A DNA stretch of 64,000 nucleotides from Tomocerus qinae (Eukaryota; Arthropoda; Collembola; Entomobryomorpha; Tomoceridae). Within the stretch, counting starts at the first letter, position 1. Every line of letters begins with the position of its first letter. Below, in pieces: positions 1 through 64,000 of the stretch. The stretch covers positions 76,694,001-76,758,000 of the forward strand of contig CM034546.1 in the NCBI GenBank assembly GCA_020055645.1, written 5' to 3'. Both the position numbers and the translations under genes were made by a program. Under the pieces are notes generated by a model that saw only the letters and a program-made list of their open reading frames with translations, had not been told where the DNA came from and did not search any database.

Positions 1-1315
1 TGACCAATTTTTATTTACATGTACCTTTATTACTGGCGTATGACTTATTCATAATGCAAAAGGATTAGTAGGCAGAAAGGACTGGACACAGTATAATATC
101 TTATTGCCAATTTTGGTAGTACATAATATTTGAAGATGAGTTACTTATATTGTTCACCGTTGCGTAGTTGCAATATATATTATTGTATGGTGGTTAGAAG
201 TTTAAAAAGTTAAAACACTCAATCTAAATGCTATTAAGCCTAGCTACATTTCTATTTTACAATTTCTACTTAAAGCCAACTGCTGCGGAATAGTTTCAGC
301 GGACTACAAACACAACACAATAATGTTTTTACCTTTTCCCCTAAAAATCAACCGAATTTTTTGGCTGGTAATCTGCAAGGACAAGAAAAAACAAAATGAA
401 AAATTTATTTCAACATGTTATTGCTTTAATATTTAAATTTTCTTACATATTTTACCGTTTCAAAAATATTTTGTAGTTTTTCGTGTTGGTTTCTTAGTGT
501 ATTATGTACCAGCACAAGAAGACATTAATTGGATTTATAGCGGTATAGAAATTTATTTATAATTTTGGGACGGAAAATTGCTCAAAGATGGTTAATCAAT
601 GGAATACTGGGAAGTTTTAGGTTGTAGGTAGGTAGGTAACATGTACCATGAACAGATTGTCAACCTGATATTTTATTCCATATGAAGCAGAATATTGAAA
701 CGAATACCTCGTAATTGAAAATAGCATACCTACCTGCATAAAATGCATACACCATTGTGCACCACTTTCTGATAGTCCTCAAGGCAAGGTGATAGTCAAA
801 GACATGAAATAAATGCACATTATGCCCGCATACACACACTTACTTACCCTTTCCCGATTATTACACGCCTGCAGGGATAATTTCTGAAAGACCAAAGTTA
901 CTGATTGAAGATATATATTATGCTGGGTATAAAATAATGGGTTCTGATTTGAGTATAGTTATTTGCAAATAGGAATGATGAAAAATAAGCTTTCACAATG
1001 TAATAGGTAATAGTTGTAGTTATGTACATATATTATATCTTTACATCACTGAACCCGAATATTTTTTTTGTTTAAGGTGTGGTTAATGTCAACTTGTCAA
1101 CGATTAATAATCATTGTTTCCATGATTGAAAAAGTGAAATTCCATTTTCCATAAGACCTGAGTGACCAACTTTACGAAATAATACACTGCAAATCAGAAC
1201 TACATCAGCTTGTGTATAATATCTATAGGCTAAATAGTTCCTTACAGGACGACATTACCAACTACAAAATATCTATCGCTGTTTAACTAACTTCAGATAT
1301 TATTTGATTTCAGTT
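1..1315. other. Left flank, no gene seen
   Basis: AT-rich sequence without a convincing coding exon, RNA gene or repeat. A short GTAGGTAGGTAGGTAA-like run near 625-640 is the only simple repeat. It is the downstream flank of the first histone H2A gene, which is transcribed leftward and ends near 1316. Confidence 0.5.
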
Positions 1316-1351
1316 TGCTCTTAGTAGAATGTGGTGGCCCTTAAAAGGGCC
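1316..1351 (-). terminator. Histone 3' stem-loop and downstream element, H2A copy 1
   Basis: On the minus strand GGCCCTTTTAAGGGCC (1336-1351) forms the 6-bp stem, 4-nt loop structure bound by SLBP. About 12 nt further lies ACTAAGAGCAAA (ending near 1316), which sits where the U7-pairing histone downstream element is expected and recurs after every histone gene here. Confidence 0.9.
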
Positions 1352-1391
1352 GTTGGTTGTATTAAGAGGCGTGAGAAGAGAGGGCATTTAT

Positions 1392-1769
1392 TTAAGCGGC
1401 TTTCTTTTCGGTTTTCTTGGGTAGGAGTACAGCTTGGATGTTGGGGAGAACTCCTCCTTGGGCGATGGTGACTCCGGAGAGCAATTTGTTCAACTCTTCG
1501 TCGTTGCGGATGGCCAATTGCAAGTGACGAGGGATGATACGGGTCTTCTTGTTGTCACGGGCAGCGTTACCCGCCAACTCCAAAACTTCAGCTGCCAAAT
1601 ATTCCATGACGGCGGCCAAGTAGACGGGAGCTCCAGCACCAACTCGCTCCGCATAATTCCCCTTCCTCAAAAGACGATGGATACGACCGACGGGGAACTG
1701 GAGTCCCGCCCGGCTCGAACGCGACTTGGCCTTCCCCTTCACCTTACCGCCCTTACCACGACCTGACAT
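1392..1769 (-). CDS. H2A: Histone H2A, copy 1
   Basis: Core nucleosomal histone of 125 residues that dimerises with H2B. The N-terminal SGRGKGGK tail, the [28 protein letters not shown] fold region (residues about 21-48), the acidic-patch segment NDEELNKLL and the short basic tail ending KKTEKKAA are canonical, so this is not H2A.Z or H2A.X (no SQ motif at the end). It has no intron, as expected for a replication-dependent gene. It is transcribed divergently from H2B copy 1, with 618 bp between the starts. The protein is identical in all four H2A copies of the window. A long antisense ORF across it is a codon-bias shadow. Confidence 0.97.
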
Positions 1770-1858
1770 TATAGATTACTACGACTTAAAACTGGAGACT
1801 TAAATCTTGAACTGTTAGTGAGAGCGGAATGAATACACATAGAAATCTAGGGCTCGTA

Positions 1859-1902
1859 TTTATACGAAATGGCTGAGTAAAGCGAGTGGGGTCGTGAGTA
1901 AC
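1859..1902 (-). promoter_or_regulatory. H2A copy 1 promoter
   Basis: On the minus strand GTTACTCACGACC lies upstream of TATAAA (1859-1864), about 90 nt before the ATG. The same arrangement, with 29 nt between GTTACTCAC and TATA, occurs at all H2A genes here. Confidence 0.75.
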
Positions 1903-2148
1903 GGAACACAACTCCTCACTCTCGGAAAACCCCCGGGAAGTTTGGCGGAGAGCTGTGGGACTAGGTTATGACAATAGTCATAAAAGTGTGGGTATTTGTA
2001 TTAGTAATTAATTATGCCGGAGTTATGTGATGTGCATCAAATAAAAGACATCAATCAACCCATGCCTAATTAAGTTTGAGTTAAACATTAAAAATAACAT
2101 TAAAATATTTGCAGTCATTCAAAGAAGGCTAAAGCAAAGCTGCTATAG

Positions 2149-2309
2149 CCAATGAGATACGTCAAAAAAGAAGCCTACTCACGGGGAGAGCTTGAGTAAT
2201 GAAATTCCTCGTCCGTGCATTTCATACACGGTCCAAACTTGGTCCCCCGCTCTATTCTGCCTCCCCTTACTCAACCGAAGTTCTCGTTACTCACTCGGTT
2301 TAGTATAAA
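2149..2309 (+). promoter_or_regulatory. H2B copy 1 promoter
   Basis: A CCAAT box in TATAGCCAATGAGA (CCAAT at 2149-2153), then GTTACTCAC (2286-2294) and TATAAA (2304-2309). The gap between the shared motif and TATA is 9 nt, shorter than at H2A (29 nt) or H3 (17 nt). Confidence 0.75.
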
Positions 2310-2387
2310 TAAGGATCCTCTGTCCCCGTCCTCATCACTTGCAACTGAACGGTCATTTGATAAAGTTTAACAAAGAGATTCTGTAAA

Positions 2388-2759
2388 ATGCCACCAAAGA
2401 CGAGTGGGAAGGCAGCGAAGAAGGCGGGAAAGGCGCAGAAGAATATCTCAAAGGGGGACAAGAAGAAGAAGCGTAAGAGGAAGGAGTCTTACGCAATCTA
2501 CATCTACAAAGTGTTGAAACAAGTTCACCCGGACACCGGAGTCTCCTCCAAGGCCATGTCCATCATGAACTCCTTCGTGAACGACATCTTCGAGAGAATC
2601 GCCGCCGAGTCCTCCCGCCTCGCCCACTACAACAAGAGAACCACCATCACCTCCCGGGAGATCCAAACCGCCGTCCGTCTCCTCCTCCCCGGAGAATTGG
2701 CCAAACACGCCGTCTCTGAAGGAACCAAGGCTGTCACCAAATACACTTCCTCCAAATAA
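2388..2759 (+). CDS. H2B: Histone H2B, copy 1
   Basis: Core histone of 123 residues that pairs with H2A. It begins [15 protein letters not shown], an arthropod-type tail with a lysine-rich stretch [14 protein letters not shown] leading into the histone fold, and ends [17 protein letters not shown], containing the lysine region that is ubiquitylated in animal H2B. It is intronless and preceded by the shared TATA promoter. It is the head-to-head partner of H2A copy 1. Its coding DNA differs from copy 2 at only a couple of silent positions near the 3' end (GCTGTCACC against GCCGTTACC). Confidence 0.97.
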
Positions 2760-2787
2760 ATATCTCATACAGCATTTCTGACCCAAC

Positions 2788-2822
2788 GGCCCTTTTAAGG
2801 GCCACCATATCTTCCTAAGAGC
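2788..2822 (+). terminator. Histone 3' stem-loop, H2B copy 1
   Basis: GGCCCTTTTAAGGGCC at 2788-2803, followed by CCTAAGAGCAA near 2813-2823. It ends the H2B transcript without polyadenylation in the usual histone manner. Confidence 0.88.
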
Positions 2823-2823
2823 A

Positions 2824-3580
2824 ATTTCTAAGACTTGATTCTAAAAGTTTTAATTAATTTATGCCTAACAGTTTTTACGGCTTATATATTCTTATATGTT
2901 AAACAGCATGGTTCTCCGATGAGATGGAAAATTTGAACGGTATTTTACTAGAATGCATATCCCTCTTATTGAAGATCATATACCCCGTTAAAATGTTGAG
3001 TATTTCAAAATGTTTTTCTATACAGTTATATCAGGATGCAAAATATAATTAAGAGACCATAATTTTACCCATCATTGTACCGTGCTTTAAGCGATTTATA
3101 ATAACAATAAATAGCCAACTCATATATTGTCACCATAAGGACCTGACAAAATTGACGAGCCTGAAATTCAAGACACGATGTAGTAATCATTAAAATCTAT
3201 CGTATAATTTGAATAACGCAAAAATGTCTAATTAAAAATGAATCTTCAATGTCGGACAGCAAAACGAAAATGTTTAACCTTAGACTCCTAATCCTAATAG
3301 TTGTATTAAAGGCGTGATAAAGGTTAGAGTAATATGCGTCATTATTCACAACTTAAGTTGCTGCACGCTTTAAAACGGTTTAGTTCACATTCGTAATTAG
3401 TACGTTATGCTAATGGCATCTGACAACAAAGTATTTTACGCAAGGTGAATTCAGTATAAAGTATAAAACATTTTGTAGCATTAAAATTATCATACGATGA
3501 TGATTAAATCCCAAGAAAATAATTTACTGTAGTCCCTCAACTGAATTTCATTGGGGGTTTCGTAGAGTGAGGAGTTGTGT
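2824..3580. other. H2B-H2A spacer, no gene seen
   Basis: AT-rich spacer without ORF or RNA gene. By eye it does not align with the corresponding spacer of the second unit (15030-15800), although the genes on both sides are nearly identical. Confidence 0.5.
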
Positions 3581-3583
3581 TCC

Positions 3584-3627
3584 GTTACTCACGACCCCAC
3601 TCACTTTACTCGGCCGTTTCGTATAAA
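3584..3627 (+). promoter_or_regulatory. H2A copy 2 promoter
   Basis: GTTACTCACGACC (from 3584) lies upstream of TATAAA (3622-3627), preceded by GAGGAGTTGTGTTCC, a block found in the other H2A promoters too. Confidence 0.78.
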
Positions 3628-3716
3628 TACGAGCCCTAGATTTCTATGTGTATTCATTCCGCTCTCACTAACAGTTCAAGATTTAAGTCTCCAGTTTTAA
3701 GTCGTAGTAATCTATA

Positions 3717-4094
3717 ATGTCAGGTCGTGGTAAGGGCGGTAAGGTGAAGGGGAAGGCCAAGTCGCGTTCGAGCCGGGCGGGACTCCAGTTCCCCGTCGGT
3801 CGTATCCATCGTCTTTTGAGGAAGGGGAATTATGCGGAGCGAGTTGGTGCTGGAGCTCCCGTCTACTTGGCCGCCGTCATGGAATATTTGGCAGCTGAAG
3901 TTTTGGAGTTGGCGGGTAACGCTGCCCGTGACAACAAGAAGACCCGTATCATCCCTCGTCACTTGCAATTGGCCATCCGCAACGACGAAGAGTTGAACAA
4001 ATTGCTCTCCGGAGTCACCATCGCCCAAGGAGGAGTTCTCCCCAACATCCAAGCTGTACTCCTACCCAAGAAAACCGAAAAGAAAGCCGCTTAA
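3717..4094 (+). CDS. H2A: Histone H2A, copy 2
   Basis: The second H2A of the first unit, 125 residues and identical in protein to copy 1. It is in the same orientation as H2B and H3. The 5' leader and promoter closely match those of copy 1, so the two H2A genes of a unit look like an inverted duplication around the H2B gene that included the promoter. The start is the ATG following TCTATA, about 95 nt after the TATA box. Coding DNA appears identical to the other H2A copies, which points to gene conversion. Confidence 0.97.
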
Positions 4095-4134
4095 ACTAAT
4101 GCCCTCTCTTCTTACGCCTCTAAATACTTCCAAC

Positions 4135-4171
4135 GGCCCTTTTAAGGGCCACCACATTTTACTGAGAGCAA
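4135..4171 (+). terminator. Histone 3' stem-loop, H2A copy 2
   Basis: GGCCCTTTTAAGGGCC at 4135-4150, followed by TTTACTGAGAGCAAA as downstream element. Confidence 0.9.
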
Positions 4172-5230
4172 ACTTGACGACTGATGTGTGTGACGGCTGT
4201 AGGCTGTAACAACATTTCATACAAATACCGTTATAAATGACAGTACAGTTTCTTGAGGAAGCAAAACTAAATATTTAATGAATGTTATATCAACAATTAT
4301 AAAGCCCATCAATACTTATTATGAACTGATAGTTGATATAGAGGCATTTTGGTAAACATATTTATATGTGGTTATGTTTTGTATTTTATGACTAAGTTAC
4401 TATTCTCCACGGGATTTCTTCAAACATAAGTTAAGCATAGTTTTGTTAAAACAAATGCATGCTAAAGTCAACTGTTTTTGTGAGATTACATTTAAAATCT
4501 CCGTCAATTTTCAAAATTGAAATAGGGACACCGTATTAATATTTTATTGGGTATTCGTGTTGGTAATATTTTAAGCGACATTCACATTTTTGACGGCTTA
4601 ATGTTTAATAATAAGTGCAATAAATCTAATTAAAATAGAAGCACCATAAATAAGTATCTTGGTATTGTTGATGTTGGTGTACATTTTTATGTATGTATAC
4701 AATTGTTATGAACTTCTGTCTTTTGAATTTCGCCTACATAAATAAGGATTTAGTTTTCATTTCAAGCCGTTAAGCAAATTATATCGGATCATTTCATTGC
4801 CAGTTTGCGAATTAGGCTGCATAAATATTTTTGAAGATTTACAATGAAATTACTTTGTCTACGCAGAGATGCAATTTAGGAAATGGAACTATAGTAATCT
4901 CAAAAAACAATTCACGAGCTTAACAAAACTTAAGCATGGTAATCATACCGTGATCAAACAAATGAGATCAATAGCTCTGAGAATTATAGATAAATTCATA
5001 ATGACATAATGTAATACCCTTATACAAAACCATTCGATGAAGCTTCGACAATGTAAAGTCATTGGACCAATCAGTTTTTAGATGATTCACATTGAATTAC
5101 ATGAGTCATGTGGAGATAGTGCCAACGGCCTTTGTTCTTTTTTCTCCGAATACATTTACAAAGCAACAGAGAACAATAAAATGGTCTTGATCCCTCGCCC
5201 GGTCTTGAAGACCCAATAGCAACGAGGTTT
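4172..5230. other. H2A-H3 spacer, no gene seen
   Basis: AT-rich, no supported gene. A 67-codon leftward ORF near 5071-5274 overlaps the H3 promoter and has no recognisable domain. Confidence 0.5.
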
Positions 5231-5237
5231 ATTATAG

Positions 5238-5297
5238 CCAATGAGAAGGGTGAGTTTTGTTTCTCGTTACTCACGACCCTCTCCTCTTGGGTATAAA
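5238..5297 (+). promoter_or_regulatory. H3 copy 1 promoter
   Basis: CCAAT (5238-5242) in TATAGCCAATGAGA, GTTACTCAC (5266-5274) and TATAAA (5292-5297), with 17 nt between the last two. Confidence 0.78.
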
Positions 5298-5380
5298 TAC
5301 GACTCCGTTCCTTCCACGATTCATCACTTTATTTTCAACTTTACTCGAGATTAAACCTCACCTCAACTCATCAGCTCTAG

Positions 5381-5800
<420 letters not shown>

Positions 5801-5839
5801 ACATCTATCTATCTACATTATCTAAGCATCTCAACCAAC

Positions 5840-5877
5840 GGCCCTTTTAAGGGCCACCACATCTTACTGAGAGCAAA
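5840..5877 (+). terminator. Histone 3' stem-loop, H3 copy 1
   Basis: GGCCCTTTTAAGGGCC at 5840-5855, followed by CTTACTGAGAGCAAA. Confidence 0.9.
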
Positions 5878-6965
5878 TTATGACATTTACTCACGTTATT
5901 GCATTACGAATACAAAGCCTGTGACATCCAAAAGAAATGTAACATGTTAAAAACAGACACTTGGATTTCATAATTAGATATTTGGTATTATGGTAAGCTA
6001 GAGATTTATTGTGTCTCAGAGTCTGTATATCATACAAATCTACTACACAAGGCCGCTTTGAGATTATTATCAGAATTAGGTAATTTCTGGACTCATTGAT
6101 TTAATATTTAACGTTTCATTTGTAAAAGAACTAAGATTGCATACATCATATTAACAAAAATTGTACTGATTATGAGACGATAGAACTCAATCATTTGCGT
6201 TAATTTTCTTTCGATATGTGAGTGCCTATTAGTTGCTATTTGCTAAATGAAGAATAATATACCTTCTAATACAATAAAGAGTATTTAATCAATTAGAGTA
6301 TAGTTTAATTAGTGATTCATTTTAAAATAATGTTAACAAATGTTTACTAGCTGTCAACTGTATAGAACTAACATTCATTAATGAATTGATGGTTACATAA
6401 TATTATACTCAAAATAATAAACATAACATTGAACAACAATTATATTATAGTAATTACGATTATTCTCTAATCGAATTGAACAATTTTATTATTCTTACCA
6501 AAATTATTTCATATATTTCCAAAACCAACAAAGGAACTTCCATTAATCGACGTCAGGTAGAATTTCAAAAAATATAATTAGATAAACGCGAATAATAATG
6601 TGCATGCAATTCTGTCGTTCATCAAAATGTGAGAACAGTGAGACTGCATTTGTCCGTATGGTGTGGCAAATGACTAAATAATAGGCTACATATCACCTAC
6701 CAATATTTCAAAATCTTTAGCTGATGCAGCATCACCAAATACTGTTCTACTAAATTATCAACGGTTTGTCTATGTGAATTTCGGCCAAAACACAATCCAT
6801 TGAAATTTACTTACTTCAACATTTTTTAGCACATTATGCAAAGCTAAATCTTCCGTTAGTTAATTATAAGATTAAATAAAATTTTGCTATCCAAAATCAT
6901 GAATATTAAAGAACATTTAAGATTTGAATTTTGCTGCTGTCTTGTTTTGTAACGAAAATATTTTT
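5878..6965. other. H3-H4 spacer, duplicated in unit 2
   Basis: AT-rich noncoding spacer that still aligns by eye with 18140-19200, for example CTACTACACAAGG and AAGAACATTTAAGATTTGAA in both, but with many substitutions and indels. It shows that at least the H3-H4-H1 half of the unit was duplicated as a block. Confidence 0.6.
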
Positions 6966-7000
6966 GCTCTTAGTAAAATGTGGTGGTCCTTAAAAGGACC
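6965..7000 (-). terminator. Histone 3' stem-loop, H4 copy 1
   Basis: On the minus strand GGTCCTTTTAAGGACC (6985-7000), a stem variant with a compensated T-A pair, followed by ACTAAGAGCAAA. Confidence 0.9.
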
Positions 7001-7042
7001 GTTGGGTATAGTGAGTTTAGAAAGTGTCCGTTATAAATAGAA

Positions 7043-7593
<551 letters not shown>

Positions 7594-7712
7594 CTCTCGT
7601 TCCCTTGCAGCCTTATAACGAGAGGGTGAAGGAGACAACCAGTTTACTCACACAGAAACTCTGTCTGTTGATACTCCCAATCTATCTACGCAAACTCATT
7701 TATAAAATCGAA

Positions 7713-8492
7713 ATGGCTGATACTGCTGCCGAGACTCCCGCCGAAGCTCCAGCTGCCCCCGCCGCTGCTGCTACTCCCAAGAAGGGCCGCCCAGCTGCCA
7801 AGGGTCCAAAAACACCCAAGACCCCGAAGGAGAAGAAAGCGCCGAAACCGAAGGGCGAGAAGAAAGTGGCCACTCATCCCTCCGCGGCTGTCATGGTCAT
7901 GGACGCAGTGACCAATCTGAAGGACAAGAAGGGCTCCTCCCTCAAGGCCATCAAGAAATACATCGCCGACCACAACAAGGTCGACGTTGAGAAACAAGCC
8001 TCCTTCATCCGCAAGGCTATCAAGAACGCCGTCACTAAGGGACTCCTTGTCCAAACCAAGGGAACCGGAGCAGCTGGCTCCTTCAAGTTGCCCGTCAAAG
8101 CCAAGCCCGAGAAGAAACCCGCCGGCGAGAAGAAACCAAAGGCCAAGAAGGCTAAAGCCGCCGCTTCTCCAAAAGCCAAGAAGCCCGCAGCAGCCAAGAA
8201 AGCCGCCTCTCCAAAGAAGAAGGCAGCCGCTCCCAAGAAAGCAGCCAGCCCTAAAGCTAAGGCCCCTAAAGCCGCCAAGCCTAAACCAGCTTCTCCTGCC
8301 AAGCCCAAAGCCGCCTCTCCAGCCAAGCCAAAGGCAGCTCCCGCTAAGCCAAAACCAACCTCCCCGAAGAAAGCCGCCGCAAAACCAGCAGCAAAGGCAA
8401 AGACACCTAAAGTCAAGGCCCCCAAACCAAAGGCAGCTCCAAAAGCCACCAAAACTGTGGCTCCCAAAAAGGCGGCCCCTAAGAAGAAATAA
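7713..8492 (+). CDS. H1: Histone H1, copy 1
   Basis: Linker histone of 259 residues. It has an Ala/Pro/Lys-rich N-terminal tail (1-55), a globular winged-helix domain from [20 protein letters not shown] to about residue 135 ([10 protein letters not shown]), and a long C-terminal tail of Lys-Ala-Pro repeats with several SPKK/SPAK motifs typical of Cdk phosphorylation sites. I chose this ATG (MADTAAETP) because the longer frame upstream covers the leader and the other H1 copy begins at the same place. It differs from copy 2 at three tail residues (Pro/Ala, Thr/Ala, Thr/Pro). Confidence 0.95.
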
Positions 8493-8528
8493 ATGTCGAC
8501 CGTCCTCGGATAATTCAACAAAATCAAC

Positions 8529-8600
8529 GGCCCTTTTAAGGGCCAACATACTTTTCTAAGAGCAACTTACTTAGCAACTTACTTAGCAACTTACTTACTT
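8529..8600 (+). terminator. H1 copy 1 stem-loop and expanded downstream element
   Basis: GGCCCTTTTAAGGGCC at 8529-8544, then TCTAAGAGCAA. The AGCAACTTACTT unit that follows is tandemly repeated about three times (8562-8600). The H1 copy 2 terminator lacks this small expansion. Confidence 0.85.
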
Positions 8601-8704
8601 ACGAGAATATTACTATTGATGGATTGACTTATTTCTCCGAGTATCAAATGGATGGTATCGTGGTAATATATCTTTGCAGAATTAAGGGTGGCTTCCCCCT
8701 TTTG

Positions 8705-9018
8705 CCTGCGATGAGAACAGGTCACAGGGTCAACTTATAGCTTTGAAGCAGTTATATTCTGAAAGTTCCAGTTTTTGCTTAGGGCACCTGAAGGCCGGAA
8801 TTTTGAAAAAAAAATTTTAAGTATTTTTAATCTTTTTTTGAAAATAAAAAAATTGAGTACGAATTTACATTGAGCTGCGAAATATGGTGTCTTTTTTCCT
8901 ATTTCTAATTTTAAATCGGAAAAAAGGGCTGTCAAGTGCCCTAGTACTTTTTGCGGTCTTTCGAATAAGCTACTACACGCTTCTGTACGCTTATCCAAAA
9001 CGCTTATCTCATCGCAGG
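8705..9018. repeat. Possible MITE with 12-bp terminal inverted repeats
   Basis: CCTGCGATGAGA at 8705-8716 is repeated in inverted orientation as TCTCATCGCAGG at 9007-9018. The 314-bp interior has no convincing ORF and carries A-runs. I could not see a clear target-site duplication, so the boundaries are tentative. Confidence 0.4.
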
Positions 9019-9730
9019 GAGATTTCCCTACTCATAATGCATTGCCGAGAAAGTTGAGGGTTCATTCATAAGTAACAATCATCAGCTCATATTATCTCAT
9101 ATCTCCTTGCCCCAAACCACCAAATTCTCATTCCTGGTTAATCCCGCATTACATCCTAAATACACCAACCTTGCGTTGCAGCGGCTTCGTTCATAGATTG
9201 ACCAACTATGTGAACGGCCCGTTGCGAAGCTGTGTTCAAAGGGTTAAGAGGGAAGTAGTCCTTAAAGACTTGTTAGCTCATTTCTACCGTTAATGCAATA
9301 AATAAGTAGTCATAATGTTATAATGTGATAGGAGAATTTTAGACTCGCTTTAGTGTGAGTACTATAATGTAGAAATTCCCTGTGTCCGTGTATTTTCATT
9401 ATATTAATATTATTGCTTGATAAACTCATTAGCTTGATTTATTACTACCGGGCCTGAGTTCAGTGACTACCTTCCAGCGTAGCTTCTAATGAAACAATTG
9501 AAACAATAGAATTATAGCCATATCCTCATATTCTAGAGAACTAGATCGCGGAAATAAAACGAATGGTAATAAAATTATATGATTCTACAATAAAAATAGA
9601 TGCATCGAGAGAATTGATTCAGTACGGAGGAGGAGAGCTCTGATGCCCTAAGCATTAATCAGCATAATCAACCCACTTACAAGCTGTGAAGTTATTTTGA
9701 TCAACGTACAAAGACTAGTAATAATCCACG
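9019..9730. other. Intergenic, no gene seen
   Basis: No supported coding exon. It is the upstream region of the small secreted-peptide gene that follows. Confidence 0.4.
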
Positions 9731-10375
9731 ATGGCCAAAATATTTTCATGGTTGCTTTTTGGCTGCGTTTTGGCCATCATGCTCGCACCAAGAGATTCTG
9801 GTAAGTGAAATGCAACTTGAATCGAAACCTGGTGTACGTGCCATGCTCTCAAAATTTATGTTTAAGGAGGCAAAAAACCATGAAAGCAATTTTATTATAT
9901 TTATTTTTGGTATGATAGTATGTTATTCACCCCCTTTTTGTTAACACTTTACCATAATACAACTATGTATATAAATTCGGTTGGCAAAAAAGCGATTATA
10001 CTTGACATTCATCCCTTGTTTTTTCTGGTTGTTGCCTTATGTTGTGATTGAGTAATAGATCCACATTACTTTTATCATTTCGCTGTCTTGAGGCATATTA
10101 TTGAAATCGGATGTCATAATTTTGTTACAGCTGGAAAGCCTGGAGCTCCAGTGCCATTGGATAGAAAAGTACGTCAGTAGGAATGTTTTCATATTATTCC
10201 TTACTTTATGATATATTATAATATATTGCACTAACAGTAATTGTAAATTGTTTCTCTCTTTCAGTGTTCTAAAGCAAAGGAACCATGCGATGACGCTCTT
10301 CCATGTTGTATGTTCTATCATCAATGTAAGGAGGGCAAATGCTTTAATCCAAAAGCTAACTTTAAGATGCCTTAA
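9731..10375 (+). CDS. Secreted cysteine-rich knottin-like peptide (3 exons)
   Basis: Exons 9731-9800, 10131-10168 and 10265-10375 join with matching phases (1 and 0) into a 72-residue protein. All borders are GT-AG. An AATAAA lies at 10388. Residues 1-20 (MAKIFSWLLFGCVLAIMLAP) are a signal peptide, followed by a short Gly/Pro-rich linker. The mature end has six cysteines spaced C-x6-C-x5-CC-x5-C-x4-C, the pattern of inhibitor-cystine-knot peptides. Family members serve as antimicrobial peptides, protease or channel inhibitors, or venom components; nothing here tells which. It lies alone between the two histone units. The gene would be missed by ORF scans because each exon is short. Confidence 0.75.
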
Positions 10376-10387
10376 TTTGTATTGCAT

Positions 10388-11367
10388 AATAAAATATGAC
10401 AATATGTGCTTATCTTTTTATTATATCTAATATTTTTAATATTCTATGTATAATAAAATGAAAGTCTGCGGATGAAAATTTATTTTACATAATACTGCTC
10501 CGTACTGCATATATAAATCATGTACTTACATCTTAAAATTAGTTTGTCTCTCATGCAGGTTGGTAACATAACAGATTTGTACCATAAAACTACAGACAAC
10601 CAATTCAACCAAAGGGTGGATATTTGAACCAGAATAACATTCGCTAACAAATGTATATGACGTACAATATCCCCACTAAATAAGGTCGCAGCGAGGGGGG
10701 CGGCACGGGGAACGTGCCTCACCCCTTACCCGAAATCGAGAAAAATGCGGCCCTGCCACTGAATGAAACAATTCGCCAACTGAATTGAAATCTTCTCAGG
10801 AGTTTGCAGCAGACACGTGTACACGAATCCGGCATTAAAAATATAGTGAATAATGTTCAATTAACATGACGATAATGTCTACTTGATAATGATACTGCAG
10901 TTAAACATAAACATGTTGGAAATAAATAAAATTATTTCAAACATTAAATTTTGTTAAGGATTGGTAATAGTGATATGTATGTATGTACTTGTACTATCTA
11001 CATTGCACGTACTTACTCTCTGCAAAATGTAAACTGTTAAGGAATTATAATCTCAAATTTTCTATTGGCATATTATACAGTTGTAAGATTGAAACTTTTT
11101 ATTAACCCAATAATGTTCAAGCCTTAAAATTGATATATTTATGTAGGACAAAAAATATGAGCTATACAATTCACTTACTTAATAATAACTAAAGTTTATT
11201 CCTACTTTCACCATTGGTTAAATCTAATACTACAGTACCAATTTATAACTAATATATAGATCAAACGTATTCCTATTTACTTCTATATCTAATGTCCTCT
11301 TTTAAATTAACATTTCTAGTAAATTTACAGAAAATCCAATAGTTTTACTTTAGTGATGAATGAATAC
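10388..11367. other. Intergenic, no gene seen
   Basis: Separates the 3' ends of the knottin-like gene and the protease pseudogene, which converge here. No repeat or RNA gene recognised. Confidence 0.4.
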
Positions 11368-12426
11368 TCAATTACAATCAATATTCTGATTTTGTTTAAT
11401 CCAAGATGTAAATCTAGTAACATTGGTATAGAACCCTTTTCTCTCTAGATTTGGGTTAGGGTCATCACATTCGGTACCACTTGAAACAATGCCACACAAA
11501 TAATACAAGCCAATCCTCTTATTGAAACATACTAATGGGCCTCCAGAATCTCCTTGGCAAGCGTCAGATACATTCTTGCCTCCTGCACAGATTTTCAGCC
11601 CCATTTTTTCAGGATTAGTTGGTGGACAGGGTTTTAGAGTTATATTGGCCACTTGAAGCTGTTTGGACCATTTGACGATTCAAAGGTGTCTCCCCATCCA
11701 CTAACTTGGGCAGTGCCTTACAATCAAAAAATCATAATACCATGGGGACATTATGAGATTACTGGATAAGTCGTTCAGATTTATAGCTCTAATTGGTATT
11801 GCTTCCAATCTTTTCTCCAGTTTTCTCAGAGGAGTTTTCAATGTAATAAGAGCAATGTCATTATAGCCATCGAATCTATCATAGTCTTCATGAATAATTA
11901 CTCGACAGAATGCAGATTCCTGTTTAGATTCACTGTTTTCATCTAGTGCCTTAATCCCTGCGACTACCTTAGACCATACTGAACTGAAATAGTCATCAAC
12001 ACAGTGTGCTGCAGTTATTATTTTTGTAAATGTATTTGCATTTGGATTGCTTGAATAAATGCTCCCTCCACAAAAATGGCTTCCAAAGACATCTTGAATA
12101 GAAACTTGATATGGAATATAATCACTGTCCATTCCTCCTCCCAGCTTTTCAGCATCTACCAAAACAATCTCCTTTGCAATAATTAAACATTTCATAAATG
12201 AATTTTCTACCAAAAGTCCTAGTCATCTGGCTTTAGTGTGTGTACAATGTTACTTACCTGGTGTTGATTCCTTTGATGTAGGTTCCTGGCATTCACACCT
12301 GTCAAATTCTGTTGTTGAATAATCGCCCTTTTTTCTATCACAATCTTTCTTAAATTGATCAGATTGTGAAAATTTTCAACATTGTATTGCAGAAATTGCA
12401 AATAAAACACTGATTACAAATTTCAT
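11368..12426 (-). pseudogene. Trypsin-like serine protease, disrupted
   Basis: Minus-strand pieces of an S1 serine protease. There is a signal peptide (MKFVISVLFAISAIQC, from 12426), then a cysteine-bearing pro-segment, then a catalytic domain with CGGS, TAAHC (catalytic His), DIALI (catalytic Asp), SGWGD and CQGDSGGP (catalytic Ser). Asp six residues before Ser suggests trypsin-like cleavage after Lys/Arg. Several lesions are visible: an in-frame TGA directly after the signal peptide (12376-12378), a frame change between the DLSSN segment and GTAQVSGWGD (about 11700), and another between SGWGDTFES and VANITLKPC (about 11660). The usual IVGG activation site reads LGGG. Either it is a pseudogene or the assembly has several indels. 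Confidence 0.65.
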
Positions 12427-12429
12427 TTT

Positions 12430-13345
12430 CGGTATATATTTATATTTGGATTGAAATTCACGAAAAGAACATGACAAATTTTCCTTAAAATGTCTTCTAT
12501 TTATACGCACTTTTGTGTATGTTTGCAAAATGTACTCGGTACGTGTAGCTAAAGTAATAATCAATGAACATAATATTTTTGGAAAATAGGGTAATAGTAA
12601 TCAGTGACGTATTTCATTAGAAGAGAATGGTGACACAGCTGGTCTTTAAAGTTTGCTTGAAATGGAATGTAGTAATGTGGTGCACTCCCTAAACCAAATC
12701 CCTGGGTCATAATAGCTTATTAAGTATAGCTGTAAAATTAAACTACAGAAAAGTAGGTATTAAATAAAATGTAGGTGATATTCGATAGGCCTTTATAGAT
12801 ACTTGCCAATTACCTTTCTGAAGGATATTCTATATAAATTCCCAAAATTGTAATAAATCTGCATCCACACTTGTAGTTACCATGTTATAACGTAATTAAA
12901 AATTAAAACTACTCAAGCAAATGTGTTTCAAATAGATATTACAAATCATATCCAACATTTTAAACAGTTCACCTCATCCTATAATAAATTATGAACAAAT
13001 ACCTACAAGAATGTATGAACAGTTAACGTAGTTAATTGAAATAAATATCTGCACTGCAAAGGCATTGGCTTAAAGCAATAGCCATGACATCATAACGAAA
13101 TCCCCGTATCTCAGAGCTGAAGTACTAACAACTTTTGACAAAAAGTTCGTATTATTACTATAAAGTAGTAAAGAGCCGAACAACATTGTTATTTAGTTGA
13201 TCGATGTCAATAATAAACTACTTATTTACTATACTTAGTAATCCGTTTCGCCCTTCTAACGATATATTATGGTATATTGTATTACTCGCTACAATGTTAT
13301 TGCAGACACTATCTCCCAACATAAATATAAACACTTTCCAGTTTG
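12430..13345. other. Intergenic, no gene seen
   Basis: Upstream region of the protease remnant and downstream flank of H2A copy 3. Nothing supported. Confidence 0.4.
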
Positions 13346-13379
13346 CTCTTAGTAGAATGTGGTGGCCCTTAAAAGGGCC
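13344..13379 (-). terminator. Histone 3' stem-loop, H2A copy 3
   Basis: On the minus strand GGCCCTTTTAAGGGCC (13364-13379), then ACTAAGAGCAAA. Confidence 0.9.
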
Positions 13380-13419
13380 GTTGGTTGTATAAAGAGGCGT
13401 GAGAAGAGAGGGCATTTAT

Positions 13420-13806
<387 letters not shown>

Positions 13807-13882
13807 TTAGAACTGAGAAGGACTGAAATCTTGAACTGCTATTGAGAGTAGAGTGAATACACTTAGAAATCTGGACGTTGTA

Positions 13883-13926
13883 TTTATACCAAACGGCCGA
13901 GTAAAGTGAGTGGGGTCGTGAGTAAC
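13883..13926 (-). promoter_or_regulatory. H2A copy 3 promoter
   Basis: On the minus strand GTTACTCACGACCCC (GTTACTCAC = 13918-13926) upstream of TATAAA (13883-13888). Confidence 0.75.
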
Positions 13927-14354
13927 GGAACACAACTCCTCACTCTCGGAAAATCCCCGAGGAATTTTAGTTAAGGGGCTACGAACGATTATTTTATGGA
14001 GATTTAATCTTAATCGTTTGGTATTTTAAATGAAATCATATAAAATCATTTATAATGAATTCGACCTGCATAAAATGCTTTATGATTAAATAAATCCTAA
14101 GCATGGAATAAATAAAAGCTTTTAATGCACATCAAAACTGTTTAGTATTGAGTATTGATTGGGTACGTAAATATATAGTTATAAAAATGGCTGTATTTAT
14201 TAATAATTATTTTCTAACGTGAATTAAATGCGCAACAAAATAAAGACATTGATTAATTCATGCCTAAATTTAATTTTTGTTCTAATAAAATAGCATTAAA
14301 ATACTTGCAACCATTCTAAAAAGCGAAAGCAAAAGAAAGCTAATTATTATTAAG

Positions 14355-14518
14355 CCAATGAAATACGTCAAAAATAAAGCTACTCACGGGGAGAGCTTGA
14401 GTAAGGAAATTCCCCTTCCGTGTATTAAGTTTATACATAAGTGCATTGACCCACCCGCTCCCTTTCCCTCTCCCCCTACTCAACCGAAGTTCTCGATACT
14501 CACTCAGTTTAGTATAAA
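14355..14518 (+). promoter_or_regulatory. H2B copy 2 promoter
   Basis: CCAAT at 14355-14359, GATACTCAC at 14495-14503 (one mismatch to the shared GTTACTCAC) and TATAAA at 14513-14518. Confidence 0.72.
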
Positions 14519-14596
14519 TAGGGATTCTCTGTTCCCGTCCTCATCACTTGCAACCGAACTCTCATTTGATAAAGTAAATTCAACTGACTTAGTAAA

Positions 14597-14968
14597 ATGC
14601 CACCAAAGACGAGTGGGAAGGCAGCGAAGAAGGCGGGAAAGGCGCAGAAGAATATCTCAAAGGGGGACAAGAAGAAGAAGCGTAAGAGGAAGGAGTCTTA
14701 CGCAATCTACATCTACAAAGTGTTGAAACAAGTTCACCCGGACACCGGAGTCTCCTCCAAGGCCATGTCCATCATGAACTCCTTCGTGAACGACATCTTC
14801 GAGAGAATCGCCGCCGAGTCCTCCCGCCTCGCCCACTACAACAAGAGAACCACCATCACCTCCCGGGAGATCCAAACCGCCGTCCGTCTCCTCCTCCCCG
14901 GAGAATTGGCCAAACACGCCGTCTCTGAAGGAACCAAGGCCGTTACCAAATACACTTCCTCCAAATAA
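14597..14968 (+). CDS. H2B: Histone H2B, copy 2
   Basis: 123-residue H2B, identical in protein to copy 1. Two silent changes near the 3' end distinguish it (GCCGTTACC). It starts at the ATG after TTAGTAAA. Its partner H2A copy 3 is head-to-head on the other strand with 799 bp between starts, longer than the 618 bp in unit 1. Confidence 0.97.
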
Positions 14969-14996
14969 ACATCTCATACAGCACTTCTGACCCAAC

Positions 14997-15031
14997 GGCC
15001 CTTTTAAGGGCCAACACATTTTACTGAGAGC
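14997..15031 (+). terminator. Histone 3' stem-loop, H2B copy 2
   Basis: GGCCCTTTTAAGGGCC at 14997-15012, then TTTACTGAGAGCAAA. Confidence 0.9.
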
Positions 15032-15800
15032 AAATACGACAAACTATTTTACTGCATAGTCGTTTTAGTGTTACATTTTAAAAACCTAAATAACACTATA
15101 GGGATGTCAAAATAATAATAAGTTTTAAAACCGGAAATTGTTCTTGCATCGAACCGAAGTTGAGAAATTCTTTGATGGCTTGTCAAGTTAACAAAATTGG
15201 CTTCAAAGGTTTATGATACATCAAATATCTTGCATTAGGTTAGGTCATTGTTAAAAATTGAAATTTTATTTAGAAATCTGGGCGTTGGTTTGGTAGTGCA
15301 GAGCTGAATATCGTTATCACTCTTATCTTTTATTCCTTTATTTCTTGTATTTTCTTTTGTCATTTAATTTGTTGTTTAAATTATAACTACAACCACTTTA
15401 ATTTAATGTAATCGCTCCACTTTTTGATAATTCGGCAATATTAGTTCCCTATTGGTATTTAACTATTAATCTTATTTTTTCATTAAAAAAATCATAATCA
15501 CTTGGCAATGATTTAATGAGTCACTGATGCGTATGTAATTAAAGACTCATGAGTCATTACTGTTGCACCAAAGGATTTTCATTTCAGGATTTTTCACATT
15601 TATTTTCTTGCAATTCTGAAATGCTGTAAGATTATAGAAATAAGGGTTAAATTCGAATTTGAAAATAAAATATTTAATGTGGATTAATTATTAATTTTAC
15701 AAAAAAAATTGTAATGTATTTATTTCGGAAGAATTTCTGCATGGTAGAATAGTAAAAATAAATAAATACTGTTTTGTAATCCACAATCAAAATCCTATCG
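15032..15800. other. H2B-H2A spacer, no gene seen
   Basis: AT-rich, with no visible relation to the equivalent spacer in unit 1. Confidence 0.45.
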
Positions 15801-15827
15801 GGGGTGTTCCGTGAGGAGTTGTGTTCC

Positions 15828-15871
15828 GTTACTCACGACCCCACTCACTTTACTCAGCCATTTCGTATAAA
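15828..15871 (+). promoter_or_regulatory. H2A copy 4 promoter
   Basis: GTTACTCAC (15828-15836) and TATAAA (15866-15871), 29 nt apart as at the other H2A genes. Confidence 0.78.
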
Positions 15872-15960
15872 TACGAGGTCTAAATCTCTATGTGTATTCA
15901 TTCCACTCTCACTAAAAGTTCAATTTTTCAGTCCTCGTTTTAAACTCACATTAATCGATA

Positions 15961-16338
15961 ATGTCAGGTCGTGGTAAGGGCGGTAAGGTGAAGGGGAAGG
16001 CCAAGTCGCGTTCGAGCCGGGCGGGACTCCAGTTCCCCGTCGGTCGTATCCATCGTCTTTTGAGGAAGGGGAATTATGCGGAGCGAGTTGGTGCTGGAGC
16101 TCCCGTCTACTTGGCCGCCGTCATGGAATATTTGGCAGCTGAAGTTTTGGAGTTGGCGGGTAACGCTGCCCGTGACAACAAGAAGACCCGTATCATCCCT
16201 CGTCACTTGCAATTGGCCATCCGCAACGACGAAGAGTTGAACAAATTGCTCTCCGGAGTCACCATCGCCCAAGGAGGAGTTCTCCCCAACATCCAAGCTG
16301 TACTCCTACCCAAGAAAACCGAAAAGAAAGCCGCTTAA
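15961..16338 (+). CDS. H2A: Histone H2A, copy 4
   Basis: Second H2A of unit 2, 125 residues, with protein and visible coding DNA the same as the other copies. It starts at the ATG after TCGATA. The promoter block GAGGAGTTGTGTTCCGTTACTC is shared with copy 2, but the leader carries point differences. Confidence 0.97.
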
Positions 16339-16378
16339 ATAAATGCCCTCTCTTCTCATGCCTCTGAATACATCCAAC

Positions 16379-16415
16379 GGCCCTTTTAAGGGCCACCACA
16401 TTTTACTGAGAGCAA
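16379..16415 (+). terminator. Histone 3' stem-loop, H2A copy 4
   Basis: GGCCCTTTTAAGGGCC at 16379-16394, then TTTACTGAGAGCAAA. Confidence 0.9.
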
Positions 16416-17510
16416 ACTGAAAAATAGATTATCTTTATATACATTAGCTACATATTATAACTGACAAGCAAACGATTTTTAAACAACGTTCTAGAATTCG
16501 TAAATAATTAACATTGTAAAATCATTGAGTTGGTTGGTATATGATATCCAGTAATTATTGAAATTTTTTCTGAAGTGAATATATTGGTATTGTTATAATA
16601 CTATGAACGCTTACCTTTTTCAAACTTGAGGTTTTGAATAAAATAATAAACTTTATAGTCCAAGCAATCATATCGTGCGTGAGATTTATTTATAAATTTG
16701 GTGCAGATCCAATCTCCAAATATTGATGTACTTTTTGTTTAAGTTTTCTAGAACTATTTAAATGGTGATTATTAATTAATGTGTCGTCATTTTGAGAGGT
16801 GTTTGCAACCACTTTACTTGAGAGGTAAATCGGTTGGTTAATATCAAATAGTGATTATCTTTAACATTAGATTTTAACCCTTACTTACAGTAGTACAGAC
16901 AATAAAAAAATTCAAAATCTAAGTTTTATATGTAATTCATAAAAATCCAATATTTTTAATATTTTCCGAAAAGTTTGCAATTTTACTAGAACGTCAATAT
17001 TTATTTAATTTTTAGTTAAACAATCAACACTATAAAAAATAGTAAATTACTGATAAATACAAATACTTGTTTATTTATTTGAGTGTTTATACAAATGTCC
17101 AGGCTATTATTTATCAGGGCCAGTAAGTACAACATATATTTAAGATTTACGTCTTAGTCCCCCAACGTAATGGTATATATTCATGTAATCCCCATTCAGC
17201 ATATTTAGCCTAAGTATTAGCAATTACGGGTATAATAATATTTATGTAAGGTTGTGGTGTTTATAATATTTAATTCTGTAAATAGAGTTCATTTTAATTT
17301 CCAAGAATAATGAGACACCTGCAAATATGCATTTAGCATCAATAATAGCCAATCAGAAACTTGATAAATATATTTGAAAAATAGATAAGACCAACGCCAA
17401 CGGCTTACTTGCTCATGGCAAACGGATTATTTTTATCTATGCAGTTACAATGAGAAGGATGGAGGGAAGAATCCCCTTCCCTCGCGTTGAGTCTAACAAA
17501 CTGGCATTTG
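16416..17510. other. H2A-H3 spacer, no gene seen
   Basis: AT-rich noncoding spacer with several A/T runs. No supported feature. Confidence 0.45.
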
Positions 17511-17517
17511 CCATACA

Positions 17518-17577
17518 CCAATGAGAAGTGTGAGTTTTGTTTCTCGTTACTCACCACCCTCTCCTCTTGGGTATAAA
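17518..17577 (+). promoter_or_regulatory. H3 copy 2 promoter
   Basis: CCAAT (17518-17522) in ACCAATGAGAAG, GTTACTCAC (17546-17554) and TATAAA (17572-17577). Confidence 0.78.
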
Positions 17578-17660
17578 TACGACTCAGTTTCTTCTACACT
17601 TCATCACTTCATTTTCAACTTTGCTCGAGATATAACCTCACCTCAACTCATCAGCTCTAA

Positions 17661-18080
<420 letters not shown>

Positions 18081-18117
18081 ACATATCTATCTACATTATC
18101 TAAGCATCTCAACCAAC

Positions 18118-18155
18118 GGCCCTTTTAAGGGCCACCAAATTCTACTAAGAGCAAA
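18118..18155 (+). terminator. Histone 3' stem-loop, H3 copy 2
   Basis: GGCCCTTTTAAGGGCC at 18118-18133, then TCTACTAAGAGCAAA. Confidence 0.9.
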
Positions 18156-19199
18156 TTATGACAATACTTAATATCGCATTACGAAACCTGTAGCATCAAA
18201 TGTAATGTAACAAGCTAAAAACAGACACTGGAAATTACCATGCATTTCATAATAGATATTGGTTGTTATGATAAACTAGACAGATTTATTGTGTCTGTAT
18301 ATTATTCAAATCTACTACACAAGGCAGCTCTGAGATTATTATTAGAATTAGGTAATTTCTGGGCACATTTATTTAATATTTAACGTTCCATTTGTAGAAG
18401 AAGGAAGGTTACATACACCATTTTAACAAAAATTGTACTGATTATGGGATGATGGAACTCAATCTTTTACTTTAATTTTCTTTTTAGGGTTTATGAGTAT
18501 TTACTAATTGCCATTTGCTAAAATAAAGAATATTATAATAATCTTCTAATACAATAGAGTATTTAATCAATAAAGTGTAGTTTAATTAGTGCTTCATTTG
18601 AAAATAATGTTAACAAAAGTTTACTATTAGAGGATTAACATCCAAGAATGGATTGATAGTTAAATAGTTATATAATAATATTATACTCATATAATAATAA
18701 TAAACAACAATGAATGGTAATAAGTAAATAACGTCTATTCACTAAACGAATTGAACAATTTTATTAATTTTACCAAAATTATTTTATATAGTTTTCCACA
18801 TCATCATAGAAACTTCCATTAATCGAAACCCGGCATTATTTCAAAAAATATATTTTAAGATGACGGAATTATGTCGGTATCTGAAATGTATGTTTGTCCG
18901 TATGGTTTTTGCAAATAAATAATAGGCTATATTGTACCACCTACCAATATTTCAAAAAGCTTTTTTGCATCAACAGTTATTGGTCTACTAAATTATCAAC
19001 GATCTATCGATTTGAATTTCGGCCACAAAACAGTCCATAGAAATTTACTTACTTCAAAATTTTCTAGGATAATAGGCTAGATCTGCCGCTAGTTAACTAT
19101 AAGATTATAATAATATTTTGCTATCCAAAATCATGAATATTAAAGAACATTTAAGATTTGAATTTTGCTGCTGTCTTGTTTTGTAACGAAAATATTTTT
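18156..19199. other. H3-H4 spacer, diverged duplicate of 5878-6965
   Basis: Noncoding and alignable with the unit 1 spacer through many small blocks. The last 60 bp before the H4 terminator are almost unchanged. Confidence 0.6.
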
Positions 19200-19234
19200 G
19201 CTCTTAGTAAAATGTGGTGGTCCTTAAAAGGACC
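19199..19234 (-). terminator. Histone 3' stem-loop, H4 copy 2
   Basis: On the minus strand GGTCCTTTTAAGGACC (19219-19234), then ACTAAGAGCAAA. Confidence 0.9.
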
Positions 19235-19278
19235 GTTGGTTATCAAATGAGATGTGAAAGTGTCCGTTATAAATGGAA

Positions 19279-19608
<330 letters not shown>

Positions 19609-19691
19609 TTACTTTGAGAAGTTTAAAGTAAGAATTGGATTCCGTAAGTGAATGAGTTCTTCTGGGAAGAGCTCGCTTTTAAGTTGGTGTT

Positions 19692-19814
19692 CGGACGTTG
19701 AGGCATATTTAAGCTTTTCTTTGACTATTTCATATTTTTCTATATTGCCGTTTCAAGGACAACACTTAGTAAAGGAGGGAATTGAGTAGATATTTTCAAT
19801 CTCCTCAACGTCCG
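19692..19814. promoter_or_regulatory. H4-H1 divergent promoter, unit 2
   Basis: CAACGTCCG facing H4 (complement of 19692-19700) and facing H1 (19806-19814), as in unit 1. The middle of the region is shorter by about 16 bp than in unit 1. Confidence 0.65.
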
Positions 19815-19932
19815 CTCTCGTTCCCTGGCAGCCTTATAACGAGAGGGTGAAGGAGACAACCAGTTTACTTATACAGAAACTCTGTCTGTTGAAACTCCAA
19901 TCTATCTACGCAAACTCATTTTAAAATTCGAA

Positions 19933-20712
19933 ATGGCTGATACTGCTGCCGAGACTCCCGCCGAAGCTCCAGCTGCCCCCGCCGCTGCTGCTACTCCGAA
20001 GAAGGGCCGCCCAGCTGCCAAGGGTCCAAAAACACCCAAGACCCCGAAGGAGAAGAAAGCGCCGAAACCGAAGGGCGAGAAGAAAGTGGCCACTCATCCC
20101 TCCGCGGCTGTCATGGTCATGGACGCAGTGACCAATCTGAAGGACAAGAAGGGCTCCTCCCTCAAGGCCATCAAGAAATACATCGCCGACCACAACAAGG
20201 TCGACGTTGAGAAACAAGCCTCCTTCATCCGCAAGGCTATCAAGAACGCCGTCACTAAGGGACTCCTTGTCCAAACCAAGGGAACCGGAGCAGCTGGCTC
20301 CTTCAAGTTGCCCGTCAAAGCCAAGCCCGAGAAGAAACCCGCCGGCGAGAAGAAACCAAAGGCCAAGAAGGCTAAAGCCGCCGCTTCTCCAAAAGCCAAG
20401 AAGCCCGCAGCAGCCAAGAAAGCCGCCTCCCCAAAGAAGAAGGCAGCCGCCCCCAAGAAAGCAGCCAGTCCCAAGGCTAAGGCCCCTAAAGCCGCCAAGC
20501 CAAAACCAGCCTCTCCTGCCAAGCCCAAAGCCGCCTCTCCAGCCAAGCCAAAGGCAGCTGCAGCTAAGCCAAAACCAGCCTCCCCGAAGAAAGCCGCCGC
20601 AAAACCAGCAGCAAAGGCAAAGACACCTAAAGTCAAGGCCCCCAAACCAAAGGCAGCTCCAAAAGCCACCAAACCTGTGGCTCCCAAAAAGGCGGCCCCT
20701 AAGAAGAAATAA
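19933..20712 (+). CDS. H1: Histone H1, copy 2
   Basis: 259-residue linker histone. The winged-helix globular domain is identical to copy 1; the Lys/Ala/Pro tail differs at three positions. It starts at MADTAAETP, preceded by a leader almost identical to copy 1. The tail is the only place where proteins of the two units differ, consistent with weaker constraint on tail sequence. Confidence 0.95.
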
Positions 20713-20748
20713 ATGTCGACCGTCCTCGGATAATTCAACAAAATCAAC

Positions 20749-20786
20749 GGCCCTTTTAAGGGCCAACATACTTTCCTAAGAGCAAT
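20749..20786 (+). terminator. Histone 3' stem-loop, H1 copy 2
   Basis: GGCCCTTTTAAGGGCC at 20749-20764, then CCTAAGAGCAA. Confidence 0.9.
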
Positions 20787-21470
20787 TAATGAATATAGTT
20801 ATTACTATTTATGCATGGCATGAATATTTCGCCAGGTATCAAGCGTATAATATCCCTTGCACAATTGAAAATGTAATTTTATTCTCCTTATTTATGTAAG
20901 ATTACAATTTTATTAGAAAAATGCATCAATGACCTATTTATTACCATGAATTAAGCACAACTAGTAGTATTACCTACCACCATAAAATTTAGCAACTAAT
21001 AGCGTAACAAAATTACTAAATGAATGCATTATATCAACACATATTATTACAATAAAACCTAATTTTGTGATTTCAACTAGCAGCATATCTACAGTTACAT
21101 TGAATACATTATTGTGGGAGTTGGCCATTTGGAGGATAATATATTATTATGAAAAATGTATTGTTATGTTAGCTTTTTTCTTAATTTTTTTATCAGGAAA
21201 CATGCCGTGGAAAATATAACGATCATTTTACTTGCAAAAATGTCTTTTAATTTCAGTAAAACGATAAAATAAAGCACAACAGGAATTTACAGAGTATTTA
21301 CAACTGACAACTATTTTCAACAGCAGTTGAAAACAGCAAAAAATAAACTAAAAATCAATTTACAGCATTAATGATGAAAATCACCATAAAAGAACTTACC
21401 AGGGAAATTTACTTGAACAAAAGTAACGCTGTGTATTAATATAATAAGGTTTTACATAGAAAAAACGTTA
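20787..21470. other. Spacer, no gene seen
   Basis: AT-rich, between unit 2 and the partial third unit. Nothing supported. Confidence 0.45.
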
Positions 21471-21471
21471 T

Positions 21472-21506
21472 GCTCTTAGTAAAATGTGGTGGCCCTTAAA
21501 AGGACC
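21472..21506 (-). terminator. Histone 3' stem-loop with wobble pair, H4 copy 3
   Basis: On the minus strand GGTCCTTTTAAGGGCC (21491-21506). One arm has the H4 type (GGTCC) and the other the common type (GGGCC), giving a G-U pair in the RNA stem. It is followed by ACTAAGAGCA. Confidence 0.85.
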
Positions 21507-21557
21507 GTTGGTTAATAATTGAGATCATATAGTGTCCACTGTTGTTGGTAGACAGAA

Positions 21558-21887
<330 letters not shown>

Positions 21888-21968
21888 TTACTTTGAAGTA
21901 TAAAGTAAGAATTGGTATTTGAGAGTGAATGAGTTCTTCTGAGCAGAGATCGCTTTTAAGTTGGTGTG

Positions 21969-21977
21969 CGGACGTTG
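21969..21977 (-). promoter_or_regulatory. CAACGTCCG element of H4 copy 3
   Basis: The 9-mer found in both H4-H1 promoters is present once here, about 100 nt upstream of the ATG. Confidence 0.6.
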
Positions 21978-22360
21978 AAGCATCTACGTTTCTTTAACAG
22001 ATTCTACAATGTCTTTTCCATTTCCCCTATTACTAAATACCATAGAAGTCTACATACATATTGTGGGTTTTCCTCAGATGGCCAGGGCACTGCTCTGGTA
22101 TGCTATGTTAAGTTGTATTTACGGTTACAATTTTTAATGTAATAGTTTTATAGTTAATTGGACATTTGGCTGGTAATCGATTGTGGTGTTAGTATCTGGA
22201 TCATGAGACTGAGAAAATGTTCGTCATAAAATTTATGAAATCTTTACTTAAAAATTACAAGCAAGCAGTTTGTAAGCGATTTTCGAAAATGGATGAAATG
22301 AAACTGTATTCAGGTAAACTAAGGAGAAAATTTGACGAATAAGAGCAACTTTTATTATAG

Positions 22361-22545
22361 CCAATGGAAAGTGGTTTTATTATACCCAATGACGATTGCC
22401 AAAAATATATTTACTCAAGGGGGGAGCGTGAGTAAGGAATTTCCCCGTCCGTGCATTGCATGCACGGTCAAAACTTGGCCACCCGTTCTATTCTGCCTCC
22501 CCTTACTCAATTCAAGTTCTCGTTACTCACTCAGTTTAGTATAAA
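22361..22545 (+). promoter_or_regulatory. H2B copy 3 promoter
   Basis: CCAAT (22361-22365) in TATAGCCAATGG, GTTACTCAC (22522-22530) and TATAAA (22540-22545). Confidence 0.78.
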
Positions 22546-22623
22546 TAGGGATTCTCTGTTCCCGTCCTCATCACTTGCAACTGAACTCTCTTTTGATAAA
22601 GTTTACTAAACAGATTGTGTAAA

Positions 22624-22995
22624 ATGCCACCAAAGACGAGTGGGAAGGCAGCGAAGAAGGCGGGAAAGGCGCAGAAGAATATCTCAAAGGGGGACAAGAA
22701 GAAGAAGCGTAAGAGGAAGGAGTCTTACGCAATCTACATCTACAAAGTGTTGAAACAAGTTCACCCGGACACCGGAGTCTCCTCCAAGGCCATGTCCATC
22801 ATGAACTCCTTCGTGAACGACATCTTCGAGAGAATCGCCGCCGAGTCCTCCCGCCTCGCCCACTACAACAAGAGAACCACCATCACCTCCCGGGAGATCC
22901 AAACCGCCGTCCGTCTCCTCCTCCCCGGAGAATTGGCCAAACACGCCGTCTCTGAAGGAACCAAGGCTGTCACCAAATACACTTCCTCCAAATAA
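22624..22995 (+). CDS. H2B: Histone H2B, copy 3
   Basis: 123-residue H2B identical in protein to copies 1 and 2 (silent sites match copy 1). The ATG at 22624 is chosen because MPPKTSGK is the start in the other copies. The in-frame ATG nine bases earlier is in the leader. It is the last histone gene of the window and has no H2A partner in view. Confidence 0.97.
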
Positions 22996-23027
22996 ATATC
23001 CCTCACACCCTCTACCCTACAACCAAC

Positions 23028-23064
23028 GGCCCTTTTAAGGGCCAACACATCTTCCTAAGAGCAA
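23028..23064 (+). terminator. Histone 3' stem-loop, H2B copy 3
   Basis: GGCCCTTTTAAGGGCC at 23028-23043, then CCTAAGAGCAAA. It marks the right end of the histone cluster. Confidence 0.9.
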
Positions 23065-23788
23065 ATATTGTAGAAATGTATTTTACTGGAAAATAGTAGT
23101 TATTTTTTAAGTTTTAGGTTTTTAAGGAAGCCGGTGATATTGCTAAATACTATAATATACCTAGAACTTTAGCTCTAAGTATTTGTAGTAAAATTTCTAC
23201 TGTGTAAAGCCTGGTATTCCGTATCTGGTATTTAATTTGCTTTTCATTAACGTTCGTTTTTAAGCAGTACGTGCTAGTCCCTAACTGGCCCAATGTCAAC
23301 TTTGCAATGTATGAAAATGTCCAATATTACACCTATTAATTTTATTATCAATTGGCCAAGGTTTTAATTTACGTTTTATTTGAAGCAATTTAGATGTTTA
23401 GAAGATTCCTTCCTAAGTAGAACATGATTGGAATAACGACAAAATCCCTGATGGTGAAGATGGTTAACGTTTACCGATTTATAACCTATCCTATATAATA
23501 TTATTATGATGTTGTGATATGAAAATTAGAGAATTTTTTTTTACCCTAATAGGATGAAGATATTATGATTATCACCGATATTGATTTAACTTGATCAATT
23601 GGTATCTATAATGGAGAGGATGGAATAAATATATTTGAATTCAATAGTCTCAATGGCGGTACAAAAGTTATCTGAGCATCGTTGTTATCAATCGAAGCTG
23701 AATATTTATTAATAAACTCTTATAGTCAACTAAGAACGTCAAAAATATATTTGAAACTATTATTTTTTGTACCATTAAGTACCACTTC
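23065..23788. other. Intergenic, no gene seen
   Basis: Lies between the converging H2B copy 3 and the CARD-ATPase-kinase gene. No supported feature. Confidence 0.4.
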
Positions 23789-26700
23789 TCATTTATCAGC
23801 CCACCATAACTTGTTTATTTCGGCAAGTACTGACTCGGCGGAGAAGCGTGACTTCTGGTCGGCCATCATAGCCATTATAATTCGTTTCTGTAAATAATTT
23901 ACATTTTACAAATATTTTAGTATTTTCCATGAAATAAATGGATCATGAAGAATTTTACCTCCTCGGGGTAAACATCTAATTCACGTGGAAAAGAATAGTC
24001 CCTGTAAAATTGCAGCTGCTTATCGAAATATTCGTTGTTGTCCCTGTTTCGGTTCATGTTATAAAATAGTATTTCAAAAAGAACCATTCCAGCAGACCAT
24101 ACATCAGTAAGATTTCCATAGTTGAGATAGTCTCGCTAAAAAGTAAAAACAACTGACTCTAATACTTACAGTTCGTAATAACTATGGATAAATAGTAAAC
24201 GATTTTAGCATGATATTATCATATTATTCTTTAACGACTATTTGTAATTGATGCAACTAATAATTGACTTGTTTATGGATTATAATATTTGAATGCTGTA
24301 AAATCTTATACCATTTCTGGACTCGCATAAACATAAGTTCCTGATTGATTTGACAAAGGTTTTCTTGCATCTAGTTTACGCATCAATCCAAAGTCTCCAA
24401 TCTTTGCAATAATTTTTCCACCTTTTGTGTTTACGAGCAGAATATTATCGGGTTTAATGTCCCGATGAATAAGACCTCTTTCATGGATATGTTTCAGCCC
24501 TTCCATAATGCCTTGAAAAAAATATTTTCCATCCTTTAAATTTTGAGCGTTTCCAGTATTTGTTTGGTTTAGCCAGCGGCAAAGGTCTTTCAGGGGGCAC
24601 CATTCCATTCGAATGATCATTTTGTCCACCTCTTCATTGTACTCGTCATGTATGAATTTCAATATGTTTTTGTGAGAAAGGTTGCGCCAAAGTATAACTT
24701 CATTTTGTGCTTTACTTATCTCAGTTTTACTCATTCTACAATAATAAAAATAATTAAATTAAAGTTTATATTTTATCCCTTGACAGCTTGCTAATAATTA
24801 GCTAAAAACTTAAACTACAATAAAGTAGTTTAACGTTAATAGTCAATTGTTATTAATAATTCGATAATAAAAACATTACTTCTTTAAATCTGCACCAAAA
24901 CTACAAAATGTTATTGGTTTACCCTTTAAAATCAATCTCTTTTTCTGCAACAGTAATGGTTGTCATGAATTGCCTTTTATACACTTTTCCAAATGCACCG
25001 AAACCTGTAAAAATTAATCTGATTTAAACTTTGCAATATATTCACTTGCGTTTTTAATCTGTGACATAAGTCTCAAAAATGGTTTTATGTTTAGGTATGT
25101 TGTTATGACAAAAAAAATGTCTAACACCTTTTGCGATATCAAGTACCCCAAATAGTATAGAGCTATACAGGTGAAATCAACCTTAACATCTATGAGTGGG
25201 GTTTTCCATAAGGAATTGCAAAGAATAGAAGTATTAATCTATGTTCTCCAATGATCGAGAACCAGCTTTTTATACTGCAAGTAGATGTCGTGATTCTTAG
25301 TATTTTTTAATAAAAATAATTTTGACCGAATGTTATCTCTAGCTTAGTTTCGTGAGCTTAAATGTTTTTCCGAAAGACAATTTTGGGAAAAATTTATGTA
25401 TTGAAAAAATTCTTAAGGCAAACTGCCACAAGAAATTGAAATATTGTTTGTTGGCATCAGGCTAACATGTTTAAAAAAATAGTGCCTTTTTTAACATAAA
25501 AGTTCATTTAGTCTCATTGTCCTTTTGTCGCAACTTGAACAAAAAAGTGGAAAGTGTGCTTTCTGGTGACTGGTAATTAATATCTTAGGGATTTTTCATT
25601 GAAGAGAACACCCAGTTTATTAATTCTGTAGTGTAGCAAAAAAAGTTGGAAGCATCACCAATTTCTGCAAAATTTAGTTTTTTATGAACACAGGAAGGAA
25701 TGCGGTATTCCCTCTTTGTACTAAAATAGTTTAAAAATAAATAGTTTAAAAAATGTAGAATTTAAAGCCAACTGAAACAAATTTCAACAGATTAATAATT
25801 TTAAACAAAATCTGAAGAAGCGTGATCAAAAAATGTCAACCAAATTCATTGAATGTTCTTTTCCACAAATGATAATTTATTTAAAGTATCTAACCGTAAT
25901 CTTGAAAAATGAAAGTTGATAATTTGATTAAGCACTTACCAGCTTCCACGGAATTCCGCTGTACATCAACAACACCGTCGACATTTTCATGCTCATCAGT
26001 ACTATCATTTTTGTTTTTTGCCTGAAATTTAGTTTTGCATACTTCTAAAGCTTGCAGTTTTGTAACACCGTCGGTGTTGTGTATTACTGAATTAAAAAGA
26101 GCAATGACTTTTTTTAATATGCCTGGATTATGATCTACTAGCTCAGAAATTTCTTCTGCTTTCCTTTCCTCTTTTCTATTTGTAAGCTGTAGAACTATGC
26201 GCAAAAATGATGCAGAGTCCCTTGAATCAAATTCAGTTACTGGTATGTGAGTGCATATTTCAAATCTGAGCTTTACCCTATTATCCAAAGTTGTAAGAAC
26301 AATTAATACATTGTCCTGGATGTCTGTCAAGCTTTTAAGACTTTCTAATACGCTGTTGGTGGACGATATATCATCAAACACAATTAACTTTGGTTTCCTT
26401 TTGGAACGAAGTTTTGCAAAAATGGTTCGTAATATTAAATTAAAATTAACGTCTTCTACTTTAAAATCCAACCAATTTGGTTGCCCTAGTTCAAGAAGAA
26501 ATGTCAAGGTATCTGATTCAGTGTTACTGTCAATCCAAATACAATGCCCTTTCTCTTTGCGTACAATCTCTTCAGTAAAATAGCGGACAAGCTCACTCTT
26601 TCCAACACCCCGACTACCTTCGATTATTATTATTTCCGGATTACAAGACTTTCTTAAATTGCATTGATGATACCTTTCTTTTAGTATCTCATAATTATTT

Positions 26701-27299
26701 TCAAAGTTTTCGTGAGTAGAGGGATCAAAATTTTCTATTTTAGAGCCGACTCGAAACCAAATGCAACGAAGGTAGCTGTTATCCGAATTCGGTGTTAGTT
26801 TATCAAGCATCAATGGATCTTTAAAGTTTGCTGTTGCTGCTGGAGCCAATGATGTCAAATCTTTTGATATTAGATTAGAACTGTCATTCCCTTCCACCGG
26901 TTTTTCTTCATCTTGTATTTTAACCGGATTTTCAAAAATATTCCTTGTCAATACCTCAGCTAAGTGGGCATTCCCAGTATCTCTAAGTATCGAGACAAGT
27001 TTTTCCAATGTTACATCCTTTTTGCTGATTAGAAGAAAGAAATCAGTGCTTTTTTCGTAAGAAGTTGGTTTGCTTTTCTGCAGATAGTACAGATTTTTTT
27101 GTTTTAGAATGCATTTTCTATGAAATTTTTAGCGGTTTAAAATCTATATAACATGATGGAATAAACTCACAATATATTCCACGTCGTAGAGTGTTAAAAT
27201 TTGTTCCTGAATTGTGAAGTTGTACAAAACTGACAAATTTGTTGTATTTTCCGCCAAAAAAGGTAAATTGGCACGTATAATTTCTGTAAGTGAACTCAT
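23789..27299 (-). CDS. CARD-like domain / STAND ATPase / protein kinase, 682 aa
   Basis: Six minus-strand exons (27171-27299, 25940-27077, 24923-25004, 24312-24735, 23959-24135, 23789-23887) join with GT-AG borders and matching phases into 683 codons. Residues 1-90 form a six-helix CARD-like domain that spans exons 1-2. About 130-400 is a P-loop NTPase: Walker A GSRGVGKS (197-204), Walker B LIVFDDI (about 274-280), then a winged-helix-like part, resembling NB-ARC/STAND. From 421 a kinase follows: glycine loop GFGAFGKVY, Lys in VAEKEID, Glu in the C helix, HRDIKPDN (540-547), DFG (564-566), SPEM, DVWSAGMVLFEIL and a C-lobe ending near the TGA. Catalytic residues look intact, so an active kinase is likely. 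CARD plus STAND is the layout of death-fold sensors such as Apaf-1; a kinase in place of the C-terminal sensor repeats is unusual. No transmembrane segment. The function (stress or immune signalling) is inferred. Confidence 0.82.
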
Positions 27300-28979
27300 T
27301 GTTTGTAACGCTTGTCTACTGATTTCGATTTGTGCTTTGACAGAGCAAAGATGTTAAACACACCAGTCTTAAAAAATCAGCTCAGAGTATATATTATTTA
27401 ATTACAAATTCAGGCACCCATATCTTAAAAATAAGTAACGGTCACTATCTACTCAACACTGCAGAATGAAATAATCAGAGAAACGAGTTGGGCAATAACA
27501 TTAGACTACATTTATGATAGTCATATTCTCATTTGAGGCCGGAAAGACCCTTTATTTTGATATTACAAACATATATCTGTAATTATGTAAATATGATATA
27601 ACAATAATTATATTATGTCATGAGCATTTATACGTTGATGGCATTATACTTATCTCTAACGCTATGTTGATAATGTCTAACAGCGACATTTTCTGCGGTT
27701 TCGCAATGTAGTGTAGTAATCATTTTTGTCTGTGTACAATAGTAAGAGTCAGCAAAATTTGTTTGACTCCATAGAGTTCACTTGTTTCCACTTCCACGAG
27801 ATAAGACTCTTGGCGTCTTTGCAGTTTTTGACATCATGAACAGTGTACGAAATTCGCCACTTTTTATTGCATTTAATACTATCACAGTGGTAAAAATGCA
27901 TTTAATAGTAAAAATGTATTTAATGGTAAATTATGATAATGTATTTGTACAAGCCACATTAAAATATGTTTTAATGTTCTATTTTCTCTAAAACACATCG
28001 AATCAATATTTGTACTCAAATGTTCAATGAAAGCACGGAAAAAATATTTAAAAGACATTTATTGTTTTACTACAGTAATTTACTTAGAAAGAATGTGCCA
28101 ATTTAATCGAAATTAATTAGTTAGTCGGCAAATAATGACCATTTTGACTCATTTGGTTGAGTCTATCTTTGTTTACAGAACATACATCAAAGTAAAAAGC
28201 TTATCTGTAACTAGTGAACCCAGCTAAGGGGGCAAATCTAGCGAGAGAAAGATCAAGAGAAATTCAGCAGGCCACGCATCACAGTAACAAAAACAATTTC
28301 GAAATTCGAAAACATCCCATTAGGCTATTATGTTAACTTTGTAACTACAAAGTATATTTAAATTAATATACTTTTATTTTCTACAGTGGTAGGCAAAATT
28401 AGCTGCAGCCCCAAATTCCTGATAAAAAGGAATTTCCTACACCAAAATAATAACTGTAGATTGTAGCATCAAACAGAGAACAATGAAAGACTCTATTTTC
28501 GAAAAAGCTCGCACAAAGTTACCAAAAAGCTCCCTTTGAAAATCAAAAAAATTCGATTCCCCGTGGAATTTTGGAAAAACATACAAAATTCATGAGTACA
28601 ACTTACGAATAAAATATTTTTAAAGAATAAATAGTGGTACCCAGTACGGTTATTTACTTTAATTCTACAAAAAGATGTCGCAACTGGCACGAAGGAATCA
28701 AGAGGGTAGTAAAAAGTAAACCCAGCTCTACTAAATAATGTTGAATAAGTTTACCGATGTAGCAGAACCAATTTGGATTAGAAGTTTTGAAATGCTATTT
28801 ACTACGCACATTACTATCATTACGAAATGTTCCCCTTCGCTAATCATTTCCATTCGATCACCCCTCACATTCAACCTATGTTTTCTATTATTATTTTGAT
28901 GTTATAATAATAATATGAAACAACTCATTTCGTTGGTTTAGAGGAATTGGGCTTGCGAATTTTGCTTTTTTACTTTTAG
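27300..28979. other. Intergenic, no gene seen
   Basis: Shared upstream region of the divergent CARD-ATPase-kinase and TRPA-like genes. AT-rich, with no supported exon. Confidence 0.4.
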
Positions 28980-29095
28980 GGAACATGCATATATTACGAT
29001 GGGAGGAGGAGGTACTACTCAAAAGTGTTGCAATCAGCACTAAGACGTTACACATGTGGGAGGGGGTTTTGCTTTACGTAATATATGCAGGTTCC
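28980..29095. repeat. Short MITE-like element, 19-bp inverted ends
   Basis: GGAACATGCATATATTACG at the left end and its complement with one mismatch at the right end (CGTAATATATGCAGGTTCC). The interior is 78 bp and G-rich. No coding capacity. Confidence 0.55.
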
Positions 29096-29730
29096 AATCG
29101 CCAGTTATTTCATATTTTAGCGTAAACTTTCATTCAAAATTCTATATTAAATTCAAATAATTTTTTTTTTACTATTTTTAACATTGGCCATTATACCATT
29201 TACAACCATTCAGCTATAGGTTATTAACGCTAACACCATTAAATGATATTCATGAACCATGAATATCAATATCAACACAAGAGCATGTAATATGGGGAGA
29301 TCTGCTTCAAATGTTTATATTAGGGGCACTGCACTGCACTGGGCAGCGATATAATTATTAATTTAATTATAATATAGTATTTGTATACTATAGATATTAT
29401 TATTACAATATATTATATTTCGTTTTCGGAATCGCGTTTTGTTAAATAACCCATAATATTATAAACACATTTATACTACAACATTTATATTATAACAACA
29501 CATACTGTCAGCCATATCATGTACCATATACAATTTTTATCAATTTATTTGGTCACCAGCTATATCTATCAAGAACAACACACGTCATTGGTTTACACAG
29601 TTGGATAATGAATCGAGGTTGTGGACAAGGATAAGCTAGGCAAAAAGGCAAATTAGGTTAGGTCGTTTCATCAGTGCACTTGCTGGCCCAAGAATGTATA
29701 GCATTTAATTACAACATCTATCTGCAAAAT

Positions 29731-32700
29731 ATGGAAAATTCGAAAGAACACTTTAGCCGAATTCTGTTTTATACAGAATTATCCTTAGCGGTAGAAGAAA
29801 AATTTAAAAATTCTGCAAGCGGCTCGCCGGAGTGGGAGCTGCTACAATTTGTCAAAAAAGCCAATGTAAGGATTACGTGATATTTATTTATTTTACAAAT
29901 ATGACAATTTGATAATAATATTTTTTATACCAAACACTTCTTATTGAAACAACATAATAATATGTTAACATAATAACAAATGAAACAATAATGAATTCTA
30001 ATATATTTGTAGTGTAGAAACTTACGAAATGTAACAGCATGTGAAGTGATAAACACTAACAGTGTGTTTGATAATATTTGCACATCCATCTCAGAGACTT
30101 TTAGGCCATTATATAGATGCATTTTTGTCAAAAAATGTCGATGCGAGGTGTCATTCTGAAGCTATATAAATATGGGGAAAAGGTCAATAATTACCTATTT
30201 TTGCAGCCGAGGACCTTATAAGGAGGTCAATGGTCATGTTTGCAAAAATTAGATTGTTTGATGTACATCTATGTAGGTATATTAAGTAGTGCTATTAAGT
30301 AGTACATCGGGTGTTTGAGTACTTACTAGCCAAAACCCTTTTATAACATAGACTTTAACCTTCTCCAGTGCTTACATATAACACTGTAAAATGTCCTAAG
30401 CTTTCTTGCCAATTAAAACTCATGTCTATGGCTGTTTATGTACTATCGCTTTAATAGGTAGGTACATTAATCTAAAGCATCGTAATGATAGGTGTACTGA
30501 AATACAAGAGTTTTAACTTGCTTGAGAGCAAGGAACATCTTTCGTCGTGTTAAATAAGCACTGGAGAAGGATTAAGTTTTATGTTATAAAAGGGTTTTAG
30601 TTGTAAGCACTCAAACATCCGATGTACTACTTAATAGCACAACTTAATACCTAGCTAGATCTACATCAAACATCCTAATTTTTGCAAACATGACCTTTGA
30701 CCTATTTATAGGGTCCTCGGCTGCAAAACTTGGTAATTATTTGGCCTTTATCCCATCTTTAGTTTCAGAATGACACCTCACATCGACATCTTTCGACAAA
30801 AGATAAAATTTGACCTCTGACATCTCATAGAGGTCAACAATTTTTTGACCTTGAGTTTTGAAATACTGAAAATGATTTTTTTGACCAAATAAGTCAGTTA
30901 ACAATATTAAAGTACACAGAAAAACAGAACTAAAAATGTCAACTGAAGATCTAATTTTCCTATTTTAAATAATTTCTTGGATATTTAAAAATTTATTTTG
31001 TTTAAAATTGCTTTTCTTTTTAATTTGGAAATAAGATGATAGAGGGGGTAAAGTTACATAAATATTAATGTAAATCTAAATGTAACTTTTTCCTCCTCTA
31101 TGTACACATATCATCTCCTATTCCTAACGCAATATCCATCCATTAATTTCTGTGTTATGTTATTACAGGAAGATGATGGTGCTTCTTATCAGAAATCCCA
31201 AAGGATACTTAATCTGCTGCTTTCTGAGAACATCAAATCCAAAATATTTAAAGAAAAAGGCAACGTACAAAAAGAACAGTTGAGAGAATGTTTTGAAAAT
31301 CACCAAAATGCACCAGCATGGCAATATTTAATGAAAATGGTCGAAGTTAAATCCGGTTAGCAGTTATATAATTCCTAATTATTCAGAGATTTATCTTTTC
31401 TGTTATTGAATACTATTTTCGTTTGCTCGTCAATTAGAAAATACCTGTGCACCAGGCACGTATCCAGAAATTTGGTCAAGGAGGGCGCAACCAAAAATAC
31501 TGTAAAAAATAAGACATATTCGCGCGAAGCGAATTTTTTGAATTTTTTTGGAAAAAATCCTCTCTTTTTCTCAGATTTAGGGGGAGCGCCCCTACTGAAT
31601 ACGTGCTTGCTGTGCACGATAGTTTTTAAATGGTTTGAAAGAGCTCAAATTTTACAAGTTTAAATTTTAAAGAAAGTTCAAATCTGCAAATGGGCAGAAT
31701 CGGCCACACCCCTTCATTTTGGTTCTATTCATAGTACAAAAGTATAAATATTTCGACAGCCAACATGTTTTGTGACACTACTAATATAGGTTCAACCGTT
31801 TCCTGACAGGGAAAGAGGGTGAAAAGCTAAACATCAATCGGTGTTACTACAATTAGTCATAAAAGTCTTATAATAGCTCTTTCGTAGGATAACTAGTTAT
31901 GGGGCATTGCTAAGTTGGTCAATGTTTGTAAGATGTCAAAAGTCAAGTGATTTAAGTTAAAACTTTCTCTGTGCCTGAAATTTTAAATAATAATAATATG
32001 TCTTATGATAACAGATTCTGAAGATTCAACAGATTCCAATCAAAATGTCGAAGAATTATTTTATCTGGCGTTATTCGCTGTTCGGGAAGGTGATATACCT
32101 AAACTAACAGACTACATTAACAAAATTTTGATATCTGGAGAAATGGACTCATTGGCAAACGTTATTGCTGAAGGAACTTCTTCTACTAGAAAGACGATAC
32201 TTCATCTTGCTGTCTTCAAGGGTATTTTAAGCGATACAGCACAATGCGATACACTTTTTCCTACGAGTTCGAGCATTAACCGTTATAATTAGCTGTTACA
32301 TTTATCCAAGGACTTTATCTTTTAGGTTCAGGTTTCGATATTAATCCAAAAAAGGTATTTCTTACTCGAGTAATTATCCTTTTAAGCGACAAAGAAACCT
32401 AAAACTTCAGAGTTTAAAATGTTATTATGGCATTTCACTATCTCCGAGTGATTCAATAACAATTTGTGAAATTAACCTTGAAAGGCTTTTGTGGGGAGAT
32501 TTGAATTTACATTTGTGTAAGACTCTAGCAAATTGATTCAGATTTCAAAATGACAAAATTTGAGTTTTACTGTCTATTAAAAGAAGCATTTTTCAATCTA
32601 CAAAATAGCGGTGACCTGGCATTTTTTAAAAATTCCTACAATTTTTGGCAACAATTTAAATCTTTTTTGTTCCTTATACCATATTAATTCCAAGAGCAAA

Positions 32701-35700
32701 GAGCTGAAATCAATCCTTAAGGCTGGCGTATTTAATTACACTTTAGATTTGATGGAATTTTTTTAATTCTAAGGTTTTATGTTTGCTGATATGGTGCTAT
32801 ATCATGTGGGGTCAAAATGGCTATACCGCCTCAATATTTGAATTCGGTGCATTTAATTGTTCTTTAGGGTTGTGGAAATTAATTTAATTGTAAAGTTTTA
32901 GATTTGGCGTACCCTTTATATAATTTAGGGTCAATTTGATATCTAAACCCCATTAATATTTGAGTTCGGCGTAATTAATTACCCTTTAGGGTTGATGGAA
33001 TTACATTAATTCCAAGATTTTATATTTACCAATATGGGGGCGAACCCTCTATATCGTGCGGGGTCAATGTGATGGCTAAACCGCCTCAATATTTGAATTC
33101 GGCTTATTTAATTACCCTCTAGGGTTGATGGAATTAATTTAATACTATGGTTTTATGTTTATCAATATGGGGGCGAACCCCTATGTCGTGTGGGGTCAGT
33201 AGTGTGGTGACATAGTGGTTTAGAATTGATGTCTGTAATTGGTGAATAAGGCTCAGTTAGTTTATTGTAATTTTTAATTTTGAAACCGGCAAACATTTGC
33301 TGTCTAATGGCTGACCAACGGGTTTTTGTGTATGTATTTCGTTATCGTCATACTAAGAGGTTAAATTGTAGAGAATGGCTTTACAGCCTTTTATCTCGCT
33401 TACTAGATCTAGCTCAACTGAATTAATTTGCTAGCGTCTTACACATTTGGTAACCACAATTTGGGAACCCAGTTTTTATAGAAGCAGAAAATATGATCCT
33501 AAATAAATTTTATATGAATAATATTCCCCGAAATTGATCGGCAGCTGTTTTCTGACTTTAGCTGTTGGGTATTTTTCGGGGTTTTAATCCGCAAGCGAAA
33601 AAAAATTTGGGCGCCCAAAAAATATGACGATTTTTGCGAATCTAATACAATTATTGACGTCTTATTTTGGGCGCCGCGGGCGCCCAAAAATTTCCCTGCC
33701 GGCGACCAGGGCACCTTGCGGCGCCCAAAGCGGAGGGCCTCCGCGAAGAAATTGCAGGCCTGTAAAACTTTGAATGATCTTCCAGGTATTCATTATAGGG
33801 AACATCTGGATTGTATTCGTCAGCTTTGTAATTTTGCTTCAAAACTAAACAAAAAGAACGAATTGTTAGACGCAAAAGATGGAAATGGGAATACTGCGTT
33901 GCACTTAGCGATAAAAATGAAGTTGTCTCAAGTGTGTCGTGAATTAATACAACAGGGAGCTAATTTACGTATTGCGTAAGTATTGTTATTTTAATATTAA
34001 AACTAAACATCAATTTCCAGGCCTACAGCTGCCCGACCCTCCAAACCTAACCTAATTTATCATAATCTAACCTATAATCTAAGGATGAATCCGGTGGGGC
34101 ACCCCACCCTAACATGCCTGTGTGCGTATATTGTATGTATTTAAATAGCATTTTTGTACAGGAACATGAAAGGCAAAACATCACTTGAAATGATTTACCG
34201 AACCTTTCCTTCAGTAGTTACTTTTATACTGAATCAAGACATTTCTTCAACGGACGACATAACAAGTGATTCGTTTAAAGTAGCTGTGGACTATAAGTAA
34301 AACATTTTCTTTGAATTACATTAGTAATTTCATTTTATTAGTATGGCAATTTATTACAACATTTACTCTGTTCGGTTTAGAAACGTCATTACAGGATATC
34401 CTTCTAATAAAGAGTTCAAACTCAGAAGATATATTAGAAATTGGTGCAGAAATGTTGGAAGATGGTGGGAAACTGGAGGAAGAGAATGGGAAAGTATACC
34501 ACTACAAAATCTGCAAAGCTATGAGAACAACCGAATACGGCGTGATGATTTCAGTGAAATTGAAAATCTTGCAAGAATAATAAATTCCGATAAAACGATT
34601 TACAAACCAGTGTTATGTCATCCTATTGTGAAACTGTTCCTGGAAATGAAAAAGGAGGAAATGTACTGCAGTTTTATTTGGTACTCATTGTTTCAGGTGT
34701 GCGAATATTAAATTTGGTATTATTTAAACAGGATTTAATTTTAATAGTATTAAATGGTCATTTTTATCAATGCAGATAGTATTTTATATCATTTATATCT
34801 TGGTCATCTATGACATTTGTTATGTAAAATGTCCCCACCCAGTCTTTATGGATGAACGGCAAGATTATAACAGGACTGATAACTTGTGCGAGCAGTTAAT
34901 TCTAAATCAAGATCGTCATGCGGCTGAAATATTTTGCAAACGTTTACTTCATGAAGAGAATATTGCACCGCTATCAAATTCATTTCAAAGGCTATGGTAC
35001 CATAAACTGCTACTCTGGGTAATTGTTGTACTAACTACCTTGTCTCTTGGCAAAGAATATATTGAATTTCAAAAAACCCAGAAAGTGGCACAGTTTTACA
35101 ATTATTTTATTGATACGGAGAACATTATTCAACTCCTATTCTTCTCCTTTGTGTTTGCATTGATTATTCCACTATGCTTTTGGGAAGAAATTCAAGAATG
35201 GCAGTATTGGTTAGCCTCAGTAAGTTTTCGATTATAATAAAACATATATTATTTGAAGCCAGCATCAGAGCCGGCCCTAGCTTTTGCAGGGCCATAGCAA
35301 AATGACTACACAGTGCCCGATTAAGTTTTATCACTATAGATAAAATTAATTTCACAAGTATTAATAAATGATTCTATAATTTTATAACCATGGTGTTTAG
35401 CCAAAAATTATAAGCTTACATTTTAGTAGCCCAATAAAAACACAATTCAAACATTAGGACCTTTTAAGCACGGGGCCCTAGCACCCTAGACTTTGCCTAG
35501 GTTGCTTATGTGGTAGGGTCGGCTCTGGTCAGCAATTATAAGTCTCTACTAACTGGTGCCATAATATTTCATACTGATTTCATGCCCAGAAACCGAATAT
35601 TATTGTCTTATGGTAAATATTGTTCTCTATATTTGTAGATCAGCATTTTACTTGCCGGAATATTGCTTCTATTAGCTATTGGAAACACTAAGAGCACGAA

Positions 35701-36792
35701 TTTCACGGTCTACATTCACGTTTATAATGTGGTAACTGCATTTATCATCACATCCATAATATTTTGGTATTTTGGTAGATAACTACACTGATACTTGACA
35801 AAGCGGATTTTAAGTGTAGACAATTGATGACGAAAAATGTATGTAATAATAATTGGGTTATTTGTTGTTTTTTTAGGTTTTTCAGAGATTTTTGAAAGTG
35901 GTTTTGATATTTTCGCCTGTTATTATATCATTTGCGTTGTCATTTTCAATAATATTTTCTAAGGCAAGTCAAAATCAAAGTTGAAAAAATCCCTTGTTTT
36001 GGAGCCAGATGAATTTAAGTCAAATGTCGTTATTGTATTTATTTGTGGTGTATTTTTAGGAAACTATCAGACTTAACAGACTTTATTCCCTTTGTTTCCC
36101 TTTGTTCTATGAATTAGTTCCATGAATATAGCCTGGAAAATGAATTGTATAAACAAGCTTCATTTTCTTGATTTATAATTCCACAGGGCAGTAGCACATA
36201 TGAATCAGTGTTTGGCAGCCTTATGAAAGTATTTATGATGGTTATGGGAGACTTTGACTTTAAAGGCGAATTTGATGAGTCGACAGTGAAAAAAATTGGA
36301 CATTCTTATACAATACTTGGTCAATTGCAATTTGTCTTGATTGGTGCAGTTGCTACAATTGTTCTTATACAAGTCCTTCTGGGATACACAATCAGCGATG
36401 TCAAGGTACTGGGAAACTAAATATGATTTGCAATTTTTAATCTATTTCTTGTAATTTTTGTTGTAATTAGTCAGCTCATACAATATAAAGATGCTGAGAT
36501 ACAAATTCTTACCTGTTAGGCAACTTTAACATTACGAATGACTAGTTTAATTTATTTATCAAAGGAAATTGGACAAGATGCTGATATGTACCGAAGAAAA
36601 ACACAAGTGTATCAATTATACATTATGGAAGGTATTGTTAGATTCTTTAATGCTTGCAGCCGCAAAAGTAGCAGCGTTTCTATGAGAGAAACGAAAGTAG
36701 TATTCAATTTTGATAAGGATGTTCCAGAGGAGCTGAAACAAGATATTCTGCAACTTTTGCAGACTAATTTATACGGGCAAGAAGGTGGGTAA
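29731..36792 (+). CDS. TRPA-like ankyrin cation channel, 765 aa (12 exons)
   Basis: Exons 29731-29865, 31169-31355, 32015-32221, 32326-32354, 33758-33975, 34162-34296, 34381-34696, 34776-35219, 35639-35731, 35877-35963, 36187-36405 and 36565-36792 join with agreeing phases into 766 codons. The predicted order is: a helical N-terminus (1-107) with two similar segments (each RIL...then PEW/PAW plus LL/YL), ankyrin-type repeats (about 165-300, including GNTALHLAI), a pre-S1 helix with LCHPIVKLFLEMK, S1 (about 398-425), a long S1-S2 loop, S2-S4, S5 (FLKVVLIFSPVIISFALSF, about 592-615), a pore helix with VMGDFDF (about 635-641), and S6 followed by SDVKEIGQDAD, a TRP-box-like region. Intron 10 begins with GC (GCAAGT). 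The protein is shorter than TRPA1 because it has few ankyrin repeats; painless/pyrexia-like channels are the closest group I recognise. It likely acts in the plasma membrane as a sensory cation channel. The exon 1-2 and exon 4 assignments are least certain. Confidence 0.8.
30115..30815. repeat. Fold-back element in TRPA-like intron 1
   Basis: Two imperfect arms of roughly 260 bp (about 30120-30390 and 30545-30810) are inverted copies. TTTGCAGCCGAGGACC on the left reappears as GGTCCTCGGCTGCAAA on the right, and TAAAAGGGTTTT matches AAAACCCTTTTA. The spacer is about 150 bp. No ORF. It is probably a MITE or fold-back transposon. Confidence 0.7.
31456..31606. repeat. MITE-like insertion in intron 2
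   Basis: GCACGTATCCA (31456-31466) and TGAATACGTGC (31596-31606) are inverted ends with one mismatch. The interior has GGGCGC and GCGCCC blocks and the palindrome TCGCGCGAAGCG. No coding capacity. Confidence 0.5.
32720..33200. repeat. Tandem minisatellite, about four units of 121-134 bp
   Basis: Units starting near 32724, 32846, 32967 and 33101 share TTTAATTACCCTTTAGGGTT, TTTATGTTTATCAATATGGGG and CCGCCTCAATATTTGAATTC. It lies in the intron before exon 5 of the TRPA-like gene. Divergence between units suggests an old array. Confidence 0.75.
33590..33757. repeat. GC-rich palindromic insertion abutting an exon
   Basis: A sharply GC-rich stretch in AT-rich DNA, with TTTGGGCGCCCAAA palindromes, TGGGCGCCGCGGGCGCCCA and CGGAGGGCCTCCGCG. 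It runs directly into the splice acceptor of TRPA-like exon 5 (ATTGCAG at 33751-33757). It is probably a transposon remnant. Confidence 0.55.
35266..35527. mobile_element. hAT-type MITE in TRPA-like intron 8
   Basis: The ends CAGAGCCGGCCCTAG and GGGTCGGCTCTG are hAT-style terminal inverted repeats. They are flanked by GCCAGCAT and GTCAGCAA, an 8-bp target duplication with two differences. Non-coding, 262 bp. Confidence 0.7.
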
Positions 36793-37338
36793 CCTATGCT
36801 ACCCTATTTTTAACCGTGTCGCTACATTTAATAAGCAATCTAATTGTATGACAATGCGTTCTGAAATGCGAATTTGAACATAATGAATAAAAATAAAACA
36901 AGCAGGATATATAAACAATCTGAATTTTAAAAGAATATCATTTACGTTTCGAATTTATGATTGTCAAAGCATATATTTTCAGATAAACAATAATTTTACT
37001 ACTACGATCTTATGATAATTAAATCAAAATTAATTTGTCTTTGGGTGGTATCGCTCTCCGTAAGAAGGCTGTATAATATACCGTTTGGCATTGGCTCGGG
37101 ACGGGAGGTGGACGGATTACTCTGTTTTAGCAAAAATTATTTTTATTTTTTAAATAATCTAATCAAGTTCAGTCTTCCGTTCTTTTACAACGGAATTTCA
37201 ATTTGCTAACTGTAATTTTTAATATTATTATGTTATAATTATACTGACAAGACTAATGATAACAAACGCATACTGGCATGGCATACATATTATAGTATGC
37301 TATTTGATGCAAACTGTGCCAGGTGAGCAGCCAGTATT
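36793..37338. other. Intergenic, no gene seen
   Basis: Downstream of the TRPA-like gene. No supported exon. Confidence 0.4.
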
Positions 37339-37575
37339 CATCATTTAATTTTAAAAGGAGCTTACGACAATAATAGGTACTTTGCGTTTCAGTGTCAACC
37401 TTAAAAATTTACCTAAAGATACTTACTTTCACCAGACGGTAAATATTTAGTGTCGAGACAAATTTTCCACTTGCGTGGTAAGGTATGTTACCTTACCCAA
37501 AAATATCAGCGCGGATTTCAACTTGGATTGAAATTTTAATTCCTAAATACACTCAGATTTTGAATTGTTGAGAAG

Positions 37576-39199
37576 ATGTCTGAATTGTACTTATTGCCAC
37601 TGCTTGAGGAAGTTGAAGACGACGATCTTTTAGCTATATTTAAGGATGAGGCAAACATTTCTGGAAAAGAATGCAATTTATTTCCATTTAATACATTCAG
37701 TGACGAATATTGCCGCAAACACTTTAGATTTTTTAAGAACGATATTTTTAAGCTCAAAAAAGCTTCAAAAATTCCACATTCATTTTCCCTGGAAAATAAA
37801 CTCAAAGTCGAAGGTCTGGAAGCGTTATGCGTCTTATTACGTCGACTTACTTATCCTAACAGGTAAATGGAATCAGCTAAACTATTTAGACCTGTTTAAA
37901 AAAATGACATCAATGAATCATATATGAAGCATGTGAAATGAAAAATGTAATTTTTATATTGGTGGACCTCAAGAAGATTTTTCCAAGAACTGAGTGTGAA
38001 CTCTCGAGAATTTTCAATGCAGTTGTTGAATTTGTCGTTCAAAACCACAGCCACCTTTTGAAAACTTTATAGCAACCCTACATAACTATTCCAAAAGTCG
38101 AAGAATTTGCAAACGCCATTCATGAAAAGGGTTCGCCATTCAAAATGTGCTTTGGATTTATTGATGGAACGGTACGACCCTTATGCCGACCTAATCGGCT
38201 TCAAAAAGAGGTAATCCTATAAAACCTACAACTGTGGCTCTGAGGTTAAATGCACTGCCTCTTAGCCTATCGGACCTAGTTCGATTCCCGGTTGGAGCTT
38301 GTTTCTTTCTGGGGGGTTGTAGGTTTAAGGGTGTTCCTGGCTCGGTGTTTAAGTACGGAGAATATCCTTGAGGGAAATGGTGGTACTGGAGCTCGTCCCT
38401 CTGGTACCCGGGATTATAATAGGGCTACGTCGCGTATTCTAGTACTGCCAAATCCTCAAAAAAATCTACCATAGGTGCATTCTATGGTTGAATAGTGTCA
38501 AAAAAGTGTATAAAAGTGTCTAGTGGGCCCAGAATTTACGAGTTGAAAGCTCAAATTGACTTCGGTTGATTCCGCACATGTAATGAACTATACTATACTA
38601 TACTATAATTCTAGCATAAGCATTGAATTTATTTAGTTATTGGAAATAGTATAAAAATTGTTTATAAAAGTAACAACCTCTTATACATTTTTCAGTATTA
38701 CAATGGGCACAAACGGACGCATGCATTAAAATTCCAGTCAGTGATGCTACCCAATGGAATAATTGGAGCTCTAAGTGGTCCTGTGATTGGGCGACGTCAT
38801 GATGCCTACATTTTGGCAGAAAGTGGAATTATTGAAGAGCTGGAAGCTGAATTCAATAACGAAGAAGGAAATCCTTTCTACCTGTATGGAGACCCAGCAT
38901 ACCCACTTCGTAAACATTTGATGGTGCCTTTTAAAGGCCACAATTTGTCTCATGCCAAGCGAATGTGCAATAAAAGAATGAGTAGGGTTCGTCAATCGGT
39001 GGAATGGGGATTTGGAAAAATAATTCAAAATTTTGCTTTTTTAGACTATAAAAAGAATTTGAGGCTTGGATTACAACCTGTAGCTAAATATTATATTACA
39101 GCTGCTTTATTAACTAACTGCCACACATGTCTTTACGGATCTCAGACATCTGACTACTTTGGCTTAGAACCCCCAGATTTATTTGTTTATATGCAATAA
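37576..39199 (+). pseudogene. Harbinger transposase, broken
   Basis: Exon 1 (37576-37863) gives the N-terminal helices ending LRRLTYPNR. A middle exon (about 37960-38213) gives ECELSRIFNAVVEFVVQ and CFGFIDGTVRPLCRP, with the first catalytic Asp. Exon 3 (38695-39199) gives YYNGHKRTHALKFQ, RHDAYILAES, YGDPAYPLR (second Asp) and VRQSVEWGFG (catalytic Glu). All three DDE residues are kept. The middle exon has an in-frame TAG (38070-38072) and a frame change at a T-run near 37978, so no intact enzyme is predicted. It belongs to the DDE_Tnp_4 superfamily. A SINE sits in the second intron. Confidence 0.85.
38232..38610 (+). mobile_element. tRNA-derived SINE-like insertion
   Basis: The head resembles a tRNA: TGGCTCTGAGGTTAAATG (A-box-like) and AGTTCGATTCC (B-box, 38279-38289). 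A body of about 300 bp without an ORF follows, with a tail of repeated CTATA units (ACTATACTATACTATACTATA near 38588). It is inserted in the transposase intron, so it is younger than the Harbinger element. Ends are approximate and no target duplication was identified. Confidence 0.55.
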
Positions 39200-39332
39200 C
39201 ATAGTAAGTTTAAGCAACAAACATAATAAATGTTAAAGCCTCTCATTATGAAAATTGATTTATTTGAGTCAATTTATTCAACTGTAATCAGTAGTGCCAT
39301 ACCTCATAATTGATAAATAAATACTTGATACT

Positions 39333-40497
39333 TCAATTGAAATTTTTGTTCAAGGCATTAATTAGAGCTTCAGTAAGAATTCGCTTGTCTTGCGATTCCA
39401 AGTCTTGTCTTTGTTTGAGAAGCTCCAGTTCTAATCGTTTCTGCTCCATCTCAAAGTTTTGCTTTTCTTTGGCCAGTTCTAATTCCATTTTCTTGTTCTC
39501 CGCTTCTTGAACTCGAAGTTTTAGCTCTTCATGCTTAAACTTAATTTCGTCCTTTTCAAAATATAAAAGATAACATTAGTTTACATATTTTAAGTACATG
39601 ATATGAATACTATTTAGAATATCTAAGCTATTTAAAATTCATATTAATACCAAATGTTTTCCTTTAAGATATGACACCACATCGCCTTTACGGACTCTTT
39701 TTCTAGAAGGTTCATCACTGGAATCATTGACTTCGTTTTCAGTATCGACGGGAAAATTTGAAGTCAAAGGAGTACCGTCCGTTGGAGAAGGGTCTTCGTC
39801 GCTTGAACAATTTGGATTTAAGTCGATGACAGCTTGCTCGCGAATTTTTTCGCCTTCTGATCTGCTCTTTTTACTGTAGAGAATTTTTCCAGTTCGGCTC
39901 GGTTTCTCTTTCCGTAGTTTCGCTACATTGGTTAAAAGGAACTTGAGAGAAGTTAGTCCTTCCTCAGATACACCAGATCTGTAATTAGAACGATTTTTAT
40001 TTCATGTTCAAATTAAAAGCTGTCAAGAGGTTGATTATTAATTTATTGACCCATGATTAAAAAAATTTTTAGTAGTTGAAATCAGTTAAATTAGCTTAGT
40101 AGACTAAGTAACGTGACAGCAGTCAACGGTACATTTGAGGAATGAGGTTCCACTGTTGACCTCCCAATTTCAGCCATTTTTTAATCATAGGCAATTTGGT
40201 TGAAAAAAAAATTTAATTCAAAAATGAACAAATATGCTGCTGTAAAATGGTTACTTACAGTTTACTGCTCAAATTTTCGTCACTTGCAAATTCGTCGAGT
40301 AGTTCGGTCGTCCGTTTTTTGCAACTTCTTTCCGTGACTGGCATTTTTAACTCACTTTCAAGAAGTTTACTGGCAATGTCTTCCCAAATCGTTTTTGGTT
40401 TGTTAAATGCAAACGGATTGTGCGATTCGACTTCTTGTAACAATGCAATGTCATAATTTATGTTTGTTTTAAACGAAAAACGAGATTTTGATACCAT
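39333..40497 (-). CDS. Harbinger Myb/SANT-like DNA-binding protein
   Basis: The minus-strand companion gene of the transposon. The first exon starts at 40497 (MVSKSRFSFKTNINYD) and carries a trihelix/MADF-like domain (ALLQEVESHNPFAF, IWEDIASKLLES, SCKKRTTELL). A second exon (about 39655-39980) is Ser/Asp/Glu-rich with a basic RKRVRKGD patch. The last exon (about 39333-39555) is a long charged coiled coil (EIKFKHEELKLRVQEAENKK onward) ending in TGA. Such proteins bind transposon ends and bring the transposase into the nucleus. Reading frames look open, unlike the transposase. Confidence 0.7.
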
Positions 40498-40857
40498 TTT
40501 TACCAAATTTTGAACAACGAACTGCAAATTGTAGAAGGACCGAATAGTACACTAAAATGAACACTAAAATTGAGATTTAGTGTTCAATTTAGTGTCAAAA
40601 CACCATACCTTAGTTTCAACCTTAGGTGAAAGTTGGTAACGTGGTATGAAAATACCCGCGATAATTAAATTTAAGGTTAATGTTCAATTTTAAGGTAATT
40701 TACCTAGAAACGCAAAGTACCTAATATGCGTTCAATATTTTGGTTAACCTCTTAACCGTATTTATTTAACTTCAATGCAGTGAAGAACCATTATTAATAC
40801 CGTGCTATTTTGGTGGATGCATATTAAATGTCAATCAATCATTCCATCAAAAAAATT

Positions 40858-42272
40858 AAAGGTAAAGGTTTATGGGACCATAAAAGAAGTAATTTTGTCC
40901 CTAAAAAGAAGTCATTTTGTCCCGGGTCCAAAGAGCCATAGAAAAAGTATATGGGGCACTACGAAAAAGTACAAAAAGCCATAAAACGAGTACTAAATTC
41001 CATAAACAGTAAAAGAATTTTATTTAGTCAAAATTATAGCAATATGAAAATTAAAATTGGTAATCAGTAATAATATGTCCAGAAATGAGTAGTTATATCA
41101 TCATTGCAATGAAATTCACGGTTTGACCAGAGCTTTTGTTATCCCTGGTGGTCTCCCAGTTTTCCTCTTAATTGCAATACGCATGTTTTTGGCTTTCGGT
41201 GGAATAGTGAATAACTTATGCATGGTGGCGATTCCAATGATATGTTTACATATATAACTTTTGTGAAAAACGGGACATGTACATAAAGAACTTCTGTAAT
41301 CATCCTTCTAGAAGATAACGTGCCACATAGACATCTCTGAGTTTATGAAGTCGTCTAACTTTTTCCAACTATCCCAACGATTGCGAGTCATGTATGTGGA
41401 AATAATTTCATTTGTTACGGTTCACTACTCTTTTGCTTGTCATTTGCAGCAAAGAAATAGTGTATATTATTGTCTGACGAAGGCTCGATTAGTATTATTG
41501 GTTTGCTCTTGTTCCATTGATAAGCATTAACCTGGAGGCTATGTGGGACATGTGCATGGGTTTTAAAAGAAAGGAAGTGCTGTCTCATAGGATTTCTGTC
41601 TCCTGATCAATTGTGTAACATAGTTTCCATCGCATTGAGAAACGTGCCTACAGAAATGTGGAGATAAATAACTAAATAAGTACGTTTACATGGCCACTTT
41701 TTGTTGTCTTTACAATAAAAGTAAATCACTTTAGAACTTTGATTGAAGTTTTTTACTTTAACCGGTCACCTATTTTCAACGTCTAATAAAGCTTCACTTT
41801 CAGTGGTATAAGTTTTTAGCAATTTCCAACTGACAGTTTTTTTAACAATATTTTCAATTTCTGATTCTGATTCAGAATCTGTGTCAGAATTACTAGAATG
41901 ATAAGTTAGTTGGGAAGCCATTTTAAGCACATTGTCAGCCTTTGCAGTATTACTTTGCAACTGAAATTGCCTTGGAACTTGACGTAAAGCAAGCAAGGTA
42001 TTAGGGTATTCATTTCCATATTATGCTTATCTCAAGCTTATCTCCTATTTTTGTGTACAGATAGCTTGAAGGTATGTTTATTTTATATATAAGTAGTCAT
42101 TTCTTTGATTTATTTATGCTAATATATCTATGGAACAATGTACTCCTTCTATGGGATAAAAGACTTTTCCTATTGCCCTCAGTACCTCTTGTTATGGTCC
42201 CTTGTACTCTGGCCCAAAAGACTTTATTTTATGGACAAAATGACTTTTTCTATGACCCCTTTTACCCCCACC
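40858..42272 (-). mobile_element. MULE-type transposon remnant with SWIM zinc finger
   Basis: The outer ends carry related inverted sequence: GGTAAAGG...TTTTGTCCC on the left, and on the right GGGACAAAA-like motifs read on the other strand (GGTAAAAGGGGTCATAGAAAAAG). On the minus strand, 41237-41285 encodes CTCPVFHKSYICKH, a SWIM zinc finger (CxCx(n)CxH), followed by a basic tail KRKTGRPPG, as in MULE/Phantom transposases. Further upstream, 41766-41996 encodes an acidic Ser-rich stretch and VSWKLLKTYTTESEAL, like the FLYWCH/GCM-type N-terminal finger. The catalytic core is missing, so it is an internally deleted element. Confidence 0.65.
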
Positions 42273-42392
42273 CATCATTTAATTTTAAAAGGAGCTTACG
42301 ACAATAATATGCGTTCAATATTTTGGTTAACCTCTTAACCGTATTTATTTAACTTCAATGCAGTGAAGAACCATTATTAATACCGTGCTATT

Positions 42393-42514
42393 TTGGTGGA
42401 TGCATGTGTGTGTTAGGGGGAGAGCACGGCTACTACTATTGATTAGTAGAGCTATGCTACCGCTCAAGCCGCGAGGGCTTACTTGCAGTGGCTCCCGGAA
42501 CTTGGTGGATGCAT
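42393..42514. repeat. 96-bp insertion with 13-bp target duplications
   Basis: TTGGTGGATGCAT occurs at 42393-42405 and 42502-42514, and only once in the uninterrupted copy near 40810-40823. The inserted 96 bp (42406-42501) is GC-richer than its surroundings and contains a possible stem, CTACTATTGATTAGTAG. It has no poly-A tail or ORF. The long duplication is like that of retroposed small RNAs, but I do not recognise the RNA. Confidence 0.65.
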
Positions 42515-42898
42515 ATTAAATGTCAATCAATCATTCCATCAAAAAAATTGTGACGTGTTTTATTACAAATGGTAAGAGGCATTAAACATAATATTTTAGT
42601 GTGGACGATAATAATATAATATAATATTTGATTTTTTCAAATGTCTAAAGTATGGAGCAAAACGGTTTATCTCTACTGCACCTGCATAGTATAATGTTTA
42701 CCTTCGCTACAATACTACAATCGCATTTTGCTAATACGTGCTTATCATAATCGCAAAAAGATACATGCAAATCTGTGGTAAACGTGATGATAACTTCATG
42801 GCCATAAAAGACTGTATAGAGAAAGTTGTTTAGCAATTATAGTAAATAAATGGCCACCAGCCAATTTCAAATAATAATATGTTCAACTGTTAATCAAT

Positions 42899-45800
42899 AT
42901 GGAAATCCTGCAAGTTAATGAAAAAAGGAAAGCGGTTGCTTTTTATTCAAAATTCACATCAACTTACAACATTTTAGGCCACATTGGAAACGGAGCGTTT
43001 GGAACTGTTTACAAATGCCTATCAAAAAATTCAGAAGCATCACAACCTGTTGCGATTAAGTTGGTGGAGCCAACAAAGTAAAATACTTTTAGCAATTAAA
43101 ATGGAATTTTTTGAACAAATATTATATCGAAAGGAATAATACAAAAGTAACTGTCATTAGGGAAAATCCTCTGGATAAAGCTTTCAAAGAGTTCAAACAC
43201 CTAAAAGAATTGGACTACCTGCACGTAACAAAAGTCATAAGTAGCTGGACAGAAAATCCACCTTTTAACTTTGAGTATCCTTACAGACGACTTATAGGAG
43301 AGGAATGCAATGAAGGGGTCATATTCATTGAAATTGAATTCTGCGACTTAAAATCTCTCAAAAATTGGTTCATTGCTAAGTGGAGAGCCCAAGAGCACGT
43401 GAAAATCCTGATGCATCACATATCTAAAGGGCTGACCTATCTTCATAATAAACGAATGGTTCATAGAGATTTGAAACCTGACAATATTCTGTTGTGTGGC
43501 CATTTGGAAACAAATTCGGTAATAGCTAAAATTGGGGATTTTGGCTTATCCACTGAAATCAGATCGAAGATGACCAGTAAGCTAGGCACTGATGGCTACA
43601 TAAGCCCCGAAGTCGTAAGTGTTGTCGTTTATGAATTATTTACACATCTCAGTCACTATCATAATATCAGACTTTAAATAGGCACATTTTCCTCAAATAT
43701 CTAAGCAAACCTATATTCTCACATAAGGACATGTCATTCAATGTTTATATTCTGTGTTCTTTAATCTTTGTCACAATAATAAATGTCTTTTTGAAATGTA
43801 GTTGGAACCCGGAGGAAGGTATACTGAAAAGGCTGATTTGTATGCATTAGGAGTAATTTACTACGAAATGCTTGTTCTAAGCGATCGAAGAAACGACGAA
43901 AATACGAGTGGTCTATTGGATGAAATGAAACTGGGGGTTCAAAAGGGATTTGTATTTCTACCGAAATTCGAAAGATCTATCCATCAAAAGGTAAAAAATT
44001 TAATTTAATGAACATTAAATTTGTAAAGTAGTTAAATATAGTTTTACTACATGTCAAGCTGAAAGAAGAAATTTTTACCAAACAAACTTGAGAACAGCAT
44101 TGCATTGAAATTAATGTGTGACGTAGTCTATCAGAAATCCAGGAAAATTTTTAAAATGTTTCTTAGATACTGAAATCCTTTCTTATCTTCAAAACCTTTC
44201 TTCATTTTTACTTATAATTTTTCGGGCCTCTCGTGAAATTATTTTCATGCTAGGGTCGCTCACTGCATCGAAACAAATGCTGAGTGAGCACATCAACTAT
44301 AAAGTATTGTATTTTTGTCTTATCTACTTTCCTTGCCTTAACTCTGCCATCTGCCAAATAGAAATAATTTTTTTAAAAAATTTTGTAGTTACAATTACAT
44401 GGTTTAAAAAATTAATAAACAGGAGAGGACATTAATATCCAAAATAGTAGAGATAAATCCAGAGAAGAGACTATCATCCAATGATGTCGAAAATGAAATA
44501 CAGGCAATTTATCCTGGGGTTGAAGAATTATTGATTCCTATTCCAGACACAACTCTCGTAGAAAGACCTGGAGAATTTCTTTTGTATGGAAACTCTAAAT
44601 GTCCGAAGGTTTTTGAGAACATACCAAATACTCAGTATTCAACTCTAACAAAATTGGACTTAAACCACGTAACTGTAAATTCTCCAAAACTCATATCCTG
44701 CCTGAGAAATTGTAAGAATTTAAAACAAATCCATCTAACGATTATCAATGAAGGTGACATCGCTTTTGAAAAAATTGTGCTTCCCAAGCTTCAAACATTT
44801 CTGTACCGTCAATTAAATGGGCCAAGATTCCTTGAGGTTGCTAAAGATTATGTGACCAGTGAGAAACTAAATTCAATATTATTTTTTGGAACGATGGACC
44901 AAATATGGGAGACGCAAATGAATATTCGAGTCGTTATCACCAAATTTGTTGTTTTAGATATTGATCACAACAATGGTGAAAAAGGTTGTGATATAAAAAT
45001 TGGTTTTGCAGCCGGTACGTACATCGTAGAAAATTTGCAGAAATTTAAAAACGTGAAATCCATTCAATTTAATCCCTTTGCAATGGCAGAAAAAAATATT
45101 TTGGATGTAAAACTTGAAAAATTTCCTGATCCATCACAAATCACTAACCTTGTACTGCCCTTCCAAACCACGAAAACTTTAATGAGAATTTGTCGCGGTT
45201 TTCAAACCTAGAAGAACTGTATTTGTCTTCCTTCACTTTCCACCATAACTACACAAATTACAAGCGTCCACTTTTCTTAAGCAATCTTCCAAAAAGTATA
45301 AAAAGACTTACTTTGGACTGTATAGAGATAGACTTACTCGGTGCACGGAAAATAGATTTTGATGTTCTTACACTAATGGAGTGTGCCTTTAGAGCTGACC
45401 ATTCTATAGAATATTTGGATGAGAATGTTGAATTTAAAGTCAGGGAATTAAACATTTTCGGAAGTGATAAGACAAGTTACCAACCCACGTGGAAATTTTT
45501 GAACTACATTCTTTCATCCGAATGCCAACGAGTGTATTTCGGATCATTTGACTGGAATGGTGAAAATGATATGGATCTTAAAATGTTTTTGAAAAACGCG
45601 GGAATTCCAAATTATAGTCCTAGATTTATTCTAGAGTTGAATGATGCAGAGTGGATAGGAAAAGTTGTGGAGATACAACTAGATTTCGAAATGCTTCACA
45701 AGTTTAACTATTACAACGATTTTATTCTATCCGCATATTCGGATGAATTTGTATCTCTAAAGTATCAACGGGAACAGCTTAATCCTTTCTCAGAATCGTG

Positions 45801-47010
45801 GGTTCCAATTCTGAGAGGAGACTTTGGTCAATTAAAATCCTACGAATTAAATGGAAAAACTGATGACCTAGATCACACTTATTTCAAAGGTCTGACAGAA
45901 AAAAGCACACTGCAGAAAATACATTTGAAAAATGTTATTATTCAAGGGAAAAGCTTCGTACAAATTCTATTAGGATGTAAAAATTTAATTAGCTTATCTT
46001 TGGAAAACATTCGCTTAGATAGTGAATTCGTTGGCTCAATAAAATTTCCAAAACTCAAAGAGTTCAATTTCAGCATGCACCAAGATATTGTGAAGGTTGC
46101 CGAATTGCCAGAGTTCTTTAGCTCAGAAAGACTAGGAAGTATACTATTTACAAATGGAAATTCCTTCGACAATTTATGGAGTTCAAAAATAAATACACTT
46201 ATTGGGACCAATAAGTACAAAATTTTGGAATTCAATCATAGCGATGGAATTATTTATATAGCATTCATTTCTCAGGAAATTCTTTTGCAAAGTCAGCTCA
46301 AACAAACTGACCATGTAAAATCCCTTACTGTATTTTACAGTAAGTTTTCACCCGACACTCCAATTCCACATACCCTCACATATCTCAACCTAACTCTTGT
46401 TGATATTGACATTGAAAAATTATTAAGTGAAAATGAGTTTCCATTCCTTAAATCATTTTTCTTCGAAGCACTTGAACCAAAGACTTCCCTTGACTTGACA
46501 AATATTCCACCCACAGTAGAAACTGTGGGTTTAACTGCAGTGACTATAAAATTAGTTTCTGATTACTCGTGTAATTCTTTGACAATTGCAAATTGTATTT
46601 TGCCTCCCGATTTTCCAGACGTCTTCCATTCTATTTATCATGTAAAGAAAATTGCCTTGTTGGGAGGTCCTTTGTTTTTTCCGTCCTGCAAATTTCTACG
46701 AAAACTTCTTCTGTTCTCCAAGACCGTAGAGCGTATATACGTCTCCAATTTTATGTGGAAAATACAGTATGATGACCTGGTTTCTGCCATTATGTTGTCA
46801 TCAGGTCTTTCGGTGGACAATAAACCTTCCAGATTTGAATTGACCGCATACAAAATCAATAACAAAACTGGTTTTTGGAAAGCCTCTCTCAGGGATTACG
46901 ATGACTACGAAGCAGGACTAACAGGAATTAAAAATATTCCGAGAAAACACGAAATTTCAACAGTCAAGCTCAAAAGCGAGGAACGAACCCACTATGAGTA
47001 TTATAACTAG
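42899..47010 (+). pseudogene. Protein kinase with leucine-rich C-terminal region, one frameshift
   Basis: Exons 42899-43077, 43134-43614 and 43802-43990, then one long exon from 44423, join in phase. The kinase (about residues 22-305) has a glycine loop GNGAFGTV (30-37), VAIK (Lys54), HRDLKPDN (170-177), DFG (195-197), SPEV, ADLYALGVIYYEML and INPEKRLSS. The N-lobe insert and FIEIEFCDLKSLKNW resemble eIF2-alpha/PEK-type kinases. About 840 residues of irregular leucine-rich repeats follow (LKTL/LEELYLSS-like). Within them the frame changes between NLVLPFQTTK and RFSNLEELYLSS (45150-45211): the first frame stops at 45211 and the second runs open to 47010. The long intact frame on both sides suggests a recent lesion, an assembly error or recoding rather than decay. 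No signal peptide or membrane segment was seen. Confidence 0.7.
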
Positions 47011-49381
47011 ACATTTAATCATTTATTTGTTTTTCCTTTATGCATTGATTTCATTTGACATGGTTTTAATTCATCTATAAAGCTGTAGTAGAATTCTATT
47101 TTGTGTACTGTCAATTATTCAACGGTCAAAATAAACATAATTATATGCGATACAAATTCTGAAGAAGCTGTTAAACAATATGGATGGGCATTTATTTTTC
47201 TCAGTCATTTTAGTATCCTGTGTAACTGAATATGTATTTTTATATCAATTTCTTAAACCTACCTTATTAGTTATAATTTTACCTAAGGGTAAAAATTTGG
47301 TGGGATAAATAGAGCTGGTTTTAGAAAACTTTTACAAGGAGCTATACTTTTATATTTGGGCTGTATACTGCGGAATATGTAACTCCAGTCTCCCTAACGT
47401 TGAAAAATGTTCCTGTTTTTAACATTATAATTAGATATTTCAAATAAACGGAGTATTAACATTCCCTAGGTACTTGCGACAGGAGCAAGGCTTAAACTTA
47501 AAAACCAAATTTTAATATCTTTTGAAATCGAACAAAAAGTTAGAACGTGTTTTACTGGTAAAGAAAGTCTCGATATAGTTCGCATATTTTTGCATTTAAT
47601 CATAGTTACGAATTGTGGTATTTCTAACTATACGTAAGCTAAATGAATTATTGTAAGTCTGGCCAGATCGTACTGTAAAAGGCGTGCATTAGTGTACTAA
47701 TCAATTGAGATAACTAATGATGCAGGCATGCTTTAATTTTAATGTACATTTTAATACAACTTGGAGGTTTGTTTATTCCTACACAGACTTCCGTAGATAT
47801 TATAAAAACGTTCATTATGAATGCATGACCTATTAGTTAGACTTCAGGTTTTAAATGATAATTATTCCTTGGTAGGTTAGGTTGAATAATATGGACTCAT
47901 AAGATCTACACTTTTAGGAAATACCAAACATGATAATATTGTGGTTCAGGACGGTAACGCAAGGCAAGAAGTATTATTATTACAAATCTTGGAAAAGGCA
48001 TTACTCATCAACAATAACATGGATTGTGTGACAACGTGACATCATTCTAAGCAACTGGATTTCTATCCATTACGCACGCACTTATAGACAGCCTTCTACG
48101 TTTCCTTACAAGTTACAGCGTTCATTCAGTTACAGCTTCGTAATTAGTGTTATAATATAACTTATTAGTTTATCTGTATATTATACTCAACTAAGCTAAC
48201 TCTTTGCTCTCCTCGTGTCATGTGTAGTGATATTTAGCCAACAATTCTAACTGAAACTATGTGAAGCCTGAGGGCTAAAAGGTTTTGAATGACTCACTGG
48301 ATAATCTATGTAGGTATACCAGAACACATGTCGTACATGGTTGGACACATGGCTATCTACAAAAGTAATACTACTGTAGTTAGTAAGAGTATATCTACTA
48401 AATATTTACTTGTACTAGCCCTAAGACAGTCATCATAATATATTGTGTTAAGTTTGTTTAGCTACCTGGAATATTGTTACAAACGTTTACAACAACATTC
48501 AAGCAAATAACTTCTTTGAGTAAACACTGAACTTGAAAGAAACTTGTGCAGGACTATCTCCTTGTGCCGTGGCCGTGATCTTGGCTGGTAAATAAAATTT
48601 TAATTTATTGTTTTAGCTTAACTGGCTAAGTAAATTTCAAATATTTGTAGTGCATAAATCAGATAAAACCTGTAATCATTGTATTATTTAAAATCAAAAT
48701 ACTTGCATATAATTGGCAGTTAACCTAAGGAAAAGGTGATTCAAATTCCAATTTATCCAAATAGCTACGAGAACGTCAGTAAAGTCAGCAAGATATAATT
48801 ATAATTGGTTTTGAAATAATTTATAATAAAGAATGAATTGCATGCAGTTGGATATGTCGAATGATAGTAATCATAATAATCCCTTTAAGTGGATATTAAT
48901 TATTTAAACTTTTTTATGGTATTTTTAGCATTTTTTCAAGTGAGAATTGGAAACTCAAAAGAAGTCTACATTGGCCGTCATTTAGTCATTTTTGTTTGAA
49001 GATATTTACCTGCTGGAGTACAATCAACAATTCTCCAAACATTGGATCATCATAAAAGGTAAATCTACTCATTCTAAAATAGTGAAGTTCTGCCACTTGA
49101 TTGCATCTTAAGCTCTTTTCTGTATTATGTTTTGGAAAATGTCATGCCATATTTGAAATGCAGACCATCGTTTTGAGAAAATTATTTTTTTGATTTAATT
49201 TGTCTATTTTCCACTGTATCTTCTTGTATGAGGGGAGTCTAAGTTTGAAATAATTATTGACAGACAATACTTAACAGCAGTATTATACTAAATAAGCAGA
49301 CAGCAAATAAATATTATTAATTACATCAGTATTCTGTTAAATTGTAGGTACTATCTGCATCTGCATTGAAAAGATTCTACA
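47011..49381. other. Intergenic, no gene seen
   Basis: 2.4 kb without a supported coding exon. A possible untranslated exon ends at GCTG/GTAAAT near 48590 and could splice to TTGTAG/GTACTATC at 49347, just before the NACHT ORF; this is only suggestive. Confidence 0.4.
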
Positions 49382-52300
49382 ATGGCCAAAAATAGTACTT
49401 CATCGACATTACAGTCGAAGTCAACGCTGCAGGGTTTATATCAGTCTCAAAGAAACATCCCTAAACTAATAGAAGATAAACGGCTTCATGATCATAGTTG
49501 GGAAAAGTGTTACATAAAATCAAAGCTATTACTACGAGAATACGAAAAAGGGTCAGATTCTGATTCTCAAAATTCCATAATTAAAGATAAGCATGAGATC
49601 GACGTAGAAAATATATTTGACCGAGTAGATGGCAGACTCCCGGCAGCTGGGAAGGTTTTATTACTCGGCGGACCCGGAAATGGGAAAACGACAATGTTAC
49701 ATAATATATGTTACAGATGGGGTAAAAATGAATTATGGACAGATAAATTCGATTGGGTATTTCGTGTAAGACTGAAAATAATGTTAAGTGAAACTTGGGC
49801 TAATAATTATAGTGCGGAAGATAAAGAGGATCTTCTTAGTTGTTTGGTTCATCGATGTTTGACATTGCAGATAGCAGAGCATAGAAGAACTAACAGATCA
49901 GCCCGTATTGTAATAAGTGTCTCAGATGTTCGGCAAATAATGAGTCAGGACAAAGTATTGTTGCTACTTGATGGCTACAACGAAATAGAGTATTTAGCAA
50001 GAGACGATGACAGGTTTGATGTATACGACGAAATAATGAACAGTGTGTTTGAACATAAATATGTCGTAATGAGTTCCCGACCAAATGCACTTGAAGATTG
50101 TGACAAATACCAATTTGAAAGGATAGTGGAGCATAAAGGATTAGAGTTCACAGGCATCTCACATTACGTAGATTCTTATTTTGGCAAAGGAGAAGTTGCT
50201 GAACAACTTAAATCCTTTATTGAACGTAACACTCGAGTTAGAGGAATGTGTCAGACTCCCATCAACACGGTATTAATCTGTTTGATTTGGGAAGACGATA
50301 TGAAAAAGATGTGTAGCAATATCAAAGATTTTAATATGGGATTGTTATTACGTGAAGTTATTATATGGCTAGGGAAAAGAAGTTTAGAAAAGTTTGATGG
50401 TAAAGATTCAAAAAATATTGGACGAAATAACGTATTGCGTAGTAACTTATTAGAATACTTGCGAAAAGTAGCTTACGAAGCGTTTATCCGACAAGGAAAC
50501 TTTGTGAGTTCTAAAATCATAAATGATAATTTAGTTGATGATATTGAGATAACGAAAGTGTATGAGTTTGGGTTGCTTCAACCTATTTGTGAGGAGACTG
50601 ATGTCATAAATCTAGATTGCCAATTCATTCATCCAATATTTCAGGAATATTTGGTAGCAGAATATTTAAAAGAATCACTAGCAAGTAATTCATATGGTAA
50701 AGCATGTACTTTAATAGGCGAACATAGAAATGAACCGAAATATCTACCGACTTTGAAATTCCTGACGGGCATTGTGAGTAACGATGAAGAGAAAGATGAC
50801 GGAGTAGATTTGATCACAAGGTTCTGGGAAGCAATATCTTGCAATGTTGATGGGATTTTAGAGCTTGGGGTAGAAACAAAGGTAATTTTGCTCATGCATG
50901 TTCTGGAACAAAGCAAAATTAAAGGTGAAGTAGATAAAAGAATTCCGAATTTAGATACAATAGAAAATTTGGTTGATTTGGCTGTGGAACAAGATATAGT
51001 TAGGTGGGGAGAGCACATAATTGAAAGTGGCTACGTGTCAGAAAAAATAAAGCAACAATTAAACATTGTATTGAATGTGGATGATTTGAGAGATAACTTT
51101 GAACTTAGAGCAGCACTGGCCATAATTGCCAGTTTGATCAACAAAACTGAAATTGTAGACACGACCTACTTAGTTGGAAGAGTTATGACTTTAATCGTTG
51201 CAGATAGTAATATGCAGTTGCAAAAATTAGGTCTTCAAATATTGTACCAACTATTAGATCGCAAAATTTGCAGTAGCATTTCAAAAGACGACTTGAAAAC
51301 AATAGTACAACTAATGAAATTTGATTATTTAAATAAATATGCCGAAAACGTGTTCAAAAAAATTCTAGACCTCATACCAGATTTTACAAAATGCAATGAA
51401 ATGCTATGTAGCCTAAAGGAGTCAATAGAGGGTTCTAATTCAGGTAACAAGATCATGGCAATCAATATTTTGCAAGATGTAGTCAAGACTGCACCGATAA
51501 ATTATGTAGCAGAAGCTGCAGAAATATCATTGCAGTTCTTAAATTCTGCATTTGAAGATCAGGCAGTTTCCACTAATTGCCAGTTAGCCATTGTGAATAT
51601 TTTAAAAGTGATGCGGTCAGTTGAGCCAGAACCAGCTATTAATGAGGCTAATAAGTTTTACTCCAGGTTAATAGGTTCGCTAGAAAATTCACAATTTCGG
51701 CATGATTTAAAATTGAAAGCAGTAGATAGCATTCTATACTTAGTTAGGGTTATGAAGCCACAGCTAGATGATAAGCCAAAGGTAGTATTCGAAAAGCTGA
51801 TTACTTTAATAGAAGAAAACAAAGACGAGAATTACAATTTCGTTTGGAGAATATCGACAACATTAAGAGTTATTCCCCTTGAGGAAATGGAAGAAGCTGC
51901 AAAGAGAGCTTTTTCTCTATTGGGAGACTTGATGAAGCATTTTTTGCGAAATAGCAACACAAATTTAAGATCTATGGTTGCATCTAACTTGGGGACTTTA
52001 GCAGGATGCATACCAAAAGATTCAGCTGCAAATTCAAAGAAATCTGCGTTGAAAATGTTAATTCTATTGCTAGATATTCCAGACTGTAGTTTATCGCTCG
52101 CAGCTGTAGGTAGCATAGTTAAGTTAATCGAACCTACGTCTTCGAATGAGGAAGTTCTTAAGCTAATTAATTTAATGTTGGGTGGCATGAACGAAGTTAA
52201 TTATCTATTGTTTGCATCTTTGTCGCACATCCCCCGTTTACTGCAGTTCTTCTCCCAAGATGAATGCTATGATGCCATGGAACATAAAGTAATTAAATCC

Positions 52301-54430
52301 ACGGTGATGCTAATTGAGAAAAATATTCGTGATTTTTACAAATCATCAGCAATTAGTAATATAGAGCATTTTTTACAAGGCATGTCTTTAAACAAACGAT
52401 TGATTATTGCAGAGGATGAGGATTTGTCATTGTTTGAGTCGTTGTTTAAAATAATTAATAATTCAAAAGCAGACGAAGCGAAACAACAAGCTATTCGTTG
52501 TGTATCGTTATTATTACAGGCAATGCCCCCTGACAGAGCAAATGATGTAGCAGATAAAGCACTGAAATCTTTATTTCGTGTTATAAACGAGCCAAACGTT
52601 AGTGATTCGAAAATGCAAGCAGTTGACACTTTACCTGAATTTATACAATTTATAAAGGACCCTAATATTGTGAATGAAGTGATAGAATTACTTTTGACGG
52701 TAGTCGATAATCCAGATGCAAATGTTACCGATTTGATGTGCAGTTTCAGAGTAATCAATAAAGGACATTGCAGATTTCTAAGCTCTTTAGACGCTGCAAT
52801 TAGTAGTATTTCGAAAATATTAAAATTCGTGACACTTTCTGAAGCATCTAGAATAGCGGAACAGGTACTTGATAAGGCGATTAATAAAAAGTGCACGAAA
52901 GGAACCGAGACCCTAATTAGCGTAGCTCCTTTGAGCAAATCCGTTAATTTACTTAGAAATATCGATGTAAAAAGAGTTGCAATTAGTGGAATTCATGCAA
53001 AATTAACAAACGTTGATGAATTAGCAGCAATAAATTATACTCAGGTTATAAATTTACTTGATATTTTATTTCTAAGCAGAGGACAGGATAGTAGTGCAAA
53101 ATTGTTATATTCTGCAGCACAAAGCAAACTGACGTTAATAATTCATGAAATTGACGATGGAGGAATCAAATGGATGGTCGAGCAATTTGATAATTTGCCC
53201 AATGTTAGCGAAAAGAGAACATTTTTGACAGGACTCTACCATAAAGTGTTAAGAGAGTTAAACGATAAAAAACAAATTAGTAGTTCCAGCCATGAATTTA
53301 TTATCAAGTGTATAGAATACGGTCTTACAACTACTATAAAACGTTCAAAGGGGCCACAACAAAAGTATCAATTAGTGTTCGAAGACATTTCCTACACAAT
53401 TCATAGTTCTAACGAGTCAGATTTGTATGGCATAGCTGAGGCAGCATTATTGCAAGATAATTTATTAGCTAAGCAGTACAAAAGCTATAATCCACTTTTC
53501 AAAAATACCGAATCAGGTCTAAAAGTTGCTGCATCAGATATTGACACGCGTAGCATAGTAAGCAATGATTACAAAATTAATTGGCAATATTGGCAATTAT
53601 CAGTTATGCATTTATCAGACCAAAATAGGAGGGAACCTAGTAAAGTTCTTGCGTTGTTAGAACGAAGGGATCATTTTGGTTACCAGGTCATTCACAAGAT
53701 ACATGTAGATAATTCAGGATTATTATGTAATCAATCATATGTATTGCATCCAAATGAAGTTTCTTCCGATATTCGGGAAAAGTTGTTTGGTGACATGATT
53801 TATATTTGTAGTTCAAAGGAACAAACAAAACCAAGATATTATTGTTCAATCTTTGATAAAGTGTCTATTGAAACTGGAATGACATTACTTCAGCAAGTAA
53901 AAGTACATCAACTTGTAGAAGATAAATGGGATCAATTTATTCTTTACCAATTTTTGACAAAGTATGCTGGTCTTGACCTACTTTCGAATTTTGAATGGAC
54001 TAAATATGTAGCTACTGCAATTGAGCTTAAGAAGGAAATGTTACTTGGTCTAATAGGCGAAAGGAGAAATATTGCTAGACGAGAGAGCGAATCTGTTGAT
54101 TGTACTATTGCTAACTCACAGAGAATGAAAAATATTGAGCAGAGATTCCAAAATGCAATGCTAACTATGAAAAATGAAATCATAACTAGCACTAACATTA
54201 AAGATTCGGATAAAATAGGAATGCAAAATCAGGTTGATGGCATAACTCAAAAGCTGCAGAAAATAGTTTTAGATTTGGAAGACCACGAAGAGAAAGTCAA
54301 TGTGTGCATTGCGAGCATGACCAAAGTTGTAAGCGATGGGAAATTAACAAAAGTAGCACTTGCAGATATACTCGAAGATGTCGATAGAATATTGAGTAAA
54401 ATAGAATTTGAAGACGCTTCCTGTGAATAA
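49382..54430 (+). CDS. NACHT ATPase with HEAT-like repeats, 1682 aa, single exon
   Basis: An uninterrupted 5-kb ORF starting at ATGGCC. The N-terminal 80 residues are polar. The NACHT module is at about 90-430, with Walker A GGPGNGKTT (96-104), Walker B LLLLDGYNEIE (193-203), the VVMSSRPNA sensor motif and HPIFQEYLVAEYL at its end. Residues about 480-1250 are alpha-helical HEAT/armadillo-like repeats. About 1250-1560 is an unassigned region containing WQYWQLS and FDKVSIETG. The C-terminus (about 1580-1682) is a coiled coil. NACHT proteins are STAND switches that oligomerise on sensing a ligand. The LLDGYNE motif and HEAT sensor differ from vertebrate NLRs. Absence of introns, while neighbours are split, suggests horizontal gain or retroposition. 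AATAAA lies at 54572. There is no signal peptide, so it is probably cytosolic. Confidence 0.88.
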   Translation: MAKNSTSSTLQSKSTLQGLYQSQRNIPKLIEDKRLHDHSWEKCYIKSKLLLREYEKGSDSDSQNSIIKDKHEIDVENIFDRVDGRLPAAGKVLLLGGPGNGKTTMLHNICYRWGKNELWTDKFDWVFRVRLKIMLSETWANNYSAEDKEDLLSCLVHRCLTLQIAEHRRTNRSARIVISVSDVRQIMSQDKVLLLLDGYNEIEYLARDDDRFDVYDEIMNSVFEHKYVVMSSRPNALEDCDKYQFERIVEHKGLEFTGISHYVDSYFGKGEVAEQLKSFIERNTRVRGMCQTPINTVLICLIWEDDMKKMCSNIKDFNMGLLLREVIIWLGKRSLEKFDGKDSKNIGRNNVLRSNLLEYLRKVAYEAFIRQGNFVSSKIINDNLVDDIEITKVYEFGLLQPICEETDVINLDCQFIHPIFQEYLVAEYLKESLASNSYGKACTLIGEHRNEPKYLPTLKFLTGIVSNDEEKDDGVDLITRFWEAISCNVDGILELGVETKVILLMHVLEQSKIKGEVDKRIPNLDTIENLVDLAVEQDIVRWGEHIIESGYVSEKIKQQLNIVLNVDDLRDNFELRAALAIIASLINKTEIVDTTYLVGRVMTLIVADSNMQLQKLGLQILYQLLDRKICSSISKDDLKTIVQLMKFDYLNKYAENVFKKILDLIPDFTKCNEMLCSLKESIEGSNSGNKIMAINILQDVVKTAPINYVAEAAEISLQFLNSAFEDQAVSTNCQLAIVNILKVMRSVEPEPAINEANKFYSRLIGSLENSQFRHDLKLKAVDSILYLVRVMKPQLDDKPKVVFEKLITLIEENKDENYNFVWRISTTLRVIPLEEMEEAAKRAFSLLGDLMKHFLRNSNTNLRSMVASNLGTLAGCIPKDSAANSKKSALKMLILLLDIPDCSLSLAAVGSIVKLIEPTSSNEEVLKLINLMLGGMNEVNYLLFASLSHIPRLLQFFSQDECYDAMEHKVIKSTVMLIEKNIRDFYKSSAISNIEHFLQGMSLNKRLIIAEDEDLSLFESLFKIINNSKADEAKQQAIRCVSLLLQAMPPDRANDVADKALKSLFRVINEPNVSDSKMQAVDTLPEFIQFIKDPNIVNEVIELLLTVVDNPDANVTDLMCSFRVINKGHCRFLSSLDAAISSISKILKFVTLSEASRIAEQVLDKAINKKCTKGTETLISVAPLSKSVNLLRNIDVKRVAISGIHAKLTNVDELAAINYTQVINLLDILFLSRGQDSSAKLLYSAAQSKLTLIIHEIDDGGIKWMVEQFDNLPNVSEKRTFLTGLYHKVLRELNDKKQISSSSHEFIIKCIEYGLTTTIKRSKGPQQKYQLVFEDISYTIHSSNESDLYGIAEAALLQDNLLAKQYKSYNPLFKNTESGLKVAASDIDTRSIVSNDYKINWQYWQLSVMHLSDQNRREPSKVLALLERRDHFGYQVIHKIHVDNSGLLCNQSYVLHPNEVSSDIREKLFGDMIYICSSKEQTKPRYYCSIFDKVSIETGMTLLQQVKVHQLVEDKWDQFILYQFLTKYAGLDLLSNFEWTKYVATAIELKKEMLLGLIGERRNIARRESESVDCTIANSQRMKNIEQRFQNAMLTMKNEIITSTNIKDSDKIGMQNQVDGITQKLQKIVLDLEDHEEKVNVCIASMTKVVSDGKLTKVALADILEDVDRILSKIEFEDASCE

Positions 54431-54985
54431 GAAAAGAAGACCTGTTCACTGTATATATTAAGTTTGGGGATATACATATTACAGATTCATTTAAAAGTGA
54501 GACACATCGGAACTTGATTTGTTGCTATTGATACGAAAATTTAACACGCGTTTAGATAGTCAATTTTCAAAAATAAAAAAACTTGAGTCTCAGTTATTTA
54601 TGCGTTGATTATACGAACCTTTTTACCTTTTTGGTAATTTGGTTTACGTCATCGTACTCTGGGGATAAAATATATTATGCTAAAATTAAATTTAAAGGAA
54701 AATAGAAAATACATGATATTCATTGAAACTGTAATCAAATTATTGTTTTAGAAAAGTTTATGTGGGCAGTAGAGTAAGTTCGAATTTTTCAACTATATGT
54801 TGTGTAATACTTTTTGTTAAATAAAACGTAAAGCCGAATATTTAATTTTTAAGATTTATTAAGTGCGAGTTTCACTAAATAGGTTATAATAATAATTTAT
54901 AATAATAATATCTATAATATAATCGTAGTGAAGGAGCCCAGCTTGAAATGGGCGGCTGTTTGTTTCCGCGTGACACATGTATTAA
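54431..54985. other. 3' flank of the NACHT gene
   Basis: AATAAA at about 54572, about 140 bases after the stop. Otherwise nothing supported. Confidence 0.4.
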
Positions 54986-55031
54986 GAGCCAAGTGGATAA
55001 AATCCTCCGGAGGATTTTATCCACTTGGCTC
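54986..55031. repeat. 46-bp perfect palindrome
   Basis: GAGCCAAGTGGATAAAATC followed by CTCCGGAG and the exact complement of the first part, centred on CCGG. Twenty-three bases per arm with no loop and no mismatch. It could extrude as a cruciform or form a long RNA hairpin. Confidence 0.9.
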
Positions 55032-55168
55032 AAATACATTGAAGAGAAAAATTTACATGAGGGGGGATTCGTCGTTTTAAAAGTGTCATTAATGTGTATC
55101 ATTTCGAATAGATGCCTTTTGGTATGACTTTTGCAACTATTATCCCCTCGCGGTTGCTGGAAGCATCA

Positions 55169-55197
55169 ACGTAAATAAGATCTCTTCTTATTTACGT
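55169..55197. repeat. Hairpin, 12-bp stem
   Basis: ACGTAAATAAGA, a 5-nt loop TCTCT, then TCTTATTTACGT. Perfect stem. It lies 140 bp from the 46-bp palindrome, so both may belong to one unrecognised element. Confidence 0.8.
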
Positions 55198-56056
55198 CAT
55201 TAATCAACTAATATAATCGTAGAGTTGAAAAAATTTACCTACCTATACCTACGCATATGGTTGGTTGTTCAGATTTAAATTTTACCGCGTTGATCCAAGT
55301 AGTCATATTATTTTACCACAAATTAACAACATTATGGTATGTTTCGTGAGCATAAGATGAATTAAAAGAGCTAGGAAAATAATATAGATAATGAAACCCA
55401 ACGCATGAGAAAGTTATTACTGTAATGATGACTCTAAATTTGCAAAATTCAATGAAGCCACTATGTCGTTTGCCCACAAGAATTTCTGCCCGTGACTTAC
55501 ACCGCTTATATTTCTCAGAAACAAAAACTTTGGGAAGAGGAAATTAAAAATTAATGCTGTGCTGGCCTCCACTATTTCACATATTATGTAGGCAGGTACT
55601 CAGACTGATGTCTCCAGTACATATCTGTCACATTCACATACATGTAAATACTAAGCCCACATAAAGTGTAATAATAGTAATAATATACTGTATTTATTAT
55701 GGTATTTGGGTAGCCTGGAACAAGCCATAATATATTTAAACTATGTCAACGGGCATCTATTGATTATGCTTCCAGAAAAAGGAAATAGGTACTGAGGTAC
55801 ATATTGGTCATTCATAAGGACTTTTAAAATCACGTACCTATAGTCACCCCAACAACATTTCTCTGACTATTTTGTGATTATCTTAGTTCAAAAGCATGAC
55901 CGCATTAATCATTAATTAATTTAAGGAAGTACATGAATTTTATATATAAAATTTTAGCTTAAGATGCTTATGTTCAAAGTTGAGTAACTAACTTGTTTAA
56001 GTAATAGTAGTAATATGATAATAATTAGGTTGCAATAATCTAAGGAAATTTTCATT
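55198..56056. other. Intergenic, no gene seen
   Basis: Between the hairpins and the inverted repeat. No supported feature. Confidence 0.4.
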
Positions 56057-56310
56057 TATTACTGTTACAGCATATCCTTGTAAACAATGGATACAATGGA
56101 AACAATGAAACGCCATCGCTAATTGGATATTTTGTATTGTGTAGCTAATTGGTTTTAATTGCCTTTCCTCGACGCTCGGCGAAGCGAATGCAGTATAGTG
56201 AATGTGTTGTAGAGAGCTGCTGCATGCCGGGGACAACCAAACTGGCGAAGTTCTATCTTCAATATACCGAACGCAACTTATAATACACAATCTCACACAC
56301 AAGTACCAAT
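56057..56310 (-). repeat. Left arm of a 254-bp inverted repeat
   Basis: The complement of this arm matches 57073-57326 base for base except for about two substitutions (for example GCCAG/ACCAG and ATCC/ATCA). A translated ORF in both arms is a by-product of the duplication and ends at the arm borders. The spacer between the arms is 762 bp. Confidence 0.92.
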
Positions 56311-57072
56311 ATATTAATAACATATTAACATATTAAGAAGGCTCACCACTCACGCCTGCATAGCAACCACAACCACATGGACCTTTCTAAATGCATGTTA
56401 AATAATGTTTACATCTGGCTTTATTCCTCCCGAAAGATAAGTCCGATTTTTATGGGACTTAAATATTTGGAATCCTGGACTATCGATGAACACACAAGGG
56501 TTGCTGGATTTTTGATATCGTTGCTTTAAATGGTGCAAAAATGAACATTTAATAAAAACGAAAACTGATCCACTTTTTTTGGAATTTAATTTTTTTAAAA
56601 ACATTAATTAAATTAAGGCCTCACGTAAATCATTAATTAAATTAAAGTTTAAATTGCGGCCTTGTTTAGGCTCGTACGGGCAGCATCTGCCCGGACTAGC
56701 TCGCGGCCAATTATTATAATAGGACTAAAATTTACTAGACTAAAATTTTTTACATGCTGCAATGAGTTGTGCACATGAAATTTTGCAAATTAGTAAGTTG
56801 TAATCTACATCATTTGTGGAAACAAATTTATTTTATAGTTATAGGTATTATAGACTTTTACATTTTTACATATCATTTGATTGTATAGGTATATTTAATT
56901 TTTGATTGAAATCAAAACTAAATAAAATAAGTTGGTCAAGCCGAGAATATAATATTTATTTTTGTTTGTGTGTTAAGATCCTGGATTTGTTTGTAACATT
57001 CCAACGCCACTGAGCCAAATTCAGGCTCTGAAATGTTAAAACACAACTAATGCGCCCATTTTATTTATAGGA
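56311..57072. other. Spacer of the inverted repeat
   Basis: AT-rich, with a compact hairpin CGGGCAG-CAT-CTGCCCG at 56677-56693 and a repeated TAATTAAATTAA pair near 56605-56645. No coding evidence. Confidence 0.5.
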
Positions 57073-57326
57073 ATTGGTACTTGTGTGTGAGATTGTGTAT
57101 TATAAGTTGCGTTCGGTATATTGAAGATAGAACTTCACCAGTTTGGTTGTCCCCGGCATGCAGCAGCTCTCTACAACACATTCACTATACTGCATTCGCT
57201 TCGCCGAGCGTCGAGGAAAGGCAATTAAAACCAATTAGCTACACAATACAAAATATCCAATTAGCGATGGCGTTTCATTGTTTCCATTGTATCAATTGTT
57301 TACAAGGATATGCTGTAACAGTAATA
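57073..57326 (+). repeat. Right arm of a 254-bp inverted repeat
   Basis: Lies 160 bp upstream of the TPR ORF in the same orientation, so it may hold its promoter or 5' untranslated exon. The left arm faces the opposite direction. The near-identity of the arms implies a recent duplication or homogenisation. Confidence 0.92.
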
Positions 57327-57485
57327 CTTAATTACTTTTTTTGTTTTTGCAGATATTGTTGTGGCCAGAATTGTTAGTGTACCAGTATCGTTACTAATTG
57401 TCAGGAATTTGCAAACAGAATAATAATTTCAATATCAATTCATCTTTTCATCTCTCCTCGTTTATTGTACAAATACAGTTATCAG

Positions 57486-58916
57486 ATGGAGTCTACTAAT
57501 ATTAAGGAATTGCAACAAGATGTTGTCTTCTGCGATAGAGTCATCAGAAAGCATCCTAGAGATGATAATGCGCATTACAAAAAAGCATCTCTGTTGTACG
57601 ACCTGGGTCGTGTCACGGGTGATAAATCATACTATGAAAAGTCATTATTGTGCTATGATAAAGCAATCAGTATAAACGAGCAAGGAATATATTTCGCAGA
57701 TCGAAGTCGTTTGTATGTTGACCTAGAAAAGCCCAATGAAGCAGTTGCTGATATTAGAAAACTAAATCAGCTCCCTGTAGATGAGTCTAACAAACTGTAT
57801 AACATTTACGTTAAGAATGTACAAAAAGAGATTCTCCGATTGGATGGGGTAAAGGAAACAGTTGAGCAGTTAAGGCTGCAAGGAGAGATAAGTGATGAAC
57901 TTGCAAACACTTTAGTAGTCTATGGTGACATTATTAGCAACAACGTAGTGCAAATAGGAGTGCATGGTGAGAAATTAGAAGAGCATACGATTATGTTTGG
58001 AGATGTGCATGAGCGCATTAGATTCTTGGAAGATGCATTAGCAAAATTGTCCAAAGGGGAAGGGGAAAAGGAAGTAATGTTAGAAGAGCTAAAAGCACAC
58101 ATGAATGAATTGGAAGAAAATAAAGCGAATAAAAGTGATATTGAACCATTTGCATTTAAAGTAGATCAGGAAATAACAGACGACCCCAAACTGGCAGATT
58201 ATTATCATACTTTGTACGATAAGTTGAACTCTAAATTGTTAGAGGCTACGGTTGTGTGTGGCGATTGCTTGACCATAGACACGTCTAGAATTCTGGTTAA
58301 AGGTGCTGCATCAGCAATCGATTTAACTATAAAATACTCGTTGGGAATAGGAATACCTGTAGGACAATCAATCAGTAGTGCTATTGGAGTTTATGATAAG
58401 AATGCTATAAAACAAAAATCTGCAGCAATTGCAAATTTGGCTTCAGATCCTAGTGCAAAACATAATGTCATTAAACTACTGGCCCAGGAAATCACTTTAA
58501 ATAGTAAAGATCGAATTACAAATGCTACGTCAGAGCATGAAGAGATTAAGGACTGGAGTCAACCAAGTGTAGTCCAGTATCTTAAAAATAAGTTTATTTT
58601 TAACTTGGAAAAGTATGCACAGTACAACACCCAGCAAATTTTGGCATGCATAGATGCCGTGAAGATTGTGTGGGTTTTGAGCAAAGGTCTAATCAAAGGA
58701 GACAAGGGTGAAGAACAGGTTATAAACCAATTACTTGAACTGCCAAGAAATTATAAATTGTCTGTAGTGAAAACATTACCCATTCTTGGGCTGCCAATTT
58801 ACTCCAAAAGAAAGGTCATACTTACTAATCAGTTAGGTAAAGCAGATGAACTAGATGATGAGCTAGACGAACAAGAGACAAAAGTACAAACTGCCAACTG
58901 TAACGCATTATTGTAA
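57486..58916 (+). CDS. TPR and coiled-coil protein, single exon, 476 aa
   Basis: The ATG at 57486 (MESTNIKELQ) is the first ATG of the open frame. Residues about 1-105 hold TPR-like helices (HYKKASLLYDLGRV, YEKSLLCYDKAISINEQGIYFADRSRLYVDL). About 130-220 is a charged coiled coil (ERIRFLEDALAKL, MLEELKAHMNELEE). About 255-330 contains a small-residue hydrophobic segment (KGAASAIDLTIKYSLGIGIP) that might touch membranes. The C-terminal part is helical and unassigned, with an acidic end (ELDDELDEQETK). No introns; AATAAA is at 58950. No family name is recognised. The TPR type and lack of introns resemble proteins of bacterial endosymbionts, so horizontal origin is possible but unproven. It lies 3 kb from the NACHT gene and is read in the same direction. 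Confidence 0.8.
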   Translation: MESTNIKELQQDVVFCDRVIRKHPRDDNAHYKKASLLYDLGRVTGDKSYYEKSLLCYDKAISINEQGIYFADRSRLYVDLEKPNEAVADIRKLNQLPVDESNKLYNIYVKNVQKEILRLDGVKETVEQLRLQGEISDELANTLVVYGDIISNNVVQIGVHGEKLEEHTIMFGDVHERIRFLEDALAKLSKGEGEKEVMLEELKAHMNELEENKANKSDIEPFAFKVDQEITDDPKLADYYHTLYDKLNSKLLEATVVCGDCLTIDTSRILVKGAASAIDLTIKYSLGIGIPVGQSISSAIGVYDKNAIKQKSAAIANLASDPSAKHNVIKLLAQEITLNSKDRITNATSEHEEIKDWSQPSVVQYLKNKFIFNLEKYAQYNTQQILACIDAVKIVWVLSKGLIKGDKGEEQVINQLLELPRNYKLSVVKTLPILGLPIYSKRKVILTNQLGKADELDDELDEQETKVQTANCNALL

Positions 58917-60622
58917 TTTTTAAGTCCTATTGACTCCTTTGGACATGTAAATAAAGCAAACGGTACTAATTAATACTAGTTAAGAGCAGAAAATTAATAT
59001 TGTCATTTAATTATTTTGAAAGTTCGTGTAATATTTGGAGTATTAATTTCCTAAGATATGAGCTAAACTAGACTTTTCTAGTTGAATGACTTCTTTAGGC
59101 TATAAATTATAAGTTATCTGTGAGTGTGCAGTCAACATAAATGGCAAACTGTATTTTGTTTGCTCAACATGGAACTTCTACTAATATTACTCTGTGTTTT
59201 AACTATGTTTAATTTTAGTACCAACTTGTAAATCACTAATGAATGTAAGGTACAAATTGAATAGACCGAGTTAAATGTTGGAAGTTGTTCTGTATTTTGT
59301 CTAATATTTAATATGCACCCACTCGAAACTACTGTACAAAATAAATAAATATTATGTACTGTTTATATATTTATGCCGTCGTCTATGTGTAAAGAATAAT
59401 TTCATCAAATTAATACTCATAGATCGTAGAGCGATGTAAATTATTTATTTCGTTCAATAATTCAATCCAATTATTTAAGTTGAATTACTATATACATGAT
59501 GTGCAATTCGTCACACACAGTATAATACATTTACTACAACTACTACGTAAAGGTACAAGGTACAACTACTATTGAAAGCCTGCCTTAAAACCCAAAAGGC
59601 ATCTTAAGGAAATATAAATTATTGCTACAAAAATGATCTTTGATTCATTCTGTACTCGGATGACAACATTTATTTGCCTCTCTAGTAAATGATTTTATGG
59701 TTCAGTACTACTTTCTCCACCTCACAGAAAATAAAAGATGCCTGTTTAGTCAATTTTTCATCTTAACATCGCAGAGGATTCAGTCTATTTGTATCATTAC
59801 GATTTAGCTTCTGAATTTCTACACAAAATTTAATTGACTTTTCTCAATTAAAAACTACAAAAATAATTGCTGTTATTTACAGAAAACCATCGCTAGTTGG
59901 TTTCACTTCAAATTAAAATAAGAAATGCCATAATTTTTAAACACATACAACAATTTTTTAATTATATTCCTGTACACGGTAAAATGTATATTTCAATTTT
60001 AAAATCTACCTATCTAATTACATCTTCAACATAGTTACCATAATCATAAAATATACTTAATAAAGGCGACAGAAAAACCTCTAGTAAAAAATTAGCCCTA
60101 TTGGAAAAGTTTATAATACATCATCACTAAAGAATTGCAATGAATTTTAAAATAAAGGCTAATAAGAGGAAAATATCGATTAAAATGGAATTCATAATTA
60201 AACTACAACTGTTTATCTCAACTACAACTTGGTAAGTGAAAAACATAATACTTTGTAAGATAGCTATGTACTGTTATCTAAGCCAATACAAACTTTCTAC
60301 TTATGGCGTGAATGAGTACTATACGTATGCTATAAAAATAAATAAATTCAATATTCCATCAACATACACAGTATTGGGCAAAAGTAACTAAGACAAACGA
60401 GATCGAAATGGCAAAAAATACGAATACAATCCGATCGCCATGGTTCCTTATACCCCGAACCCAAATTACATACAAATGGCAAATTACTTTAATGATAATG
60501 CATAAGCTCCCATGTCCTAGTTACTTTAGCGCACGCCTGTATATATAATACATAATATATGACTGGGAATTTTTATATTATATCATAACCTTATAATTTG
60601 TTGTCTTTCAATGGAATGTAAT
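58917..60622. other. Intergenic, no gene seen
   Basis: AT-rich, between the converging TPR and ANKLE2 genes. It probably includes the ANKLE2 3' UTR at its right end. Confidence 0.4.
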
Positions 60623-63600
60623 TTAAAATTCTAAAGCTCTTTTAGTCCCTCTAATGATCTCGTGTCGTTCGCTGATTGCTTGTTGATCTTCTGATGTAGA
60701 ATGCACAGCTTTGTCGAAAGGCCTGCGGGGTGTTGACGAATTCCAGCTGTCGATAACAAAATAAACAGTAAAAGAAAAATGAAATACAGTATTTCAGATA
60801 TAAAAATTCAATATCATAAGAAAAAAATCGTTAATTATTTTGATAATAAATTAAATAGCAAATCAGCATTTAAATAAATTTATGAAAAATTATAAGTACT
60901 TACAACACACATGAAATGCAGAAAAAGAGAGCTATACTAATACAAATAAATTATATAGAAATAAATGGGCTTACCATGAATGATTTTTAGTTTTGAAATG
61001 ACAGTTTGCCTTAAGCGAATTGTACCAACGAGAGATAGCTGGATACTGAATTAAAATTTCATCATCAATGATGTCCTTAATTGCATAAAATACCTGTCTG
61101 TCATTTTCTTTAGGATGGGTGCTGTTGGACGAGAGAAAATAAAATTTATTACTCTTTCATATTAAATAAATAATATATTATTAAAGAATGCGATTAATAT
61201 TTAATTACCCATCAATATAAATGGCACAATTACCACACTCTTCAAAATCCTCTTCTTCAGCCTCTTCGTGAGTTGCAGCCGTTATAAAAGAAAATCTGTC
61301 ATCATCGTCTACTTCAATATCATTAACTTCCATGCTGACGTCTGACAAGGCATTGAAGGAACAGTCGATTTCAGTATCAATTGTACTGCTAGAAGTATTG
61401 GCTAAATCCCTGTAGTCCCAGCAAGTTTTATTGATGTCCATTTCAACATTCGGTTGATTTTTCGCAAACGTGCAAAAAAACTCATCCATGTAACACTTTA
61501 ATTCATCATCATTATCGTCCTCATTCCTATTTTGCTCAATTCGATATTCTTTTGGGTTGAAGCTTAAACGCCTTAATTCTTTCTCAGATAGTGGTTGGTG
61601 AGGAGGGGATGATGGGCTATTAATATGCATTGAGTCCAACCCTATTTGATGTAAATCATAAATAAATAAATAAATGTTAGTCTAAAGATAGTGTAAACGA
61701 AAGAATAACAAATAAAATGGTTACAAAACAATTATTACTTTTAATGAGAAGTTCAATAGTTTCATCGGAATTTCTTTTGATAGTGGACAGAGAGTTTGAG
61801 CACAGAGAATCATCAAATCCATGATCTTTATCCGATTTTGATTTTGGGGTCCAAGACCAAGTAGAATTATTCGACAATACAAGAGTTCCGTCGCCATCAT
61901 CATAACTAGGCTCACTGTATGTTTCTGTTGCAGCATCCTGTAAAAATATAACAGCACAATACAATTGTTTTTAAATTAAAGAAAAACTAGAAAAAATTAG
62001 AAAACAAGCTCAAGTCTACATAATTTCAAATGAATTAAATTACCACTTCATTTTCTTTTGACAGTAGAAATTTTTCCAGTAGTTCCAATCCAAAACGAGA
62101 CTCGAGGTCGCAAAAAGCATCTAAAAATGGCCAGTACTCCTTCCATGGGACGTGCAATTGCTTTGCATACTTGCGACAGAGACGTTCCAGACCCTTAACA
62201 CCGTCTTCCATGCGTAGTGACATATCAGCTTTTGACTGTATGCTAATCAGCTTACTTGGAGTAATTGGTAAAACCAAATCCTTGGATGTGATTGGCGAAC
62301 CAGACAAGACTTTGGCTGGAGAATTCATGGGTGAAGACATTGGAGGCGTGCTCCATGGACTATTTTTCGGAGAGGTCGGCCCTGGGCTTCCGAAAGGACT
62401 TAATGCGTTATCAGCTATTCTTCGGCCAGAACTGTCTTTTAATAATCGATAAAATTCTTTAGCCTTCTCTTCTGTCGTTGGTCCAGCATAAGAGGAAATT
62501 TCTGCAATATCACCAGATCTTGAAAAAGGCACTAGTGAGTCGTCAAATGGAGGTAGTAATTCTACCTATGTAAAGAAGGGTGGATAAAATTTGTTATATG
62601 ATGAAGCAAATCATTATTTCAATTAATAAATAAACAATTTTAATATATTACTGGAAGATTGAATGATTGTTCATGGAAGGATTTCGGAAGTTTATTTCTA
62701 TACGAATGCCACTTTCCGTACATCCCAACACGAGGACTAGCACTAAGAACGTCTCTCCAAATTGGAACAATATAGATTTCTTGCAACAGACGAACCACTT
62801 CATTTTTATCCTTTACAGAATTTGGTCCACTACAACGCGAACCTGCAATCTGGTTTCAAAATAATATAATTAAATAATACTTTAATAAAAATATAATTAT
62901 TTACAAACTAAGTATATGGTAAAATGTTAAAAGAATCTTCCACTTATGCACCCGAATTTCATACAAAAACATTTTCTGTTTGGACTGAATTGGGTCGAAT
63001 TGGACCAAGTACATTATTTCAATATAAGTTAAGTGGATTGCGGATGGCATTAGGAAAAGCAAGTACAAGTACCAAGGAATTTGTTCACAGAGTGCATCAA
63101 AAAAATTGTCCAAAACTTGACTGCAATTTTTAGCCGTTTTTGAAAACAAATCTGTTTCCTGTAACTATGAGAAAGGGTATTCACGTTCTCTCTGCCCGTT
63201 CAAAACGTGTGCCTGGTTCGGTGATACGTTCAAGCAAACAAAAACGTAACAAACGTTTACGATTATTATCGTTGAAATTTTCAAAGTTACCTGAACGGGA
63301 GTGTGTCCCTGATCGTTTCTAGGCTCAAGACTACAAAGAGGATGAATCACTAACAACTTCAAAACATCGATTGCGTTAAACTTCGCTGCGTAATGTAGGG
63401 GTGTTTCCAGGAGCATTTTATCAGGTGTGTTCAAATAAGACATGTTAAGATGCCGGCATCTTTCGCTGCAAAAAAATACCAATTTAGTATTTTCATCTTG
63501 TAAAATATTCTGTAATTACTTCATAAAAAGTTGTTTTGAATTAAAATATTGGCGTTTTACCTTCTTGTGACAGGACTATCTTTGGGATAAAGCGACTCAA

Positions 63601-63916
63601 AAAATGTAATGCTAGATATTGTTTCAAGAATAATCTGAGCAGCTTGGTAATTATTATTTTTAGCAGCAGCGTGAAGGGCATTTTGTCTAGTGCCTTCATG
63701 AACAGATGGGGCAACGTCACAATCATGGCATAAAAGTCTCGGATTTAAGTTAATTGCTTCCGATAATTTATTATTAAGTCTTCTTGTAATGTACGAATTC
63801 AGCATTGCCATATCCTGAGGCTTTGGAGTTGAGAACTTATTCGCTCGTTCTCTTTCCTCCGCATGACTACGAGTATCTACACTTCGAGTCGTATTCGGCA
63901 AAGACGACCTCCCTTT
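60623..63916 (-). CDS. Ankle2: ANKLE2 (ankyrin and LEM domain protein 2), 5' part outside window
   Basis: Minus-strand exons 63561-63916 (5' edge uncertain), 63291-63465, 62652-62849, 62044-62565, 61739-61937, 61209-61641, 60975-61121 and 60623-60746 (stop) join with consistent phases. They encode ankyrin repeats (NALHAAAKNNNYQAAQIIL, TPLHYAAKFNAIDVLKLL), a linker with RLLQEIYIVPIW, the ANKLE2 signature SSYAGPTTEEKAKEFYRLL and GLERLCRKYAKQLHVPWKEYWPFLDAF, a Ser/Pro-rich stretch with many SP sites, and a conserved tail (AIYIDG, KENDRQVFYAIKDII, ISRWYNSL, SSTPRRPFD). In animals the protein resides at the ER/nuclear envelope, binds PP2A and controls dephosphorylation of BAF for nuclear reassembly after mitosis. 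The N-terminal membrane and LEM parts are expected to the right of 64000. Confidence 0.88.
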
Positions 63917-64000
63917 TAAATCATTGCAGAAGTTTTTTAGAGCAATAATTCACATCGATTTTACTAAATAAAGTTAAAACCAGATGTAAAATGTTACCTC

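Follow-up and report, generated by a model that had tools for sequence, protein, structure and literature searches.

Gene model and the ATPase–kinase junction

Does one gene of Tomocerus qinae join a death-fold domain, a nucleotide-binding module and a protein kinase in a single chain, and how would such a protein work? The gene lies on the minus strand (27299–23789) of a 64,000-nucleotide stretch of DNA, referred to here as the window. It appears to encode a single chain with a likely CARD, a reduced immune-type ATPase and an intact kinase. Six exons, with GT donors and AG acceptors, splice into a frame of 682 codons that has no internal stop and ends in TGA, giving a 682-residue product. The junction phases are 0, 1, 2, 0 and 0, which bears out the claim of the first-pass annotation that the exons join without phase conflict.

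All of the exons are on the minus strand. Exon 1 (27171–27299) begins with an ATG at 27299 in the context ACAAACAATGAG and encodes residues 1–43, the first half of the CARD. Exon 2 (25940–27077) runs from residue 44 to a split codon at 423 and holds the rest of the CARD (to about residue 95), a linker, an NB-ARC-type P-loop ATPase (about 183–371), a further linker and the first kinase strand. The glycine loop GFGAFG and the β3 lysine (VAEK, Lys444) are in exon 3 (24923–25004); exon 4 (24312–24735) extends from αC (Glu462) to the activation segment, with HRD at 540–542, DFG at 564–566 and SPE to 590; exon 5 (23959–24135) carries the C-lobe with the αF aspartate Asp602; and exon 6 (23789–23887) carries the end of the kinase (Arg664) and the stop codon. 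The stretch that begins with SRFSA and closes the chain is only 20 residues long, so neither an RNase nor a repeat domain follows the kinase.

An open frame of 379 codons, as in exon 2, has a probability of about 6e-13 given the stop frequency of local non-coding sequence, and is therefore not a product of chance. Codon scores were compared with those of equal-length stretches assumed to be non-coding: the score of exon 2 was reached by 0 of 1076 such stretches, that of exon 4 by a fraction of 0.0009, that of exon 5 by 0.019 and those of exons 3 and 6 by about 0.04. The score of exon 1 (fraction 0.11) is not distinctive by itself.

The fusion rests on the junction across intron 2 (25005–25939, minus strand, 935 bases; donor GTAAGT, acceptor TTTTTACAG), which is supported but not proven. 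Only one of the 16 GT dinucleotides around the 3′ end of exon 2 reads GTAAGT, its phase is the one that exon 3 requires, and the codon split at this junction provides the first glycine of GFGAFG. The first kinase β-strand, QRNSVEAG, has fewer hydrophobic residues than the corresponding YNILGHIG of a second kinase in the window, and the exact exon 2–exon 3 junction could differ for this reason. A search of intron 2 for an extra small exon (open frame, 20–300 bases, one of four strong donor hexamers) found none.

It is possible, though we consider it unlikely, that the locus makes two products that have been joined on paper only. One, produced through retention of intron 2 or early polyadenylation, would be a CARD–ATPase protein ending at the stop that the exon 2 frame meets 47 bases into the intron; the other would be a kinase with its own promoter in intron 2. 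This would fit the length of intron 2, which greatly exceeds the 71–187 bases of the other four introns, the AATAAA sequences at 25881, just beyond the retained stop, and at 25621, and a single TATA-like site in the intron at 25274, although no TCAKTY initiator-like motif follows that site within the intron. False new domain architectures in animals can also stem from mis-joined gene models, according to one report (PMC3927609). The sole GTAAGT donor with its matching phase argues the other way, as does exon 3, whose frame runs into a stop six codons upstream before any ATG is reached; a start at the internal ATG of exon 3 would lose the glycine loop. A scan for coding first exons inside intron 2 gave five candidates, none of which restores the first loop glycine or has a GTRAGT donor, and one of which implies a 41-base intron. 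Given the upstream stop, the lack of an ATG and the lack of an in-intron first exon that supplies the glycine, a complete kinase with a start of its own is unlikely.
Domains of the predicted protein

The N-terminus had been annotated as a death-fold domain. The Pfam CARD profile matches the whole protein with an E value of 0.0025 and residues 1–110 on their own with one of 2.5e-4, and none of nine shuffles of these 110 residues matches it; the score for residues 1–110, 21.4 bits, is formally below the curated cut-off of 23.9, with residues 30–88 aligned to positions 26–84 of the 85 in the profile. CARD_2 is the next Pfam match (residues 7–88, E = 0.15). A phmmer search of the PDB with residues 1–95 gave a single insignificant match (E = 0.26), and a structure model of exon 2 alone, built without an alignment, was uninformative (mean pLDDT 40). 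The profile and the shuffles speak for the annotation and the sub-threshold score against it, and we regard the CARD as supported but not proven.

The P-loop ATPase stands as annotated: AAA_14 (E = 9.1e-9, 35.8 bits against a cut-off of 27) and NB-ARC (E = 1.8e-7, 31.2 bits against 23.5, residues 183–409) both score above their cut-offs. With a profile score above the curated cut-off and both Walker motifs, the domain can be counted as NB-ARC, but AAA_14 fits the same P-loop better, so that the exact family is not beyond doubt. The motifs are Walker A GSRGVGKSE (197–205), Walker B KLIVFDD (273–279), VLIVLTTLDNRV (300–311) and HNPGILKKVIALF (359–371). Among NCBIfam models, exon 2 matches a bacterial STAND-TPR protein best (exon residues 143–337, E = 2.9e-7; 29.4 bits, far under the model cut-off of 300), in line with a STAND-type core. 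Roc gave an E value of 0.17 (12.6 bits against a cut-off of 27) and no COR family is among the Pfam matches listed, and we therefore do not place the protein in the Roco family, which has a Roc-COR tandem.

The ATPase is truncated: it has the nucleotide-binding domain and, judged by its motifs, the first helical domain, and lacks the winged helix, which locks Apaf-1-type switches. Only 51 residues separate the last NB-ARC-type motif from the kinase glycine loop, so a winged helix does not fit, and no winged-helix family scores above its Pfam cut-off in the protein. The winged-helix-turn-helix family HrcA_DNA-bdg matches residues 340–372 weakly and below cut-off (E = 0.15 in the whole protein, 0.056 in the piece); this match begins ahead of the last ATPase motif and hence does not lie after the first helical domain. 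WD40, LRR or TPR sensor repeats are not among the 19 Pfam families listed for the protein. The sensor-1-like motif reads TTLDNRV, in place of the TTRD of Apaf-1; it would thus lack the sensor-1 arginine, and the ability to sense nucleotide may be reduced or gone.

The kinase domain (Pfam Pkinase, E = 1.8e-43, residues 422–672) keeps all 16 of the positions checked against a PKA sequence (the glycine loop, Lys, Glu, HRD, DFG, the SPE Glu, the αF Asp and the final Arg; T201 is one of the positions of the check), and Arg541 precedes Asp542, as in RD-type kinases. The kinase had been called apparently active, and in the sense of an intact active site this holds. RIPK2, the sole RIP-family member compared, scored lowest (15.1 bits) in phmmer comparisons with 18 other kinase domains. 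This rules out a RIPK2 relative, and the parallel with RIPK2 that had been drawn is valid for the list of parts, a kinase plus a CARD, and not for the kinship of the kinase. IRE1/RNase L is ruled out as well: the score is low and the protein ends with the kinase, with no C-terminal KEN RNase domain.

The nearest kinase relative examined in its genomic setting is encoded on the plus strand at 42899–44500 (exons, read by eye, at 42899–43077, 43161–43614, 43802–43990 and from 44423), with the kinase first and an LRR-like region after it to about 47010. It was found with the fusion kinase as query (tblastn, E = 2.7e-16) and is 27–31% identical to it; no third kinase locus turned up in the window. 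Its longest piece matches Pkinase (E = 2.1e-24), and its best PDB match is PKR (100.7 bits), closely followed by a calcium-dependent kinase (99.5 bits). The window also contains histone genes in repeated copies and a fragment of a transposase. In a tree, the two window kinases pair weakly (support 0.849) and adjoin WEE1 and PKR/PERK/GCN2/HRI (joint clade 0.919) without nesting inside them, and a profile of both has GCN2 as its best PDB match. As a single query, the fusion kinase found no PKR, PERK, GCN2 or HRI in the best 60 of 2708 matches, and it scores better with ULK1, ASK1 and CaMKII than with the eIF2α kinases; its classification as a clear eIF2α kinase is thus not upheld.
Proposed mode of action

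The sequence itself establishes that the spliced frame is open, that the P-loop domain and the kinase domain are present and that the kinase positions are intact. The best reading, to which we would give an even chance, is one gene for a 682-residue RD kinase that is recruited through its CARD and clusters with the assistance of nucleotide and a reduced NB-ARC-type module. The first-pass annotation had suggested that sensing-driven oligomerization could directly activate the kinase. The domain order and the intact active site agree with this, but a sensor within the protein does not: with neither space for a winged helix nor any matched sensor repeat, the protein must depend on a partner for sensing, and the CARD is the simplest route. 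A CARD-bearing partner, such as an Apaf-1-like or NLR-like sensor, would recruit the fusion kinase by CARD–CARD contact, the ATP-loaded NB-ARC module would aid side-by-side packing of the chains, and the crowded kinases would phosphorylate each other's activation segment (Ser/Thr around 577–583) and so become active. This would work much as NOD1/2 recruit RIPK2, with an Apaf-1-type packing module inside the kinase protein, and, given the CARD, the most likely function is in immune or death signalling.

NOD-type receptors expose CARDs and so recruit the CARD kinase RIPK2, as two papers describe (PMC6321704, PMC11747288). In the second of these, Apaf-1 bound RIP2 through WD40 and kinase domain and not by CARD–CARD contact, and kinase-dead RIP2 matched the wild type in signalling (PMC11747288), so that neither CARD recruitment nor catalysis should be assumed. 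RIPK2 resembles the fusion protein in having a kinase and a (likely) CARD in one chain and probably in being activated by CARD-driven clustering; the fusion protein differs in its reversed order, its intervening ATPase module and a kinase that is not RIP-like. Like the AP-ATPases of the Apaf-1/CED-4 type, the fusion protein starts with a CARD and goes on to an NB-ARC-type core in which the Walker A and Walker B motifs precede a helix motif that contains P; it differs in that it has no space for a winged helix, has no WD40 repeats and continues directly into a kinase.

Provided that the transcript exists, one animal protein would unite an effector kinase with a death-fold adaptor and a STAND-type packing module, an animal counterpart to the NLR–kinase fusions of plants and fungi, and the two-protein step of NOD–RIPK2 signalling would be partly hard-wired. 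It would also be a simple object with which to ask to what extent a bare NB-ARC core, without winged helix or sensor, can drive kinase activation.

The plant and fungal fusions suggest another function, which we think rather improbable here: the kinase could be an integrated bait, a copy that is bound or modified by pathogen molecules targeting a cellular kinase, with the CARD–ATPase part giving the signal. In a plant survey, protein kinases are the most abundant class of NLR fusion (161 NLR proteins in 19 species), lie N- or C-terminally and retain their active-site residues (PMC4759884), and the conserved catalytic residues of the fusion kinase are compatible with this. Similarly, nine of 12 kinase-bearing NLRs of Sordariales, taken as candidate decoys, have the kinase at the C-terminus (PMC12258605). 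The likeness lies in a STAND ATPase combined with an intact kinase, at times C-terminal (PMC4759884, PMC12258605); the differences are that these proteins belong to other kingdoms, that the nine fungal cases are complete tripartite NLRs and that a CARD is unmentioned in the text available. The fusion protein is not a full NLR: a winged helix does not fit and repeats were not matched, so that it lacks the logic of an autoinhibited receptor. Nor is the second kinase of the window, at 27–31% identity, an obvious guarded original.

We give a similarly low probability to a logic like that of DAPK1 or the LRRK proteins, in which the P-loop module would be an intramolecular nucleotide switch and kinase dimer interface and the CARD would dock downstream partners and not serve as input. 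DAPK1 has a kinase, Roc-COR and a death domain in one chain, and is thus an animal protein that pairs a P-loop switch with both a kinase and a death-fold domain; it dimerizes via its Roc and kinase domains, its kinase responds to GTP, and in LRRK-type proteins the P-loop precedes the kinase, as it does here (PMC6337361). In DAPK1, however, the kinase is calmodulin-dependent and precedes Roc-COR, the death domain is C-terminal and the switch is a GTPase and not NB-ARC. The P-loop of the fusion protein matches AAA_14 and NB-ARC, with Roc below its cut-off, and the fusion kinase stands apart from DAPK1 in the tree.

It is doubtful, and to us a little more so, that an arthropod lineage built PKR-like stress kinases by shuffling a relative of the eIF2α kinases onto immune switch modules, CARD and NB-ARC here and LRR-like sensing in the second gene. 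Both window kinases do branch beside PKR, PERK, GCN2, HRI and WEE1, but the likeness to eIF2α kinases is one of sequence, and the fusion kinase alone fits ULK1, ASK1 and CaMKII better. Were it true, the CARD and NB-ARC core would directly cluster a kinase that arrests translation, and a CARD–STAND assembly would halt protein synthesis without caspases or NF-κB.
Relatives and precedents

Searches of the protein database found no relative of residues 1–420 (0 of 7245 candidates) or of exon 2 alone (0 of 3623); in viral contigs searched with exon 2, nine stretches fit a pattern and none is a relative. This absence of relatives, the TTLDNRV motif, the missing room for a winged helix and the histone repeats and transposase fragment nearby would all suit a young, possibly decaying lineage-specific chimera, in effect a plain CARD kinase with a dead ATPase as relict spacer, but the intact Walker A and Walker B motifs, the 682 open codons and the coding-like codon use of exon 2 make this very improbable.

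Returning to the CARD-recruited clustering kinase that we prefer, its parts are known and their arrangement is unusual. No description of an animal protein that combines a CARD, NB-ARC and a kinase was recognized among the literature matches listed, mostly titles and abstract openings. The first-pass annotation knew of no common animal family with this order; the order is unmatched as far as seen, but DAPK1 unites similar parts, differently ordered and with an NTPase of another class (PMC6337361). Lancelet homologues of RIPK2 with the orders LRR-TIR-kinase and LRR-death-kinase are further animal fusions of this general kind, of a death-fold domain with a kinase; they differ in that their kinases are called RIPK2 homologues and that an NB-ARC module is unmentioned in the accessible text (PMC11747288).

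Exon structure and the second intron

Six exons on the minus strand (27299–27171, 27077–25940, 25004–24923, 24735–24312, 24135–23959 and 23887–23789) have GT–AG borders and join into a frame of 682 codons, which starts within ACAAACAATGAG and ends in TGA (23791–23789). Exon 2 holds a 379-codon open frame, for which the chance probability is ∼6e-13 given how often stops occur in local non-coding sequence (0.072). As a coding measure we took a simple codon score, with four further reading frames of the window as the training set and equal-length stretches assumed to be non-coding as controls; 0 of 1076 control stretches attained the score of exon 2, and the fractions attaining those of exons 3, 4, 5 and 6 were 0.042, 0.0009, 0.019 and 0.043, respectively. 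Exon 1 was not set apart from the assumed non-coding stretches (fraction 0.11). The first-pass annotation had claimed a six-exon join into one protein with three domains, and the GT–AG exons, the 682 codons and the Pfam matches bear this out in sequence, with the CARD match just under its cut-off.

The weak point of the one-gene reading is the 935-base intron 2 (25939–25005, minus strand) between the ATPase and kinase exons. An alternative product arising there, for example a shorter CARD–ATPase protein, is possible: the frame of exon 2 continued into the intron reaches a stop after 47 bases, with an AATAAA just beyond it at 25881, a second AATAAA at 25621 and a TATA-like site further along at 25274 (all minus strand). 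The caution that gene-model errors yield false domain combinations (PMC3927609) also holds for this gene. Against this, tracing the kinase frame back from exon 3 leads to a stop six codons away without passing an ATG. A scripted search of the intron listed five coding first exons compatible with the frame of exon 3; none of them has a GTRAGT donor or supplies the first glycine of GFGAFG, which the exon 2 donor (CTG/GTAAGT) supplies via a split codon. No extra small exon with a strong donor and an open frame was found in the intron. On balance, the CARD–ATPase and kinase exons are likely to form one spliced product.

A probable CARD and a reduced ATPase

Pfam gives a CARD match at residues 30–88, with an E-value of 0.0025 for the whole protein and 2.5e-4 for the first 110 residues alone, where the score is 21.4 bits against a curated cut-off of 23.9. 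The only other N-terminal family listed was CARD_2 (E 0.15), and none of nine shuffled versions of the 110 residues matched a CARD family. By eye, YEKSTDFFLLISKKDVTLEKLVSILRDTGNAHLAEVL resembles the C-terminal half of the CARD consensus. The ATPase region matches AAA_14 (190–305, 9.1e-9) and NB-ARC (183–409, 1.8e-7), both above cut-off, and its P-loop stretch scores better with AAA_14 than with NB-ARC. Neither residues 1–95 nor the ATPase had a significant phmmer match in the PDB (lowest E-values 0.26 and 0.17, respectively), so both are probably remote members. The top NCBIfam match of exon 2 is a bacterial STAND–TPR protein (2.9e-7, far under that model's cut-off). Walker A (GSRGVGKSE, residues 197–205), Walker B (KLIVFDD, 273–279), VLIVLTTLDNRV (300–311) and HNPGILKKVIALF (359–371) occur in the order known for NB-ARC motifs.

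The stretch between the last of these motifs and the opening glycine of the kinase loop is 51 residues long; part of it is polar and probably unstructured, and its final residues are kinase. A winged helix takes up ∼75–90 residues, so there is no room for one. No winged-helix family exceeded its cut-off in the Pfam scans; a weak HrcA_DNA-bdg match at 340–372 (E 0.15 and 0.056) overlaps the last ATPase motif and does not lie downstream. The 19 Pfam families listed for the protein include no repeat family. We read the predicted ATPase as a reduced, truncated STAND core. With neither winged-helix space nor a repeat family, the protein is not a receptor of the Apaf-1 or NLR type and must receive its input from elsewhere; the first-pass interpretation, in which oligomerisation driven by sensing could directly activate the kinase, stands in its domain parts and loses the protein's own sensor role.

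The kinase and its kinship

Pkinase matches residues 422–672 (1.8e-43), and alignment with a provisional PKA sequence shows conservation at each of the 16 positions checked: G423, G425, G428, K444 and E462 from the glycine loop to αC, R541, D542, K544, N547, D564, F565 and G566 through DFG, and T583 (aligned with PKA T201), E590, D602 and R664. The active-site part of the claim of an apparently active kinase is thus borne out at the sequence level. The predicted kinase is of the RD type; RD kinases are usually activated via phosphorylation of the activation segment.

In the protein database, 1327 of 3619 candidates matched the kinase at E ≤ 1e-5 (top one 29% identity); residues 1–420 had no relatives among 7245 candidates and exon 2 none among 3623. 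The 120 rows listed include no arthropod name, which carries little weight because most of these rows are nameless. Inside the window, a relative is visible for the kinase domain alone, namely a second kinase gene (42899–47010, plus strand). Its kinase precedes an LRR-like region (LRR_At5g56370 matches at 0.0065 and 0.0016, both under the cut-off), and it may belong to a lineage-specific sensor-kinase family. The best PDB matches of the fusion kinase alone were DCLK1, NEK1, MYLK4, CaMKII, ULK and ASK1 chains, with no eIF2α kinase among the best 60 of 2708. In a comparison with 18 further domains, of which 16 were provisional sequences, the highest scores went to ULK1, ASK1, the window's second kinase and CaMKII; RIPK2 ranked last, and kinship with it was rejected. 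In the PDB the second kinase matched PKR best (100.7 bits; calcium-dependent kinase 99.5), and a profile of both placed GCN2 first (141.2 bits) and calcium-dependent kinases next (133.7). A FastTree tree built from 19 domains groups the two window kinases together (support 0.849) and puts them next to WEE1 with PKR, PERK, HRI and GCN2 (0.919); as the references are provisional and the branches long, this placement near the eIF2α kinases and WEE1 is only a lead.

Proposed mechanism and genomic surroundings

What the predicted protein shows is a parts list only. A CARD-bearing partner would gather the chains, the ATP-loaded NB-ARC core would pack them and the packed kinases would activate each other. 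RIPK2, recruited by NOD receptors (PMC6321704, excerpt), is a recruited-kinase precedent for such gathering. Apaf-1 also recruits RIPK2, by a WD40-to-kinase-domain contact, and kinase-dead RIP2 still signalled in that study, which describes lancelet RIPK2 homologues with LRR–TIR–kinase and LRR–death–kinase combinations (PMC11747288, excerpt). DAPK1, with kinase, P-loop Roc-COR and death domain in one protein (PMC6337361, excerpt), is a further precedent, and the NLR-kinases of plants (PMC4759884, excerpt) and fungi (PMC12258605, excerpt) are precedents for the ATPase–kinase fusion. Set against these, the protein represents known modules newly arranged and not a new kind of system; a CARD, truncated STAND core and kinase together would be an unusual, testable combination.

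To the left of the gene lie histone genes, named by eye: H2A(−), H2B(+), H2A(+), H3(+), H4(−) and H1(+) at 1392–8492, a second block in the same order with nearly identical proteins at 13420–20712, and an extra H4 and H2B at 21558–22995. The window H2B matched 6pwe and 2pyo chains (122–123 residues) at 238–241 bits, the latter from a Drosophila nucleosome, and human-type and Xenopus-type chains lower, at about 190–200 bits; its top match was a chain with two H2B copies. These matches suggest an arthropod, perhaps a crustacean. A trypsin-like protease gene (11368–12222, minus strand; Pfam 6.5e-15 for 11701–12222) sits between the blocks. At 31052–35237 (plus strand), ankyrin-repeat-like frames precede membrane segments by eye, possibly a TRP-type channel; 34728–35237, the piece scanned, had no Pfam match. 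A DDE_Tnp_4 transposase fragment (38627–39199, plus strand; 8.5e-24) is Harbinger-like. An intronless frame of ∼1681 residues (49385–54430, plus strand) has a NACHT match (4.1e-12) and, beyond it, a long part of helical appearance as judged by eye, and an intronless 475-residue frame (57489–58916, plus strand) matches TPR weakly (0.001, under the cut-off); one scan of bacterial and archaeal genome contigs gave no relatives of the former, and one scan of genome contigs none of the latter. The frames at 55997–56332 (minus strand) and 57051–57377 (plus strand) share, by eye, a nearly identical stretch of ∼80 residues and thus form an inverted repeat directly ahead of the TPR frame.
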